A DNA stretch of 64,000 nucleotides from an uncultured Lutibacter sp. GTDB taxonomy: Bacteria > Bacteroidota > Bacteroidia > Flavobacteriales > Flavobacteriaceae. Location of the stretch: positions 62,001 to 126,000 of the forward strand of contig NZ_CANLZZ010000005.1 in assembly GCF_947495725.1 (NCBI RefSeq), in the 5' to 3' direction. The notes under the pieces were generated by a model. The model saw only the letters and a list, made by a program, of their open reading frames with translations, searched no databases and had not been told where the DNA came from. This document shows positions 1 through 64,000 of this stretch, one piece after another. Positions within the stretch are counted from its first letter, which is position 1. The number at the start of each line of letters is the position of its first letter. Made by a program: the position numbers and the translations under genes.

Positions 1-1755
1 AATGTAATTTTTAATAATCAGCATTATTGTAATGGTAAGTAAGTTAGAAACAAAGTAATATAAACTTAAACTACTTGCATACATATTAAAGAAAATTAAC
101 ATCATTACAGGCGAAAAGTACATCATCATTTTCATCATCTTCTGCATATCAGGCATTCCTTCTTGTGTAGGTTGCTGCATATTCATTTGTTGACTCTGAC
201 TCATTCTCATATAAAAGAAAATGGCTACAGAGGCTAAAATTGGGAACAAACTAATATGAGATCCATACATTGGAATATTAAATGGAAGTTCAAAAACAGA
301 ATCATATGCCGATAAATCATCAGCCCATAAAAATCCTTTTTGACGTAAGTCTATATTTGATGGGAAAAATCGAAATAACGCAAAGAATACTGGCATTTGT
401 AAAACCGCTGGAATACAACCCGATAAAGGACTAACACCGGCTTTGCTTTGAACAGCCATAGTTTCTTGCTGACGTTTCATCGCATTTTCTTTTCCTGGTA
501 AACGTTTGTTTATTTCCTCCATTTCAGGTTTTAACACCTTCATTTTAGCACTAGATAAGTACGATTTATAAACTAATGGCGACATTAAAATACGTACAAC
601 AATAGTTAACAGAATAATAATTAATCCGTAGTTACCTATAAAACCTTGTAAAAAGTTAAATACAGGTATAAAAATTAAGCGGTTAATATAACCGAATATT
701 CCCCAACCTAAGTTTACAACTTCTTTTAAGTTTCTATCGTATTTTTTAAGAATTTGGTAATCATTTGGCCCAATGTACCAATTCATTTTATAATTAAATT
801 CTCCGCCTTCTAAAGCTAATGGTGCTTTTAAATAAAAGGCTTTTGTAAATGTAGTATCTACTTCTTCGTCTTCTGTTAATGTTTTAGATTCTAAACGAGC
901 ATTTTCAAATGCTTTATCTGTAATTAATATTGAAGAGAAAAAATGTTGTTTAAAAGCAACCCAATTTACATCATTTTCATCAGCATCATCTTCGCCTCCA
1001 ACAGATAAATAATCGATGTCTTCATCATCTTTTTCATAATACATTTCTGTTTGTTGGTTTTCATAACGAATACTTTTTTCGTGTCTGAACCCTTCTAAAC
1101 TCCAATCTAATGTAATTTGTTGTGCCGAATTAATTGTTGAATTTAAACCTTGAGATTTAACATAAAAATCTACCATATATTCATCAGGTGTCATTTCATA
1201 TCTATATTCTAAGTACTTGTTTTCAGAAACTTTTAATTTCATAGAAAGCACTTTTTTAGAACCATTATTACTAATTGTTGGTTCGAACATTAATTCTTTG
1301 GTGTTTAAAATTCTGTTTCCAGAAGTACCAAAATTAATATTAAAAGAAGCATTTTGATCTTTTACCATATATAGAGGTAAAGAATCATAGGTAACATAGT
1401 TTTTTATTAAAGCTTCTTTTATTTGTCCACCTTTATTAGAAATAATCAATTTTAGAACATCATTTTCTAAAACTGTTTCTTCATTTGCAACCGTTGCTGA
1501 ATATGCAAACTCTCCTAATGCACTTTTAGCTTTTTCAATAGAAAGAGAATCCGTGGCTTGCAGAGCTTCAGAATTACTAAAAGCATTTTCAACTGTAGAA
1601 GAAGTTGAATTTTCTTCAACTTGTTCTGTTTTTTTGTTTTTTTCGGCCTCTAGTTCTTCTGGTGTAGGCTGGTTGGTGTACATCCACCATAACATAATTG
1701 CTCCAAGTAAAACAAAGCCAATAAGTGAATTAAAATCAAATTTCTTTTCTTCCAT
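1..1755 (-). CDS. yidC: Membrane protein insertase YidC (C-terminus beyond window)
   Basis: YidC/Oxa1-family insertase that puts proteins into the inner membrane, alone or with SecYEG. The frame runs open from an ATG at 1755 down to base 1, giving 585 codons; Bacteroidota YidC is about 620-640 aa, so only a basic C-terminal tail should be missing. The start reads MEEKKFDFNSLIGFVLLGAI, a first membrane segment, followed by a Glu/Ser/Thr-rich linker and a large periplasmic beta domain. The last 250 or so residues hold the conserved membrane segments. It lies downstream of pyrG on the same strand, 108 nt away. The family assignment is firm; the real stop cannot be seen. Confidence 0.95.
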   Translation of the reverse strand, partial: MEEKKFDFNSLIGFVLLGAIMLWWMYTNQPTPEELEAEKNKKTEQVEENSTSSTVENAFSNSEALQATDSLSIEKAKSALGEFAYSATVANEETVLENDVLKLIISNKGGQIKEALIKNYVTYDSLPLYMVKDQNASFNINFGTSGNRILNTKELMFEPTISNNGSKKVLSMKLKVSENKYLEYRYEMTPDEYMVDFYVKSQGLNSTINSAQQITLDWSLEGFRHEKSIRYENQQTEMYYEKDDEDIDYLSVGGEDDADENDVNWVAFKQHFFSSILITDKAFENARLESKTLTEDEEVDTTFTKAFYLKAPLALEGGEFNYKMNWYIGPNDYQILKKYDRNLKEVVNLGWGIFGYINRLIFIPVFNFLQGFIGNYGLIIILLTIVVRILMSPLVYKSYLSSAKMKVLKPEMEEINKRLPGKENAMKRQQETMAVQSKAGVSPLSGCIPAVLQMPVFFALFRFFPSNIDLRQKGFLWADDLSAYDSVFELPFNIPMYGSHISLFPILASVAIFFYMRMSQSQQMNMQQPTQEGMPDMQKMMKMMMYFSPVMMLIFFNMYASSLSLYYFVSNLLTITIMLIIKNYI

Positions 1756-1812
1756 GTGTATATTTAAATGTCAATTTGTCATTTTGTTTTTTGAAAAATT
1801 CAAAAAGCCCGA

Positions 1813-1820
1813 CAAAAGTA
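1813..1820 (-). promoter_or_regulatory. Candidate -7 element for yidC
   Basis: Read on the minus strand this is TACTTTTG, a match to the Bacteroidota -7 consensus TAnnTTTG, in the pyrG-yidC gap. No clear TTTG lies 17-23 nt further upstream, so this is a weak call. Confidence 0.35.
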
Positions 1821-1863
1821 CTAAAAGTAACGTTAATAATTAGTTTTTAATAATGTTTACCTA

Positions 1864-3524
<1,661 letters not shown>

Positions 3525-3644
3525 AACAAAACCCTTTAAAAACGCAAGTTTTTTTATGTGTTTGATTCAATTAAAGTATTATTTTATAAAATAGGTTCCA
3601 TTTAAAATATGTCACATATTTTTCATGAATTGTTATGGGCTACA

Positions 3645-4523
3645 TTATTTCTTTTTTTTATTTCTAATCATTGTTTCTAGCATATCCCACATTTCTTCAG
3701 AAACGTCTTCTAACATATTAAATTCTCCTGCACCTTTTAGCCATTCACCTCCATCTATAGTAATAACTTCTCCATTTATATAGGCAGAAAAATCGCTCAT
3801 TAAATAGGCAGCTAAATTTGCTAATTCTTGATGTACACCAACTCTGCCAACTGGTACTTTCTTTTTTATATCAAATTTATCTTTTAAATCTCCTGGTAAT
3901 AATCTATCCCAAGCGCCTTTTGTTGGAAAGGGGCCAGGTGCAATTGCATTTGAACGTATTCCATATTTAGCCCATTCAACAGCTAAAGAACGCGTCATTG
4001 CCAACACACCTGCTTTTGCAGTAGCAGAAGGAACAACATATGCAGAGCCTGTCCAAGCATAAGTTGTAACAATATTTAAAATTGTTGAGGTTTTTTGTTT
4101 TTCTTTTATCCAGTGTTTGCCAAAAGCCAACGTAAAATTTTTACTACCTTTTAAAACAATATCTATTATAGTGTCAAATGCATTTGCGGATAATCGTTCC
4201 GTTGGACTTATAAAATTACCTGCAGCGTTGTTTAAAAGTCCGTCAACTTTTCCAAATTCTTTAAGCGTTTCCTCTAAAACAACTTCAACTTCGCTGTAAT
4301 TTCTTACATCACATTGCACAGCTAAAACTTTTCCGCCAGTTTTTCCTTCTAATTCAATTTTAGCCTTGTTTAACTTTTCAATATTTCTTGAAGTAATTAC
4401 TACATGAGCTCCAAGTTTTAAAAAGTAGGTTGTCATAGATTTTCCCAATCCACTGCCACCTCCAGTAACCACGATAACCTTACCTTTTAATGCGTTGTCT
4501 TTAAGCATTGGTTTTTGAAACAT
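3645..4523 (-). CDS. SDR oxidoreductase of the 2,4-dienoyl-CoA reductase type
   Basis: 292-aa short-chain dehydrogenase/reductase with a Rossmann fold and the NADP(H) glycine motif TGGGSGLGKS at 20-29. The active site is not the standard YxxxK. Instead Tyr155 and Lys170 are 15 residues apart within a stretch (TTYAWTG then VVPSATAKAG) that closely follows the animal mitochondrial 2,4-dienoyl-CoA reductase pattern. The enzyme therefore probably reduces 2,4-dienoyl-CoA esters during beta-oxidation of unsaturated fatty acids; this function is inferred from the motif. No beta-oxidation genes are adjacent. It is divergent from the YfiR operon across a 172-nt gap holding a perfect palindrome. Confidence 0.8.
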   Translation of the reverse strand: MFQKPMLKDNALKGKVIVVTGGGSGLGKSMTTYFLKLGAHVVITSRNIEKLNKAKIELEGKTGGKVLAVQCDVRNYSEVEVVLEETLKEFGKVDGLLNNAAGNFISPTERLSANAFDTIIDIVLKGSKNFTLAFGKHWIKEKQKTSTILNIVTTYAWTGSAYVVPSATAKAGVLAMTRSLAVEWAKYGIRSNAIAPGPFPTKGAWDRLLPGDLKDKFDIKKKVPVGRVGVHQELANLAAYLMSDFSAYINGEVITIDGGEWLKGAGEFNMLEDVSEEMWDMLETMIRNKKKK

Positions 4524-4594
4524 AATTCAATTAATTTTTAAGTATTATGTAATAAATGTAGCATAATGTTTTGAATTAGTGACATTTTTACTGT

Positions 4595-4634
4595 TTTTTC
4601 TATTTAAATGATAATTATCATTTAAATAGAAAAA
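4595..4634. promoter_or_regulatory. Perfect 40-bp palindrome between divergent genes
   Basis: Two 20-bp arms meet with no loop; the core is AAATGATAATTATCATTT, flanked by TTTTTCTATTT and its complement. It lies 72 bp before the SDR start and 61 bp before the YfiR-like gene, upstream of both, so it cannot terminate either gene. The core TGATAATTATCA resembles a shortened Fur box (7-1-7 motif TGATAATnATTATCA). An operator is the most likely role; this is inference. Confidence 0.6.
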
Positions 4635-4695
4635 TTAAAATATTAAATTGCTGTTCGTGTAAAACCCAATAATTAAGCGAAGAGATTTTGATTAA

Positions 4696-5235
4696 ATGAT
4701 TAATTTAAAATTCGTCCCTTTTTCGCCCTTTTTGAGTAAAAGTATATTCGTTTTATTCATCATAATTAATTCAGCATCTTATTGTTATGGTCAAAACATG
4801 CTTGTTCCTGAAAACATACAAGCAGCACTTTTACCTAAAGTTTTAAAATTTAATCCAGAAATTTCACAAAAGGCAAAGGTTAAAATGCTAATTGTGTACG
4901 ATAATAATTCTCAGAATAATAAGGATGAGTTTTTTAAGGAATTGAGCCAGGTAATGGAGGTAAAAGCAATAAGGTCTAATGAGCTAGAAGAAGCTATTGA
5001 CGGTTATGATCTTGTTTATTTTATGCCTGGGCTTGATGATTTTTCGATGATATGCAAAAGAAGTAAAGTGCTATCAGTTACTGGAATTTCCCAATATGTT
5101 GAACATGGGAAAATTTCCTTAGGATTTGGAATACAGAATAATAAGCCAAAGATATTGGTGAATTTAACATCTTTAGAAGAAGAAGGTCAATCGCTTTCTT
5201 CGGATATTTTAAGAATTGCAAAAATTTTCAATTAA
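4696..5235 (+). CDS. YfiR-like (DUF4154) periplasmic protein
   Basis: 179 aa with an N-terminal signal peptide (hydrophobic stretch 12-32, likely cleavage near Gly32-Gln33). The C-terminal half has the hallmark of the YfiR/DUF4154 family: VLSVTGISQYVEHG at 125-138, then SLGFGIQNNKPKILVNL and a final LSSDILRIAK. In Pseudomonas, YfiR is a periplasmic repressor of the diguanylate cyclase YfiN. No GGDEF protein is encoded here. It leads an operon with two TonB receptors and three two-component proteins, and the next gene starts 7 nt after its stop. The mature part has a single Cys (120), so the disulfides of Pseudomonas YfiR are absent. It may be a sensory partner for the kinase; that is inference. 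Confidence 0.82.
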   Translation: MINLKFVPFSPFLSKSIFVLFIIINSASYCYGQNMLVPENIQAALLPKVLKFNPEISQKAKVKMLIVYDNNSQNNKDEFFKELSQVMEVKAIRSNELEEAIDGYDLVYFMPGLDDFSMICKRSKVLSVTGISQYVEHGKISLGFGIQNNKPKILVNLTSLEEEGQSLSSDILRIAKIFN

Positions 5236-5242
5236 ATCAGCT

Positions 5243-7567
5243 ATGAGATTCACGAGAAAGTTTTTATTGTTTTTTTGCTTGGTATACGAAATGGTCGTTG
5301 ATGTTTCAGCGCAACAAAATGAAGTTTATAATAAAATGACTTTAGAGGAATTATTAAATATTGATGTAGTTGTTACCGCTTCTAAAAGACCAGAAGATTT
5401 ATTTGATACGCCATTATCTACTACTATTATTAGTAAGGAAGAAATTGAAAATTCTGGTGTTACAAGTATTCCAGAAGCTTTACGCTTATCACAAGGTGTA
5501 ATTGTAAGAGAAATAACTCCAGGGAATTATGATATTCATATTAGAGGTTATGACGATATTACAAAAAATGTTTATATGACCTTACCTTATAACACCACAA
5601 CACTTGTTATGATTGATAATCGTGTTGTATATAGTTATTTTAGTGGAGGAACGTTTTGGGAGACATTTCCAGTTGATATAAATGATGTGGAAAGAATTGA
5701 AGTTGTTAGGGGTGCGGCATCTGCATTATACGGTCCAAATGCTGTAACCGGAGTAATTAATATTATTACTTCGCACGCAACTAAAATAGGCAAGAATGTT
5801 GTTGCTAGTGGTATGGTTGGGACTAACAAAGCTAAAAATGCAAACGTAAACATTGGATATAATTGGGAAAATAAAACAAAACTTTCATTTTCAGGTAATT
5901 TTACGGAACGCTATCGTTTTGATAATAAATACTATGATTTTAACAAAAAAGATTATACATCAATAGATGAAATAACAATGTTTGTTTCTCCAATAAAAGA
6001 TAGAGATAACAATGAGGTTTGGACATTTAAAGAATATCAAGAAACACTAGGCGCACATTATGATGTGGATCTTAGTTTAAGAAAACTAGGAGGAAACATT
6101 TATTTTTCTCATAATTTCTCTGAGCGATTAAATATTGATATTGCTGCTGGAGCGCAAAAATCACAAAGTCAAAAAACAGGCTTTCTAAATTTTTCTACAC
6201 CATTGTCTCAAACAGAATCGAAAAGCTATTATTTAAATACGAAAATAAATTATAATAATCTTAGAGGTCAATTAAGTATAAATTCGGGACATGATAATAG
6301 CAATTACAAATTTAATTCATATAAGTTTACAAATATAGAAGGTGATCTTGAATATTTTAAACAGTTTAAATCTATATGTATTCGACCTGGAATAGGTTAT
6401 AAATATTTGTCTTATAATAGTCCTGTTACTTATAATGATCCATTCAATTTTAATGTCTTAAATTATCAATATAAAGATGAAGCTAGAGTTGCTTCGGTTT
6501 ATTCGGCATTTATGTTGTCGGAATGGAGGCCTACTTCAAAGCTCAGATTAATTGGGGCTATTCGTGTAGATAAATTCGATATTAATAAGAACTATTTTAC
6601 TATTTATGAAATTGCCCTTACTTATCGTTTAAATAAAAATAACTTAATTCGAGGCGCTCATTCAAAAGCAAATAAATCACCTTTCTTTTTTGATTCGTAC
6701 ATAAGTAGCAGTCTTTTACTAAAAATGGATGTAGAAAGTGAAGGAGGACAACCTTCAATATCGATACCTATTAGTTTAAAAATTAATGGTCAAAAAGATT
6801 TAAAATACCCTGCAATTACAAACCAGGAAATTGGTTGGAGAACAAAATTTAATTCAAATTTAAACTTAGATGTTGAATTGTTTTATTCAAAAGTAAATAA
6901 TTTTGTAAATGCAAACATTTACCGTCAATTTACAGTAGTTCAACAATTAAATGAAAGTGGAGCCCCAGAATCTTTAGTTTCTGCAAATGTAGACGGAAAT
7001 GCTCTATTTGAAAATTATGACCTTAAGGCAAGTCAATATGGTGCTGGTTTTACTTTAAATTATGATATTTCTAATGTATTTAAGGCTAAATTTTTTGGAA
7101 CTTATCAGCATACCAATATTTCAGGAAATAAAGATATAAATATTGAGGTTACCAATATTCACTTTGATGATATTGCTCCTGATAACACCCTTACTTCCAC
7201 AATAACTTCAAAAATGAATCCGATACAATGGAGCAACGAAGTGACACCTTCATTTTTTGGTGGTTTTGTATTGAATTATAAACCAAATAAAAAATGGAAT
7301 TTTAATACAGATGCATATATGTATTCCAACCAGAAATTCACAAACTATAATTATTATAAAATAACAGATGAAACTAGTATTGATAATTCATTGATAGAAA
7401 TAGATGTCAATGCAAATATTATTTTAAACACAAAAGCATCATATAAATTAAATAAAAACACAACAACAAATTTTATATTAAAAAACATTTTAGGAAACCA
7501 TTATGAATATGGTTTTGCTGATCAAATTGGAAGGCAATTTCTAGTTGGTTTAAAATGGGAGCTATAA
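5243..7567 (+). CDS. TonB-dependent outer-membrane receptor, copy 1 of a tandem pair
   Basis: 774 aa from the ATG at 5243, which gives a clean signal peptide (basic MRFTRK, hydrophobic core, cleavage after VSAQ). A frame-opening ATG at 5216 would overlap the upstream gene and spoil it. Right after the signal comes a conserved leader, LEELLNIDVVVTASK, containing the TonB-box-like segment, then the plug domain (about 50-170, with VERIEVVRGAASALYGPNA) and a 22-strand-type barrel. There is no carboxypeptidase-like N-terminal domain and no SusD partner nearby, so it is not a classic glycan Sus pair. The substrate is unknown; siderophore, cobalamin and peptide are all possible. Confidence 0.9.
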   Translation: MRFTRKFLLFFCLVYEMVVDVSAQQNEVYNKMTLEELLNIDVVVTASKRPEDLFDTPLSTTIISKEEIENSGVTSIPEALRLSQGVIVREITPGNYDIHIRGYDDITKNVYMTLPYNTTTLVMIDNRVVYSYFSGGTFWETFPVDINDVERIEVVRGAASALYGPNAVTGVINIITSHATKIGKNVVASGMVGTNKAKNANVNIGYNWENKTKLSFSGNFTERYRFDNKYYDFNKKDYTSIDEITMFVSPIKDRDNNEVWTFKEYQETLGAHYDVDLSLRKLGGNIYFSHNFSERLNIDIAAGAQKSQSQKTGFLNFSTPLSQTESKSYYLNTKINYNNLRGQLSINSGHDNSNYKFNSYKFTNIEGDLEYFKQFKSICIRPGIGYKYLSYNSPVTYNDPFNFNVLNYQYKDEARVASVYSAFMLSEWRPTSKLRLIGAIRVDKFDINKNYFTIYEIALTYRLNKNNLIRGAHSKANKSPFFFDSYISSSLLLKMDVESEGGQPSISIPISLKINGQKDLKYPAITNQEIGWRTKFNSNLNLDVELFYSKVNNFVNANIYRQFTVVQQLNESGAPESLVSANVDGNALFENYDLKASQYGAGFTLNYDISNVFKAKFFGTYQHTNISGNKDINIEVTNIHFDDIAPDNTLTSTITSKMNPIQWSNEVTPSFFGGFVLNYKPNKKWNFNTDAYMYSNQKFTNYNYYKITDETSIDNSLIEIDVNANIILNTKASYKLNKNTTTNFILKNILGNHYEYGFADQIGRQFLVGLKWEL

Positions 7568-7617
7568 ATATGACTAAAACATAAAAAAATCATTAGTTAT
7601 TAAGTTTAAAATTTATA

Positions 7618-9933
7618 ATGAAAGTAAGGGCAAAAATATTATTACTATTAGTTTTTCTGATAAGTATTCACTTATCGGCTCAGAAAAGTAGTGTGTATAA
7701 TAATATGTCTTTAGATGAAATTTTAAATATTGATGTTGTGGTTACAGCTTCAAAACAACCAGAAGATTTATTTGAAACTCCATTGTCAGTTTCAATAATT
7801 AACAAGGAGGATATTGATAGAGCAGGAGCAACAAGTATTATGGAAGCTCTTCGGTTGTCGCAAGGGTTAATTGTAAGAGAAATAACACCAGGAAATTTTG
7901 ATGTTCAAATTAGAGGTTTCGATGATATTACTAAAAACGCTTATGTTTCCCTTCCGTATAACACAACTATCCTTGTTATGATTGATAATAGGATTGTTTA
8001 TGATTATTATTCTGGAGGTACGCTTTGGGAAACTTTAACTGTTGATATAAATGACATTGAGCGTATTGAAATAGTTAGAGGACCTGCATCAGCTTTATAC
8101 GGGCCAAATGCGGCTACAGGTGTAATTAACATTATTACTTCGCATTCAAATGAAAGGGGTTTAAATGCGTGTGCTACTGGTAATATGGGGAATGCAAACA
8201 CTAAAATTGTAAATGCAAATATTGGTTATAACTGGGATGATAAAACAAGTTTAACGCTTACGGGAAATTATTCAGAACGCAATCGATTTGATAACCTATA
8301 TTATAATTCATTTGATCAAAATTATTCTTCGTTGGAAGATATGAAATTGATGTTCGATATTGAAAAAGATCCAATTACGCATGAATCTTGGATTTATAAA
8401 GATTTTAGCAATTATTCGAATAGCACATATAACATAGACAAAAGTTTACAAAAAAGAGGTGCCAATTTATTTTTTACACACCAATTTAATGAGGGTTCCA
8501 ACTTTAATATCGCTTTTGGTGCGCAAAAATCACAAAGTCAAAAAATAGGTTTTTTAAATTTTGCAACACCTTTATCTCAGTATAATTCTAATAGTTTTTA
8601 TGTTGATAATAAATTTAAAATTAATAATTTTTATGGGCAAGTAAATCTCTCTAAAGGAAAGGTTAATGGTAATTCGTTTAATTCTTTTAAATTTCAAAAT
8701 CTAGATGCTAACTTAGAGTATCAATACCGTTTTAGTAATTTTAGTTTACGACCAGGAATAAGTTTCAAAAGTAGTAATTATAATAGTCCTGTTACAAATG
8801 ACACTCCATTTGACTTATATAATCTTAATTATAATTTGAAAGAAGAGTCGAGAGTTTTTAATAGTTATTCTGCTTCACTTCTTGCCGATTGGAAGCCATT
8901 GTCTAAACTAAGATTAATTGGTGGGTTTCGTATTGATAAATTCAATATCAATAAAAACTATTTCACTAATTATGAACTTGCAGCTACATACCGTTTAAAT
9001 AAAAATAATTTGTTCCGTGCTGTTTATTCAAAGGCCAACCGTTCACCTTCTTTCTTTGATACTTTTTTTAATACAAAAATGAATTTCTATAATGGATTAG
9101 TGGTAGAACCCAATCCTGATATGATTTATGTACCTATAGAACAACATATTTTAGCTAAAAGAGATCAAAACTACCCTACCAATACTAGTTTTGAATTGAG
9201 TTGGCGTGGGAAATTAAGTGATAAGTTAACTATAGATACGGAGCTTTTTTATCAAAAAAATAAGAATCTCTTAGCATCTGTAGAATACCGAGAAATAAGT
9301 GCTGAAGCTCAGTTAAATGATGAAAATGAAGTTGAATCTGTTATCTCAGGATCTGGTTATGCTAATATGTTTTTTGAAAATTACGATTTTGGATCTTCGC
9401 AAGTAGGTTTAAGTTTTATGTTAAATTATACACCAAATTCACAAGTTGATTTTAAATTTTATGGAACTCTCCAAAAAACTTTTTTACATGATAATACAGA
9501 ATTTGAGTTCAATACTACGGATACAAGATACTCCTTGGATTCAGAAACAAATATATTAAGTTCAACCACGTATTCAAATGTTAATATGACTTTGTTAAGT
9601 GACAAGCTTACACCAACTTTTTATGGAGGTTTAATTTTTAATTATAAACCAAATAATCGACTAAATTTAAATATAAATAGTTATTTATATTCTAAACAAG
9701 TATTTGACGGAATGCCCGTTGATAATGTTATTTCCGACTATACTGGCGAATATTATTATAGAAATGCAACTATTGATCCTAATGCAATTATAAATGCAAA
9801 AATTAGCTATAATTTATTGAAGAATACAAATGTTTTTGTTTCAATGAAAAATTTATTAGGAGAGCAATATCAATTTGGATTTGCCGATAAAATTGGAACA
9901 ACTTTAATGATTGGATTTCAATGGAAATATTAA
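7618..9933 (+). CDS. TonB-dependent outer-membrane receptor, copy 2 of a tandem pair
   Basis: 771 aa, closely related to the receptor 50 nt upstream along its whole length. It shares the leader (LDEILNIDVVVTASK), the plug motif IERIEIVRGPASALYGPNAATG and the same barrel landmarks. The signal peptide ends near HLSAQ. The final FQWKY, with a terminal aromatic residue, is typical of outer-membrane barrels. The extracellular loops (for example around 480-520 and 640-680) diverge most, which suggests related but distinct ligands. The pair looks like a local duplication. Confidence 0.9.
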   Translation: MKVRAKILLLLVFLISIHLSAQKSSVYNNMSLDEILNIDVVVTASKQPEDLFETPLSVSIINKEDIDRAGATSIMEALRLSQGLIVREITPGNFDVQIRGFDDITKNAYVSLPYNTTILVMIDNRIVYDYYSGGTLWETLTVDINDIERIEIVRGPASALYGPNAATGVINIITSHSNERGLNACATGNMGNANTKIVNANIGYNWDDKTSLTLTGNYSERNRFDNLYYNSFDQNYSSLEDMKLMFDIEKDPITHESWIYKDFSNYSNSTYNIDKSLQKRGANLFFTHQFNEGSNFNIAFGAQKSQSQKIGFLNFATPLSQYNSNSFYVDNKFKINNFYGQVNLSKGKVNGNSFNSFKFQNLDANLEYQYRFSNFSLRPGISFKSSNYNSPVTNDTPFDLYNLNYNLKEESRVFNSYSASLLADWKPLSKLRLIGGFRIDKFNINKNYFTNYELAATYRLNKNNLFRAVYSKANRSPSFFDTFFNTKMNFYNGLVVEPNPDMIYVPIEQHILAKRDQNYPTNTSFELSWRGKLSDKLTIDTELFYQKNKNLLASVEYREISAEAQLNDENEVESVISGSGYANMFFENYDFGSSQVGLSFMLNYTPNSQVDFKFYGTLQKTFLHDNTEFEFNTTDTRYSLDSETNILSSTTYSNVNMTLLSDKLTPTFYGGLIFNYKPNNRLNLNINSYLYSKQVFDGMPVDNVISDYTGEYYYRNATIDPNAIINAKISYNLLKNTNVFVSMKNLLGEQYQFGFADKIGTTLMIGFQWKY

Positions 9934-9979
9934 ATACTAAATATAAATCAACCCTAATGTAAATTTTAAAACCCTTATT

Positions 9980-10453
9980 ATGAAAAAATTAACCTACTTA
10001 ACTGCAATTATTCTTTTTGTGTTCAATTTATCTTCATGTAGTAGTGATGATGATTCTCCAGAAAAAGGTATAAACAGCTTGCTCACAGGTAAATCCTGGG
10101 CTGCTCAAAGTAAAATAATTACCCCAAGTGTTGTTGTTAGTGGATTTGAGGTAACAGATCTAATGTTTCTTGAATCTGAAGAGGTTAGAAAATATTCCTA
10201 TAAATATAACGATGATGGAACTATTTTTCAATATGATATTTCCAAAAAACTTATTTTTCAAACCACATGGACAATTAATTCTGATGAAACTCAAATAACC
10301 TTTAAAGAGCCTATTTTATTTACGTATCCAATAGTGGGTGAAATTGGTATAACCACATTTACTGTTGAGTCAATTTCTTCGTCAAAAATGATAGCTACAA
10401 TACCAGCATCATACGACGGGGTAGATTATTTACTAACTATTACATTTATGTAG
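9980..10453 (+). CDS. Small lipoprotein of the receptor/kinase operon
   Basis: 157 aa, with a signal peptide ending in the lipobox LSSC (Cys20) followed by an acidic SSDDDS stretch. In Bacteroidota this pattern favours outer-membrane or surface lipoproteins. The remaining 130 residues look beta-rich (alternating strands such as TWTINSDETQITF) and resemble lipocalin-like DUF proteins. I recognise no specific family. It lies 46 nt after receptor 2 and 54 nt before the kinase, so it may be an accessory ligand-binding component. Confidence 0.75.
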   Translation: MKKLTYLTAIILFVFNLSSCSSDDDSPEKGINSLLTGKSWAAQSKIITPSVVVSGFEVTDLMFLESEEVRKYSYKYNDDGTIFQYDISKKLIFQTTWTINSDETQITFKEPILFTYPIVGEIGITTFTVESISSSKMIATIPASYDGVDYLLTITFM

Positions 10454-10507
10454 TTTTTAATTAAATCTTGGAAAAAAACCTCATTAATAATAAACTAAAT
10501 TTTACCT

Positions 10508-12241
10508 ATGCTGTTTAAAAACCTTTCTATTAAAGTGAAAATGATATTAATAATTCAATTAGTATCGTTGTTATCACTTTCTTTAGGTTTTACGTATGTA
10601 ATAGTTAATACCATTGCAAGTTTTAAACAAGACATGCAAAACAACACAATTATTAATGCAACCTTAATAGGAGATTACTGTGCTGTTCCATTAGATTTTG
10701 GGATGACTGATAATGCAAAAGAAACACTTGAAAAATTACAAAATATACCTTCTGTAGAAATTGGAATTGTTTATAATAATAAAAATGAAATTTTTGCAGA
10801 ATTTTATAAAAATGGAGAAAAAGTTGATGTTTTACCACCTTTAAATAATAAGTCTTGGAGTAGTTTTGAAGGAGATTATTTAAATGTTTATCAGGATATT
10901 CAATATGAAAATAAATCGGCAGGAACAATTTATTTAAAAGTATCAACCGAGGAATTGTATTTAAAAATAAAGGAATATTTAATAACCATGTTTGGGCTTC
11001 TAATTGTGTTGCTAATTGGAAACTACTTTTTAGCAAAAAAATTACAAGGCATTCTTTCAAAACCAATTTTTAATTTAACAAATGCCACTAAGAAAATTTC
11101 TAACGAAGGTAATTATAAACACAGAGTTGAAAAACATGGTAATGACGAAATTGGCATGTTGGTTGATGAATACAATAAAATGCTAGCAAAGATATTTGAA
11201 CGTGAAGAGGCTTTAAAACAACGTACAAATGAGTTAACAAAAACATTAAGTGATTTAAAACAAACACAACAAAAATTAGTAAATTCAGAAAAACTTGCTG
11301 CACTTGGGCAATTAACTGCAGGTGTCGCTCACGAAATTAATACTCCTTTAGGGGCTATTAGATCGTCGATTGGAAATTTTAAAAATTCATTAAAAATAGT
11401 AATAAAAGAATATCCAATATTTATAAATCAATTACCCGAATCAACAAAAAAGACATTTTTTTCTTTATTGGAAAGCTCCTTAAAAAACCAACATTTTTTA
11501 ACCTCAAAAGAGGAGAGAATTAACAAAAAGAAAATTACAAATATTTTAGAAAGTTACAATATAGATAATGCATACTCTTTTGCTGATACCTTTGTAGATA
11601 TGATGGTTGTTGAAAATATTGAAAAGTATATAGACCTTTTAAAACAAGAAGATTCAGAAGCTATTATTGATATGGCATATAAACTAACAGGTTTACAAAG
11701 AAGCACTAATAATATTGAATTTGCAGCTAATAAGGCATCTAAAGTTATTTTTGCTCTCAAAAATTCTTCAAGAATTGGTTATTCAGATGAACAAAAGCTA
11801 TTTAATATAATTGATGGAATTGAAACCGTACTAACCCTTTATAATAATCAAATTAAACAAGGTATAGAAGTTTCGAAAATCTATGGACCTATACCTGAAA
11901 TTCTTTGTTACCCAGACGAATTAAATCAGGTATGGACTAATATATTGCATAATGCCATTTATGCCATGGATTTAAGCGGAAATTTAGAAATTAAAGTTTA
12001 TGCAAAAGGAGAAGAGGTTGTTGTTTCGATAACAGATAGCGGTAAAGGAATTTTACCAACGGAAATAGGTAAAGTGTTTGATCCGTTTTTTACAACAAAA
12101 CCAGAAGGAGAAGGAACGGGTATTGGTTTGGATATTGCAAAACGCATTATAGATAAGCATAACGGAAAAATAGAAGTTAAAAGTAAACCAGGGAAAACAA
12201 CTTTTAGCGTTTACCTTCCAATAAAAACGAAGAATACATAA
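10508..12241 (+). CDS. Membrane sensor histidine kinase (HAMP, HisKA, HATPase)
   Basis: 577 aa. Membrane segments at about 12-35 and 157-177 bracket a roughly 120-residue periplasmic sensor. Then come HAMP (about 178-230), a coiled coil (231-260) and the H-box with phospho-acceptor His275 in GVAHEINTP. The ATPase domain has the N-box around Asn482, G1 DSGKG (510-514), FDPFFTTK (524-531) and G2 GTGIGL (536-541). An extra segment of more than 100 residues (about 290-410, largely helical) separates the H-box helix from the second dimerisation helix. It is followed directly by two response-regulator genes, its likely partners. The periplasmic sensor could receive input from the YfiR-like protein or the receptors (inference). 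Confidence 0.92.
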   Translation: MLFKNLSIKVKMILIIQLVSLLSLSLGFTYVIVNTIASFKQDMQNNTIINATLIGDYCAVPLDFGMTDNAKETLEKLQNIPSVEIGIVYNNKNEIFAEFYKNGEKVDVLPPLNNKSWSSFEGDYLNVYQDIQYENKSAGTIYLKVSTEELYLKIKEYLITMFGLLIVLLIGNYFLAKKLQGILSKPIFNLTNATKKISNEGNYKHRVEKHGNDEIGMLVDEYNKMLAKIFEREEALKQRTNELTKTLSDLKQTQQKLVNSEKLAALGQLTAGVAHEINTPLGAIRSSIGNFKNSLKIVIKEYPIFINQLPESTKKTFFSLLESSLKNQHFLTSKEERINKKKITNILESYNIDNAYSFADTFVDMMVVENIEKYIDLLKQEDSEAIIDMAYKLTGLQRSTNNIEFAANKASKVIFALKNSSRIGYSDEQKLFNIIDGIETVLTLYNNQIKQGIEVSKIYGPIPEILCYPDELNQVWTNILHNAIYAMDLSGNLEIKVYAKGEEVVVSITDSGKGILPTEIGKVFDPFFTTKPEGEGTGIGLDIAKRIIDKHNGKIEVKSKPGKTTFSVYLPIKTKNT

Positions 12242-12258
12242 TAAATTTAACGAAAATC

Positions 12259-12654
12259 ATGAAAAAAACTATAATTCTTTGTGTTGATGATGAAAAAATT
12301 ATTTTAAACAGTATTAAAACTCAGTTGAAAGAAAATTATGGAAATGTATTTTTATATGAAACAGCAGAGAGTGCTACTGAGGCTTTAGAAATAATTGAAG
12401 AAATGATGGGCGATTTAAATGCAAATTTAATTGTAATTAGCGACTGGCTAATGCCTGTAATTAAAGGTGATGAGTTTCTTATTAAAGTTCATAATAAATA
12501 TCCTCAGTCATTAAAAATTATGTTAACAGGACAAGCAGATCTTAAGTCGATAGAAAAAACAAAAAAAGAAGCTAACTTATATAAATGTATAAGAAAACCA
12601 TGGATGAAATCTGAATTGTTTTCATGTATTGACTCTGGAATTTTATTAATTTAA
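12259..12654 (+). CDS. Stand-alone response regulator receiver
   Basis: 131 aa, a single CheY-like REC domain and nothing else. The acidic pair Asp10/Asp11, phospho-acceptor Asp62 (in VISDWLMP), Thr90 (MLTGQ) and Lys113 (IRKPW) are all present. The LTGQ and RKPW signatures place it near the receivers usually found with HD-GYP or hybrid kinases. There is no DNA-binding domain. It starts 17 nt after the kinase and 10 nt before the hybrid kinase, whose own N-terminal receiver it resembles closely, so the two probably share a duplication. Confidence 0.9.
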   Translation: MKKTIILCVDDEKIILNSIKTQLKENYGNVFLYETAESATEALEIIEEMMGDLNANLIVISDWLMPVIKGDEFLIKVHNKYPQSLKIMLTGQADLKSIEKTKKEANLYKCIRKPWMKSELFSCIDSGILLI

Positions 12655-12664
12655 AAAGAGTGTT

Positions 12665-14422
12665 ATGAAAAAAGAAATAATATTTTGTATTGATGATGAA
12701 AAGATTGTTTTAAACAGTTTAAAAGCTGAATTGAAAAATGAATTTGGAAGCAATTATATTATTGAAACTGCCGAGTCTGGAATTGAAGCTTTAGAAGCTA
12801 TAGATAATTTATTGGCATTAAATTATAAACTACCCATTGTTATTGTAGACTATGCTATGCCAGGAATGAAAGGCGATGAACTTTTAAAAATAATCCATAA
12901 AATAGCTCCAAGTACATTAAAAATACTTTTAACGGGGCAAGCAACCGTTGAGGGGGTTGCAAATTCTATTAATAATGCAAATTTATATAGATATATTGCA
13001 AAGCCTTGGAATACTAACGATCTAATTCTTACAATACAACATGGTTTAAAAAGATATCATCTAGAAGGACAACTTAAATTTCAAAATGAAAAATTATTAG
13101 AATTAAGCAATTCACTTGAAAAAAAAGTTGAATTACGCACGCTAGAACTCGAAAACAAAAATAAGTTGCTTTTAAAAACAGAAAAAGAAATAAAACTTCA
13201 AAATGAGAACTTAGAACTATACAAAAATCATTTAGAAGAAATAGTTGAAGAAAGAACAAGAGACCTAAATATCTCCAAAGAAAGAGCAGAAGAGAATAAT
13301 CGATTAAAATCAGCTTTTCTGGCCAATATGTCTCATGAAATTAGGACTCCAATGAATGGGATTTTGGGGTTTTCAGAGCTTTTAAAAAATCCTAAAATTT
13401 CAATAGAAAAGCAACAAAAATTTATTGATATTATTTTTAAAAGCGGGCAACGATTATTAAATACTTTAAATGATTTAATGGATATTTCTATGCTTGAAAC
13501 CGGTCAGGTTAAGTTAAATCTGAAAGAAGTAAATGTAAATAATGAGATTGAAAATATATATTCGCTTTTTAAATTGGAAGCAACAAACAAAGGATTGTAT
13601 TTTAATTTATTAAAACCAAAAGAAAATAATGAAATTATAATAAGTACTGATAGTGAGAAATTATATGGTATTTTAAGTAATCTTATTAAAAATGCCATAA
13701 AATATACAAATGTTGGTGGAATTGAATTTGGGTATACAATAAAAGATAATTCTTTAGTGTTTTTTGTTTCAGACACAGGAATAGGAATTCCAAAAAATAA
13801 GCAAGAAGCAATTTTTGATCGATTTGTACAGGCTGATATAGAGGATAAAAAAGTTTATGAAGGAATTGGGTTGGGATTATCAATAGCTAGATCTTACGCT
13901 AAAATGCTTAAAGGATGTGTAACAGTTGAATCTATTGAAAATGAAGGGTCTAAATTTAATTTTAAAATTCCATTAACCAACTTAAACGAACAAAAAGATA
14001 ATGTAATTTTAGACCCAATAAATTATAATAAAGAGAAGCCTACGAAAATAAAAATATTAGTAGCGGAGGATGAGGAGATAACAACATTTTTGTTGTCTCA
14101 AATTTTAAAAGATATAAGTTCAGAGTTGCTTTTTGCAGAAAATGGAGAAGAAGCAATTGAAATATATAAAAATAATAGAGATGTTGATGTTATTTTAATG
14201 GATGTAAAAATGCCAGTTATGGGCGGTTATGAAGCAACTTCCAAAATTAGAGAATTTGATAAAGAAATTATTATTATTGCACAAACCGCTTACGCATTAT
14301 CCGACGATATTAAAAAAGCCTTAAATTCAGGTTTTACCGATTACGTTTCCAAACCAATTAATAAGAATATTTTAATTTCAAAAATATATAAACATTTAAG
14401 TGAAAGGCTTATTTCTCAATAA
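12665..14422 (+). CDS. Soluble hybrid kinase REC-coiled coil-HisKA-HATPase-REC
   Basis: 585 aa with no membrane segment. Domains in order: REC1 (1-125, Asp62, Lys113), a long coiled coil (about 135-215), HisKA with His224 in NMSHEIRTP, HATPase (about 325-440, N-box NLIKNAIKYT, G1 DTGIGIP, G2 GIGLGLS), and REC2 (461-582, Asp513 in LMDVKMP, Lys563). The upstream membrane kinase could phosphorylate REC1 and tune the second kinase. No DNA-binding or enzymatic output is encoded in the operon, so the final target lies elsewhere. Last gene of the operon. Confidence 0.92.
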   Translation: MKKEIIFCIDDEKIVLNSLKAELKNEFGSNYIIETAESGIEALEAIDNLLALNYKLPIVIVDYAMPGMKGDELLKIIHKIAPSTLKILLTGQATVEGVANSINNANLYRYIAKPWNTNDLILTIQHGLKRYHLEGQLKFQNEKLLELSNSLEKKVELRTLELENKNKLLLKTEKEIKLQNENLELYKNHLEEIVEERTRDLNISKERAEENNRLKSAFLANMSHEIRTPMNGILGFSELLKNPKISIEKQQKFIDIIFKSGQRLLNTLNDLMDISMLETGQVKLNLKEVNVNNEIENIYSLFKLEATNKGLYFNLLKPKENNEIIISTDSEKLYGILSNLIKNAIKYTNVGGIEFGYTIKDNSLVFFVSDTGIGIPKNKQEAIFDRFVQADIEDKKVYEGIGLGLSIARSYAKMLKGCVTVESIENEGSKFNFKIPLTNLNEQKDNVILDPINYNKEKPTKIKILVAEDEEITTFLLSQILKDISSELLFAENGEEAIEIYKNNRDVDVILMDVKMPVMGGYEATSKIREFDKEIIIIAQTAYALSDDIKKALNSGFTDYVSKPINKNILISKIYKHLSERLISQ

Positions 14423-14697
14423 GTTTTATTTAGTTAATTAAAAAAGAAATGATTATCTAAATTACTTTACTGTTATACTAGTATTCTTTTATTTGTAAAA
14501 GGTTGATTAAATAAAAAATAAAAAGTATTTAAAAGAGGCTTAAAAATAACTATTAGCACACTTTGTTATTGAAAAAACAATAGCTCATAAATGTTAGCTT
14601 TTTAAGCGTTTATCAATAATTTAAGTACTTTTGTAAGACCTAAATTATCTCATTTTTTTAGACGAATAAATTTTTTTTAATTTTTTTTATAAATCTA
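14423..14697. other. Non-coding gap, little seen
   Basis: AT-rich stretch between the hybrid kinase and rpmH. A lone TACTTTTG at 14626-14633 matches a -7 element but has no TTTG at the right distance. No convincing hairpin terminator or ORF is visible. Confidence 0.4.
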
Positions 14698-14728
14698 TTT
14701 GTCAAAGAAAAAAGTAATTGTATATTTG
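14698..14728 (+). promoter_or_regulatory. Promoter of rpmH
   Basis: TTTG (14698-14701), a 19-nt spacer, then TATATTTG (14721-14728): a perfect Bacteroidota -33/-7 promoter. The start site would be near 14734, leaving a leader of about 67 nt before rpmH. Confidence 0.8.
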
Positions 14729-14800
14729 CCCACGCTTTTAGGGAGATTAATTCAACCGAAAGCATCAACTTAAGAAACACGATATTTAAAGATATTTATA

Positions 14801-14962
14801 ATGAGTAAAAGAACTTATCAGCCGTCAAAAAGAAAGAGAAGAAACAAACATGGTTTTAGAGAGCGTATGGCTTCTGCAACGGGAAGAAAAGTGTTAGCGA
14901 GAAGAAGAGCTAAAGGTAGAAAAAGATTAAGTGTTTCTTCAGACGCAAGACCAAAGAAATAA
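14801..14962 (+). CDS. rpmH: 50S ribosomal protein L34
   Basis: 53-aa, strongly basic protein starting [20 protein letters not shown] and containing the L34 signature [20 protein letters not shown]. It sits at the polypeptide exit region of the large subunit. The length is typical once the family's short C-terminal extension is allowed for. A perfect promoter lies upstream and a hairpin terminator downstream, so it is a one-gene unit. The usual neighbours rnpA and dnaA are absent here. Confidence 0.96.
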
Positions 14963-14983
14963 TGAAACAATAGTTTTATATAT

Positions 14984-15018
14984 AAGGTGTTACTTTTTTT
15001 TAGTAACACCTTTTTTTT
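14984..15018 (+). terminator. Rho-independent terminator of rpmH
   Basis: An 11-bp stem (AAGGTGTTACT with AGTAACACCTT), a T-rich loop of 7 nt, then a run of T; 22 nt after the rpmH stop. Confidence 0.85.
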
Positions 15019-15104
15019 GACCTTTTGATAAGTTTTGAAAACTTAATTTTAGAAAAAAACGATTTTTATTGATATTTACAAAAATTTATATTTAACACAA
15101 ACAA

Positions 15105-17957
15105 ATGCCTAAAAACAAAAACATTAAGTCGATTTTAATAATTGGTTCTGGTCCAATTATTATTGGTCAAGCCTGTGAATTTGATTACTCTGGATCTCAA
15201 GCAATTAGATCATTAAAAGAAGAGGGGATTGAAGTAACTTTAATCAACTCTAATCCTGCAACTATCATGACCGATCCGTCCTTAGCGGATAATGTTTATT
15301 TGAAACCATTAACTACAAAATCTATAATTGAGATTTTACAAATGCATCCAAATATTGATGCGGTATTACCTACAATGGGTGGTCAAACTGCATTAAATTT
15401 ATGTATTGAAGCTGATGATAAAGGTATTTGGGAAGATTTTAATGTAGAGTTAATAGGTGTTGATATTGACGCGATTAATATAACAGAAGATCGAGAACAG
15501 TTTAGAAAATTGATGATTGAAATTGGTGTAGGTCAGGCACCTTCAACAACTGCAACTTCATTTTTAAAAGGTAAAGAAATTGCTCAAGAATACGGGTTTC
15601 CTCTAGTAATTCGTCCTTCTTTTACTTTAGGTGGTTTTGGAGCTTCAATTGTGTATGATAAAAAAGATTTTGACGATTTATTAAGTAGAGGTTTAGAAGC
15701 TTCGCCCATTCATGAAGTAATTATAGATAAAGCCTTACTTGGTTGGAAAGAATATGAGTTAGAATTGTTAAGAGATAGTAATGATAATGTTGTTATTGTT
15801 TGTACAATTGAAAATATGGATCCAATGGGAATTCATACAGGAGATTCAATTACGGTTGCTCCAGCAATGACACTAAGCGACACTACTTTCCAAAGAATGC
15901 GTGATATGGCAATTCATATGATGCGTTCAATTGGAGATTTTGCCGGTGGTTGTAATGTGCAGTTTGCGGTAAGTCCTGATGAAAAAGAAGATATAATAGC
16001 TATTGAAATTAATCCACGTGTATCTCGTTCTTCAGCTTTAGCATCAAAAGCAACAGGTTATCCTATTGCAAAAATTGCCGCAAAATTAGCTATTGGATAC
16101 CACTTAGATGAATTAAACAACCAAATTACAAAAACTACTTCGGCATTATTTGAGCCAACATTAGATTATGTAATTGTAAAAATACCACGTTGGAACTTTG
16201 ATAAGTTTGAAGGCTCAGATAGAACTTTAGGACTTCAAATGAAATCGGTAGGTGAAGTTATGGGAATTGGTCGTTGTTTTCAAGAAGCGTTGCATAAAGC
16301 AACACAATCTTTAGAAATTAAACGAAATGGGTTAGGAGCTGATGGAAAAGGAGAAAAAGATTATGATACCATTATTCAAAAATTAAAATTTGCAAGCTGG
16401 GATCGTGTTTTTGTGATTTACGATGCTATTCAAATGGGAATTCCTTTGAGTAGAATTCACGAAATCACAAAAATTGATATGTGGTATTTAAAGCAATATG
16501 AAGAATTATTAGCTTTAGAAGTAGAAATTTCAACAAATAAATTAGAATCTTTATCATATGAATTATTGTTGGAAGCAAAACAAAAAGGTTTTGCAGATAG
16601 GCAAATAGCACATATGTTAGGTTGTTTAGAAAGTGAAGTAAAGGCTAAGAGAACAGAACTTGATATCAATCGCGTTTATAAATTGGTAGATACTTGTGCA
16701 GCTGAATTTAACGCACAAACACCATATTACTATTCAACTTTTGAAAATAAAATGATAACACCTGATGGTGTAATTAAAGCAGATAACGAAAGTATAGTTA
16801 CAGATAAAAAGAAAATAATAGTTTTAGGCTCTGGACCAAATAGAATTGGACAAGGGATAGAATTTGATTATTGTTGTGTGCATGGTGTTTTAGCAGCTAA
16901 AGAGGCTGGTTATGAAACAATTATGATTAACTGTAATCCGGAGACAGTTTCAACTGATTTTGATACTGCAGATAAATTATATTTTGAGCCGGTATTTTGG
17001 GAGCATATTTACGATATTATTGAACATGAAAAACCAGAAGGTGTAATTGTTCAGTTAGGTGGACAAACAGCATTAAAATTAGCAGAGAAATTATCTAAAT
17101 GGGGAGTTAAAATTATTGGAACAAGTTTTGAAGCACTTGATTTAGCTGAAGATAGAAAGCGTTTTTCTGAATTGTTAATTGATTTAGATATTCCATTTCC
17201 AAAATATGGAACAGCAACTACTGCTGATGAAGCTTCTGAAATAGCCGATAATTTAGATTTTCCAATTTTAGTTCGTCCATCTTATGTTTTAGGAGGTCAG
17301 GGAATGAAAATTGTAATTAATAAAGAAGAGTTAGAAAAGCATGTTGTAGATTTATTAAGGAAAATTCCTAATAATATGTTATTGCTAGACCATTATTTAG
17401 ATGGTGCTATAGAAGCTGAAGCTGATGCAATATGTGATGGTGAAGATGTTTATATTATTGGAATTATGGAGCATATAGAGCCTTGTGGAGTGCATTCAGG
17501 AGATTCAAATGCTACCTTACCACCTTTTAATTTAGGTGAGTTTGTAATGCAGCAAATAAAAGATCATACCAAAAAAATTGCTTTGGCATTAGAAACTAAA
17601 GGGTTGATTAATATTCAGTTTGCCGTAAAAGATGATGTAGTTTATATAATTGAGGCTAATCCTAGAGCTTCACGTACGGTACCTTTTATTGCAAAAGCCT
17701 ACCAAGAGCCTTACGTTAATTTTGCAACAAAGGTGATGTTAGGGGATAAAAAAGTAAAAGATTTCCAATTTAATCCACGACTTGAAGGTTTTGCAATTAA
17801 ACAACCAGTTTTCTCATTTAACAAGTTTCCTAACGTAGATAAGAAATTAGGACCTGAAATGAAATCTACAGGGGAAAGCATTTTATTTATTGATTCGTTA
17901 AAAGATGATCAATTTTATGAATTATATTCTCGAAGAAAAATGTATTTAAATAAATAA
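15105..17957 (+). CDS. carB: Carbamoyl-phosphate synthase large subunit, short form
   Basis: Makes carbamoyl phosphate for pyrimidines and arginine from bicarbonate, ATP and ammonia tunnelled from CarA. 950 aa in two homologous ATP-grasp halves. The first begins ILIIGSGPIIIGQACEFDYS (12-31), the second ILVIGSGP-like with IVLGSGPNRIGQGIEFDY near 567. The protein ends soon after the second ATP-grasp unit (FIDSLKDDQFYELYSRR), whereas Escherichia coli CarB has about 120 more residues forming the MGS-like allosteric domain that binds UMP, IMP and ornithine. carA is not in the window. A hairpin terminator follows. Confidence 0.95.
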   Translation: MPKNKNIKSILIIGSGPIIIGQACEFDYSGSQAIRSLKEEGIEVTLINSNPATIMTDPSLADNVYLKPLTTKSIIEILQMHPNIDAVLPTMGGQTALNLCIEADDKGIWEDFNVELIGVDIDAINITEDREQFRKLMIEIGVGQAPSTTATSFLKGKEIAQEYGFPLVIRPSFTLGGFGASIVYDKKDFDDLLSRGLEASPIHEVIIDKALLGWKEYELELLRDSNDNVVIVCTIENMDPMGIHTGDSITVAPAMTLSDTTFQRMRDMAIHMMRSIGDFAGGCNVQFAVSPDEKEDIIAIEINPRVSRSSALASKATGYPIAKIAAKLAIGYHLDELNNQITKTTSALFEPTLDYVIVKIPRWNFDKFEGSDRTLGLQMKSVGEVMGIGRCFQEALHKATQSLEIKRNGLGADGKGEKDYDTIIQKLKFASWDRVFVIYDAIQMGIPLSRIHEITKIDMWYLKQYEELLALEVEISTNKLESLSYELLLEAKQKGFADRQIAHMLGCLESEVKAKRTELDINRVYKLVDTCAAEFNAQTPYYYSTFENKMITPDGVIKADNESIVTDKKKIIVLGSGPNRIGQGIEFDYCCVHGVLAAKEAGYETIMINCNPETVSTDFDTADKLYFEPVFWEHIYDIIEHEKPEGVIVQLGGQTALKLAEKLSKWGVKIIGTSFEALDLAEDRKRFSELLIDLDIPFPKYGTATTADEASEIADNLDFPILVRPSYVLGGQGMKIVINKEELEKHVVDLLRKIPNNMLLLDHYLDGAIEAEADAICDGEDVYIIGIMEHIEPCGVHSGDSNATLPPFNLGEFVMQQIKDHTKKIALALETKGLINIQFAVKDDVVYIIEANPRASRTVPFIAKAYQEPYVNFATKVMLGDKKVKDFQFNPRLEGFAIKQPVFSFNKFPNVDKKLGPEMKSTGESILFIDSLKDDQFYELYSRRKMYLNK

Positions 17958-17978
17958 TATTTTTCACTTTAATAAAAC

Positions 17979-18011
17979 AAAAAGAGTTCCATAATTTGGA
18001 ACTCTTTTTGT
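17979..18011 (+). terminator. Rho-independent terminator of carB
   Basis: A 12-bp perfect stem (AAAAAGAGTTCC / GGAACTCTTTTT) with a 7-nt loop. Its T-tract runs straight into the -33 TTTG of the next promoter. Confidence 0.85.
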
Positions 18012-18037
18012 TTAAACGAAAATTGTTTATATATTTG
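18007..18037 (+). promoter_or_regulatory. Promoter of the B12-MerR gene
   Basis: TTTG (18007-18010), a 19-nt spacer, TATATTTG (18030-18037). The predicted start site is near 18043, giving a leader of about 16 nt. The -33 is shared with the tail of the carB terminator. Confidence 0.75.
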
Positions 18038-18065
18038 TTTAATTAAAATATTATTACATTGAACA
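18036..18065. promoter_or_regulatory. Light-island operator A (imperfect)
   Basis: TGTTTAAT (18036-18043), 14 nt, ATTGAACA (18058-18065). Two mismatches in the right arm against the best copies, but with the same 22-bp half-site spacing. It covers the transcription start and the TTG start codon of the MerR gene, consistent with autorepression. Confidence 0.5.
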
Positions 18066-18958
18066 ATATTAAAACAGAATTTACCATAAAGGACCTTGAG
18101 AATTTTTCAGGTATTAAGGCTCATACTATTAGAATTTGGGAAAAAAGATACAATCTCCTAACTCCAAATAGAACAGAATCAAACATTCGATATTATGATA
18201 TTTACAATCTCCAAAAATTGTTAAATGTATCTTTTCTTAACAATAATGGATTAAAAATTTCAAAAGTAGCAGACCTTCCTGAATCGAAGTTGAATGCAAC
18301 TGTTAGAGAAATAATATCGAAAAAAGGAGCTGATTCTCAAGCTTCAAATACATTAAAATTAGCTATGCTAAATTTTGATGAAAACCTATTCAATGTAACA
18401 TATAATAATTTAATTGCGCAATCTTCTTTAAGAAGTGTTTATAAGAATGTGTTTTTGCCTTTTTTAAATGAAATTGGTATGTTATGGCAAGTAAATTCAA
18501 TAACTCCTGCTCATGAACATTTTATAACAAATCTTATTAAGCAAAAAATATTTATAAATATAGAGCGTTTACAACTTTCTTCTCCTACAAATTTTGATAA
18601 AGTATTTGTGTTGTATTTACCAATGAATGAAATTCATGAATTAGGTTTGCTGTATTTGCATTTTGAATTGTTGTTACATGGATATCAATCTATTTATTTG
18701 GGGCAAAGTGTGCCAGTGTCAAATTTAAATGATGTTCAAAAAGTATATAATTCTATCTGTTTTGTAAGTTATTTAACTGTTGAACCATCAAAAATATCTG
18801 TTTCTAATTATATTGAAAATGTTTCTAATACGGTTTTAAATGGAACCCAAGATGAGTTATGGTTAATGGGGAGAAAAACAGCAGAAATTAATGATAAGGT
18901 ATCTTTAGACAAAATTAAATTGTTTAGTTCTATTGAAGAATTGTTAAATAATTTATAA
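18059..18958 (+). CDS. MerR-family regulator with B12-binding domain (CarH/LitR type)
   Basis: 299 aa, TTG start (no in-frame ATG before residue 103). The N-terminal MerR winged helix (about 7-75) includes GIKAHTIRIWEKRYNLL. A helical bundle and a cobalamin-binding Rossmann domain follow. CarH landmarks: the W-x9-E-H cap as Trp143, Glu153, His154, and the lower-axial motif ExHxxG as Glu191/His193/Gly196. The residue after the Trp, which is the upper-axial His in Thermus CarH, is Gln144. In known cases adenosylcobalamin-bound tetramers repress carotenoid genes in the dark and light releases them. It sits 55 nt upstream of crtI, and its operator-like repeats recur across the island. Confidence 0.88.
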   Translation: MNNIKTEFTIKDLENFSGIKAHTIRIWEKRYNLLTPNRTESNIRYYDIYNLQKLLNVSFLNNNGLKISKVADLPESKLNATVREIISKKGADSQASNTLKLAMLNFDENLFNVTYNNLIAQSSLRSVYKNVFLPFLNEIGMLWQVNSITPAHEHFITNLIKQKIFINIERLQLSSPTNFDKVFVLYLPMNEIHELGLLYLHFELLLHGYQSIYLGQSVPVSNLNDVQKVYNSICFVSYLTVEPSKISVSNYIENVSNTVLNGTQDELWLMGRKTAEINDKVSLDKIKLFSSIEELLNNL

Positions 18959-18973
18959 AAATTCCTAAACAAA

Positions 18974-19005
18974 TTTGTTTTCTGTTTAATTATAAACTAT
19001 ATTTG
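18974..19005 (+). promoter_or_regulatory. Promoter of the crt operon
   Basis: TTTG (18974-18977), a 20-nt spacer, TATATTTG (18998-19005). The start site should fall around 19010-19012, at or within a few bases of the crtI ATG (19014), so the message may be leaderless. Confidence 0.72.
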
Positions 19006-19012
19006 TTAAACA
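18983..19012. promoter_or_regulatory. Light-island operator B at crtI
   Basis: TGTTTAAT (18983-18990), 14 nt, GTTAAACA (19005-19012). It spans the spacer and the entire -7 element of the crtI promoter, an ideal position for repression. A separate perfect 14-bp palindrome, AAACAAATTTGTTT, lies at 18968-18981. Confidence 0.7.
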
Positions 19013-19013
19013 A

Positions 19014-20471
19014 ATGAGAGATATAGTTATAATTGGATCAGGATTTTCATCATTGTCGGCTGCTAGTTATTTGGCTAAAGCTGGTAATAATGTTACAATT
19101 TTGGAAAAAAATGCCACATTAGGCGGAAGGGCAAGACAGTTTAAACAAGACGGCTTTACTTTCGATATGGGGCCAACTTGGTATTGGATGCCAGATGTTT
19201 TTGAAAAATATTTTGGAGATTTTAATAAGAAGCCTCAAGATTTTTATCAGCTTCAAAAGTTATCACCTGCATATCAAGTTTATTTCGGAAAAAGTGATTC
19301 CATAACCATTCCAGATAATTTAAATGACATTTATAAGATATTCGAAGAGGAAGAAGAAGGTAGTTCAAAATATTTAAAAGAATTTTTAATTTCGGCCAAA
19401 TTTAATTATGAAGTAGCCATAAACGATTTAGTTTACAAGCCAGGTGAATCTATTTCAGAATTAATCAACTTTACTACAATCTCTAAAGTTAATCAGTTTT
19501 TTACTTCTATTAGTAAAACTGTTCGGAAGAAAATTAAGAGTCATAAATTGCAGCAAATTTTGGAGTTTCCGGTGTTGTTTTTAGGAGCTAAACCAACAAA
19601 TACACCTGCTTTTTACAATTTTATGAACTATGCCGATTTTGGTTTAGGTACTTGGCACCCAAAAGGTGGAATGTTTGAGGTAGTTAAAGGTTTTGTAAGC
19701 TTAGCAACTAGTTTAGGGGTTCAAATTGAAACAAGTCAAAATGTTGAGAAGATTGTTGTTGAAAGTGGAAAAGTAAAAGGTCTTCAAGTAAATTCTAAAT
19801 TTATAAAAGCTGATATTGTTATAAGTGGTGCAGACTATCATCATACCGAAACTTTATTAGATAAAAAATATAGAGTATATTCGGAAAAGTATTGGTTACA
19901 AAAAACATTTGCTCCTTCTGCATTACTTTTTTATGTAGGTTTTAATAAAAAATTAAAAAATGTATCGCATCATACTTTGTTTTTTGACACAGATTTTGAT
20001 GTTCATGCCAAAGATATTTATGATAAGCCAAAATGGCCAAAGGAGCCGCTTTTTTATGCAAGTTTTTCAAGTATAACCGATAATAGTTTTGCCCCTATTT
20101 CAAAAGAAGCGGCAACCTTTTTAATTCCTTTAGCTCCTGGTTTAGTTGATATTCCTGAGGTGAGAGAAGAGTATTTTTTGAAAATTATGAATCGTTTAGA
20201 ACAACTTACTGGTCAAAAATTAAAGGATGATGTTTTGTTTAATCAATCATATTGTGTTAACGATTTTAAAAGAGATTACAATTCGTATAAGGGAAATGCA
20301 TATGGATTGGCAAATACGCTTTTTCAAACGGCCTTTTTGAGACCGAAAATTAAAAGTAAAAAAGTGAAAAATTTATTTTTTACAGGGCAATTAACTGTTC
20401 CCGGGCCAGGTGTTCCACCGGCAATAATTTCGGGAAAAATAGTTTCGGATATGGTTTTAAGAAACCTCTAA
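19014..20471 (+). CDS. crtI: Phytoene desaturase
   Basis: 485-aa FAD enzyme that desaturates phytoene to lycopene. The N-terminal dinucleotide motif is IIGSGFSSLSAASYLAKAGN (5-24), followed by ILEKN and GGRARQF. The C-terminal CrtI signature is GQLTVPGPGVPPAIISGKIV. The length is normal for the family. First gene of the crtI-crtB-orf-crtZ-crtY operon; crtB follows after 28 nt. Its own promoter overlaps an operator of the light island. Confidence 0.95.
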   Translation: MRDIVIIGSGFSSLSAASYLAKAGNNVTILEKNATLGGRARQFKQDGFTFDMGPTWYWMPDVFEKYFGDFNKKPQDFYQLQKLSPAYQVYFGKSDSITIPDNLNDIYKIFEEEEEGSSKYLKEFLISAKFNYEVAINDLVYKPGESISELINFTTISKVNQFFTSISKTVRKKIKSHKLQQILEFPVLFLGAKPTNTPAFYNFMNYADFGLGTWHPKGGMFEVVKGFVSLATSLGVQIETSQNVEKIVVESGKVKGLQVNSKFIKADIVISGADYHHTETLLDKKYRVYSEKYWLQKTFAPSALLFYVGFNKKLKNVSHHTLFFDTDFDVHAKDIYDKPKWPKEPLFYASFSSITDNSFAPISKEAATFLIPLAPGLVDIPEVREEYFLKIMNRLEQLTGQKLKDDVLFNQSYCVNDFKRDYNSYKGNAYGLANTLFQTAFLRPKIKSKKVKNLFFTGQLTVPGPGVPPAIISGKIVSDMVLRNL

Positions 20472-20499
20472 GTTTAAATTACTAACTAATAAAATAATT

Positions 20500-21339
20500 A
20501 TGAAACAATTGTATGACGAAGTGTCTTTTACATGTAGTAAAAATGTAACTAAAAAATACAGCACTTCTTTTTCGTTAGCTGTTAATATGCTGTCTCCAAA
20601 AATTAGAGAAGCAATTTATAGTATTTATGCGTTTGTTCGATTTGCAGATGAAATTGTTGACTCATTTCATAATTATAAAAAATCAGAACTTTTAGATGAT
20701 TTTGAGAAAGATTATTATAGTGCTTATAATAATAACATAAGTTTAAATCCAATCTTAAATTGTTTTCAGCTTACAGTAAAAAAATACAATATTACAGATG
20801 ATTTAATTCAATCGTTCTTAAAAAGTATGCGAGCCGATTTAAAAAAGGAAACGTATGAAACTGTTGAGGAATACAATGAGTATATTTATGGTTCGGCAGA
20901 TGTTGTTGGTCTAATGTGTTTAAAAGTATTTGTTGGTGGTGATAAAGAAAAATATGAGAGCTTAAAAGAGCCTGCAATGAAATTAGGATCTGCTTTTCAA
21001 AAAGTTAATTTTTTAAGAGATTTAAAAGATGATTATGAATTGTTGCATCGTTCTTATTTTCCTGGTTTGAATTTAAAGGAGTTGACTTTTGAAGATAAGG
21101 CCGAAATTATTGCGGATATAGAGTCGGATTTTAAAGAAGCTTTTTCAGGAATTAAAAGATTACCATTAGAAGCTAAATTTGGAGTTTATACAGCATATGT
21201 TTATTATAAAAGGTTGTTAAAAAAGTTAAGTAATACACCGTCAACAGAAATATTAAATACGAGAATTCGAGTTTCAAACCCTATGAAAATTAGTTTATTA
21301 GCAAAATCTTTCTTAGTTTATAAGCTAAACTTGTTATAA
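20500..21339 (+). CDS. crtB: Phytoene synthase
   Basis: 279-aa squalene/phytoene synthase that condenses two geranylgeranyl diphosphates to phytoene. The Asp-rich metal sites appear as VRFADEIVDS (about 46-55) and FLRDLKDDYELLHRSYFP (about 171-188). The N-terminal KKYSTSFSLA substrate-binding segment is also typical. The stop overlaps the next start (TAATG). No crtE (GGPP synthase) is in the window, so the precursor comes from elsewhere. Confidence 0.94.
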   Translation: MKQLYDEVSFTCSKNVTKKYSTSFSLAVNMLSPKIREAIYSIYAFVRFADEIVDSFHNYKKSELLDDFEKDYYSAYNNNISLNPILNCFQLTVKKYNITDDLIQSFLKSMRADLKKETYETVEEYNEYIYGSADVVGLMCLKVFVGGDKEKYESLKEPAMKLGSAFQKVNFLRDLKDDYELLHRSYFPGLNLKELTFEDKAEIIADIESDFKEAFSGIKRLPLEAKFGVYTAYVYYKRLLKKLSNTPSTEILNTRIRVSNPMKISLLAKSFLVYKLNLL

Positions 21340-21839
21340 TGAAATTTTTCACCGTTATATTATTTTATTCGCTGTTTTCACAGCCAATTTCTAATGTTGA
21401 TAGGGTAAGAAATAAGTTTCCAAATATTGTCTCTAAAGACCAAGCTGATGCTTTTATTATGGAATTGAAAAATGATAATTCTCCTGAATCAAAAGCCTAT
21501 ATTGCTGCAATGATTTTTATGAAATCGAGATTTGTGAAATTTCCCTTTACTAAAATGAAGTATTTTAAAGAGGGAAAAAATTTGTTGGATGAAACAATAC
21601 TTAAAAACCCAGAGAATATTGAAATAAGGTACATTAGGTTTTTAATGCAAAAAGAAATTCCTAGTTTTTTGGGGTATGATAAAAATATAAATGAAGATTT
21701 TGAAGTTATTTTAAATGGGGTTACTATTGGTAGATTAAATTTGGATTTAAAATTAAAAATCCTTCATAATATGTTGCAGGTAAAGGACATAACTGTAATG
21801 GAGGAAAATAGATTAAATCAATTAATAAAAAGATTATGA
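21339..21839 (+). CDS. Hypothetical protein inside the crt operon
   Basis: 166 aa with an N-terminal hydrophobic signal-like segment (MKFFTVILFYSLFSQPIS). The rest is helical with Lys-rich, TPR-like spacing (AYIAAMIFMKSRF, GKNLLDETILKNPENIEIRYIRFLMQ). It overlaps crtB by one base and crtZ by four, so it is clearly translated with them. I know of no function. The position suggests a periplasmic or membrane-associated helper of carotenoid synthesis or placement. Confidence 0.75.
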   Translation: MKFFTVILFYSLFSQPISNVDRVRNKFPNIVSKDQADAFIMELKNDNSPESKAYIAAMIFMKSRFVKFPFTKMKYFKEGKNLLDETILKNPENIEIRYIRFLMQKEIPSFLGYDKNINEDFEVILNGVTIGRLNLDLKLKILHNMLQVKDITVMEENRLNQLIKRL

Positions 21840-22276
21840 TGTTTATTTTAATTACAATTCTTACTTTTTTATTGATGGAATGCGTTACTTGGCTAACTCA
21901 TAAGTACGTAATGCATGGTTTTATGTGGTATTTTCATGAAGATCACCATCAGCCTAGATATCAAAACTGGTTCGAACGCAACGATGTCTTTTTTATCATA
22001 TTTGCAATACCAAGTATAGCCTTATTTTATTATGGTTTCAAAGGTGGTTTAAATTATTTATTTTTTATAGGATTAGGAATTATGCTTTATGGTTTAGCAT
22101 ACTTTTTGGTTCATGATGTTCTTATTCATAAAAGATTTAATTGGTTTAATAAAACCAATAATAAGTATTTAATAGGTTTAAGAAAAGCCCATAAAGTGCA
22201 TCACAAGCATTTAGGAAAAGAAGAAGGTGAGTGTTTTGGAATGTTATTTGTTCCTTTTAAGTACTTTAAAATATGA
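21836..22276 (+). CDS. crtZ: Beta-carotene hydroxylase
   Basis: 146-aa membrane-bound non-haem diiron hydroxylase of the fatty-acid hydroxylase superfamily; converts beta-carotene to zeaxanthin. All four His clusters are visible: His22/His27 (HKYVMH), His34/His37/His38 (HEDHH), His93/His98 (HDVLIH) and His119/His122/His123 (HKVHH). About four membrane helices. ATGA overlaps on both sides couple it to its neighbours. Confidence 0.94.
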   Translation: MMFILITILTFLLMECVTWLTHKYVMHGFMWYFHEDHHQPRYQNWFERNDVFFIIFAIPSIALFYYGFKGGLNYLFFIGLGIMLYGLAYFLVHDVLIHKRFNWFNKTNNKYLIGLRKAHKVHHKHLGKEEGECFGMLFVPFKYFKI

Positions 22277-22962
22277 CATATTTATATTTATTAATAAATA
22301 TAGTAAGTTTTTCAGTTCCTTTTATCTATAGTTTTGAAAAAAAAATGCGCTTTATCCAATATTGGAAAGTTGTTTTTTTATCTATTTTAATTGTTGCGGT
22401 ACCTTTTTTAATTTGGGATGTTATTTTTACACTAAATGGTGTTTGGGGATTTAATTCTAAATATTATTTAGGAATAACCATATTTAAATTACCTTTAGAA
22501 GAAATACTTTTTTTTATATGCATTCCATATGCAAGTATTTTTACCCACTATGCATTTGAATATTTTTTTAAAAACCTGAAATTTTCAAATAAAGTAACAA
22601 AAACAATTTCGCTATTCTTACTTATTACAGCAATAGTTTTTCTTTTATATGGTTTTCCAAAAGCATATACCACAGTAAATTTTTCGTTGTTTGTGTTTTT
22701 AATGTGTTATTCGTTATTATCCAAGAACAATGTATTGAATAGGTTTTATATTACATTTTTAGTGGTGTTATTTCCTTTTTTTATAGTAAATGGATTATTA
22801 ACTGGAAGTTTTATTGCTGAAGAAGTAGTTTGGTATAACAATGCTGAAAACTTAGGGTTAAGGATTGGAACAGTGCCAATTGAAGATGTTTTTTATGCTT
22901 TTAATATGTTGTACCCAGCGCTTATTTTAATTGAAAAATTCAAATTAAATAAAAATGTTTAA
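22273..22962 (+). CDS. Lycopene beta-cyclase, fused CrtYc-CrtYd type
   Basis: 229 aa with about seven membrane helices. It carries two copies of the short 'lycopene cyclase domain' motif, PLEEILFF near 75 and PIEDVFYAF near 203, corresponding to the CrtYc and CrtYd halves that are separate genes in actinobacteria. It turns lycopene into beta-carotene, which CrtZ then hydroxylates. Its stop codon lies inside the next operator (22956-22985). Confidence 0.92.
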   Translation: MTYLYLLINIVSFSVPFIYSFEKKMRFIQYWKVVFLSILIVAVPFLIWDVIFTLNGVWGFNSKYYLGITIFKLPLEEILFFICIPYASIFTHYAFEYFFKNLKFSNKVTKTISLFLLITAIVFLLYGFPKAYTTVNFSLFVFLMCYSLLSKNNVLNRFYITFLVVLFPFFIVNGLLTGSFIAEEVVWYNNAENLGLRIGTVPIEDVFYAFNMLYPALILIEKFKLNKNV

Positions 22963-22985
22963 CAAAAAACTTTGAAAGTTAAACA
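22956..22985. promoter_or_regulatory. Light-island operator C (perfect)
   Basis: TGTTTAAC (22956-22963), 14 nt, GTTAAACA (22978-22985): arms fully complementary. It covers the -33 region of the FAS1-gene promoter. Confidence 0.72.
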
Positions 22986-23001
22986 AAAATACATATATTT
23001 G
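22971..23001 (+). promoter_or_regulatory. Promoter of the FAS1 lipoprotein gene
   Basis: TTTG (22971-22974), a 19-nt spacer, TATATTTG (22994-23001). The start site would be near 23007, leaving a 135-nt leader that contains a second operator. Confidence 0.75.
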
Positions 23002-23047
23002 TACCAACGCAAATAAAAGGGCGTTATTTTTTTAGCTAAATTTAAAA

Positions 23048-23077
23048 TGTTTAACATAAATAACATAAAGTTAAACA
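23048..23077. promoter_or_regulatory. Light-island operator D (perfect, in the leader)
   Basis: TGTTTAAC (23048-23055), 14 nt, GTTAAACA (23070-23077). Identical arms and spacing to the copy 92 bp upstream. It lies downstream of the predicted start site, where a bound protein could block elongation or loop to the first copy. Confidence 0.7.
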
Positions 23078-23141
23078 AAGTCGAGATAAGCCGAACAAAG
23101 ACTTTAAAAGTAGTAAGCATTAAATATAAAATAATAATGTT

Positions 23142-24542
23142 ATGTTTTTAAAAAATTTAAAATATGTATTAACTCTTTTTACTTTTTCGTTAATGTTAAT
23201 TTTTACATCTTGTAATGATGATGATAATGATATTCCGGTAATAATGGAAATGGATATTGTTGATTTAGCTAGTGCATCCAATGATTTAAGTATTTTAGTT
23301 CAGGCAGTTGTAAAGGCGGATTTAGTAGGAGCACTACAAGCAGATGGACCATTGACAGTTTTTGCACCTACAGATGCTGCTTTTCAAGCATTGTTGGACT
23401 CAAATGACTCTTGGAATTCTCTAGATGATATTCCTGTAGAAACCTTAAAATCTGTTTTATTGTACCATGTGGTTAGTGGAAAAAGCGCTGCAGCAGATTT
23501 AAGTCAAGGACAAGAATTAACAACTTTAAATATGGAGAAAATTGAAGTAGATTTAACCAACGGTGTGATGCTAAAAACGCTGGCAGAGCAAATGGTTTCC
23601 GTAACTACTGCTAATATTAACGCTTCAAATGGAATAATTCATATTATAGATGAGGTTATGTTGCCTATTGCCCCGGAAATGGATATAGTTGATAAGGCAA
23701 TTGCAACTGCAGATTTGAGTATACTAGTTCAGGCTGTTCAAAAAGCGGGTCTAGTTGAAGCATTACAAGCAGATGGTGCTATGACGGTTTTTGCGCCAAA
23801 TAATACAGCTTTTCAAGCTTTGTTAGACTCAAATAGCGCTTGGAACTCGTTAGACGATATCCCAGTAGAAACCCTAAAAGCTGTGCTGTTATTTCACGTA
23901 GTTCCTTCAAAAATTATGTCAGGTGATTTATCAGACACCTATGTAAAAACATTGGCTACAGGTCCAAATGATGAAAATATTTCTTTACAAGTTAATACAA
24001 CAGGAGGGGTAACTTTTAATGGAGATGCAATGCCATTGAATGTTGATATAGAAGTTTCAAATGGTGTTGTACATATAATTGATAAGGTTATGTTGCCACC
24101 AAATATTGTTACTTTGGCTTTAAATAATGCTGGTTTTTCTACGTTAGTTGCAGCTTTAACCGATGCTAGACATACAACTGATTTTGTTTCTGTGTTGAGT
24201 GGTGACGGACCTTTTACAGTTTTTGCACCAACAAATGCTGCTTTTCAAGCGTTATTGGATTCTAACTCTTCTTGGAATTCTTTAGGGGATATTGCAATTG
24301 AAACTTTAGATGCAGTTTTAAAATACCACGTGATTAATGCAGCGAATGTTCAGGCAGATCAATTGTCTAATACTACAATTGCAACATTTGGAGGGTCAAA
24401 TATTACCATTGATTTATCGAATGGAGCTCAAATAAAAACAACAAGTAATCAAACAGTGAATATTTTAGTGGGTGAAGCTACTAATGATGTTCAAGGTACA
24501 AATGGAGTAGTGCACGCCATAGATGCAGTTTTGTTAAATTAA
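23142..24542 (+). CDS. Lipoprotein with three FAS1 (fasciclin) domains
   Basis: 466 aa. The signal peptide ends at the lipobox FTSC (Cys24), followed by an acidic DDDND stretch that favours surface export in Bacteroidota. Three FAS1 repeats, about 37-168, 174-316 and 321-465, each hold FTVFAP(T/N) followed by AFQALLDSN, SWNSL and a closing GVVHxID. FAS1 domains mediate adhesion and can bind small hydrophobic ligands, carotenoids among them in some proteins. Its place between crt genes and photolyase, with two operators, suggests light-induced expression. Confidence 0.93.
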   Translation: MFLKNLKYVLTLFTFSLMLIFTSCNDDDNDIPVIMEMDIVDLASASNDLSILVQAVVKADLVGALQADGPLTVFAPTDAAFQALLDSNDSWNSLDDIPVETLKSVLLYHVVSGKSAAADLSQGQELTTLNMEKIEVDLTNGVMLKTLAEQMVSVTTANINASNGIIHIIDEVMLPIAPEMDIVDKAIATADLSILVQAVQKAGLVEALQADGAMTVFAPNNTAFQALLDSNSAWNSLDDIPVETLKAVLLFHVVPSKIMSGDLSDTYVKTLATGPNDENISLQVNTTGGVTFNGDAMPLNVDIEVSNGVVHIIDKVMLPPNIVTLALNNAGFSTLVAALTDARHTTDFVSVLSGDGPFTVFAPTNAAFQALLDSNSSWNSLGDIAIETLDAVLKYHVINAANVQADQLSNTTIATFGGSNITIDLSNGAQIKTTSNQTVNILVGEATNDVQGTNGVVHAIDAVLLN

Positions 24543-24565
24543 TAATAGTTAGTTAAATTTGTAAG

Positions 24566-24604
24566 CGCTGGATAAATCCAAATTATTCAGCGTTTTTTTT
24601 TATA
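24566..24604 (+). terminator. Terminator after the FAS1 gene
   Basis: Stem CGCTGGATAA with TTATTCAGCG (one G-T pair), a 7-nt loop, then nine or more T. Only two bases separate it from the photolyase ATG, so photolyase is either read through or has an unseen promoter. Confidence 0.75.
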
Positions 24605-24606
24605 AT

Positions 24607-25884
24607 ATGAAGAAAATTGCTGTTTTTTGGTTTCGAAGAGATTTAAGGTTAGAAGATAATTGTGCATTATTTCATGCATTAAATTCAAAATATCCAGTAT
24701 TACCAATTTTTATTTTTGATAAAGAAATATTGTCAGAATTACCTAAAAATGACGCGAGAGTGCAATTTATTCACCAATCGTTGTCTAAAATTAAAAGTGA
24801 ATTACAGAAAGTAAATACTTCGTTATATATTTTAAATACAAATGTAGTCGATGCTTGGGAGCAAATTTTTCAGGAGTTTAACGTTAAAGAAGTATTTTTT
24901 AACAGAGATTATGAACCGTATGCTAATAAGCGTGATGCTAAAATTTCAAACCTTTGCAAAAGTAAAGGAGCTGAAGTTAATAATTTTAAAGATCAAGTAA
25001 TTTTTGAAAAAAGTGAAATTACAAAAGTTAATGGTTTACCTTACACGGTATATACGCCTTATAAAAAAAAGTGGCTTTTAGAATATCATAATTCAAATAT
25101 TCAACAATTTCCTTCAGAAAAATTAACTAATAATTTTTTAAAAAATACGTTTCAATTTCCTACGTTGGAAGAAATTGGTTTTGTTGAAAACAAGATTCAA
25201 GTGTTGCCAATTAATTCAAAATGCATAGATAATTACGAGAGGTATAGAGATATTCCGTCTGTAGAAACATCAAACATATCGGTGCATTTACGTTTTGGAA
25301 CCATTAGTATTCGAAAATTAATGGCGTACGCTATTAAAACAGAATCAACGTTTACGAGCGAATTAATTTGGCGTGAATTTTTTATGCAAATTCTATATCA
25401 TTTTCCAAAAGTGGTGAATGAAAATTTTAAATCAAAGTATAATTTTATTCCATGGAGAAATAACGAACAGGAATTTAAAATGTGGTGCGAAGGAAAAACT
25501 GGCTACCCGATCGTTGATGCTGGTATGCGTCAACTTAATGAAACAGGTTATATGCACAATAGGGTTAGAATGATTGTTGCTAGCTTTTTGAATAAGCATT
25601 TGTTAATAGATTGGCGTTGGGGCGAAGCATATTTTGCTGAAAAGTTATTAGATTTTGAATTATCCGCAAATAATGGTAATTGGCAATGGGTTGCGGGTAC
25701 TGGTTGTGATTCAGCACCGTATTTTAGAGTTTTTAACCCAACTACACAGCAACAAAAATTTGATCCAGATTTAAAATACATTAAAAAATGGAATCCTAAC
25801 TATAGTAACATTCCAGAAATAGTAGAACATAAATTTGCCAGAGAACGTTATTTAGAGGTTGTAAAAAAGTCTTTATTGCAATAG
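24607..25884 (+). CDS. phr: Deoxyribodipyrimidine photolyase (class I cryptochrome/photolyase family)
   Basis: 425 aa. The N-terminal photolyase domain (FWFRRDLRLEDN at 8-19) would bind an antenna chromophore, the C-terminal domain FAD. The family signature NGNWQWVAGTG, then CDSAPYFRVFNP and FDPDLKYI near 357-395, and RMIVASFL with WRWGE, are all present. Likely repairs cyclobutane pyrimidine dimers with blue light. It converges on the DUF2867 gene with 9 nt between the stops. The nearby pterin genes could supply a pterin or folate antenna (inference). Confidence 0.93.
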   Translation: MKKIAVFWFRRDLRLEDNCALFHALNSKYPVLPIFIFDKEILSELPKNDARVQFIHQSLSKIKSELQKVNTSLYILNTNVVDAWEQIFQEFNVKEVFFNRDYEPYANKRDAKISNLCKSKGAEVNNFKDQVIFEKSEITKVNGLPYTVYTPYKKKWLLEYHNSNIQQFPSEKLTNNFLKNTFQFPTLEEIGFVENKIQVLPINSKCIDNYERYRDIPSVETSNISVHLRFGTISIRKLMAYAIKTESTFTSELIWREFFMQILYHFPKVVNENFKSKYNFIPWRNNEQEFKMWCEGKTGYPIVDAGMRQLNETGYMHNRVRMIVASFLNKHLLIDWRWGEAYFAEKLLDFELSANNGNWQWVAGTGCDSAPYFRVFNPTTQQQKFDPDLKYIKKWNPNYSNIPEIVEHKFARERYLEVVKKSLLQ

Positions 25885-25893
25885 GTTGGTGGG

Positions 25894-27315
25894 TTATTTT
25901 GCTAAATTAGAAATCATTCCGTTAAATATAAACCAATGAAATGGTATAACTGAATACCAATATAAACGACCTGCAACACCTTTAGGTCTAAAAGTTGCAG
26001 TTTGATATAAAATATTGTCTTCTATTTTAAACTCTAACCAAGCTTCTCCAGGAAGTTTCATTTCAGCATATAGTAATAACCTTTTTTGTTTTTTGTCAGC
26101 GTAAATTACACGCCAAAAATCTAGAGAATCACCCACATTGAGTTCTATTGGGTTTGTTCGTCCTCTTCTTAAACCAATTCCTCCAAAAACTTTGTCGAAA
26201 AAACCTCTAAGTTTCCATAAAAAATCTCCGTAATACCAACCATTTTCTCCTCCAATAGCCCAGATTTTATCAAGCGTTTTTGTTGGATTTGTAATGGTTC
26301 GTTGTTTCATATCTTTAAAGCATCCGTAGCTTGGTACATTAATGTATTCGTGGGCGTTATGTTGCAAGAGACCACTAATAAAAGAGTCTTTCCAGCTAGA
26401 AACAATACTGTTTTGTTCAATTTTTACAAATGCTTTTTTTATTGCTTTTTTATAAGAAATAGGGTGTATGTTTAAGATTTTATTGATGTTGCTCGGCTTT
26501 CCAATAATTTCTATACCCATGCTATTTACCAATGAAGCAGCAAGTTTGTATGATGTGGATGTTACAAAATATAACCAATAGGAAGATAATTTTGGTGTCA
26601 TTATTGGTACAGTGAAAATATATCTTTTCAAACCTCTTATTTTAGCAAATTCAAGTAACATTTCTTGATAGGTTAATATTTCTGGACCAAAAATATCAAA
26701 AGATTTTCGGTACAATTGTTCATTTCCTATAGCTCGTAATAAAAAATTTAAAACGTCTCTTATGGCGATAGGTTGTGTTTTTGTGTTTAGCCATTTTGGA
26801 GCAATCATTACGGGTAGTTTTTCAACTAAATCTCTAATGATTTCAAACGAAGAACTTCCAGATCCAACAATAATTCCTGCTTTAAAAGTAGTTAATGCAT
26901 AAACGTTTGATTGTAAAATTGTTTCTACATTTTTTCTTGATAATAAATGTTTAGAAAGCTTCGTGTCGTTAGTAATGCCACTTAAATATATCACTTGCTT
27001 TGCGGTAGTTGTTTCAATAAATAGCTTGAAATTTTGAGCGCATTGTTCTTCTAAAGAATGAAATTCTGTCGAAGAATTAGACATAGAGTGTATAAGATAG
27101 TATGCAACATCTATATCTTTTGGAATAGTTGATAATGTTTCAGGCTTTAAAAAGTCTGATTCCACAACAGAAATAAGTTCGTCTCGAGTGTTGTTGAATT
27201 GATGTGCTCTTGACGCATCTCTTACAGAACAAACTACGGTGTGACCTTCATTTAATAATAAAGGAATTAATCTTTTTCCAATATAGCCAGTTGCTCCTGT
27301 GACAAGAATTTTCAT
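25894..27315 (-). CDS. NAD(P)-binding epimerase-like protein with DUF2867 tail
   Basis: 473 aa. The N-terminal atypical SDR/NmrA-like Rossmann domain starts MKILVTGATGYIGKRLIPLL and lacks the usual YxxxK. The C-terminal domain (about 330-473), with DSLDFWRVIYADKK and LPGEAWLEFKI, is DUF2867. Such fusions recur beside photolyase genes in many bacteria; the substrate is unknown. Its ATG follows the stop of the flavin-reductase gene directly (27315/27316). Last gene of the four-gene TetR operon. Confidence 0.88.
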   Translation of the reverse strand: MKILVTGATGYIGKRLIPLLLNEGHTVVCSVRDASRAHQFNNTRDELISVVESDFLKPETLSTIPKDIDVAYYLIHSMSNSSTEFHSLEEQCAQNFKLFIETTTAKQVIYLSGITNDTKLSKHLLSRKNVETILQSNVYALTTFKAGIIVGSGSSSFEIIRDLVEKLPVMIAPKWLNTKTQPIAIRDVLNFLLRAIGNEQLYRKSFDIFGPEILTYQEMLLEFAKIRGLKRYIFTVPIMTPKLSSYWLYFVTSTSYKLAASLVNSMGIEIIGKPSNINKILNIHPISYKKAIKKAFVKIEQNSIVSSWKDSFISGLLQHNAHEYINVPSYGCFKDMKQRTITNPTKTLDKIWAIGGENGWYYGDFLWKLRGFFDKVFGGIGLRRGRTNPIELNVGDSLDFWRVIYADKKQKRLLLYAEMKLPGEAWLEFKIEDNILYQTATFRPKGVAGRLYWYSVIPFHWFIFNGMISNLAK

Positions 27316-27933
27316 TTATTTTATGGGTCTTTGGTAATCCATTCGTTCTTTTAAATTTGGAATAGCATAGCCATCCAAACCATTTATAGTGGCAATTGCT
27401 CCTTTTGATAAATTAATAAAGCCATCATTTTCTAATAAACTATCTTCAATGTATAACCCTTGTATTTCTCCAATTACAAGTTTTGTGTTGTTTGCTTTTA
27501 TATTGTATTCTTCTATATATTTCATCCCTAATTGTATTGGGCTGTTTTTAACAAAAGGTGCGTAAAATTTGTCTTTATAAGCTGTTTCTAAATCTGTAAC
27601 ATCAAATTCAGATACAGATTTATCGTATTTTGCTGATGTATGGTGTGCGTCTTTTAATATGTTTTCATGGATATGATTAATGGTGAAATAACCAGTTTCC
27701 ATAATGTTTTCATAGGTATCTCTAGGAACTGTTGTTGGTCTTAAAATAAAACCCAATAATGGAGGTGAAGATCCTAGATGAATAACTGAACTAAAGATAG
27801 CTAAATTTGTTATAGCATCGGTTGATTTTGTAGCAATTAAATTAGCCGACTTGTAACCTGCACAGCTATTAATAAGATTAATTTTATATAAATGTTCTAA
27901 AGAATTGATAGCTTCTTTGTTAAAATAATTCAT
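27316..27933 (-). CDS. Flavin reductase-like FMN-binding protein
   Basis: 205-aa split-barrel protein of the flavin reductase-like family. Recognisable segments include NLIATKSTDAITNLAIFSS and PPLLGFILRPT (about 28-67) and GYFTINHI, the pattern used to hold FMN. It may provide reduced flavin or act as an oxidoreductase. It overlaps the upstream ABC1 gene by one base and abuts the DUF2867 gene, so all three are co-translated. Confidence 0.85.
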   Translation of the reverse strand: MNYFNKEAINSLEHLYKINLINSCAGYKSANLIATKSTDAITNLAIFSSVIHLGSSPPLLGFILRPTTVPRDTYENIMETGYFTINHIHENILKDAHHTSAKYDKSVSEFDVTDLETAYKDKFYAPFVKNSPIQLGMKYIEEYNIKANNTKLVIGEIQGLYIEDSLLENDGFINLSKGAIATINGLDGYAIPNLKERMDYQRPIK

Positions 27934-29246
27934 TATAATTTGTTGAAATTATTAATTTGAATGTCTTTAGCTTTTAGATCAAACATTAAATTGTACAATC
28001 CGAAAAAGGTTCTGTTGATGTAAATAAAATGTTTGGAACCTCTGTTTCCATTCATGTTTTTTAGTTCAGAACTTTTAGAATAGCGTTCTCCTAAAGCTGC
28101 AATTTGTTGAAAGAAATCTGGATTGGAAAAATCGAATGTTTCTTCGTGAAATGGCTGTGTAAATAAACTCAACATATCGTGAAACATAGCTGTAAAAAAC
28201 TCCAATTCTTCTTCAGAATCATCTGCTCTTAAAATTTCTAATTCAAATAAAGTATCTTTAAATAATTGAGCGTTGTTAATGTTTTCTTTTTTAGCTAATT
28301 CAAAATAAGGAATATAAAACTCATTTGGTATGGTTTTCATACAGCCAAAATCAATGGCAATTAACTCACTGTTTTCTGAAATTAAAAAATTACCAGGATG
28401 CGGATCAGCGTGTACCTTTTTTAATCGGTGAATTTGATACATATAAAAATCCCACAAAGCTTGACCTAGTTTATTTGATTTTTCTTGATTTGTGTTGTGC
28501 GCTGTAAATTCAGATAAATGTTCACCGTGCATCCAATCCATGGTAATAATTCTTTCAGAAGACCAATCTTCATAATAATTGGGGAATTTTAAATTAGGAA
28601 TATGTGCACAGGCTTTTACAATTTCTTTACTTTGTGCAACTTCTAAAATATAATTGGTTTCTTCAATAAGCTTGTCTTCAACTTCTTTAAAATATTTATC
28701 AGAGTCTTTTCCTCTAATATTAAACATGCTTATAGCAATAGGTTTTACCAATGCTAAATCACTTGAAATACTGTTTGCGATTCCTGGATATTGGATTTTA
28801 ACAGCCAATGCTTTTCCATTTTTTGTGGCTTTGTGTACTTGTCCAATACTAGCTGCGTTTACAGAAGTTGCATTAAAAGTGTCAAACAATTCACTTGGAG
28901 ATTTACCAAAGTATTTTTTAAACGTTTTTACAACCAAAGGTGCGGATAGCGGTGGTACTGAGAACTGTGATAATGAAAATTTTTCTACATAAGCCTGTGG
29001 TAAAATACTTTTTTCCATACTCAGCATTTGAGCCACTTTTAAAGCGCTACCTTTTAATTTTTTAAGTCCGTCGTAAATGTCTTCGGCATTGTTTTTATTT
29101 AATTTTTCTTTTGCATCAATTTCTGAAGATACCAGTTTATCACTATAATATTTTATGTAATTTACACCAACTTTAGCGCCAGTTTGTACTAGTTTTGATG
29201 CACGTTGTATTTTTGAAACGGGAATAGAATCTATAGATTTTATCAT
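27933..29246 (-). CDS. ABC1/UbiB-family atypical kinase
   Basis: 437 aa. The ABC1 hallmark KxxQ helix (ALKVAQMLSME at about 72-82), the Ala-rich nucleotide loop NAASIGQVHKA, HADPHPGNFL and IAIDFGCM all point to the AarF/ABC1/UbiB family. Relatives support quinone synthesis and, in plastids, carotenoid- and prenyl-lipid-rich plastoglobules and light stress. Here it lies in the light island downstream of a TetR gene (7-nt gap), so a lipid or quinone role under light is likely. Confidence 0.9.
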   Translation of the reverse strand: MIKSIDSIPVSKIQRASKLVQTGAKVGVNYIKYYSDKLVSSEIDAKEKLNKNNAEDIYDGLKKLKGSALKVAQMLSMEKSILPQAYVEKFSLSQFSVPPLSAPLVVKTFKKYFGKSPSELFDTFNATSVNAASIGQVHKATKNGKALAVKIQYPGIANSISSDLALVKPIAISMFNIRGKDSDKYFKEVEDKLIEETNYILEVAQSKEIVKACAHIPNLKFPNYYEDWSSERIITMDWMHGEHLSEFTAHNTNQEKSNKLGQALWDFYMYQIHRLKKVHADPHPGNFLISENSELIAIDFGCMKTIPNEFYIPYFELAKKENINNAQLFKDTLFELEILRADDSEEELEFFTAMFHDMLSLFTQPFHEETFDFSNPDFFQQIAALGERYSKSSELKNMNGNRGSKHFIYINRTFFGLYNLMFDLKAKDIQINNFNKL

Positions 29247-29253
29247 AAGTGTT

Positions 29254-29910
29254 TTAGTTTGAATTCATTTTTTCTTTATACAAAAACTTGCCAAGATCTA
29301 TAACGCTTTTTAAAGGTGCTGTATTTAGTAAATCAAAACTTGTGTTCACAGCTTTTTCAATAAAAATATCAGTTTTTTCAAAGGACGCAGAATTGTCATT
29401 TATCCAAAACTTAATAGTAATTAAAAATTGCATCCAAGCACTTTCTTCAATTGCTTTATCTTGAAATTTAGAAATCTTTTGCTCTTTAAAATCAAGCGTA
29501 TCAATATTTAGTTCACTTATAAATTTTGTGAATGAATTTTTTAAGATATTAAGTGTTCTTAATTTCTGTAAATTTATGGATCCATTATTAAGAACTAATA
29601 ATAGGTAACTTCGGTTTGCAGAAAAATTTTCAAAAAAAGTGAAATAAAAACTTAACAACTTACTTCTAGAATCAAAAGTTAGGTATTCTTCACTTTTATT
29701 TAAAGTCTCTAAAGTGTTATTGAAGAATGTATTAAGTATTTCTTTTTCAATTCCTTCAAAGGAACCAAAATAGTTGTAGAACTCACTTTCTTCAAAATTT
29801 GCCGCTTTTGCAAATGCATAAACAGATTTTGGTGGAGTGTTGTTTTCTAACACAAAATTCATATAACTCGATATAATTTCTGAATGTGATATTTTTTTGT
29901 TTTTTGCCAT
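29254..29910 (-). CDS. TetR/AcrR-like transcriptional regulator
   Basis: 218 aa. The N-terminal helix-turn-helix (about 8-55) reads SVYAFAKAANFEESEFYNYFGSF, a divergent TetR recognition helix; the C-terminal half is helical and ligand-binding. It opens the minus-strand operon with ABC1, flavin reductase and DUF2867 genes. Operator E lies 13 bp upstream of its start. It is the second candidate regulator of the island beside the B12-MerR. Confidence 0.85.
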   Translation of the reverse strand: MAKNKKISHSEIISSYMNFVLENNTPPKSVYAFAKAANFEESEFYNYFGSFEGIEKEILNTFFNNTLETLNKSEEYLTFDSRSKLLSFYFTFFENFSANRSYLLLVLNNGSINLQKLRTLNILKNSFTKFISELNIDTLDFKEQKISKFQDKAIEESAWMQFLITIKFWINDNSASFEKTDIFIEKAVNTSFDLLNTAPLKSVIDLGKFLYKEKMNSN

Positions 29911-29922
29911 TACGTTATTTAG

Positions 29923-29952
29923 TGTTTAATAAAATACAATACAAATTAAACA
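29923..29952. promoter_or_regulatory. Light-island operator E at the TetR operon
   Basis: TGTTTAAT (29923-29930), 14 nt, ATTAAACA (29945-29952): fully complementary arms, 22-bp spacing. No consensus -7 element was found on the minus strand here, so the promoter itself is not assigned. Confidence 0.68.
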
Positions 29953-30044
29953 AAAAATATTAAAATAATATTATATTTAGAATAATTAAACTTTATTGCA
30001 TTATAGTTAAAATATATGTCAATATCTATTTAACCATCTTATAT

Positions 30045-30074
30045 TGTTTATATTTACACAAATTAAGTTGAACA
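30045..30074. promoter_or_regulatory. Light-island operator F at the pterin operon
   Basis: TGTTTATA (30045-30052), 14 nt, GTTGAACA (30067-30074). One arm pair is less perfect, but the 22-bp spacing is kept. It overlaps TATATTTA (30049-30056), one base off the -7 consensus, and ends 4 bp before the ATG. Confidence 0.55.
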
Positions 30075-30078
30075 AAAT

Positions 30079-30492
30079 ATGAATAATAGATTTGCAGTTA
30101 CCAGAAGAGAACATTTTAATGCAGCTCACAGATTGCACAATGCAAACTGGTCTCTTGAAAAAAATAAAGAGGTGTTTGGTAAATGTAATAACCCAAACTT
30201 TCATGGGCACAATTACGAGTTGGAAGTGAAGGTGATTGGAGAAATTCAGGATGATACAGGATACGTGGTTGACACAAAAAAATTGTCTAACCTTATTAAA
30301 AATGAGGTATTAGATAAATTTGATCACCAAAACTTAAATTTAGATGTGGAAGAATTTAAATCTTTAAATCCAACAACTGAAAACATTGCAAAGGTTATTT
30401 ATTTGATTTTAAAACCTCTAATTGAAACGCAGTATGAACTAAAAATTAAATTATATGAGACACCAAGAAACTTTGTTGAATTCCCTTACTAA
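30079..30492 (+). CDS. 6-pyruvoyl-tetrahydropterin synthase / QueD family
   Basis: 137 aa of the PTPS/QueD family, acting on 7,8-dihydroneopterin triphosphate, the product of FolE. Zinc ligands His17 (FNAAH), His42 and His44 (FHGHNY), catalytic Cys36, Asp82/His83 (FDHQNL) and Glu127 (YETPRN) are all visible. The next gene is a GTP cyclohydrolase whose start overlaps this gene by 38 nt, which makes a pterin pathway likely. A queuosine role (QueD) cannot be excluded, but no queC or queE is present here. Confidence 0.9.
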   Translation: MNNRFAVTRREHFNAAHRLHNANWSLEKNKEVFGKCNNPNFHGHNYELEVKVIGEIQDDTGYVVDTKKLSNLIKNEVLDKFDHQNLNLDVEEFKSLNPTTENIAKVIYLILKPLIETQYELKIKLYETPRNFVEFPY

Positions 30493-31156
30493 TGGAACGA
30501 AACTAAATGGTTTTACTTTTGATGAGATAGGTGACGATCATTTATATACAGGAGTGGAAACTCCAATGAAGAAAGATGCTTTTTTGCTAAGTGATACAGA
30601 AAAGAAAGATAAAATTGCTGATTTATTTTCCCAAATAATGGATGTAATGGGATTGGATTTAACCGATGACTCCTTGAAAGGAACGCCTAAAAGAGTTGCT
30701 AAAATGTATATAGACGAAATTTTTTCAGGCTTAAATCCCAAGAATAAACCAAAAATAGCGTTGTTCGAAAATAAATATAAATACAACCAAATGTTGGTTG
30801 AAAAAAACATACAATTTTACTCAAATTGTGAGCATCATTTTGTGCCAATTTTTGGAAAAGTACACGTGGCTTATGTTTCTTCGGGAAAAGTAATAGGACT
30901 TTCGAAAATTAATAGAATTGTACAGTATTTTGCAAATAGACCTCAAGTACAAGAGCGTTTAACAAATCAAATAGCTATGGAGTTGTCTTCTATTTTAGAA
31001 ACCGATGATGTTGCCGTTATTGTAGATGCAAAGCATTTGTGTGTGGCTTCAAGAGGTATTAAAGATGATTCTTCGGCAACCGTGACTAGTTTTTATGGAG
31101 GTGTTTTTAATAAACCAGAGAAAATTGTAGAACTTCAAAATTATTTAAAACTATAG
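30455..31156 (+). CDS. folE: GTP cyclohydrolase I, light-island paralogue
   Basis: 233 aa; opens the GTP ring to 7,8-dihydroneopterin triphosphate. Zinc ligands Cys125/His128 (NCEHHF) and Cys196 (HLCVASRG) are intact. Close in sequence to the second folE at 63253-63939, from residue 23 on. Start: the only ATG before the conserved part is at 30455, which overlaps the PTPS gene by 38 nt, so translation is probably coupled. Presumably a regulated copy feeding the adjacent PTPS, while the other copy serves folate. Confidence 0.93.
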   Translation: MRHQETLLNSLTNGTKLNGFTFDEIGDDHLYTGVETPMKKDAFLLSDTEKKDKIADLFSQIMDVMGLDLTDDSLKGTPKRVAKMYIDEIFSGLNPKNKPKIALFENKYKYNQMLVEKNIQFYSNCEHHFVPIFGKVHVAYVSSGKVIGLSKINRIVQYFANRPQVQERLTNQIAMELSSILETDDVAVIVDAKHLCVASRGIKDDSSATVTSFYGGVFNKPEKIVELQNYLKL

Positions 31157-31158
31157 TT

Positions 31159-31380
31159 ATGGAACTTATAAAAAAAGCTTTAGAATTTGAACAACGTAAA
31201 TTATCATTAAAAAGCACAAATGATAGAATTTTAGCTTCAAAAGAAGTTAAAAGTTTGATTTTAGGGATTAATGAGATATATAAAGAAACTAAAAATCCAG
31301 AGTTGATGGATATTATGAAGCGTTTAACAGTTATTAAGCGTAAAGTTGAAAAACGATTAAAATTGCGAATTACTGTTTAA
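31159..31380 (+). CDS. Small hypothetical protein of the pterin operon
   Basis: 73 aa, Lys-rich (about one residue in five) and predicted all-helical; no Cys, no signal. Starts 2 nt after folE and ends 9 nt before the SDR gene, so it is plainly part of the operon. I recognise no family. It could be a small partner of FolE or the SDR. Confidence 0.72.
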   Translation: MELIKKALEFEQRKLSLKSTNDRILASKEVKSLILGINEIYKETKNPELMDIMKRLTVIKRKVEKRLKLRITV

Positions 31381-31389
31381 TAACTAAAA

Positions 31390-32073
31390 ATGAAAACAAT
31401 TGTAATTATTGGTGGTAGTAAGGGAATTGGCAAAGCTATTTCTCAAATGAAATTAAATTTGAACAAGGTTATAAATTTAAGTAGGACAAAACCAGATTTT
31501 GAACATGTAAATTTAACCCATTATACTTGTGATATTTTAAAAGATGAGTTACCTGATTTAAATTCGGTTGATGCGCTAATTTATTGCCCGGGTAGTATTA
31601 ATTTAAAGCCGTTTACTCGTTTAAAAATTGAGGATTTTAAAACGGATTTTGAAATTAATTTTTTAGGAGCGGTAAAAGCAATTGAAAAATATTTACCTTT
31701 ATTAAAAGAGGCTAATTCGCCATCTATTTTATTGTTTAGTACCGTTGCAACAAAATTAGGAATGCCTTTTCACGCGAGTATTGCCTCGTCAAAATCAGCC
31801 GTTGAAGGTTTGGTAAAATCTTTGGCCGCAGAATTTTCACCTTTAATAAGAGTGAATGCTATTGCACCAACTGTAACAAATACTAGTTTAGCTTCTAGAC
31901 TTTTAAGAAATGATAAAACGAAAGAACAAATGATTGAAAGACACCCTTTAAAAAAATATTTACAACCTGAAGAAATTGCAGAGATGGCTTCGTTTTTAAT
32001 TTCAGAAAAAGCAGCATCTATGTCTGGGCAAATAATAGAAATGGATTGTGGAATAACCACATTAAAAGTTTAA
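31390..32073 (+). CDS. SDR-family protein with an altered catalytic triad
   Basis: 227 aa with the Rossmann motif GGSKGIGKAI (8-17) and the C-terminal NAIAPTVTNT loop. In the active site Lys135 is kept (ASSKSAVEG), but the catalytic Tyr position is Ile131 and the Ser position is Thr118. It may use another residue, such as Ser130, or act as a non-enzymatic binder. SDRs such as sepiapterin or pteridine reductases finish tetrahydrobiopterin synthesis after PTPS, which would fit the neighbours; this is inference only. Confidence 0.82.
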   Translation: MKTIVIIGGSKGIGKAISQMKLNLNKVINLSRTKPDFEHVNLTHYTCDILKDELPDLNSVDALIYCPGSINLKPFTRLKIEDFKTDFEINFLGAVKAIEKYLPLLKEANSPSILLFSTVATKLGMPFHASIASSKSAVEGLVKSLAAEFSPLIRVNAIAPTVTNTSLASRLLRNDKTKEQMIERHPLKKYLQPEEIAEMASFLISEKAASMSGQIIEMDCGITTLKV

Positions 32074-32088
32074 TAAAATTTTATTTAA

Positions 32089-32649
32089 ATGAAAATAGTT
32101 GGAATTATAACAAGTTTAATCGTTTCGTTGGTTTTTATTGGCGAAATAAATTCAAAAATAAATAATATTATGGAAAACACACCATCGCTTTATAGTATTT
32201 CAATAAATAGTATAACTGGAGAGCCTATTAATTTTGAAAATTTTAAAGGAAAAAAAATACTTATAGTAAATACCGCTTCTAAATGTGGTTTTACAGGGCA
32301 GTATAAAGATTTGGAAAAATTATATAACACCTACAAAGATAAGCTTGTGGTAATAGGAGTTCCTTGTAATCAATTTGGAGGACAAGAACCAGGTACATTA
32401 ACCGAAATTCAATCGTTTTGTGAAGTTAATTATGGGGTTACTTTTTTATTAACCGAGAAAGTAGATGTGAAAGGAGATAATCAACATCCTTTATATAAAT
32501 GGTTAACAAATAAAGAAATGAACGGAGTTAAAAGTTCATCAGTAAAATGGAATTTTCAAAAGTATTTATTAAATGAAAAAGGTGAACTTATTGATTACTA
32601 CTATTCCATAACAAAACCAATGAGTTCTAAAATTACAAAGCATCTATAA
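32089..32649 (+). CDS. Glutathione peroxidase family peroxidase
   Basis: 186 aa. Cys-type peroxidase with peroxidatic Cys66 (NTASKCGFT), Gln99 (FGGQEPG), Trp154/Asn155 (VKWNF) and a possible resolving Cys111. Bacterial members usually use thioredoxin and reduce lipid or hydrogen peroxides. A hydrophobic N-terminal segment (about 4-18), absent from standard 160-aa members, suggests membrane anchoring or export; an internal ATG at residue 28 would give the standard form. Its stop overlaps the tspO start (TAATG). Confidence 0.92.
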   Translation: MKIVGIITSLIVSLVFIGEINSKINNIMENTPSLYSISINSITGEPINFENFKGKKILIVNTASKCGFTGQYKDLEKLYNTYKDKLVVIGVPCNQFGGQEPGTLTEIQSFCEVNYGVTFLLTEKVDVKGDNQHPLYKWLTNKEMNGVKSSSVKWNFQKYLLNEKGELIDYYYSITKPMSSKITKHL

Positions 32650-33110
32650 TGAAACAGTTAATGTGGTTACTATTGTTTTTATTTATAAATTTTTCTGCAC
32701 TAGGAGTTGGAAGTTGGTTAATGAGCAATGGTCCAACGTCGGGTTGGTATTTAACTTTAAATAAGGCGCCTTGGACTCCTCCAGGTTGGGTTTTTGGAGC
32801 GGCTTGGACTATCATAATGATTTGTTTTTCAGTGTATTTGTCCTATTTGGTGAATATAAAAGAAGCTAACACATTTTGGATGTTATTTTCAATACAATTT
32901 ATTTTAAATGTTTCTTGGAACTTTATTTTTTTTAATCAGCATGCAATTGGTTTAGCTTTAATAGTAATTATTTTACTTACCGTATTAATAACTTATTATA
33001 CGTTTGCTTTTCTCTCTGAAATGAAATTCAAAACATTATTAATTGCACCTTATATTATATGGTTACTTATTGCAACTAGTTTGAATGCTTATACTTATTT
33101 AAAAAATTAA
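32649..33110 (+). CDS. tspO: TspO/MBR tryptophan-rich sensory protein
   Basis: 153 aa, five membrane helices, with the family motif APWTPPGWVFGAAWT (about 37-51) and the WNFIFF helix. TspO binds porphyrins and is linked to light, oxygen and tetrapyrrole stress responses in Rhodobacter and others. Translationally coupled to the peroxidase upstream; SRPBCC and CIA30 genes follow. Confidence 0.93.
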   Translation: MKQLMWLLLFLFINFSALGVGSWLMSNGPTSGWYLTLNKAPWTPPGWVFGAAWTIIMICFSVYLSYLVNIKEANTFWMLFSIQFILNVSWNFIFFNQHAIGLALIVIILLTVLITYYTFAFLSEMKFKTLLIAPYIIWLLIATSLNAYTYLKN

Positions 33111-33120
33111 TTTTAGCTAT

Positions 33121-33606
33121 ATGAGATTTTCATCAAAAGGAATTGTTTATCGATTATCCTCAAAACAACAATTACCAATTTCTATGGATAAGGCTTGGGA
33201 GTTTTTATCAAATCCAGCTAATTTAAAAGAAATTACACCAACATATATGAGTTTTGATATTATTAGTGGAGCAGATAGACCAATGTTCGCTGGACAAATA
33301 ATTCAATACATAGTAACTCCAATTTTAGGAATTAAAACAACTTGGGTCACAGAAATTACACATGTAGTTAATAAGCAGTATTTTGTTGATGAGCAACGCT
33401 TTGGTCCTTATGCGCTTTGGCATCATAAACATTTTATTAAACCCGTAAAAGGTGGAGTTGAAATGGAAGATATTATAGATTATAAAGTGCCATTTGGTAT
33501 TTTAGGACGATTGGTTCACCCAATACTAGTTAAACCCAAACTACAGGAAATTTTTAAATATAGACAAGCTAAATTAATTGAACTTTTTGGGGATTACAAT
33601 CAATAA
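33121..33606 (+). CDS. SRPBCC-family (START-like) ligand-binding protein
   Basis: 161 aa of the helix-grip fold: PISMDKAWEFLSNPANLKEITP at the N-terminus (about 20-41) and a long C-terminal helix ending KLIELFG. The family binds hydrophobic ligands in a cavity; related cell-division-inhibitor SulA-like annotations are common but unproven. Located 10 nt after tspO in the same operon, so a lipid, carotenoid or tetrapyrrole ligand is possible. Confidence 0.85.
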   Translation: MRFSSKGIVYRLSSKQQLPISMDKAWEFLSNPANLKEITPTYMSFDIISGADRPMFAGQIIQYIVTPILGIKTTWVTEITHVVNKQYFVDEQRFGPYALWHHKHFIKPVKGGVEMEDIIDYKVPFGILGRLVHPILVKPKLQEIFKYRQAKLIELFGDYNQ

Positions 33607-33624
33607 AACTTAATAATTTAACTA

Positions 33625-34131
33625 ATGACAATAGATAGACCTACTATGCCTACGATTTTTAATAGTGAAAAAAACAGTAATGTATCTGGTTGGAGAATAA
33701 TTAATGATGGGGTAATGGGAGGTAATTCAAAAGGTACTTTTTATTTAAATGAAGAGAGGGTAGGAGTTTTTAAAGGAACTGTTTCTACTAAAAACAACGG
33801 AGGGTTTACATTATTAAGAAATCGAATTTCAAAAATAAAAACTACGGAATTTAAAAAAGTAATATTGAATATTAAGGGAGATGGAAAAAGATATCAATTT
33901 AGATTAAAGTCAAACAAAAACGATCAACATTCTTTTATAACCTATTTTGAAACAACAGAAGATTGGCAACAAATTGAAATTTTATTAACTGAAATGACGC
34001 CAAATTTTAGAGGACAAAAATTGGATCTTCCTAATTACAATGGAGCACAAATTGAAGAAATAGGTTTTTTAGTGGGAAATAAAAAAAATGAAAATTTTAA
34101 ACTTCAAATTAAAAGTATAATACTGAAATAA
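33625..34131 (+). CDS. CIA30-family protein
   Basis: 168 aa with the CIA30 beta-sandwich pattern: WRIINDGVMGGNSKGTF near 22-38, FKGTVSTKNNGGF, then a C-terminal IEEIGFLVGNKK. Mitochondrial CIA30 assists complex I assembly; bacterial homologues are mostly uncharacterised and often sit in light or redox stress clusters. Last gene of the pterin/peroxidase operon, 18 nt after the SRPBCC gene. The first ATG is used; MPTIFNS at residue 8 is an alternative start. Confidence 0.85.
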   Translation: MTIDRPTMPTIFNSEKNSNVSGWRIINDGVMGGNSKGTFYLNEERVGVFKGTVSTKNNGGFTLLRNRISKIKTTEFKKVILNIKGDGKRYQFRLKSNKNDQHSFITYFETTEDWQQIEILLTEMTPNFRGQKLDLPNYNGAQIEEIGFLVGNKKNENFKLQIKSIILK

Positions 34132-34620
34132 TTTAATTCAATTAGTGAAAATAGTATAAAACTAGACAATATTGTAATAGTTAATACATCAACTTTCCAC
34201 TTTTTAAAATGTTAAAGCTGCACAGTTCATTTTCTCCTATTAAGCAGTGTCTAATAAATTATCTGGTTGATATTATAAATTTACTTCCAAAAACTTTTAA
34301 CTTAATTTATGGTATTTAAGAATATAAAAGTTCCGCTTAAAATTGAGTTATTTTAAAAATTAAAACGTGTATTTATGTATTTTTAATAAGTCAAAAAGTA
34401 TGTTAATTACCGTTTTGTTGTAAAACTACAATTTAAGTAATTTTGTATTTAATAGAATACAAACTAGTCTTTAAATATGACCTAATTTTTGTGTTAATGC
34501 ATTGTTAATATTGTTACATAGAATCATTAAATTGGTTATCCAAACAGGTTAACCAGCATACAGTAAGATTATTATGATAATTATTTTTATTCTTTCTAAA
34601 TAATTTCTTAATTGTTTTAA
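34132..34620. other. Long AT-rich intergenic region
   Basis: No coding region is visible. One promoter-like pair, TTTG (34414-34417), 20 nt, TAATTTTG (34438-34445), could start a long leader for the downstream oxidoreductase or a small RNA. No clear terminator hairpin for the CIA30 operon was seen. Confidence 0.4.
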
Positions 34621-34634
34621 CTGATATATATCAG
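34621..34634. promoter_or_regulatory. FNR/CRP-like box upstream of nifJ
   Basis: CTGATATATATCAG is a perfect 14-bp palindrome matching the TGAT-N4-ATCA core of FNR/CRP-type sites. Its centre (34627.5) is about 41-42 bp upstream of the start site predicted from TAATTTTA (34657-34664), the classic class II activator position. That fits oxygen control of an oxygen-sensitive enzyme. Inference. Confidence 0.5.
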
Positions 34635-34656
34635 CATAACTTCAGGTTAATTCTTC

Positions 34657-34664
34657 TAATTTTA
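34657..34664 (+). promoter_or_regulatory. Candidate -7 element of nifJ
   Basis: TAATTTTA is one base off TAnnTTTG. It has no good -33 TTTG, consistent with an activator-dependent promoter using the palindrome just upstream. Start site near 34669, leader about 84 nt. Confidence 0.4.
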
Positions 34665-34752
34665 CAATACTTAAATTAATAATTAAATATAATTTGTAGC
34701 TACTTCATAACAATTAAACTACAAATTGTTTTACGTAAATAACAAAGAAGAA

Positions 34753-37700
34753 ATGAAACCAGAAACAAAGAAATTAATTTGTGATGCTAATGAGGCGGTT
34801 GCCATAGTAGCACACAAAACGAATGAGGTTTGTGCAATTTATCCAATTACACCTGCCTCTCCAATGGGTGAACATGTTGATGTTTATAGTGCAAAAGGTC
34901 AAGAAAACATTTGGGGAGATGTTCCTCGAATTGTTGAAATGCAAAGTGAGGCAGGAGCTGCAGGGACTGTTCATGGATCTTTACAAGGTGGAGCACTAAC
35001 AACTACTTTCACGGCATCTCAAGGACTTTTATTAATGATACCAAATATGTATAAAATGGCAGGGGAATTATTACCTACTGTTATTCATGTTGCTGCAAGA
35101 ACTTTGGCAACACATGCATTGTCTATTTTTGGTGATCATTCAGATGTTATGTCGGCACGTCAAACTGGTTTTTCAATGTTATTTGGTGGTTCTGTTCAAG
35201 AGGCACACGATTTTGCATTAATTTCTCAAGTGGCAGCTTTAAAAAGTAAAGTTCCATTTATGAATATTTTTGATGGATTTAGAACATCTCATGAAATTTC
35301 TAAAATCGATGCTATTTCTGATGATGTTATAAAAGCAATGATGCCAGAAGAGGAAATAATGAAACATAAAAAAAATTCATTAGATCCAGACAATCCTGTA
35401 TTAAGAGGTACAGCTCAAAATCCTGATGTATTTTTCCAAGCACGTGAAGCTGCAAATATATATTATGAAAGAGTTCCAGAAATTGTACAAGATACAATGG
35501 ACGAGTTTTATAAGCATACAGGAAGAAAATATAGCTTATTTTACTATGTAGGTCATCCAGAAGCTGAAAAAGTGGTTGTTATCATGGGATCTGGTCAAGG
35601 TCCGGTTATGGAAACTATTGATACTTTAGTTGAAAAAGGTGAAAAGGTTGGAGCATTATTTGTGCGTTTATACCGTCCGTTCTCAATAAGTAACTTTATT
35701 GAACAAATGCCAAAAACAGTTAAAAAAGTTGCTGTTTTAGATAGAACTAAAGAACCAGGAAGTACAGGAGAACCATTATACTTAGATGTAGTAACAGCGT
35801 ATGTAGAGATGGGAGAAAAAATGCCAACTGTTGTTGGTGGTCGTTATGGTTTATCTTCAAAAGAATTTACTCCAACAATGGTAAAAGGTATCTTTGATGA
35901 ATTGGATAAAAATTCACCTAAAAATCACTTTACAATTGGTATTAACGATGATGTAACTCATACAAGTTTATCTTATACACCAGGTTTCCAAACTAAAAAA
36001 TCTACATTTAACTGTATGTTTTATGGTTTAGGATCTGATGGTACAGTAGGAGCAAATAAAAATTCAATTAAAATTATTGGTGAAACTACAGATAATTTTG
36101 TTCAAGGATATTTTGTTTATGACTCTAAAAAAGCTGGAGCCCAAACAGTTTCGCATTTACGTTTTGGACCAGAACCAATTTATTCTAATTACTTAATTAC
36201 AACAGCTAACTTTATTGCTTGTCATCAATTTAGTTTTATTCACAAATATGATGTTTTAGGTCATATTAAAGAAGGAGGAACATTTCTATTAAACTCTCCT
36301 TATTCTAAATATAAAGTTTGGACAGAGCTTCCAAGTTCAATGCAACAAACAATTATAGATAAAAATATAGATTTCTATGTAATTGATGCAACAAAAGTAG
36401 CGCAAGAAGCTAAATTAGGAAAGCGTACAAATACAGTTTTACAAACTTGTTTCTTTGCAATTTCGGGCGTACTTCCAAAAGATGAAGCAATTAAGAAAAT
36501 TAAAGAAGCCATTGTAAAATCATACTCTAAAAAAGGTGATGCAGTTGTTCAAATGAACTTTAATGCCGTAGATAAATCATTAGATAATCTAGAAAAAGTT
36601 GAATATCCTCGTCATACAACAAATAAAGATGGTTTATTACCAATGATGACAGATAACGCTGATGATTTTGTTAAAGAAATTTTAGGAACAATTTTAGCTG
36701 GTAAAGGAGATTCACTTCCGGTAAGTGCTTTTGCTGCAGATGGTACATTCCCAACAGGAACTACTCAATATGAAAAACGTGGAATTGCAGATGCTGTTCC
36801 AACTTGGGACGATGCAGACCTTTGTACACAATGTAACAAGTGTGTTAACATTTGTCCACATGCTGCAATTAGAGCTAAAGTAGTTTCAAACGATTTATTA
36901 GAAAATGCACCTGCAGGATTGAAACATGTTCCTGCAAAAGGTAGACCGTTTGATAAAGACAATGAAAGTTATATACTTCAAGTATCTCCGCAAGATTGTA
37001 CGGGATGTGATCTTTGTGTAGCTGTTTGTCCTGCAGAAAGTAAAGAAGTTGAAGGTGTATTTGCTATTAACTTAGCTAAAAAACTAGAAGTAGAAAAAGT
37101 AGAAGATGAAAACTGGGATTTCTTTATTAATTTACCAGACTATGACAGAAAAGAATTAAAAACTTCTACCGTAAAAGGATCGCAATTTTTAGAACCATTA
37201 TTTGAGTTCTCTGGAGCTTGTTCTGGTTGTGGTGAAACACCTTATATTAAATTAATAACTCAATTGTACGGTGATAGTATTATGATTGCCAATGCAACAG
37301 GTTGTTCATCAATTTACGGAGGAAATTTACCAACTACTCCTTATACAACAAATAAAAAAGGTAGAGGACCAGCTTGGGCAAATTCATTATTTGAAGATAA
37401 TGCAGAGTTTGGTTTAGGTATGCAATTAGCATTAACTAAAAAACAAGAAATAGCAGTTGGTTTATTAAAGTCTTTAGAATCAAAAATAGGAAGTACTTTG
37501 GTTAATAAAATCATAGATTCTCCTGAAGATACTGAAACTTTAAAAGAAGAAAAATTAGCAGATATTGAAGAGTTAAATGCAATATTAGATACCATTGATA
37601 CTTATGAAGCCAAAAAATTAAGAAACCTATCTGAATACTTACGTAAAAAAGCAGTTTGGATATTTGGTGGTGATGGTTGGGCTTATGATATTGGTTACGG

Positions 37701-38283
37701 AGGTGTTGATCACGTATTAGCATCTGGTGAAAATATCAATATTTTAGTAATGGATACTGAGATTTATTCAAATACAGGTGGACAAGCATCAAAAGCTACA
37801 CAAATTGGAGCAAGTGCTAAGTTTGCAATGAATGGTAAATCAAGCAATAAGAAAAGTTTAGCGTTGCAGGCAGTTTCTTATGGTAATGTATATGTAGCTC
37901 AAATTGCAATTGGAGCAAAAGATATGCAAACCTTAAAAGCAATTGAAGAAGCAGCCGCGTATCCAGGACCTTCTATTATTATTGCATACTCTCATTGTGG
38001 AGATCACGGTTACGACTTAAAATATGGAGCTCAACACCAAGAAAAAGCAATTGAAACTGGTTATTGGCCATTGTTTAGATTCAATCCTTTAGCACCTAAA
38101 GGAAAGAAATTTAAACTAGATTCAAAAGCTCCTTCAGCACCATTAGAAGATTTCATGTACACTGAAACTCGATTTACAAGAGTTGTTAAAGATGATGCAG
38201 AACGAGGTGCAATGTTATTGAAAAAAGCTCAAGAACAAGTTGATATTCAATGGGAGAGATTAGAACTCTATAAAAATTTATAA
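34753..38283 (+). CDS. nifJ: Pyruvate:ferredoxin (flavodoxin) oxidoreductase
   Basis: 1176-aa single-chain PFOR that oxidises pyruvate to acetyl-CoA and CO2, reducing ferredoxin or flavodoxin. The ATG at 34753 is preferred over a TTG at 34726 because it begins the conserved MKPETKKLICDANEA and follows a purine-rich AAAGAAGAA. Domains: N-terminal pyrimidine-binding region (IYPITPASPMGE), the middle transketolase-C-like part, two 4Fe-4S motifs (CTQCNKCVNICP and CTGCDLCVAVCP), then the TPP domain with the CSGCGE ligand cysteines and GDGWAYDIGYGG. All-domain fusion of normal length. Suggests anaerobic or microaerobic metabolism. Confidence 0.96.
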   Translation: MKPETKKLICDANEAVAIVAHKTNEVCAIYPITPASPMGEHVDVYSAKGQENIWGDVPRIVEMQSEAGAAGTVHGSLQGGALTTTFTASQGLLLMIPNMYKMAGELLPTVIHVAARTLATHALSIFGDHSDVMSARQTGFSMLFGGSVQEAHDFALISQVAALKSKVPFMNIFDGFRTSHEISKIDAISDDVIKAMMPEEEIMKHKKNSLDPDNPVLRGTAQNPDVFFQAREAANIYYERVPEIVQDTMDEFYKHTGRKYSLFYYVGHPEAEKVVVIMGSGQGPVMETIDTLVEKGEKVGALFVRLYRPFSISNFIEQMPKTVKKVAVLDRTKEPGSTGEPLYLDVVTAYVEMGEKMPTVVGGRYGLSSKEFTPTMVKGIFDELDKNSPKNHFTIGINDDVTHTSLSYTPGFQTKKSTFNCMFYGLGSDGTVGANKNSIKIIGETTDNFVQGYFVYDSKKAGAQTVSHLRFGPEPIYSNYLITTANFIACHQFSFIHKYDVLGHIKEGGTFLLNSPYSKYKVWTELPSSMQQTIIDKNIDFYVIDATKVAQEAKLGKRTNTVLQTCFFAISGVLPKDEAIKKIKEAIVKSYSKKGDAVVQMNFNAVDKSLDNLEKVEYPRHTTNKDGLLPMMTDNADDFVKEILGTILAGKGDSLPVSAFAADGTFPTGTTQYEKRGIADAVPTWDDADLCTQCNKCVNICPHAAIRAKVVSNDLLENAPAGLKHVPAKGRPFDKDNESYILQVSPQDCTGCDLCVAVCPAESKEVEGVFAINLAKKLEVEKVEDENWDFFINLPDYDRKELKTSTVKGSQFLEPLFEFSGACSGCGETPYIKLITQLYGDSIMIANATGCSSIYGGNLPTTPYTTNKKGRGPAWANSLFEDNAEFGLGMQLALTKKQEIAVGLLKSLESKIGSTLVNKIIDSPEDTETLKEEKLADIEELNAILDTIDTYEAKKLRNLSEYLRKKAVWIFGGDGWAYDIGYGGVDHVLASGENINILVMDTEIYSNTGGQASKATQIGASAKFAMNGKSSNKKSLALQAVSYGNVYVAQIAIGAKDMQTLKAIEEAAAYPGPSIIIAYSHCGDHGYDLKYGAQHQEKAIETGYWPLFRFNPLAPKGKKFKLDSKAPSAPLEDFMYTETRFTRVVKDDAERGAMLLKKAQEQVDIQWERLELYKNL

Positions 38284-38296
38284 TTCAATTAATTTT

Positions 38297-38333
38297 AAAG
38301 TGCTAGGTGTTCTAAACACCTAGCACTTTTTTT
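38297..38333 (+). terminator. Rho-independent terminator of nifJ
   Basis: A perfect 14-bp stem (AAAGTGCTAGGTGT / ACACCTAGCACTTT) with a 5-nt loop and a following T-tract, 13 nt after the nifJ stop. The strongest hairpin in the window. Confidence 0.92.
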
Positions 38334-38356
38334 AACTCCTTTAAAAATTAGAAATC

Positions 38357-38731
38357 ATGAATTCAAGACCTGAAGCATTTTTAAAAGAAGCAAAGAAAAA
38401 CTTAGATTTAGCAAAAAACGAATTACTTAAACCTTCAGAAGATATAGTTACATACTCTGTTTGTAAAAATTCGCAATTTGCAATTGAAAATTTTCTTAAA
38501 GGATATTTAACAAAAAACAATATTGATATTGAGTTAAATGATACTATTGAAACTTTATATAATAAATGTTTATCATTTGACGAAAATTTTAAAAATATTG
38601 ATTTAAGTGCAATAGGATGTCGAGATCACGCTATTGATTCTCGTTATTGTTCAGAAATTAATTCTGTTAGTGCCTGTTTTGATACAGCAGACAGTATTGA
38701 TACCTATTTAAGAAAAAAACAAGTATTATAG
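38357..38731 (+). CDS. HEPN-like domain protein
   Basis: 124 aa, all-helical. It begins MNSRPEAFLKEAKKNLDLAK, and QFAIENFLKGYL (about 47-58) is the second-helix pattern of HEPN proteins. The RNase motif Rx4-6H is not convincing; RDHAID at about 93-98 is the nearest candidate. HEPN domains pair with nucleotidyltransferases in toxin-antitoxin systems, but no MNT partner is adjacent. It lies 24 nt beyond the nifJ terminator. Function unknown. Confidence 0.7.
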   Translation: MNSRPEAFLKEAKKNLDLAKNELLKPSEDIVTYSVCKNSQFAIENFLKGYLTKNNIDIELNDTIETLYNKCLSFDENFKNIDLSAIGCRDHAIDSRYCSEINSVSACFDTADSIDTYLRKKQVL

Positions 38732-38746
38732 AATACGTGTTTTTCA

Positions 38747-38777
38747 TTTGAACAAAAAAAAACTTACTGTACCTTTG
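38747..38777 (+). promoter_or_regulatory. Promoter of the alternate glmU gene
   Basis: TTTG (38747-38750), a 19-nt spacer, TACCTTTG (38770-38777): consensus Bacteroidota promoter. Start near 38783, leader about 11 nt. Confidence 0.75.
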
Positions 38778-38793
38778 TTTAAATTATATAACT

Positions 38794-39969
38794 ATGAATT
38801 ATATTTTATTTGACGGTTCAGTACGCAATGCATTGTTGCCTTTTACTTATACAAAACCAGTTGCCGATTTAAGAATAGGAATTTTAACTATTCGTGAAAA
38901 ATGGGAAAAGCATCTTGGTTATACAACTACTACACTTACCGAAGAGTATTTGGAAGAAAAATATCCTATGGTTGAGATGGAAAAAAATGTGATGATAAAT
39001 GCATCTTTTTTACCATCTACTCAATTAGTAAAACAAATTAAAAATTTAAAAGAAAATCAGGCTATTTTTAGTGGAGGAGAAGTTATTGCTTTTTTTACAA
39101 CCGAAAATCAGGAAGTTGTAAATTTTGAAGAATATAAGCAATTTGATTTTGAAGAGTCTATTTTAAAAATAAACAATACTTGGGATTTATTTTCATTAAA
39201 TGATAAAGCCATAAAACTAGATTTTGATTTAATTACCGAAGGTAGAAAATCACAACCAATTCCTGAAGGCGTTAATTATCTTAACAAAGAAGATATTTTT
39301 ATTGAAGAAGGTGCAGAAATTTTATTCTCTACATTAAATGCAAGTACAGGTCCAATTTATATTGGAAAAGATGCTTTAATAATGGAAGGTAGCGTTATTA
39401 GAGGTCCCTTCAGTTTAGGTGATGATTCTGTAATTAAAATGGGAGCTAAAATTTATGGTGCTACAACTGTTGGGCCGAGTTCAAAAGTTGGGGGAGAAGT
39501 AAATAATAGCGTAATAATGGGCTTTTCAAATAAAGGTCATGATGGATTTTTAGGAAATTCGGTTTTAGGAGAATGGTGTAATATTGGTGCAGATTCTAAT
39601 AATTCGAATTTAAAAAATAATTATGCTGAAGTAAAATTATGGAGTTATGAAACCGAACGATTTGCTAAAACTGGATTACAGTTTTGTGGTTTAATGATGG
39701 GAGATCATTCCAAATGTGCAATAAATACAATGTTTAATACAGGTACTGTAGTTGGTGTTAGTGCAAATATATACGGAAGTAATTTCCCTCGTAATTTTGT
39801 TCCTTCTTTTAGTTGGGGAGGAGCGGCAGGTTTTTCAATTTATCAAATAAATAAGGCTGTTGAAACTGCGTCGTTAGTATTTCAACGCCGAGGTTTAGAA
39901 TTTGATGAACAAGAGAAAAGAATATTAACTCATGTATTCGAAATAACCGAAAAATATAGAAAATATTAA
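38794..39969 (+). CDS. Alternate GlmU-type sugar-phosphate nucleotidyl/acetyltransferase
   Basis: 391 aa. The N-terminal half is a divergent nucleotidyltransferase (MNYILFDGSVRNALLPFTYT; the standard GxGTRM loop is absent). The C-terminal half (about 185-345) is a left-handed beta-helix of hexapeptide repeats (GPIYIGKDALIMEGSVIRGP, VGPSSKVGGEV). This architecture matches the Bacteroidota 'alternate GlmU' family thought to make UDP-GlcNAc; the role is inferred from family knowledge. Converges on the DUF3276 gene across a shared terminator. Confidence 0.85.
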   Translation: MNYILFDGSVRNALLPFTYTKPVADLRIGILTIREKWEKHLGYTTTTLTEEYLEEKYPMVEMEKNVMINASFLPSTQLVKQIKNLKENQAIFSGGEVIAFFTTENQEVVNFEEYKQFDFEESILKINNTWDLFSLNDKAIKLDFDLITEGRKSQPIPEGVNYLNKEDIFIEEGAEILFSTLNASTGPIYIGKDALIMEGSVIRGPFSLGDDSVIKMGAKIYGATTVGPSSKVGGEVNNSVIMGFSNKGHDGFLGNSVLGEWCNIGADSNNSNLKNNYAEVKLWSYETERFAKTGLQFCGLMMGDHSKCAINTMFNTGTVVGVSANIYGSNFPRNFVPSFSWGGAAGFSIYQINKAVETASLVFQRRGLEFDEQEKRILTHVFEITEKYRKY

Positions 39970-39970
39970 T

Positions 39971-40005
39971 AAAAAATCCCATTATGAAAATAATGGGATT
40001 TTTTT
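39971..40005. terminator. Bidirectional terminator
   Basis: A 15-bp A/T-flanked stem (AAAAAATCCCATTAT / ATAATGGGATTTTTT) with a GAAA loop between two convergent genes. Poly-A on one side and poly-T on the other let it work both ways. Confidence 0.88.
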
Positions 40006-40019
40006 AATTATAAATTCTT

Positions 40020-40388
40020 TTAAATATCTTCGAAATTTACATCTGTAAAACTCTCAGTACTAGAAGTTCCTGTTTCCATTTCAGATGGTCTTTTAAAGTC
40101 TTTTTGATGACGTTCAGATATTACTTCTTCGCCTTTTTCTGTTAAAATATAATCTGTCGCAGCCTTTAACATTTCATTAAACTCTACAAAATCTTCTTTA
40201 TATAAATAAATTTTGTGTTTTTTGTAATGGAAAGTACCATCGTCATGTGTAAATTTTTTGCTCTCAGTTACGGTTAAGTAATAATCATCTGCTTTTGTCG
40301 CTCTTACATCAAAAAAGTAAGTTCTTCTTCCTGCTCTAAGAACTTGAGAGAAAATCTCTTCTTGTTCTAAATGTTCTTTGTCACTCAT
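40020..40388 (-). CDS. PUR-alpha-like DUF3276 nucleic-acid-binding protein
   Basis: 122 aa. The central part, FSQVLRAGRRTYFFDVR then DDYYLTVTESKK and HKIYLYKEDFVEF, is a single PUR repeat as in the bacterial DUF3276 family; the Borrelia homologue binds single-stranded DNA and RNA. An acidic, Ser/Thr-rich C-terminal tail ends in VNFEDI. A -7 match (CAAATCTA complement at 40433-40440) lies upstream on the minus strand. Confidence 0.88.
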   Translation of the reverse strand: MSDKEHLEQEEIFSQVLRAGRRTYFFDVRATKADDYYLTVTESKKFTHDDGTFHYKKHKIYLYKEDFVEFNEMLKAATDYILTEKGEEVISERHQKDFKRPSEMETGTSSTESFTDVNFEDI

Positions 40389-40468
40389 AATTAACTTTCT
40401 AATTTATTAATCTTTCTTTTAGATTTCTACAACAAATCTATAAAATTATTTGATTTGTACTGCAATTT

Positions 40469-42223
40469 TTACAATTCTTTTTCTAAAAGTTGCTGATCGT
40501 AAAGTTCCTTATAATATCCCGATTTTTTAATTAGTTCATTGTGTGAACCTTGTTGAATAATTGAGCCATTTTCTAGGACAATAATTTTATCGGCATTTTT
40601 AACAGATGATATTCTGTGACTAACAATTATGGTGGTTTTATTTTTGCTAATTTTATACAAATTATTTAAAATAATTTCTTCTGTTTCTGTGTCAACTGCA
40701 GACAAGCAATCGTCGAAAATTAAAATTTTAGGTTCTTTAATTATTGCACGAGCTATAGAAATACGTTGTTTTTGTCCTCCGGATAAGGTGACGCCACGTT
40801 CACCTACAAAAGTGTTGTATCCCTCGTTAAAATCAATAATATTATGATGTATATAAGCATCTTTGGCTGCTTGTTCAATTTTTTCATCAGATGCATTGTT
40901 ATCACCAAATTTTATATTGTTTTTTATGGTGTCGGAAAACAAGAAAGCTTCTTGAGGAACAAATCCAATATTCTGACGAATACTATCTAAATTATGATCT
41001 TTAATATTTTTTCCATCAATTAAAACTGCTCCCTTTTCAACATCATATAATCTTGCAATTAAATTTAAAATTGTAGATTTTCCCGAACCTGTATTTCCTA
41101 ATATGGCAACTGTTTCTCCTTTTTCAATTTTAAAACTGAGATTTTTTAACGCAATTATATGTGTGTCGTCATAAGTAAATGTTACGTCGTTAAATTCAAT
41201 TTCACCTTTAATATCTGAAGGTTCTACAACCAAATTTTTAATTTCAGGTTCATGTTTTAAAAATTCATTTATTCGTTTTTGAGAAGCTTCGGCCTGTTGT
41301 ATAATTGAAGTTACCCAACCAACAACAGCTACCGGCCATGTTAACATATTAACATACATTATAAATTCGGCAATAACTCCAATGGTAATTTCACCGGCAA
41401 TATATCTTAAACCACCAATATAAATAACTAAAATATTACTTAATCCTATTAACAAGATCATTAATGGAAAAAACAGTGCTTGAGCTTTAAATAAATTAAT
41501 GTTCTTCTCTTTTGAAGTTTTTGCTAATTCACCAAATTCTTTAATAGCATTTTTCTCAATACCATAGGATTTTAAAATACTAATTCCAGAAAATGTTTCT
41601 TGTGCATTTGCCGTTAATTTGGAAAGGTATTGTTGTACTAACGTACTTCTTTTATGAATAACTCTACTTAAAATATATATAGATAATGATAAAATAGGTA
41701 ATGGTAATAAGGTATAATTTGTTAAAGTAACATCGATATGATACATTTTTACAATTGCTACAGCAAATAAAACTATCATGTTAATGCTATACATTATAGC
41801 TGGTCCAAAATACATTCTAACTTTTGTAACATCTTCACTAATTCTATTCATTAAATCTCCGGTGCGGTTCTTTTTGTAGAAGTTTAAAGATAGTTTTTGA
41901 TATTGCTGATAAATTTCATTTTTAAGGTCAAATTCAATCAAACGAGACATAACAATTATTGTTTGACGCATTAAAAAAGTGAAAAACCCAGAAAGTAAAG
42001 CGGCACCAATAATTAATAATATATTATGAAGCAAATCAGTTTTTACAACATCTATATCTGTAATAATACCATTTTTATAATCTTGTGCCTTATCTAACGA
42101 TTTACTAATTAATTGTGGTATTTGAAGTGCTAAATATTTAGAACAAAACGTAATAACCAAACCAATTAATAGTCTATTTTTATATTTTATAAAATATTTA
42201 TTTAAATATTGTAAGGCTTTCAT
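40469..42223 (-). CDS. ABC exporter, fused permease-ATPase (MsbA-like)
   Basis: 584 aa. Six membrane helices in the N-terminal 310 residues, then the ATPase with Walker A GNTGSGKSTI, signature LSGGQKQRISIARA and Walker B ILIFDDCLSAVD. Homodimeric exporters of this type move lipids, peptides or drugs; the substrate cannot be read from sequence. The Walker B region has DD rather than the usual DE at the catalytic Glu position (FDD), as in some MDR-like exporters. Confidence 0.9.
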   Translation of the reverse strand: MKALQYLNKYFIKYKNRLLIGLVITFCSKYLALQIPQLISKSLDKAQDYKNGIITDIDVVKTDLLHNILLIIGAALLSGFFTFLMRQTIIVMSRLIEFDLKNEIYQQYQKLSLNFYKKNRTGDLMNRISEDVTKVRMYFGPAIMYSINMIVLFAVAIVKMYHIDVTLTNYTLLPLPILSLSIYILSRVIHKRSTLVQQYLSKLTANAQETFSGISILKSYGIEKNAIKEFGELAKTSKEKNINLFKAQALFFPLMILLIGLSNILVIYIGGLRYIAGEITIGVIAEFIMYVNMLTWPVAVVGWVTSIIQQAEASQKRINEFLKHEPEIKNLVVEPSDIKGEIEFNDVTFTYDDTHIIALKNLSFKIEKGETVAILGNTGSGKSTILNLIARLYDVEKGAVLIDGKNIKDHNLDSIRQNIGFVPQEAFLFSDTIKNNIKFGDNNASDEKIEQAAKDAYIHHNIIDFNEGYNTFVGERGVTLSGGQKQRISIARAIIKEPKILIFDDCLSAVDTETEEIILNNLYKISKNKTTIIVSHRISSVKNADKIIVLENGSIIQQGSHNELIKKSGYYKELYDQQLLEKEL

Positions 42224-42394
42224 ATCAGGAAAAACAATGTTTCAAATTTAGTGTACGAAGATACATTTTTATATATTTATAGTACTTATTTTAAGATAGA
42301 TTTAACTTTGAATAAAAAAGTGAAAACAAATTATATTTCTAAAAAATAATAGTATTTTTGCGCTTTCAAACAACAAATGTTTAAAGTTCTTTAA

Positions 42395-43333
42395 ATGATA
42401 AATAGAAGACATATAAGAGTTAAAGTAATGCAATCGGTTTATGCAATATTACAGTCTAAAAGCGATATACTTGATAAAGAAGAAAAATTTCTATATGCCA
42501 GTATAGATAAAATGTTTGATTTATATGTTTTGATTCTTCGTTTACTTGTGGAAGTGAAAAATATGGAAAAAAACCATATTAAAATTTCTCAGAAAAAATA
42601 TTTAGCAACTTCAAAAGAGTTAAACCCAAATAAAAAGTTTATAAATAACCCTATTTTTAAGAAATTTGAAGAGAGTATTTCTTTAAATGATTATTTAGAA
42701 ACGCATAATTTAAATTATTGGGAACTTGATAGCGAGTATACCAAAGAAATTTTAACAAAAATAAAAGAAAGTAAATTATATGAATCTTATATGGATTCTG
42801 AAAATACTTCTTTTGAAAAAGAAAAAGAATTTATTGCAGCAATTTTTAGAGAAATAATTGCTCCTAACGATAAATTAGCAGATTATTTTGAAGATAAAAA
42901 CATAAGTTGGGTAGATGATATTCCGTTTGTAAATACTTGGGTTTTAAAAACAATTAACCAGCTAAAAGAGAACAAACCTTTTATGGTAGGTAAATTGTAT
43001 AAGGATGAAGACGATAAAAAATATGTTGTTGAATTATTTAGAAAGGTTGTATTAAACCATACGGAATTTGAAAAGGAAGTAGTAGACAAAACTCCAAATT
43101 GGGATGCAGAAAGAATTGCTGATATTGATATGATTTTGATTAAAATGGCAATTTGCGAATTTTTAAAATTCCCTTCAATTCCATCTAGAGTTACAATTAA
43201 TGAATATATAGAAATTTCTAAAGATTACTCAACAACAAAAAGTAGTTATTTTATTAATGGAGTTTTGGATAAAATTTTAAAAGATTTTACAGCTTCAAAA
43301 AGATTAAATAAAATTGGTAGAGGATTATTATAA
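42395..43333 (+). CDS. nusB: Transcription antitermination factor NusB, long form
   Basis: 312 aa, about twice the Escherichia coli protein (139 aa). It starts MINRRHIRVKVMQSVYAILQS, like the NusB N-terminus, and the C-terminal part (about 195-300, with DWVDDI-like WVDDIPFVNTWVL and IDMILIKMAICEFL, PSIPSRVTINEYIEISKDYS) is the conserved fold. The middle, roughly 80-170, is an insertion typical of Bacteroidota. A TATTTTTG -7 match lies at 42353-42360. Likely one unit with DUF1573 and yajC. Confidence 0.9.
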   Translation: MINRRHIRVKVMQSVYAILQSKSDILDKEEKFLYASIDKMFDLYVLILRLLVEVKNMEKNHIKISQKKYLATSKELNPNKKFINNPIFKKFEESISLNDYLETHNLNYWELDSEYTKEILTKIKESKLYESYMDSENTSFEKEKEFIAAIFREIIAPNDKLADYFEDKNISWVDDIPFVNTWVLKTINQLKENKPFMVGKLYKDEDDKKYVVELFRKVVLNHTEFEKEVVDKTPNWDAERIADIDMILIKMAICEFLKFPSIPSRVTINEYIEISKDYSTTKSSYFINGVLDKILKDFTASKRLNKIGRGLL

Positions 43334-43362
43334 TTTTTTAAGTTTACATAAATTTTAAGAAT

Positions 43363-43812
43363 ATGAAAAATAGAACATTAATTTACGTTTTAGCATTAAG
43401 TTTGGTCGTATTTTCGTGTAAAGAAAATGCAACTTCAAAAGTAAATACGTCTAATTTAGAAAAAGCAAAAGAAAGAGATGCTATAATTAATTTAGGTGCT
43501 CCAATTATTGAATTTGACAAAACTGAATATGATTTTGGTGAAATTACGGAAGGAGATTTAGTAGAAGGATCATTTAATATTACCAATGTTGGTAAAGTAG
43601 ATTTACTTATTACAAATGCAAAAGCAACTTGTGGTTGTACGGTTCCAGATTGGCCAAAAGAAGCTATTAAACCAGGAGAATCAGCATCATTAAAATTTAC
43701 CTTTAACTCGAGAGGAAGAGAAGGGAAACAAAGTAAATCTATTACTTTACAAACTAATACAGAGAAGGTTACTGAAATTATTAGAATTAAAGGAACGGTT
43801 AAAAAGAAATAA
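43363..43812 (+). CDS. DUF1573 lipoprotein
   Basis: 149 aa. Lipobox VFSC (Cys19), then a DUF1573 Ig-like/MSP-type beta sandwich with EYDFGEITEGDLVEG, FNITNVGKVDL and the family signature ATCGCTVPDWP (about 87-97). Function unknown; common between nusB and yajC in this phylum. 29 nt from nusB and 28 nt from yajC. Confidence 0.88.
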   Translation: MKNRTLIYVLALSLVVFSCKENATSKVNTSNLEKAKERDAIINLGAPIIEFDKTEYDFGEITEGDLVEGSFNITNVGKVDLLITNAKATCGCTVPDWPKEAIKPGESASLKFTFNSRGREGKQSKSITLQTNTEKVTEIIRIKGTVKKK

Positions 43813-43840
43813 TAAAAAATTAATATAACACAATTTTATA

Positions 43841-44161
43841 ATGTATACACTAATATTATTACAAGAAGGAGGAAGTTCATTAACAAGCATGTTACCATTT
43901 TTGTTAATGTTTGTGGTAATCTATTTATTTATGATTAGACCGCAAATGAAAAAGGCAAAAAATGAGAAAAAATTTCAAAGTGAAATTGCAAAAGGAACCA
44001 AAATTGTTACTACAAGTGGTATACACGGTAAAATTTTAGATATTGTTGATAGTGACAATACAGTAATAATTGAAACGGGTGCTGGTAAAATAAAATTTGA
44101 GCGCTCTGCTATTTCAATGGAGTTGAGTAAAAAGTATTCAGCACCAGCTACAAAAAAGTAA
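43841..44161 (+). CDS. yajC: Preprotein translocase subunit YajC
   Basis: 106 aa. One membrane helix (about 14-33, MLPFLLMFVVIYLFMIRPQ) followed by KKAKNEKKFQSEIAKGTKIVTTSGIHG, the YajC signature. Accessory factor of the SecDF-YajC complex. secDF is not in the window. A hairpin terminator follows. Confidence 0.93.
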   Translation: MYTLILLQEGGSSLTSMLPFLLMFVVIYLFMIRPQMKKAKNEKKFQSEIAKGTKIVTTSGIHGKILDIVDSDNTVIIETGAGKIKFERSAISMELSKKYSAPATKK

Positions 44162-44177
44162 TTACTTTTACATATAT

Positions 44178-44208
44178 AAAAAAGTGAGCCAATTGGCTCA
44201 CTTTTTTT
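44178..44208 (+). terminator. Terminator after yajC
   Basis: A loop-less perfect palindrome centred on CCAATTGG, stem AAAGTGAGCCAA, with A and T runs on its flanks. Confidence 0.85.
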
Positions 44209-44233
44209 GTATATTTAATAATTATAGTATTTA

Positions 44234-45202
44234 ATGAAAGCAGCCATAAAAACATCAGGATTAAAACTATTAAATAACCGAAAGATTAAGGTTTTTGTAT
44301 TTTTCACAATACTTACAACCATTATTTGGTTATTAATTGAATTATCAAAAACATTTACAAGTACTGCATTTTTTAAGGCTGATTATAAAAACTTGCCCAA
44401 AGATAAATTATTACAAGTAAGTCCGGTTTCGCAAGTTGAAGTGACAATAAAAGCCCCTGGATTTAATTTATTAAAGTATAAATTAAAAGCTCACAAAATC
44501 AATTTTAATCTAAATAACTTATCAAAAAAAGGAAGTTCATATTATATTTTACCAAATTCACAATTGTCTAATATTAATGCGCAAATTATTGGAGAAACAG
44601 AAATATTAAATATAGTTAAAGACACTATTTTTATTGAAGTGGGAAAAAATATTTCAAAAAAAGTTCCAATTCAAACAAGGGCAGATGTAAAATTTAAAAT
44701 AGGTTATAATTTTATCGAAAAATTAAAAGTTGAACCAGATTCTGTAATGGTTTCGGGACCAAAAAAGTATATAGATTCTATAAAAGAAGTATCCACAATA
44801 CCTTTTAAAATTAGCGATGTATACGAAAACATTGAAAAAGAAGTAGAACTGGTAATTCCAGAAAATTTAAAAAATATAGAACTATCTCACCAAAAGGTGA
44901 AACTTATTGGAGAAGTTGATAAATTTACAGAAGGAAGAATTAAAATTCCAGTTTCAATAATTAATGAACCAGAAAAGGTTACGGTAAATCCATTTCCAAA
45001 AGAAATTGAAATTATTTATCAAGCAGGAATTTCAAATTTTAATAAAATTAACGAAAATAGTTTTACAATAGTTTTCGATTATAAGCAGTATGAGAGGGAT
45101 ACAACTACGCAATTTTTAACACCAATTATAAAACAAAAAAGCGAATTTGTATCTACAATTAAATTAATACCAAATAGAATAGAATTTTTACTTCAAAAAT
45201 GA
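44234..45202 (+). CDS. YbbR-like (CdaR-type) membrane-anchored protein
   Basis: 322 aa. One N-terminal membrane helix (about 19-38) and three YbbR-like beta domains outside, e.g. VPIQTRADVKFKIGYN and DSVMVSGPKKYIDSI. In Firmicutes CdaR regulates the c-di-AMP cyclase CdaA; no cyclase gene is nearby here. Its stop overlaps the coaE start by four bases (ATGA), an arrangement common in this phylum. Confidence 0.82.
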   Translation: MKAAIKTSGLKLLNNRKIKVFVFFTILTTIIWLLIELSKTFTSTAFFKADYKNLPKDKLLQVSPVSQVEVTIKAPGFNLLKYKLKAHKINFNLNNLSKKGSSYYILPNSQLSNINAQIIGETEILNIVKDTIFIEVGKNISKKVPIQTRADVKFKIGYNFIEKLKVEPDSVMVSGPKKYIDSIKEVSTIPFKISDVYENIEKEVELVIPENLKNIELSHQKVKLIGEVDKFTEGRIKIPVSIINEPEKVTVNPFPKEIEIIYQAGISNFNKINENSFTIVFDYKQYERDTTTQFLTPIIKQKSEFVSTIKLIPNRIEFLLQK

Positions 45203-45789
45203 TAATAGTAGGCTTAACAGGAGGTATAGGTAGTGGTAAAACTACAGTTTTAAAATTATTTAAAAAGCTGGGTTGTGATACCTATATTGCAGATGATGAG
45301 GCAAAAAAAATAATGAATTCGGATATAGAATTGATTGCTGAAGTAAAAAAAATATTTGGCGACAAAGCCTATAAAAATAAAAAACTTAACAGAGCTCATA
45401 TTGCATCTGTTGTTTTTAATAACAAAGAAAAACTAAATTCATTAAATGCAATTGTTCATCCAAAAGTAAGACAGCACTTTACCAATTTTGTTAAAAAATC
45501 TAAAGCAAAAATTATAATTTATGAGGCAGCTATATTATTCGAAAGCGGTAGTTATAAATTATGCGATTATATTGTAACGGTAACCACTCCAATAGAAGAA
45601 CGTATTGAACGTATAATGAAACGAGATACAATCTCAAAAGAACAAATTCTACAAAGAATTAAAAATCAATTAGATGATGAATACAAGATTAAAAATTCTC
45701 ATTTTGTAATTGATAATTCTGATGCTTTTGATGCGAAAAGTCAGGTTTCTACCATTTATAACATTCTTTTGAAAACGATCAAAAAGTAA
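45199..45789 (+). CDS. coaE: Dephospho-CoA kinase
   Basis: 196 aa. The P-loop GLTGGIGSGKTTV (5-17), CDTYIADDEAKK, and the lid region RxxxR (IEERIERIMKR). Phosphorylates dephospho-CoA in the last step of CoA synthesis. Coupled to the YbbR gene and followed by the two-component pair. Confidence 0.95.
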   Translation: MIIVGLTGGIGSGKTTVLKLFKKLGCDTYIADDEAKKIMNSDIELIAEVKKIFGDKAYKNKKLNRAHIASVVFNNKEKLNSLNAIVHPKVRQHFTNFVKKSKAKIIIYEAAILFESGSYKLCDYIVTVTTPIEERIERIMKRDTISKEQILQRIKNQLDDEYKIKNSHFVIDNSDAFDAKSQVSTIYNILLKTIKK

Positions 45790-45881
45790 GTATTATCTTA
45801 AAATTCTGTTAATAAATTATATTTTTGATTATCTTGTTGTAATTTTAAATGATTTAAATGAAAAATGTTTAATTTTGCCTA

Positions 45882-47456
45882 ATGAGCAAAAAAATATTTT
45901 TACTTATCATAATTTTAATGAGTATCTCATTGATAGGTATTATTACTGTTCAAGTATTTTGGATTAAAAACACCATTGAAATAACAGAAAAACAGTTTAC
46001 GTCAAATGTGCGTTTTGCGCTGGCAAAAGTTTCAGAAGATATTAGGCAACGAGAATTTGATGATTTTTATGAAAAATACGCTGCAAATTATAAAGAAGGA
46101 GAATTAATAAAAGGATCGGATGTTAGGAATTTTATTTTTGAAAGAATAGATACCATAAATAATGAACGATTTACATTTTCCCAAAGCATAATTGAGCAAA
46201 ATTATAAAGTGCCAACAGAGTTCTTTGAAAATGATTCTATAAGTTTTAAAGAAATTTATAGCAAAGAAGAAATTTCTATAGTTGATAACAATGTGTTAGA
46301 TGATGCTTTAGGTGATGATAAATTACCAGAAGAACATATAACAAAAATGGGAAGATTAAAAGAAGCTGAGAAATCGCTTTTAGTACAATCTTTTGATGCT
46401 TCAAGAAAAAAGCTTCCAATTAATCAACGTGTTAGTAATTATGAAATAACCACAAGATTAGATAGAGAATTAAAGAGTAAAGGAATAAATACCGACTTTA
46501 AATATGGTATTTATAGCAATGGACTAGCAACCCAGGTAAAATCGGGATATTTTAGAAAAGAAGCAGGGAAAAGTTATGTAGTTCCAATGTTTGCAGATGC
46601 CGAAGGACAAAGTGAGTTTCAGTTGTTTGTTACTTTTCCTGAGAAAAAGAACTTTATCCTATCTTCTATTTTTAAATTATTAGTGCTGTCAGCTTTTTTT
46701 ATTTTAATTATAATTTTAGCATTTGTAACAGCTTTGTATCAGTTGATTAAGCAAAAACAAATTTCGGAAATTAAAACCGATTTTATTAATAATATGACAC
46801 ACGAGTTTAAAACTCCAATTGCAACTATAAATTTAGCATTAGATGCAATTAAAAACCCTAAAATTATAGGTGATGAAGATAAAGTGATGCGTTATGTTAA
46901 AATGATTAGGGACGAAAATAAGAGAATGCACGTACAGGTAGAAAACGTATTGAGAATTTCTAAACTAGAAAAGAACCAATTAGATGTAAGTAAGGAAGCG
47001 GTTGATATGCACGATATAATTGAAGATGCCGTAACACACGTTGAATTATTGGTTAGAAATAAAGGAGGTTATATAAAAGTTCATTTAAAAGCTGGTTTTA
47101 CAGAGATTTTGGGAAATCAATTTCATTTAACCAGTATTATAGTTAATATGCTAGATAATGCTATTAAATATACCGAAGAAGCACCAAAAATTGATGTTTT
47201 TACAGAAAATACATCAAAAAACATTATAATTAAGGTAAAAGACCAAGGTATTGGAATGGGGAAAAATGTTCAGAAAAACATTTTTAAGAAATTTTATAGA
47301 GAAGAAACAGGGAATATTCATAATGTGAAAGGACATGGTTTAGGACTTTCATATGTAAAAAAAATAGTAGAAATTCATCAAGGTGAAATTTTTGTAGAAA
47401 GTGAAAAAGGAGTAGGAAGTACTTTTACAATTAAATTACCTTTGATACAAATTTAA
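45882..47456 (+). CDS. Sensor histidine kinase (RprX-like)
   Basis: 524 aa. Membrane segments at about 4-27 and 260-288 enclose a periplasmic sensor of about 230 residues. Phospho-acceptor His306 is in NNMTHEFKTPIATI; the ATPase domain has NMLDNAIKYT, DQGIGMG and GHGLGLSYV. There is no HAMP domain between helix 2 and the H-box. Paired with an OmpR-type regulator 4 nt downstream; resembles RprX/RprY of Bacteroides. A TAATTTTG at 45870-45877 would place the transcript start at or near the ATG. Confidence 0.92.
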   Translation: MSKKIFLLIIILMSISLIGIITVQVFWIKNTIEITEKQFTSNVRFALAKVSEDIRQREFDDFYEKYAANYKEGELIKGSDVRNFIFERIDTINNERFTFSQSIIEQNYKVPTEFFENDSISFKEIYSKEEISIVDNNVLDDALGDDKLPEEHITKMGRLKEAEKSLLVQSFDASRKKLPINQRVSNYEITTRLDRELKSKGINTDFKYGIYSNGLATQVKSGYFRKEAGKSYVVPMFADAEGQSEFQLFVTFPEKKNFILSSIFKLLVLSAFFILIIILAFVTALYQLIKQKQISEIKTDFINNMTHEFKTPIATINLALDAIKNPKIIGDEDKVMRYVKMIRDENKRMHVQVENVLRISKLEKNQLDVSKEAVDMHDIIEDAVTHVELLVRNKGGYIKVHLKAGFTEILGNQFHLTSIIVNMLDNAIKYTEEAPKIDVFTENTSKNIIIKVKDQGIGMGKNVQKNIFKKFYREETGNIHNVKGHGLGLSYVKKIVEIHQGEIFVESEKGVGSTFTIKLPLIQI

Positions 47457-47460
47457 AAAT

Positions 47461-48162
47461 ATGGAAAATAACAGAATTTTATTAGTAGAAGACGATCCCA
47501 ATTTTGGGACAGTTTTAAAAGATTATCTTTCTTTAAATGATTACAATGTAACTCATGCTAAGGACGGATTGGAAGGTTTGATTATGTTTAAAAATGATGA
47601 TTATGATTTATGTATTTTAGATGTAATGATGCCTCGTAAAGATGGTTTTTCATTAGCAAAAGATATTAGAGCAACAAATTCTGAAGTACCAATAATTTTC
47701 CTTACTGCTAAAACAATGAAAGAAGATGTTTTAAAAGGATATCAGGCTGGAGCAGATGATTATTTAAATAAACCATTTGATTCTGAGGTGTTATTGTATA
47801 AAATCAAAGCAATTTTACAACGTAAAGAAACCGAACAGAGTATAGAAGAAGATACATTTGAATTTAAGATTGGTGGTTTTGATTTTAATTCTAAATTACG
47901 TCACTTATCTTATAATGGTGGTGAAGCTCAAAAACTATCACCTAAAGAAAGTAAGTTGTTAAAAATGCTAGCAATGCATAAAAACGATTTAATGCCTAGA
48001 GAATTGGCACTAACTAAAATTTGGAGAGACGATAACTATTTTACTTCTAGAAGTATGGATGTGTACATCGCCAAATTAAGAAAGTATTTAAAATTAGATG
48101 AAAATGTTGAAATTTTAAATATTCATGGAGAAGGATTTAGATTAATTGATAAATCTGTATAA
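47461..48162 (+). CDS. OmpR-family response regulator (RprY-like)
   Basis: 233 aa. Receiver with acidic pair Glu10/Asp11, phospho-acceptor Asp54 (CILDVMMPR), Thr82/Lys104; winged-helix output (about 130-230) with LSPKESKLLKMLA and SRSMDVYIAKLRKYL. A DNA-binding partner of the kinase upstream. Terminated by a strong hairpin. Confidence 0.93.
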   Translation: MENNRILLVEDDPNFGTVLKDYLSLNDYNVTHAKDGLEGLIMFKNDDYDLCILDVMMPRKDGFSLAKDIRATNSEVPIIFLTAKTMKEDVLKGYQAGADDYLNKPFDSEVLLYKIKAILQRKETEQSIEEDTFEFKIGGFDFNSKLRHLSYNGGEAQKLSPKESKLLKMLAMHKNDLMPRELALTKIWRDDNYFTSRSMDVYIAKLRKYLKLDENVEILNIHGEGFRLIDKSV

Positions 48163-48177
48163 GATAATTACAAGATT

Positions 48178-48218
48178 AAAAAACCGTATTTAAATTTTTT
48201 AAATACGGTTTTTTTTAT
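48178..48218 (+). terminator. Terminator of the two-component operon
   Basis: A 17-bp stem (AAAAAACCGTATTTAAA with its complement), a 3-nt loop and a T-tract, 15 nt after the regulator stop. Confidence 0.88.
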
Positions 48219-48356
48219 GATTATTTTAAATTTAGCAATCTTTTACTCTAAAAAAATAATTAAACTTAACCTAATGAAAGTTAAATAATTATATGAAATT
48301 AATAATTTTTAACGTATATTTAAATTAGAGTATTTTAGTGAAAATTAGAAAATATT

Positions 48357-48977
48357 ATGGCACAATTTATAAAAATTTATAATGAAAATCCAAATGAACG
48401 AGATTTGGATAAAGTTGTTGATGTTTTAAGAAAAGGAGGATTAATAATTTATCCAACAGATACCGTTTATGGTTTGGGCTGTGATATTACTAACATGAAA
48501 GCTATGGAAAAAGTAGCGAAAATAAAAGGTATAAAATTAGACAAAGCAAACTTCTCTTTTATTTGTTACGATTTAAGTAATTTATCTGACTATGTAAGAC
48601 AAATAGACACTTCTACTTATAAAATATTGAAAAAAAACTTGCCAGGTCCTTATACATTTGTTTTACCGAGTAATAATAATTTGCCAAAAGCTTTTAAGAA
48701 GAAAAAAACCGTAGGAATAAGAATTCCTGATAATAGTATAATTAGGGCATTAGTTAAAAGACTTGGAAATCCAATTGTTTCAACCTCAATTTATGATGAG
48801 GATGATTTGTTAGAATACACAACAGATCCAGAACTAATTTTCGAAAAATGGGGAAATATTGTAGATATTGTAATTGATGGTGGTTATGGAGATAACAATC
48901 CTTCAACAATAATTGATTTATCTGAGGATGAGCCAGTTGTATTAAGAGAAGGAAAGGGAAGTGTTGAAGATTTTTAA
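48357..48977 (+). CDS. Sua5/YciO/YrdC-family protein
   Basis: 206 aa with the YrdC-like core: GLIIYPTDTVYGLGCDI (28-44), KKKTVGIRIPDN and NPIVSTS. Sua5/YrdC proteins make threonylcarbamoyl-AMP for the t6A modification of tRNA; YciO is a related group of unclear role. The position of the basic residues (ANFSFIC after KLDKA rather than KRP..PL) leans toward the YciO branch, so the t6A function is not certain. Confidence 0.85.
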   Translation: MAQFIKIYNENPNERDLDKVVDVLRKGGLIIYPTDTVYGLGCDITNMKAMEKVAKIKGIKLDKANFSFICYDLSNLSDYVRQIDTSTYKILKKNLPGPYTFVLPSNNNLPKAFKKKKTVGIRIPDNSIIRALVKRLGNPIVSTSIYDEDDLLEYTTDPELIFEKWGNIVDIVIDGGYGDNNPSTIIDLSEDEPVVLREGKGSVEDF

Positions 48978-48983
48978 AAATAA

Positions 48984-49982
48984 TTACAAATCTGAATATT
49001 TTTTCTTTCCTGCAATAAAATGGCTATAAACAATACTATTTATTGTAAAGTAATTAGGTTTTTTAGCAATATCACTTCTTTTTTTATACATTTTAATAAC
49101 ATTGTAATAAAAACTAAAATGAGCCTTTAATATTGCGAATGTATGCACTGGTCTCAATTCAAACAAAAACTTAATAGCTGCTATTCCATCTAAAATAAGT
49201 CTTGTCAAAATTATTCCGAAAAGCATTTTTTTTGGAACGTTTTTTACCAAAGTAAATAAACTATTTCTAAAATTTAAAAACGATTTTCTAGGGCTTTCTT
49301 CTTTTAAAGTAGCACCACCAACATGGTAAACTGTGGAATTTCCAATATATTTTATGGTATAATTTAAATTAAACGCGCGCCAACACAAATCAATTTCTTC
49401 CTGATGTGCAAAATAATCTTCATCAAAACCTTGTAATGAATGAAAAACGTTAGAACGAATAAATAAACAAGCCCCTGAAGCCCAAAAAATTTCAGTGCTA
49501 TCATTAAACTGATTTGTATCTTTTTCTAATTCAGAAAAAATACGTCCTCTGCAATAAGGGTACCCATATTTATCTACAAATCCACCAGCGGCTCCAGCAT
49601 ATTCAAATAGTTCTTTATTTTTAAAGTCTACTATTTTTGGCTGGATAATTGCTGTTTTTGGTTCGTTTTTAAAGGTTTTAATTATAGGATTTAACCAATC
49701 TTCTGTAACTTCAATATCCGAATTTATAAGGGCATAAATATCAGCGTCAACATTTTTTAGAGCATCATTATACCCTTTGGCGTAGCCACCATTTTTCTTA
49801 TTTTGAACTATTTTTAATGAAGGATAATTCCGTTTAATAAATTCAATAGAATCATCGGTAGAAGCATTATCGGCAATAACTATTTCTACAGTTGGAAGTG
49901 CACTAAATTTCACAATTGAGGGAAGAAATTTTTCTAATAATCCCTTACCATTCCAGTTTAATATTACAAGTGCTATTTTCAC
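48984..49982 (-). CDS. Family 2 glycosyltransferase
   Basis: 332 aa, GTG start (KIALVILNWNGKG follows). GT-A fold: nucleotide-binding IVIADNASTDDS (34-45) and the metal motif in ALINSDIEV, then ASGACLFIRS and HQEEIDLCWR as in rhamnosyl-type GT2 enzymes. A hydrophobic segment near 255-275 may contact the membrane. Probably builds lipopolysaccharide or exopolysaccharide. No other polysaccharide genes adjoin it. Confidence 0.88.
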   Translation of the reverse strand: MKIALVILNWNGKGLLEKFLPSIVKFSALPTVEIVIADNASTDDSIEFIKRNYPSLKIVQNKKNGGYAKGYNDALKNVDADIYALINSDIEVTEDWLNPIIKTFKNEPKTAIIQPKIVDFKNKELFEYAGAAGGFVDKYGYPYCRGRIFSELEKDTNQFNDSTEIFWASGACLFIRSNVFHSLQGFDEDYFAHQEEIDLCWRAFNLNYTIKYIGNSTVYHVGGATLKEESPRKSFLNFRNSLFTLVKNVPKKMLFGIILTRLILDGIAAIKFLFELRPVHTFAILKAHFSFYYNVIKMYKKRSDIAKKPNYFTINSIVYSHFIAGKKKYSDL

Positions 49983-49987
49983 AAGTG

Positions 49988-50017
49988 CAAACTTACTTTA
50001 AAATTGATAAACACAAA
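49988..50017 (-). promoter_or_regulatory. Promoter of the glycosyltransferase gene
   Basis: Minus-strand TTTG (50017-50014), an 18-nt spacer, TAAGTTTG (49995-49988). The start site would coincide with the GTG at 49982-49980, implying a leaderless message. Confidence 0.55.
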
Positions 50018-50028
50018 TTAATATTTTC

Positions 50029-50478
50029 TTAAATATCATTATAAGATGGAATATTTTCTAAAAAAATATAACATTCGTTTTCTTTATCCATTTTACAGAA
50101 AAAATGTTCCAATCCGTTGGTTACAATTAAATAAGTTGCGTTTAATTGAAGGTTGTATCGAGCAATTTGATCAAACGTTTCTTGGGTAATTTTAATTGAA
50201 GGTGCTTTACATTCAACAATAATATCAGGTTTACCGTTTTTATCAAAAATTAAAATGTCAGTTCGTTTGGTTAATTTGTTAATGGTTAGTTTTTTTTCAA
50301 CCGCGATTAATGAAATGGGATATTTTTTTTCTTCAATTAAAAAATGGACAAAATGTTGTCGAACCCATTCTTCGGGAGTTAGAACCATATTTTTTTTTCG
50401 AATGATATCAAAAATAAAATACTTATTTTCACTACTTTTGATTCTGAATTTATATGTAGGTAAATTCAATTGCTGCAT
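50029..50478 (-). CDS. Stand-alone HsdR N-terminal-like PD-(D/E)xK protein
   Basis: 149 aa. It matches the nuclease-fold N-domain of type I restriction HsdR subunits. The active-site set is Asp74 (KRTDILIF), Glu89 and Lys91 (VECKAP), with an acidic residue upstream in TPEEWVRQ. There is no helicase part and no hsdM or hsdS gene nearby. Such single-domain forms are common next to holA in Bacteroidota. Probably a nuclease in DNA maintenance rather than a restriction system (inference). Confidence 0.85.
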   Translation of the reverse strand: MQQLNLPTYKFRIKSSENKYFIFDIIRKKNMVLTPEEWVRQHFVHFLIEEKKYPISLIAVEKKLTINKLTKRTDILIFDKNGKPDIIVECKAPSIKITQETFDQIARYNLQLNATYLIVTNGLEHFFCKMDKENECYIFLENIPSYNDI

Positions 50479-50507
50479 AAGGCAAAAATGCTAATTTTTT
50501 TTCATAA

Positions 50508-51512
50508 ATGAGTGACGTTACCAAAATAGTTTCTGATATAAAAGACGGAAATATTAAACCTATTTATTTTTTAATGGGAGAAGAACCTTATTATATTGAT
50601 AGGATTTCTGAATATATTGAAAACAATGTGTTGGCTGAAGAAGAAAAAGGGTTTAACCAAATAGTGCTTTACGGACGAGATGTTACGGTTGAAGAAATTA
50701 TCGATAACGCTAAGCGATTTCCAATGATGGCCGAAAAACAAGTAATTATTGTTAAAGAAGCTCAAGATTTATCTAGAACTATTGAAAAATTAGTAACATA
50801 TGTAAATAACTTACAACCATCAACGGTATTAGTACTTTGCTATAAGTATAAAAAAATAGATAAGCGTAAAGCGTTGTACAAAGCAATTCAAAAAGTTGGA
50901 TTGGTTTATGAAAGTAAAAAGTTATATGAAAATCAAGTAGCAGATTGGATTCGTAGAGTTTTAGCTGGTAAAAAATTTAAAATTGATACCAAAGCCACGT
51001 TAATGCTTGTGGAGTTTTTAGGAACCGATTTAAGTAAAATAAGTAATGAACTAGATAAGTTAACGCTAGTGTTGCCAAAAGGTTCTACAATTACACCGGT
51101 TAGTATTGAAGAAAATATTGGGATTAGTAAAGATTTTAATAATTTTGAATTAAGAAAAGCCGTTGGCGAACGTAATGTTTATAAGGTAAATATGATTATC
51201 AATCACTTTGCGCAAAATCAAAAAGCAAATCCGTTGGTAATGACTATTTCTTTGTTAAATAGCTTTTTTACACAATTGCTTATTTTTCATAGTTTAAATG
51301 ATAAATCTAAAAATAGCGTTGCTAAAGCCTTAGGAATCAATCCGTTTTTTGTTACAGATTATTCGGTTGCAGCAAAAAATTATCCAATGCGAAAAGTGTC
51401 TCAGGTAATAGGTTTGTTGCGCGATGCTGATGTAAAAAGTAAAGGAGTAGGAGCAAATGCACTTCCTGCAGGAGATATTTTAAAGGAACTATTGTTTAAA
51501 ATTATTCATTAG
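50508..51512 (+). CDS. holA: DNA polymerase III delta subunit
   Basis: 334 aa. Clamp-loader delta: N-terminal PIYFLMGEEPYYIDRI (18-33), FPMMAEKQVIIVKEAQ, then the collar domain with NPLVMTISLLNSFFTQLL and DILKELLFKII at the end. Opens the sliding clamp. Divergent from the HsdR-like gene with 29 nt between start codons. Upstream of the accessory patch. Confidence 0.92.
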   Translation: MSDVTKIVSDIKDGNIKPIYFLMGEEPYYIDRISEYIENNVLAEEEKGFNQIVLYGRDVTVEEIIDNAKRFPMMAEKQVIIVKEAQDLSRTIEKLVTYVNNLQPSTVLVLCYKYKKIDKRKALYKAIQKVGLVYESKKLYENQVADWIRRVLAGKKFKIDTKATLMLVEFLGTDLSKISNELDKLTLVLPKGSTITPVSIEENIGISKDFNNFELRKAVGERNVYKVNMIINHFAQNQKANPLVMTISLLNSFFTQLLIFHSLNDKSKNSVAKALGINPFFVTDYSVAAKNYPMRKVSQVIGLLRDADVKSKGVGANALPAGDILKELLFKIIH

Positions 51513-51692
51513 AATTAATTGTTAAATTAAATTTCACTTTTTATTCTTATCTTTTACATTAAAATACGTGTTTTCATTTATTATAAACATACACTAATAA
51601 AGTTTGCAATTTGTTTTTCTTAGTTTTTATAATTGTACACAGAAGTAGTTGTCTTTATTAAGTGTTTATGGAAATATGAAAAATTAACTTAT

Positions 51693-51771
51693 CGTCAACC
51701 TGAACTTGTTTCAGGTTCACATCACAATTAGTTCTAAAATAATAAGATGCTGAAACAAGTTCAGCATGACG
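51693..51771. repeat. REP-like inverted repeat
   Basis: The left arm (51693-51723) contains CCTGAACTTGTTTCAGG; the right arm (51745-51771) contains GCTGAAACAAGTTCAGC. The two are imperfect complements of each other and each is itself a small palindrome, so the whole can fold into a long or double hairpin. The core CTGAACTTGTTTCAG is a dispersed element I recall from many flavobacterial genomes. It lies in the 468-nt gap after holA, which otherwise holds only a toxin remnant. Confidence 0.75.
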
Positions 51772-51912
51772 AAGATATCACAAAATAAGCCTGCTAAAAA
51801 AAGGCAAAACCATACAATGTTTACGGTTTTAACTTACCAAAAAGTTAACAAAGTTGTCTAAATTTAATCTTTAAAAAATTTAAAACAACAACAATACATT
51901 CCTACGAGAGGT

Positions 51913-52265
51913 ATGATGGGGAAAACTATTAAACATACTTTTGAACGGCACGGAAGCCACACAACTGAATTTATTAAAAAATGATAGCTAAAAATACTAT
52001 AGGAAAGCCTCTAGGTCAATGGTTAGATGATGTAGCTGCTGAAGATTTCATTTCAAAACATTTAAGTCAGTTAAATAATGGAACCAGAGATATTCCAATT
52101 CCTGAAAATCTTCAATATATAGGTAGAATTTTTAGAGATGGAGATGGTGTTGTTTTTAAACCAACACATATTAGATTAGTACCAAGTGATTCAGGAGTTA
52201 AAACAACTTACCCCATTAACGATTTATTAAGTTCTCTCGAACCTTTAGGAACATATATACCTTAA
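51913..52265 (+). pseudogene. Polymorphic-toxin C-terminal domain, frameshifted
   Basis: Two overlapping frames make one domain. Frame 1 (51913-51984) reads MMGKTIKHTFERHGSHTTEF; frame 2 (51981-52265, 94 aa) continues with GKPLGQWLDDVAAEDFI, PTHIRLVPSDSGVKTTYPI. One extra A in the A6 run at 51976-51981 would join them. The pattern (early His motif, W-DD-AAE helix, closing VKTxYP strand) resembles BECR-fold RNase toxin tips of CDI/RHS proteins. There is no carrier or secretion domain. Either an orphan, broken toxin tip or a homopolymer error; the downstream gene would be its immunity protein. Confidence 0.6.
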
Positions 52266-52274
52266 AAGATTATT

Positions 52275-52643
52275 ATGAAGAGAAAAACATTTAAAGAAGT
52301 TGATGTAGATCTAAATTTAACTGGAACTAATGATTGGGGAATTGAAAATTCAGATGCTATTAGGGTAAAAGAATTTATTCTTTATGAGAAGAATAATTTA
52401 CTTGAGAAAGGAGTGAAATCCTCATTTATAGACCTCATAATATCTTCTATGAATGAAGCTATTTTAGAAAATAAAGTAACCAATGAGTTACGTTTATTGT
52501 TTTCAGAATATTTGTTAAACATAGAACAAACAGAATATCATTTAATGTTAATTGCATATTGGATAAGCATTAAAGATAAAATTGAATTTCCAGTTGGTTA
52601 CCTAATTGAGGAACTATTTGATATTAAAATGAATAAACCATAA
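52275..52643 (+). CDS. Putative immunity protein
   Basis: 122 aa, acidic and mostly helical, no signal peptide, no recognised family. It starts 9 nt after the toxin-like tail, the usual position and size of a cytoplasmic immunity protein. Segments such as SFIDLIISSMNEAILENK and LRLLFSEYLLNIEQTEYHL are regular amphipathic helices. The role rests on context. Confidence 0.6.
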   Translation: MKRKTFKEVDVDLNLTGTNDWGIENSDAIRVKEFILYEKNNLLEKGVKSSFIDLIISSMNEAILENKVTNELRLLFSEYLLNIEQTEYHLMLIAYWISIKDKIEFPVGYLIEELFDIKMNKP

Positions 52644-52696
52644 CCTCGTATATAAGAAAATAGCTAATAAAGTCGAAATTCAAAATATTATACAAA

Positions 52697-53122
52697 ATGA
52701 AAGATTTGATAAAAAAAACGCAAAAGGAACTAAATGTTAACAAATTAAGTATTTGTTGCTTAATTATCTTTTCTATTTTCAGTTGTTCAGTTAAAAAAGG
52801 CGATTTTTATAAAAAAGAGGTATATGAAATTATTAGAAAAAAAAGTAAAAATGGATTCTCTCAGTTAAAATTCAATACATTTAGTTTCTATAATAAAAAC
52901 GAAAAAATCCCTGCTTCAATAGAGATTAATGGAGTTGTTACTCATTCAAAGTTCTCTGATTCAATAGCAAATATCAACATTAGTGTCTTAAATGACAAAT
53001 ATGACATAAATATATTTTTTATTGGAAAAGAAACAATTAGAATTAAAAATCTATTAGTTAAAAGTGGTGATTCAATTGTTATAAATTCATATATGAAAGA
53101 AGATTTAACTCCATTATATTAA
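52697..53122 (+). CDS. Small lipoprotein of the accessory patch
   Basis: 141 aa. A hydrophobic segment (about 17-29) ends at a lipobox-like IFSC (Cys30); the first 14 residues are unusually long and charged for a signal peptide, so the true start may be later. The mature part is Lys/Ile/Asn-rich with alternating beta strands. No family recognised. Very AT-rich, like its neighbours. Confidence 0.55.
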   Translation: MKDLIKKTQKELNVNKLSICCLIIFSIFSCSVKKGDFYKKEVYEIIRKKSKNGFSQLKFNTFSFYNKNEKIPASIEINGVVTHSKFSDSIANINISVLNDKYDINIFFIGKETIRIKNLLVKSGDSIVINSYMKEDLTPLY

Positions 53123-53141
53123 AACAAAACACACCCAAGTA

Positions 53142-53196
53142 TATAAAAAATAGCAGAAAAAGTACAGGTTTTTAATAATTTGTACTTTCTGTTACT
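53142..53196 (+). repeat. Intergenic direct repeat, copy 1
   Basis: TATAAAAAATAGCAGAA, then AAGTACAGG...TTTGTACTTT, matches the copy at 54071-54127 over about 55 bp with few changes. The AGTAC/GTACT parts can pair as a short hairpin followed by T-rich sequence, so it may act as a terminator. A weaker trace (TATAAGAAAATAGC) lies at 52650-52665. Confidence 0.6.
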
Positions 53197-53254
53197 TTAT
53201 AGTTAGAACAAAAAATGCAATAATTAAAAAACAGAACAATATCAACATTGGTAT

Positions 53255-53464
53255 ATGACTAAAAATTATGTAAAACCAATAGCTTTGGCAATTCAAGAAT
53301 TAGATAAAAATAGATATCCTTTAGAATACTATATGGGATTTGGTTGGTCTGGTTTAGAGCAATATGGATTACATAATCTTTTATCTCAAGAACAATGGGA
53401 TGAAAATGATAGATTAAGAAAAATAGTAAATCAAAATTCAATATTTTCCAATGGATGTAATTAA
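53255..53464 (+). pseudogene. Short ORF, probable gene remnant
   Basis: 69 codons from an ATG, but the open frame extends nine codons upstream to a stop at 53225 with protein-like content (EQYQHWY before the ATG), as if the 5' part of a gene were lost. It has aromatic-rich text (YPLEYYMGFGWSGLEQYG). It overlaps the next gene's start by 14 nt. No family recognised; may be a fragment of a larger toxin- or immunity-related gene. Confidence 0.4.
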
Positions 53465-54050
53465 AATTTCAATTAAATTAATGATGATATCAATGATATT
53501 TTTATTATCAATTAACTGTTCTAAAATCAATGTTGAAAATAACAATATTGATGAAATAATTTCATTAATAATCAATAAAAACTCTATTGACTTTTATACA
53601 GTACCTAAATATTTACATAAAAAAGATGAGAAATATGGGGTTATAATTAAAGAAAAATTTGTAATTGCTATTGATTCAATGATGTCTCCAGTACCTACAT
53701 CTTTGGTCTTGAATAAACATAAACAAGAGTATAAAAAAATATTTGAGAAATTTCACGTAATAAATAATGAAAGTGAAATAAATTATGAAAAGATTAAATT
53801 AAATCATAATGTCAAAATATTAAAACTAAATAAGTCTCATATAATTAAAATACGGAATGAAACTAGTCATAAAATTTTTAATGCATTCATGTCTTTTTCT
53901 AGAATAGCTTTCAATAATAACAATAACAAGGCACTTGTTGCAGTTTCATTTGGGAGTCATTCACTAGATGTTTCATACGATTTATATTATTTAAAAAAGG
54001 AAAATGGTATTTGGAAAATTTTTGACATCGAAAATATTTCAATTTCATAA
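53451..54050 (+). CDS. Lipoprotein of unknown function
   Basis: 199 aa. Signal segment MMISMIFLLS with lipobox SINC (Cys23). The C-terminal half (FSRIAFNNNNNKALVAVSFG, then YDLYYLKKENGIWKIFDI) follows a pattern seen in many Bacteroidota lipoproteins of unknown role. Strong Asn/Lys/Ile bias and very low GC suggest acquired or fast-evolving DNA. The second copy of the direct repeat follows its stop by 20 nt. Confidence 0.65.
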   Translation: MDVIKISIKLMMISMIFLLSINCSKINVENNNIDEIISLIINKNSIDFYTVPKYLHKKDEKYGVIIKEKFVIAIDSMMSPVPTSLVLNKHKQEYKKIFEKFHVINNESEINYEKIKLNHNVKILKLNKSHIIKIRNETSHKIFNAFMSFSRIAFNNNNNKALVAVSFGSHSLDVSYDLYYLKKENGIWKIFDIENISIS

Positions 54051-54070
54051 ATATACAAACCACATCTTTT

Positions 54071-54127
54071 TATAAAAAAATAGCAGAAGAAGTACAAGTT
54101 TTAATAATTTGTACTTTTTTGTTTACT
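54071..54127 (+). repeat. Intergenic direct repeat, copy 2
   Basis: Near-identical to 53142-53196, 929 bp away. Contains AGTACAAG...TTTGTACTTTTTT, a hairpin plus T-tract. In one frame both copies read like a decayed peptide (IKKIAE-VQ), so they may be leftovers of a duplicated gene end. Confidence 0.6.
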
Positions 54128-54224
54128 AATAATTAGATTTAAAATTTTAAAAAGTAAACTAGCATCTTTTTAGTTGTGGCTCTTATCTAATTTATAATTA
54201 AATAAAAACAACAAAAATAAACTA

Positions 54225-55235
54225 TTATTTATCCACAGTAATTCTGTTTTCCCTATTTGCAAGTTCCCAAGCGGTATAAAATATAAGTTTTGTACGCTTT
54301 TGTAAGATTTCGTAATTAATTTTATCGGGAGTATCTGATGGCCTGTGATAGTTGTCATGGGTTCCATTAAAATAAAAAATAATAGGAATGTTATTTTTCG
54401 CAAAATTGTAATGATCAGATCTATAGTAAAAACGGTTTGGATCGTCCTCATCGTTATAACGATAATCCAAATCTAGTTTTGTAAATTTATGATTGATATC
54501 TTCTGATAGTGAATGTAATTCAGAACTTAATTTATCCGAACCAATAAGATATACAAACTCTGGCTTCTTTTCGTGAGCATCATCAACACGTCCAATCATA
54601 TCTATATTTAAATTAGCCACTGTATTTGCTAATGGAAAAATAGGATGATTTACATAATATTTTGAGCCTAATAAGCCTTTTTCTTCACCTGTAACATGTA
54701 AAAATAAAATAGAGCGTTTTGGTCCATTTCCATTTTCTACAGCTTTTTGAAAAGCCTCAGCAATTTCTAAAATAGCTACATTTCCTGAGCCATCATCATC
54801 GGCACCATTATAAATTTCACCATCAACAACACCTAAATGATCTAAATGCGCCGAAATCACTATTATTTCTTCTGGTTTTTCCGAGCCTTCAACAAATGCC
54901 AAAACATTTTCTGAAGGTTTTAAGTTAGGTCTTAAAAACTCGGTAGCTATGTCTTGGAAATAGTCGTCACCTCCTAACGGTGAAGGTATACCAGCATTTA
55001 TATAAAAGTTTTTTAAAAAATCTGCAGCTTTTTTTTGACCAGGTTCGCCTGTATTTCTTCCTTCAAATTCATCTGACGCAAAAATATATAAACGAGATTT
55101 TAAGTCGGCAGTAGTAATAGATTTAGCGTAAATGGTTGCAGTTTCACCAGTGGCTTCAGGTGTTCCAGGAATATGGTTGTTACTGGCACAACTTAAAATA
55201 GTTAAAGATAAAAATAGAAGAAGAAGTTTTTTCAT
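54225..55235 (-). CDS. M28-family zinc metallopeptidase, lipoprotein
   Basis: 336 aa. Lipobox LSC (Cys16). The M28 dinuclear zinc site is complete: His130 (SAHLDHLG), Asp147 (GADDDGSGN), catalytic Glu184 and Glu185 (TGEEKGLLGS), Asp212 (NIDMIGR) and His275 (SDHYNF). Probably an aminopeptidase on peptides in the periplasm or at the cell surface. Faces the accessory patch tail to tail. Confidence 0.93.
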   Translation of the reverse strand: MKKLLLLFLSLTILSCASNNHIPGTPEATGETATIYAKSITTADLKSRLYIFASDEFEGRNTGEPGQKKAADFLKNFYINAGIPSPLGGDDYFQDIATEFLRPNLKPSENVLAFVEGSEKPEEIIVISAHLDHLGVVDGEIYNGADDDGSGNVAILEIAEAFQKAVENGNGPKRSILFLHVTGEEKGLLGSKYYVNHPIFPLANTVANLNIDMIGRVDDAHEKKPEFVYLIGSDKLSSELHSLSEDINHKFTKLDLDYRYNDEDDPNRFYYRSDHYNFAKNNIPIIFYFNGTHDNYHRPSDTPDKINYEILQKRTKLIFYTAWELANRENRITVDK

Positions 55236-55273
55236 TTTATAAGTTTACAAGAATTTCAAATATATTAAAATAT

Positions 55274-56068
55274 TTAAGAATGACTTATGGTGAATTGTTT
55301 TAGCTCTTTATTAAAGCTAATTAGTTTTGAATTAAAAAGAAGTTCCAATTCATTATTTTCAATTAATGCATCTGTTTTTCCGCTAATAAATTTATCGGGT
55401 GTCATAAGCCATAGTTCGTCTGCTAATTGAAGTGTTAAATTTGTTTCGTGAGTAGAAATTATGATTGTTTTATTAAATTCTGAAGCAAGATTCTTCAACA
55501 ATGAGAATGTATTTACTGTATGGTGTAAATCTAAATGAGCCGTTGGTTCATCTAACACAATAATTGGAGTATTTTGAGCCAAGGCACGTGCAATCAAAAC
55601 CTTTTGTAATTGTCCATCACTCAATTCATAACACTTGGAATTCATTAAATGTTTGGTGTTTGTTTTTTCAAATGCCAATTGAATTATTTCCATATCGTCA
55701 TTTGTTAAATAACCAATCCAATTGGTAAATGGTTGGCGTCCAAGAGCAACTAATTCAAAAACAGTTAAGCTGCTATCGGGTAAACGTTCAGTTAAAACCA
55801 AACTTAATGTTCTAGCTAAATCATTGTTGGTTAAGGAATCTAAATTTTTATTATTGATAAACACTTCGCCAGATAAGGCAGGTTGCACTTTAGTTAAAGT
55901 TCTTAGAAGTGTAGATTTTCCTATTCCGTTTTTTCCTAGTAAGCCAACCATATTACCAGCCTTCAAACGAATATTTAAATTTGAAGCAATGGTTGTAGTT
56001 TCCTTTTTAGAACTATAACCAATACTTAAATTAGAAGTTTTTATAATATATTTTTCAGTTGAACTCAT
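55274..56068 (-). CDS. ABC importer ATPase (FecE/BtuD type)
   Basis: 264 aa. Walker A GLLGKNGIGKSTLL (43-56), signature LSDGQLQKVLIARA and Walker B PIIVLDEPTAHLD. Starts one base into the permease gene's stop, so the two are coupled. Class II importers of this kind carry ferric siderophores, haem or cobalamin. No binding-protein gene lies next to it. Confidence 0.93.
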   Translation of the reverse strand: MSSTEKYIIKTSNLSIGYSSKKETTTIASNLNIRLKAGNMVGLLGKNGIGKSTLLRTLTKVQPALSGEVFINNKNLDSLTNNDLARTLSLVLTERLPDSSLTVFELVALGRQPFTNWIGYLTNDDMEIIQLAFEKTNTKHLMNSKCYELSDGQLQKVLIARALAQNTPIIVLDEPTAHLDLHHTVNTFSLLKNLASEFNKTIIISTHETNLTLQLADELWLMTPDKFISGKTDALIENNELELLFNSKLISFNKELKQFTISHS

Positions 56069-57102
56069 TAATAATAAATTTTTCGTTTTCTAACTAATAA
56101 CCAAATAATTATAGGTGCCCCAAATAAAGATGTTATGGCATTAATTGGAAGTGTATATTCGCTATTGGGTAATTGTGAAATACTATCACATATTAACATT
56201 ATAATGGCTCCGCTAATTGCTACTGCCGGTAATAATATTTTATGATTTGATGTTGTAAATAATAATTTTGTTAAATGCGGAACTGCCAATCCTATAAACG
56301 CAATTGGTCCGGAAAAAGCGGTAATAACCCCAGTTAATAAACTAGTAGCAATTAATACAAAATTACGAGTTCTCTTTACGTTTACTCCCATACTTTTGGC
56401 ATAATTTTCACCTAATAGTAAACTGTTTAAAGGTTTTATAATTACAATTACAAATGATATTCCAATTAAAAATGTTATTGTTAAGGCCGTGATTTCTTTC
56501 CAACTTAAATTTCCTAAACTACCAAAACTCCAAAACATATATTGTTGCAATTGACTTGCGCTGCTAAAGTAGGCTAAAATACTAATCACAGCCGATGTTA
56601 AACTTCCAAACATCAACCCAATTATTAAAATAGACATGGTATTTCTTACTTTTATTGCCGCTATCATAACTGCAGAAAGCACTAAAAACGATCCTAAACT
56701 GGCCGCAAATGCCAATCCAAAATTGGTAAATGCATAACTAGCTATGTTTGCTCCTAAAAATGAAGCTCCTAAAATTAAAATGGCAACACCTAAACTAGCA
56801 CCTGAGCTTATTCCTAAAACAAAAGGCCCTGCAAGTGGATTTCTAAACAAAGTTTGCATTAATAAACCACTAATAGATAAGCCCGATCCTACAATTATGG
56901 CTGTAATAGCTTTTGGTAACCGATAATTTTGAACAATTGCTCTCCAAGATTCTTTTTCAACTTCGCCATTAAATAGGCTTCCAATAATTCCCTTCAATGG
57001 AATATAAACAGAGCCTAAACTAATATTTATAAAGAAAATTATAAGAAGAACTGCTATTAAAATAACAAAAGTGTTTTTGTAGGATTTTGCTGTTGTAATC
57101 AA
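56068..57102 (-). CDS. FecCD/BtuC-family ABC permease
   Basis: 344 aa with about ten membrane helices. Family motifs: [23 protein letters not shown] (about 54-76), [20 protein letters not shown], and the coupling region [17 protein letters not shown]. Moves iron-siderophore, haem or B12 across the inner membrane with the ATPase above. B12 would interest this cell because of the B12-binding MerR, but substrate cannot be told from sequence. Overlaps rdgB by four bases. Confidence 0.92.
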
Positions 57103-57683
57103 GAGTAGCTATTTAAAAATGTTACTAATTTTTCTATTGCCTTTCCTCTATGGCTAATAGAGCCTTTTTCAGTCATTTCCATTTCGGCAAACGATTTTTT
57201 AAACCCTTTAGGTCTAAAAACAGGATCGTAACCAAAGCCACTAGACCCTTGTTTGTTTTTTAAAATTTCACCTTTACAAATACCTTCAAATACAAATTGT
57301 TTTCCTTCAATATTTAAGGCAATGGCAGTTCTAAATTGGGCATTTCTGTTTAAAGTTTCGCCCATCTCGCTCAATAATTTTAGAATATTGTCTTCAGAAT
57401 TACAAGTTTCACCAGCATATCTTGCCGAATATACTCCTGGAGCATTATTTAAAGCTTCAACTTCCAAACCAGTGTCATCTGCAAAACAGTTTAAACCATA
57501 TTTTTTTGTAATGTAATCGGCTTTTAAAATGGCATTACCTTCTAAAGATGTGGCTGTTTCAGGAATGTCATCAAAGCAATTTATTTCGGCTAAACTTACA
57601 ATTTCAAAATTGGTAAGCATAGCTTTAACTTCTTCAAGTTTATTCTTATTATTAGTTGCAAAAACTAATTTTAATTTACTCAT
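57099..57683 (-). CDS. rdgB: XTP/dITP diphosphatase (RdgB/HAM1)
   Basis: 194 aa. [12 protein letters not shown] at the N-terminus (8-19), [13 protein letters not shown] with GVYSARYAG, and the C-terminal [10 protein letters not shown] are the family's purine-nucleotide site. Removes deaminated purine nucleotides (dITP, XTP). Overlaps rlmH by 8 nt. Confidence 0.95.
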
Positions 57684-58149
57684 GATGGTAGGGTTCGTTT
57701 TTTAAAATTGTATAAGCTCTATAAATTTGTTCAACAACAAATAACCTAATCATTTGGTGCGAAAAGGTCATTTTAGATAATGAAATTTTTCCTGTTGCTT
57801 TTTTATAAACGGCTTCAGAAAAACCATAAGGACCACCAATTACCAATACTAATTGCTTAATTCCTGAATTCATTTTTTTCTGAAGGAATTTAGAAAAATC
57901 TATAGATCTAAATTCTTTTCCTTTTTCGTCTAATAAAAGTAATTCATCCGTTGGAGCCAATTTTTTTAAAATTAGTTCTCCTTCTTTTTCCTTTTGTTGT
58001 TGCTCGCTTAAATTCTTAACATTTTTAATATCAGGAATTACTTCTAAGTTAAACCCAATGTAATGTTTCAACCTTTTTTGATAGTTTTCAATTAGCGATT
58101 GTAAATTTTTATCATCGGTTTTACCAATAGCAAGTAATTTGATTTTCAT
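57676..58149 (-). CDS. rlmH: 23S rRNA pseudouridine-1915 N3-methyltransferase
   Basis: 157-aa SPOUT methyltransferase. [10 protein letters not shown] start, [12 protein letters not shown], the knot motif [15 protein letters not shown] (about 101-115) and [23 protein letters not shown] with the terminal EPYHHE are diagnostic. Modifies helix 69 of 23S rRNA. Confidence 0.96.
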
Positions 58150-58226
58150 TCAGCAAATATAAAAAGAAATAAAGATGAATTTTTTGAAAATAAAAAAGTT
58201 ATTTTTGTGTGAAAATACGAACAAAA

Positions 58227-59084
58227 ATGATAAGTAAAGAACAATTTGAAAAAGAACTAGATTTAATAATTGCAAATGCAATAAGAGAAGATGTAGGAGA
58301 AGGCGATCATAGCTCGCTAGCTTGTATTCCGGAAAATGCAATGGGAAAAGCGAAACTTTTGGTAAAAGAAGATGGAATAATTGCCGGAGTTGAAATGGCT
58401 AAAAGAATTTTTAAGTATGTAGATGCAGATATGGAAGTTGAAACACTTATTAATGATGGTACGCCTGTTAAATATGGCGATATCGTTTTTTATGTTACCG
58501 GTAGGTCTCAATCTATTTTAAAAGCGGAGCGTTTAGTGTTAAATGTTTTACAAAGAATGAGTGCAATTGCAACAAAAACAAACGAATTTGTAAAATTGTT
58601 AGAAGGTACAAAAACAAAAGTATTAGATACACGCAAAACTACTCCAGGAATTAGAGCTATTGAAAAATGGGCCGTAGTTATTGGAGGTGGAGAAAACCAT
58701 AGATTTGCTTTGTATGACATGATTATGTTAAAAGACAATCATATCGATTTTTGTGGTGGTGTTGCAAAAGCAATTTCTCAAACAAAAAAATACTTAAAAG
58801 AAAACAGTCTAGATCTAAAAATAATAGTAGAAGCCAGAAGTTTGGAGGAAATTAAAGAAATTTTAGCTGAAGGTGGTGTTTACAGAATTTTAATTGATAA
58901 CTTTAATTATGAAGATACAATTACTGCGGTTAATTTAATTGGAGATCAATGTCAAACGGAATCTTCAGGAGGAATTAATTTAGAAACAGCTCGTAAATAT
59001 GCCGAATGTGGTGTAGATTGTATTTCATCTGGAGCTTTAACACATTCTGTTCATAATATGGACTTGAGTTTGAAAGCTGTATAA
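58227..59084 (+). CDS. nadC: Nicotinate-nucleotide pyrophosphorylase (carboxylating)
   Basis: 285 aa from the ATG at 58227; an in-frame GTG at 58209 is less likely since the conserved N-terminus begins at MISKEQFEKEL. Turns quinolinate and PRPP into nicotinate mononucleotide in NAD synthesis. Active-site segments: DTRKTTPGIRAIEKWAV, GGGENHRFALYDMIMLKDNH and SSGALTHS. nadA and nadB are not in the window. Overlaps the next gene by one base. Confidence 0.95.
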   Translation: MISKEQFEKELDLIIANAIREDVGEGDHSSLACIPENAMGKAKLLVKEDGIIAGVEMAKRIFKYVDADMEVETLINDGTPVKYGDIVFYVTGRSQSILKAERLVLNVLQRMSAIATKTNEFVKLLEGTKTKVLDTRKTTPGIRAIEKWAVVIGGGENHRFALYDMIMLKDNHIDFCGGVAKAISQTKKYLKENSLDLKIIVEARSLEEIKEILAEGGVYRILIDNFNYEDTITAVNLIGDQCQTESSGGINLETARKYAECGVDCISSGALTHSVHNMDLSLKAV

Positions 59085-60019
59085 TGATTAAAACCGTAGA
59101 AGATAGCCTTAAAAAAATACCAATTTTAAATTGGTTGGTAACTCTTGGAAAAAAGATAAGAATTCCTGGTTTACAAGGCATGTCACTCTACGATATTATT
59201 GAAATGTATGTAATAGGAATTGTAAAAGGAGCCTTAACTTCGAGAGCTGGAGGAATTGCCTTTAGTTTTTTTATGGCGTTGTTTCCTTTTATTTTATTCA
59301 TTCTTACATTAATTCCTTACGTTCCAATTGAAGGTTTTCAAGAAGATTTTTTGGTAATGATAGAACAATTATTACCTCCAAATACAGCAGAAACAGTTCA
59401 TGTAGTTATTGAAGACATTGCAAATAATAGGTATGGAGGTTTGTTATCATTCGGTTTTTTAGCTTCTATTTTTCTAATGACCAACGGGGTAAATGCCATT
59501 TTGGGTGGTTTTGAATATTCATATCACGTAACCGAAATGCGAAGCATTTTACGTCAGTATTTTATCTCAATGGGAATGTCAATTTTATTATCAATTACAT
59601 TAATTGCAACAGTAGCAATAATAATTTATTTTGAAATTGGTATTGAAAATTTAAAAAATAAAGGCTGGGTAAAAGATGAACTTTTTTGGGTTGAAAAAGG
59701 TCAGTTTTTGTTTTTTGTAATGTTAATATTTGTCACTGTTTCATTTTTATATAAATATGGTACAAAAGAGGTAAAGCATTATTCGTTTTTCACTCCAGGT
59801 TCAATATTAACAACACTATTGACCATACTTATGTTTAAATTATTTTCAATTTATGTATTGAAATTTGCAACCTATAATCAATTATATGGATCTATTGGAA
59901 CTTTATTGGTTTTAATGCTTTTTGTTTGGTTAAATTCAATAATATTATTGTTAGGTTTTGAGTTAAATGCCAGTATAAATCGCTTAAAAAGAATGCATCC
60001 TAAAGAAAGAGAACTATGA
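59084..60019 (+). CDS. YihY/BrkB-family membrane protein
   Basis: 311 aa, about six membrane helices. Contains [24 protein letters not shown] (about 46-69) and, near the end, [16 protein letters not shown], typical of YihY/BrkB. Older annotations call this RNase BN, which is wrong. The transport function is unknown. Overlaps nadC by one base and kdsB by four. Confidence 0.9.
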
Positions 60020-60747
60020 AAGTAATAGCTATGATTCCTGCTCGATTTGAAGCAAGCCGATTTCCAGGTAAACTAATGAAAGACTTGGCCGGAAAATCTG
60101 TTATTTTAAGAACCTATGAAGCAACAAAAGAGTCTAATTTATTTGATGAAGTTTATGTAGTAACCGATAGTACTATTATTTTTGATGAAATTGTTTCAAA
60201 TGGAGGAAAAGCAATAAAAAGTATTAAAGAACACCAGTCGGGTAGCGATAGAATTGCTGAAGCAGTAGAGAATTTAGCTATTGATATTGTGGTTAACGTT
60301 CAAGGAGATGAACCTTTTACGCAAAAAGAACCATTACAAAAACTATTGGAAGTTTTTAAAAACGACACTCAGAAAGAAGTTGATATTGCGTCATTAAAAA
60401 TAAAAATGGAAGATTTGGATGAAATTAACAATCCAAATAATGTAAAAGTGGTTTCCGATGAGCAAAATTTTGCAATGTATTTTTCGCGTTCACCAATTCC
60501 TTATCCAAGAGATATAAACTTTGCTGAATATTTTAAACATATTGGAATTTATGCTTTTAGAAAAGAGGCGCTTTTAAAATTTACACAACTACCCGTAAAT
60601 AAATTAGAAGCAGCAGAGAAATTAGAGAACCTTCGTTTTTTGGCACATGGTTTGAAAGTTAAAATGGTAGAAACAAATCAAATTGCAATTGGTATAGATA
60701 CTCCAGAGGATTTAATTAAGGCCAATGCAATTTTTAAAGCCAAATAA
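60016..60747 (+). CDS. kdsB: 3-deoxy-manno-octulosonate cytidylyltransferase
   Basis: 243 aa. [16 protein letters not shown] (5-20), [19 protein letters not shown] and [12 protein letters not shown] are the CMP-Kdo synthetase signatures. Activates Kdo for lipopolysaccharide inner core. Translationally coupled to yihY; DUF4126 follows after 2 nt. Confidence 0.96.
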
Positions 60748-60749
60748 AA

Positions 60750-61322
60750 ATGAATATTTCACCCGAAACAATTTTTAGTATTATAATAGGTATTGGACTG
60801 GCAGCATCAGTCGGATTTAGAATATTTGTCCCCTTATTTGCACTTAGTTTAGCTTCATTCTATGGAATAATTCCCTTAAATGAAAGTTGGGAATGGGTTG
60901 GAAGCTCTACAGCTATCATTATTTTAGGAATGGCAACTTTAGTGGAGATTCTGGCTTATTTTATTCCTTGGTTCGATAATTTATTGGATACCATTGCTGT
61001 ACCACTTGCTGCAGTTGCAGGTACTGCCGTTATGGTAGCAACGGTAAGCGATTTAGATCCAACAATAACCTGGGCATTAGCAATTATTGCTGGTGGTGGA
61101 ACTGCAACGGCAATTAAAGGCTCAACAAGTACAACTCGTTTAGCATCAACAGCTTCTACGGCCGGAATTGCAAATCCCATAATTTCTACTGTTGAAACGG
61201 GAAGTTCAATTATTATGTCTGTACTTGCTATTTTTATTCCTGTTTTAGCAATTATTTTAGTAGTATTCATTTTTTGGATACTTATTAAAGTTTTTAAATT
61301 ATTTAAAAAATCGAAAGAATGA
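60750..61322 (+). CDS. DUF4126 membrane protein
   Basis: 190 aa with about five membrane helices; IGLAASVGFRIFVPLFALSLA (16-36) and the Gly/Ala/Thr-rich IIAGGGTATAIKGSTSTTRLAST stretch match DUF4126. Function unknown. It overlaps the next gene by four bases. Confidence 0.85.
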   Translation: MNISPETIFSIIIGIGLAASVGFRIFVPLFALSLASFYGIIPLNESWEWVGSSTAIIILGMATLVEILAYFIPWFDNLLDTIAVPLAAVAGTAVMVATVSDLDPTITWALAIIAGGGTATAIKGSTSTTRLASTASTAGIANPIISTVETGSSIIMSVLAIFIPVLAIILVVFIFWILIKVFKLFKKSKE

Positions 61323-61795
61323 GTTATACCAATCAACAACCAAAAGACTTTATAAAATCCTTGCAAATAATTCATATAGCTTTGCTAGCTGGTGTTTTAA
61401 TATTTGGAGCCTATGTAGCTTTTAATGCAAAAAACACTTTGTTTTTTTCTTATGAAGAAGATAAACCTTTTTTGTTTTTAGCAATAATAATTGCCTTCTC
61501 AGGTAACTTAGCTAGTAAGTATTTGTATTCAAAATTATTGAAGCAAGTTCCAGATAAAGCCGATTTAAATGAGAAAGCTATTAAATATAGTACGGCACAT
61601 ATTTTTAGAATGGCAATGTTAGAGTTCCCTGCTTTTATGTGTATTTTCTTTGCAATGCAAACCAATAATAGTTTTTATTTTGTGTTGGTAGCGATTTTGG
61701 TTTTAATGATGTTTGCCATTTTTCCAACTAAAAGTAAGTTTGAAAATGATATACCTCTTACAAGTAACGAAAAATCAATATTAGAAAAGCTTTAA
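61319..61795 (+). CDS. Small integral membrane protein
   Basis: 158 aa, four predicted helices (about 20-38, 51-68, 93-112, 115-130) and a charged C-terminus. No family recognised; similar proteins follow DUF4126 genes in related bacteria as far as I recall. Coupled to DUF4126 by an ATGA overlap. Confidence 0.75.
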   Translation: MSYTNQQPKDFIKSLQIIHIALLAGVLIFGAYVAFNAKNTLFFSYEEDKPFLFLAIIIAFSGNLASKYLYSKLLKQVPDKADLNEKAIKYSTAHIFRMAMLEFPAFMCIFFAMQTNNSFYFVLVAILVLMMFAIFPTKSKFENDIPLTSNEKSILEKL

Positions 61796-61838
61796 TTAGT
61801 TTTATAAATTTTAGATATTTGCATCCTAATTTTAACAA

Positions 61839-63209
61839 ATGGCACAAAAACCTGGTATACCAAAAGGAACAAGAGATTTTACACCAACCGAAGTAGCTAA
61901 AAGAAACTACATTTTTTCTACTATTAAAGAAATTTTTGAAGTATATGGATTTCAGCCTATTGAAACTCCATCTTTTGAAAATTCTTCAACCTTAATGGGG
62001 AAGTATGGCGATGAAGGTGATCGATTAATTTTTAAAATTCTAAATTCGGGAGATTATTTAAAAAAAGTTGATGAAGGCTTACTTTCTGAAAAAGATAGTT
62101 TAAAGGTAACCTCAAAAATTTCGGAAAAAGCTTTACGTTACGATTTAACAGTGCCTTTTGCACGCTACGTGGTACAACATCAAAACGAAATTGAATTTCC
62201 TTTTAAAAGATATCAAATGCAACCAGTTTGGCGTGCAGACAGACCACAAAAAGGTCGGTTTAGAGAATTTTACCAATGCGATGCAGATGTTGTTGGTAGT
62301 AAAGGATTGTGGCAGGAAGTTGAGTTTGTTCAATTATACGATGCTGTTTTTAGCAAGTTAAAGTTAGTTGGTACAACTATAAAGCTTAACAACAGAAAAA
62401 TACTTGCAGGAATTGCTGAAATTATTGGCGCAAAAGATAAATTAATAGATTTTACAGTTGCACTTGATAAGTTAGATAAAATTGGGGCAGAAGGAGTAAC
62501 TAACGAAATGTTAAGTAAGGGAATTTCTGAAGACGCTATTGAAAAAGTACAACCATTGTTTAATTTTAATGGCAGTAACCAGGAGAAATTAAATCAGCTA
62601 CAAGAAATGTTGGCTGAATCTGAAGAAGGAATAAAAGGTGTTGAGGATTTAAGATTTATTGTTGATAATGTGGAAGCATTAGGTTTACAATCGGCAAATT
62701 TAGATTTAGATGTAACACTTGCAAGAGGGTTAAACTATTATACTGGAGCAATTTATGAGGTTTCTGCACCTAAAGGTGTAAGTATGGGATCCATTGGTGG
62801 TGGCGGAAGATATGATGATTTAACTGGAATATTTGGATTGAAAGATGTGAGTGGAGTAGGAATTTCATTTGGATTGGATAGAATTTATTTGGTATTAGAT
62901 GAATTAAATTTATTTGATGAAGTGGAGCTTCCAAAACCAAGAGTTTTATTCATAAATTTTGGAGAAAATGAAGCGAGCTATTGTATGAAAGCCTTAGTTG
63001 AATTCAGAAAAAAAGGCATTAAATCAGAATTGTATCCAGATAGTGCTAAAATGAAAAAACAAATGAATTATGCAAATAGAAGAGAAATTCCATTTGTTGT
63101 AATTGTAGGTTCAACAGAAATTGAAAATCATAATTTTACGTTAAAAAATATGCAAACTGGTGATCAGCAAGTATGTAGTTTAGAAGAATTACTCAAAATC
63201 ACTGCCTAA
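61839..63209 (+). CDS. hisS: Histidyl-tRNA synthetase
   Basis: 456 aa, class II synthetase. [14 protein letters not shown] (9-22), motif 2 [23 protein letters not shown], the histidine loop [13 protein letters not shown] and motif 3 GGGRYDDL with GISFGLDR. The C-terminal anticodon domain ends LEELLKI. Normal length for the longer bacterial form. Confidence 0.96.
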
Positions 63210-63226
63210 TTTTAAAAAGTAAGTTG

Positions 63227-63234
63227 TAAATTTG
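63227..63234 (+). promoter_or_regulatory. Candidate -7 element of the housekeeping folE
   Basis: TAAATTTG matches TAnnTTTG. No TTTG at the proper distance upstream. The start site would be near 63240, 13 nt before the first ATG. Confidence 0.45.
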
Positions 63235-63252
63235 CGAGCTAATTGAAAGATA

Positions 63253-63939
63253 ATGTTTGAAGGTAAAGACATAATGACAAATAAAATAGATGAATTAGGA
63301 GAAGATCATATTGGTTCTTCTGCTAAAACTCCTTTAAGAGATGATGCATTTAAATTATCTGATGAAGAAAAAAGAAAACGTATAGAAAGTAGTGTGCGTG
63401 ATATTTTGGATACATTAGGAATGGATTTAAATGATGACAGTATAAAAGGCACTCCGAGAAGAGTGGCAAAAGCTTATGTAGATGAAATATTTGGAGGATT
63501 AAATCCTGCAAATCGACCAAAATTATCCACATTTGATAATAATTATAAGTATGGTGAAATGTTAGTAGAAAAAAACATTGTGGTTTATTCTACCTGCGAG
63601 CATCATTTATTACCTATAATTGGACGTGCTCATGTTGCTTATATTTCTAACGGAAACGTTATTGGTTTGTCTAAAATGAACAGAATAGTAGACTATTTTG
63701 CAAAAAGACCACAAGTTCAAGAACGTTTAACTATGCAAGTAGTTCAGGCGCTACAACAAGCTATGGGAACTGAAGATGTTGCTTGTGTTATTGACGCAAA
63801 ACACTTATGTGTAAATTCAAGAGGTGTTAAAGATATTGACAGTAGTACTGTAACTTCAGAATTTGGTGGTAAATTTAAAGACAAAGACGTTCGAAGAGAG
63901 TTTTTAGATTATATTAAAATGGATACGGATTTTGATTAA
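63253..63939 (+). CDS. folE: GTP cyclohydrolase I, housekeeping copy
   Basis: 228 aa from the first ATG; MTNKIDELGEDH at residue 8 (63274) is an equally possible start. Zinc ligands Cys115/His118 (TCEHHL) and Cys186 (HLCVNSRG); substrate loop GNVIGLSKMNRIV. Clearly homologous to the light-island copy at 30455-31156, but isolated from pterin genes and lacking the 30-bp operator, so it probably supplies folate constitutively. Confidence 0.95.
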   Translation: MFEGKDIMTNKIDELGEDHIGSSAKTPLRDDAFKLSDEEKRKRIESSVRDILDTLGMDLNDDSIKGTPRRVAKAYVDEIFGGLNPANRPKLSTFDNNYKYGEMLVEKNIVVYSTCEHHLLPIIGRAHVAYISNGNVIGLSKMNRIVDYFAKRPQVQERLTMQVVQALQQAMGTEDVACVIDAKHLCVNSRGVKDIDSSTVTSEFGGKFKDKDVRREFLDYIKMDTDFD

Positions 63940-64000
63940 TTTATATTCAAATTTAAGATATAAAAAAAGGCTGACTTAAAAATATTGAAAGCCGTCATTC

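Follow-up and report, generated by a model that had tools for sequence, protein, structure and literature searches.

The stretch of DNA analyzed here (64,000 nucleotides, below called the window) belongs to the 4.24 Mb genome of an uncultured Lutibacter sp., distributed over 29 contigs, and holds a run of eight genes that extends from a PTPS gene to a CIA30 family gene and ends at position 34131, with the pterin genes at its head. The genes of concern are the following:

18059 to 18958, plus strand: CarH/LitR-like MerR regulator with a B12-binding domain (PF13411 and PF02607), a likely light sensor
24607 to 25884, plus strand: DNA photolyase, the sole PF03441 match found in the genome
29254 to 29910, minus strand: TetR-type regulator (TetR_C_23), divergent from PTPS and in many relatives the first gene of the island
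30079 to 30492, plus strand: PTPS (PF01242, E=8.9e-36), of the PTPS-II type, with CNNPNFHGH
30455 to 31156, plus strand: FolE, a second GTP cyclohydrolase I (PF01227, E=1.3e-60), starting within PTPS
31159 to 31380, plus strand: 73-aa protein without a family match, conserved in many such islands
31390 to 32073, plus strand: SDR-fold protein (adh_short_C2, E=1.5e-35) with FHASIASSK and without the catalytic Tyr
32089 to 32649, plus strand: glutathione peroxidase-like protein (GPx), in the same run of genes
32649 to 33110, plus strand: TspO/MBR family protein, in the same run
33121 to 33606, plus strand: SRPBCC (polyketide cyclase-like) protein, at 23.0 bits slightly under the Pfam cut-off of 23.4
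33625 to 34131, plus strand: CIA30 family protein, the end of the run
63253 to 63939, plus strand: housekeeping FolE, the contrast copy

The sequence-only reading had described PTPS, the second FolE, the 73-aa protein and the SDR as one tight unit of four genes. Positions, spacings and the common plus strand proved exact, i.e. a 38-nt overlap of PTPS and FolE (by a first-ATG call), 2 nt between FolE and the 73-aa gene and 9 nt from there to the SDR, but the unit does not close at this point, as the run goes on through GPx, TspO, SRPBCC and CIA30 with gaps of 15, -1, 10 and 18 nt, respectively. Opposite the PTPS run lie the genes for TetR, an ABC1-type kinase, a flavin reductase and an NAD-binding/DUF2867 protein. 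The photolyase and carotenoid genes reported near the pterin genes were found upstream, where the photolyase is accompanied by a fasciclin protein, by carotenoid genes (amine-oxidase/crtI-like, phytoene synthase and lycopene cyclase) and by the MerR/B12-domain regulator. The separate housekeeping folE is also real, its product being 57% identical to the FolE of 30455. Three Lutibacter records (L166-L168, the first of which stops at SRPBCC) show an identical gene order between TetR and SRPBCC, as does, minus the 73-aa gene, the family genome G113, so the arrangement appears to be more than chance. An Rfam scan of positions 17900-34800 gave no match at gathering scores.

The regions upstream of tetR, PTPS and SRPBCC in relatives have a palindromic motif in common, TGTTTAA-N16-TTAAACA. 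Its occurrences in the window, predicted as operators and listed without strand, are:

18983 to 19012: perfect operator, before crtI
22956 to 22985: perfect operator, before the fasciclin gene
23048 to 23077: another perfect operator before the same fasciclin gene
29923 to 29952: perfect operator, in the region between the divergent TetR and PTPS genes
30045 to 30074: PTPS-proximal operator with 2 mismatches

The four perfect copies bear out the proposal of a shared operator, here tied by its distribution to the CarH-like MerR (see below). The whole genome has five, the fifth preceding the gene of a TonB-type receptor on contig C8, and the reversed control pattern occurs 0 times in it; in 120 genomes of the family, 326 perfect palindromes were distributed over 90 genomes, compared with 14 reversed ones in 13. 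Looser matches are not enriched, neither with up to three mismatches in the window (39 found, 39.04 expected) nor with up to two in the genome (223, against 234 for the control). As such matches occur at chance frequency, the two-mismatch site at 30045 would be of little weight by itself, and it is the perfect copies in L166 and L168, within 2 bp of its place, that speak for it. Two first guesses at the motif, AGTTNAACAAAA (one mismatch allowed, 15 sites against 12.2 expected) and TTGTTTAWATWTTTR (two allowed, 33 against 27.8), stayed within chance and were dropped. None of the sites with 0-1 mismatch belongs to the photolyase gene (24607) itself; the fasciclin gene that precedes it has two.

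By employing the window PTPS as query in a scan of named genomes, 80 loci were kept, and 78 of these, together with three family loci and the window, make up 82 adjacent PTPS/FolE pairs. Of the 82, 27 have a palindrome with at most one mismatch in the 160 bp upstream of PTPS, 23 of them a perfect one, and none has the reversed pattern, although these pairs, like the family genomes, are related to each other and the counts are thus not independent. N10-14 and N18-22 variants were found upstream of PTPS in 0 cases, N15 in one and N17 in four. The palindrome accompanies 23 of 35 pairs with the SDR within 6 kb and 4 of 47 without. In Algoriphagus/Belliella-type loci it lies 29-31 bp before PTPS in eleven of twelve, L240 being the one without. 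No palindrome was found near PTPS in five Emticicia-type loci or in Tenacibaculum L170, L171, L173 and L184, where PTPS is part of a long island.

Residues 8-245 of the MerR protein (18059) align with Thermus CarH (5c8d, E=5.6e-12), and the protein has the domains and motifs of CarH/LitR regulators, i.e. W-x9-EH (residue 143) and ExHxxG (191); its place in the CarH subfamily is tentative, as the NCBIfam CarH model scores 71.7 bits, far below the cut-off of 400. CarH is freed from its operator by light. As reported in PMC9758184, CarH/LitR proteins repress light-inducible genes, and by analogy we infer that this MerR acts likewise as a light-responsive repressor. A perfect palindrome was identified in 88 of 96 family genomes with a window-type MerR, versus 2 of 24 without (four of the latter named by elimination). 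The light control that had been proposed for the pterin genes thus holds up as far as the palindrome tracks the CarH-like MerR across the 120 family genomes, while a response to light would follow from the likeness to CarH.

The divergent TetR is the other candidate for the palindrome, which would then belong to this regulator and answer to a signal other than light. Palindromes do lie before tetR in many islands, and G079, an 81% complete genome, has a TetR and six sites with no MerR found. Divided by regulator, however, the palindrome is present in 69 of 74 family genomes with both MerR and TetR, in 19 of 22 with MerR alone, in 1 of 2 with TetR alone and in 1 of 22 with neither. In 12 of 21 listed genomes, compared by eye, the distance from a site to the 3' end of the merR match is at most 160 bp. 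Three genomes with a distant MerR (34-40%) carry an altered form, TGTCTAA-N16-TTAGACA in G038 and G066 and the same half-sites with an N17 spacer in G040. Cyclobacteriaceae with a MerR 38-41% identical still have TGTTTAA. Taken together, this makes TetR an unlikely owner of the site. Presence of MerR failed as a phylum-wide discriminator, as it was found in 43 of 44 tested pair-bearing genomes (covering 44 of the 80 loci), including Dyadobacter genomes that have no operator at PTPS.

The order FolE, PTPS, SDR had been read as mirroring tetrahydrobiopterin (BH4) synthesis. The corresponding explanation is a full BH4 pathway, with the SDR as sepiapterin reductase and BH4 as a cofactor of e.g. 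phenylalanine hydroxylase. It can draw on the gene order itself, since an SDR follows PTPS-FolE in Lutibacter (behind the 73-aa gene), Cyclobacteriaceae and Emticicia loci, on the PTPS-II type of the PTPS, and on a Biopterin_H protein encoded in the genome. Catalytic SDRs, sepiapterin reductase among them, depend on the catalytic Tyr of YxxxK. In an alignment of 84 SDR proteins (one row per locus, rows below 140 bits left out), the place of this Tyr is taken by Ile or Val in all 84, the window included, while the Lys and a His three residues ahead of the Tyr place are kept in all. The predicted fold is an ordinary SDR fold. Of 104 solved relatives 60 are listed, none of them under the name of a sepiapterin or pteridine reductase, and the assignment as sepiapterin reductase was not kept. 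The SDR close to the fifth operator (L154:14961-15641) was considered as a second candidate and likewise set aside, as none of the 60 listed of its 150 solved relatives is named a sepiapterin reductase.

The neighborhoods of the SDR point the same way. A match was found in 88 family genomes, 43 with a close form (at least 56%, including the window) and 43 with a second form (42-51%). The fullest order of the close-form island is TetR-ABC1-flavin reductase-DUF2867-cryptochromes-orf142-DUF2805, followed by FolE-p73-SDR-GPx-TspO-SRPBCC-photolyase, with gaps in many genomes. Around the second form, FolE or PTPS occurred in 0 of 20 mapped neighborhoods (fetched from the 43 genomes), while photolyase was present in 19 and SRPBCC in 18. 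Two annotated plasmid loci also have the SDR without the pterin pair: on a Mesorhizobium plasmid, an SDR with AAHASVSMAK adjoins CIA30, cryptochrome, photolyase and TspO, and on a Spirosoma plasmid no pterin, photolyase or light genes are named within 6 kb of it. A further, unannotated plasmid match contains a frame with the HASVAMAK form of the motif. As for the hydroxylase, it sits among tyrosine-breakdown genes (named by eye), and 0 of the 16 genome sites with 0-1 mismatch are near it. Judging from motif and neighborhood, the SDR belongs largely to photostress and is a frequent companion of the pterin pair, but is not evidence for BH4, so that the likeness to BH4 synthesis is not supported and the full pathway looks improbable. 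The 73-aa protein is predicted to form three helices (mean pLDDT 85), its best solved-fold match having an E-value of about 1.

The FolE at 30455 scores 277.1 bits with NF006824 (cut-off 202) and has the CEHH and HLC motifs of its family. Window-type FolE proteins, 74-100% identical to it with the next best at 65%, were found in 32 of the 120 family genomes, and only in four of these (G000, G113, G118 and G066) does PTPS overlap the gene. The remaining 28 have no adjacent PTPS, and in many of 30 mapped loci photolyase or cryptochrome genes adjoin, both of which would suit an explanation in which light-boosted FolE supplies folate for the photolyase antenna, methenyl-tetrahydrofolate. PTPS and folate synthesis, on the other hand, compete for dihydroneopterin triphosphate, and the PTPS of the window lacks the ExxHGH motif of PTPS-III, which leaves a folate supply quite improbable here. 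In G037 (L124), the frame ahead of FolE reads ILYERSRNIVAFPY, resembling the end of PTPS, which suggests that PTPS was lost in this genome.

Among the 82 pairs, 31 have a called overlap of 38 nt and 33 one of 41 nt, together 64, counts that rest on first-start ORF calls and may be wrong where the true start codon is a later one. In the window, later TTG starts at codons 7 and 8 of FolE would reduce but not abolish the overlap, leaving 20 or 17 nt, and a long FolE leader is plausible in that FolE proteins without PTPS mostly carry one. Conservation of the overlap may in part come from PTPS itself, since the overlapping FolE ATG falls in the codons of its conserved YET. In a PTPS tree, coupled and stand-alone proteins are separated by two label changes, compared with a shuffled mean of 26.4, with the provisos that 17 Dyadobacter-type rows were dropped beforehand, that 41 of 88 inner branches are open and few strong, and that the named loci were chosen by likeness to the window PTPS, favoring the coupled type. 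The second PTPS of the genome groups with the stand-alone proteins, as does L223, where an 18-nt gap separates PTPS from FolE, while L211, a record that stops after PTPS, is placed among the coupled ones. Going by these sequences, the FolE-coupled PTPS lineage is old and spread over Bacteroidota, and the idea of a second PTPS-FolE pair distinct from the housekeeping copies is borne out. The pair itself does not appear to be light-specific, since 43 of the 82 pairs have neither operator nor SDR nearby and, for 34 of these, no light-island gene of those sought was found within 6 kb.

PTPS-II proteins are known by the motif Cx5HGH, and the zinc His residues, DH and the C-terminal Glu have recognized roles. 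The window PTPS carries C36-x5-HGH, HRL at 17, DHQNLN at 82 and YET at 126, and neither CxxxHGH nor ExxHGH, the motifs of QueD (PTPS-I) and PTPS-III, respectively (PMC5041015). The closest solved structures are the PTPS chains 1b66 (E=3.3e-30) and 3i2b (1.6e-28), while chains named 6-carboxytetrahydropterin synthase match at 2.7e-7 or weaker. We take 1b66 and 3i2b to be the rat and human enzymes. Among named relatives, the nearest by PTPS are Lutibacter records (80-82%), and a search of plasmids at 1e-20 gave no match. The second PTPS of the genome (CANPNYHGH) stands alone and adjoins an IDI-like gene. The outcome that would have spoken against a pterin branch, i.e. a PTPS that is really QueD and serves queuosine, is highly improbable and was rejected: the NCBIfam QueD model does match at 76 bits, but this lies under its cut-off of 89.25, the QueD motif is absent, and a gene of QueD type (CKNVHGH) is encoded elsewhere in the genome. 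A Pfam search with 20 window proteins (18059 to 34131) also revealed no queC, queE or queF, and the QueF model matches FolE weakly, below its cut-off. By motif and nearest structures, the window protein is thus a PTPS-II, a 6-pyruvoyl-tetrahydropterin synthase in the true sense.

We therefore favor, with a probability of about 0.68, a unit that forms the pterin arm of a light-derepressed photoprotection regulon and raises the flux from GTP to 6-pyruvoyl-tetrahydropterin. In the dark, the CarH-type MerR/B12 repressor (18059) would occupy the TGTTTAA-N16-TTAAACA palindromes; light would free them, allowing transcription of PTPS through CIA30 together with the carotenoid, fasciclin and TetR-ABC1-flavin reductase genes. 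The overlapping FolE and PTPS would then turn additional GTP into 7,8-dihydroneopterin triphosphate and this into 6-pyruvoyl-tetrahydropterin, by a route separate from that of the housekeeping folE, of the stand-alone PTPS and of QueD. Its product would probably be a reduced, unconjugated (biopterin-like) pterin acting against light stress, with the SDR as a photostress SDR and not the usual sepiapterin reductase. A biopterin-like photoprotectant is preferred because the pair lies behind the same operator as the carotenoid genes, because it stands with peroxidase-like and photostress genes, because the aromatic hydroxylase has no 0-1-mismatch site near it, and because UV-A is known to induce a biopterin glucoside in a cyanobacterium (PMC3546692). 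It is possible, although we put this forward only tentatively, that Bacteroidota make a reduced pterin in response to light, dedicated to photoprotection or to use as a photo-cofactor, via the overlapping PTPS-FolE pair under a B12-light operator, and that the Tyr-less SDR with its invariant His finishes or uses this pterin, acting on a pterin or a photodamage product.

With an operator, a candidate B12 photoreceptor and a PTPS-II enzyme at hand, the question of pterin genes in the light regulons of non-phototrophs is now testable. The same arrangement is found in a named relative, Lutibacter agarilyticus, and a related one in Algoriphagus and Tenacibaculum, while the operator offers a sequence-based route to the light regulon of Flavobacteriaceae and Cyclobacteriaceae. 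In the open-access literature, surveyed mainly by listings, no light-controlled PTPS operon of Bacteroidota and no TGTTTAA-N16-TTAAACA operator was recognized.

Several known systems resemble parts of this one. The MerR shares its MerR HTH, B12 domain, W-x9-EH and ExHxxG with Thermus thermophilus CarH (5c8d), although the overall similarity is low. The PTPS shares Cx5HGH, DH and YET with the PTPS-II of BH4 synthesis in animals and Synechococcus, but differs in its overlap with FolE and in a unit without an accepted sepiapterin reductase (PMC5041015). The biopterin glucoside of the cyanobacterium Oscillatoria is a proposed protectant (PMC3546692), whereas Pfam identified no pteridine glycosyltransferase in the set of 20 window proteins. 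Photolyase-centered gene clusters are also known from flavobacteria, one being enriched in proteorhodopsin-positive marine Flavobacteriia, in an account whose main text does not contain the words 'pterin', 'cyclohydrolase' or 'MerR' (PMC5932025).

The closest parallel is found in Pseudomonas. The folE of P. putida is light-induced (PMC8508746), and in P. mendocina the folM-folE-folX operon is light-inducible, with class II LitR binding the folM promoter region in gel shifts and light raising folM 2.4-2.5-fold and folE 1.6-3.3-fold (PMC9758184). Both P. mendocina and the window have a MerR/B12-domain regulator, and in the former an operon with folE and a reductase gene is induced along with photolyase genes. 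Light is sensed there by a LOV protein, and here probably by B12; the operator is TGTACA-N12-TGTACA there (in the published form for Pseudomonas LitR, T(G/A)TACA-N12-TGTA(C/T)A) and TGTTTAA-N16-TTAAACA here; and FolX and FolM stand where the window has PTPS (PMC9758184). Compared with the known LitR-controlled folM-folE-folX operon, the arrangement described here is new in that PTPS replaces FolX, under a different operator and in a different phylum.

The genes preceding FolE differ between the islands, i.e. the conserved gene runs around the TetR, FolE, SDR, SRPBCC and photolyase genes in relatives. In many Flavobacteriaceae (e.g. loci L039, L040, L041 and L047), FolE is preceded by proteins of 90 aa, presumably DUF2805, and 142 aa. 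Lutibacter has PTPS in their place, while all three precede FolE in Tenacibaculum. At locus L124 (genome G037), FolE occurs without PTPS, and a remnant of the PTPS C-terminus lies 5' of it, which by its sequence marks an apparent gene loss. In G047, a genome of the same genus as that of the window, the CarH/LitR-like MerR and TetR regulators, the SDR, PTPS and FolE of the light type, and any perfect copy of the operator are all missing together. The 73-aa protein (31159-31380) belongs to a basic island family of about 71-78 aa, predicted to form three helices and at times encoded by two differing copies in tandem; its members matched neither a solved fold nor any family in Pfam or NCBIfam.

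The fifth perfect operator of the genome lies outside the window:

L154:9374-9403 (genome contig C8:63373), perfect operator

A promoter-like TATATTTG starts 7 bp past this operator, and the gene of an 803-aa TonB-type receptor (named by eye) starts 35 bp past the operator; its product is possibly an outer-membrane receptor under light regulation.

A variant operator, TGTCTAA-N16/17-TTAGACA, precedes tetR at two loci (L046, L132) and PTPS at a third (L121). The genomes with this variant carry a distant MerR; regulator and operator could have changed together.

PTPS-FolE-SDR is also present in Emticicia-type genomes (L207, L214, L215, L227 and L228), where the TGTTTAA-N16-TTAAACA operator is absent and the genes may be under a different regulator. 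Lastly, an SDR-fold protein lacking the catalytic Tyr is found on a Mesorhizobium terrae plasmid (L247), within a photo-oxidative gene cluster comprising MsrPQ, fasciclin, CIA30, cryptochrome, photolyase and TspO.
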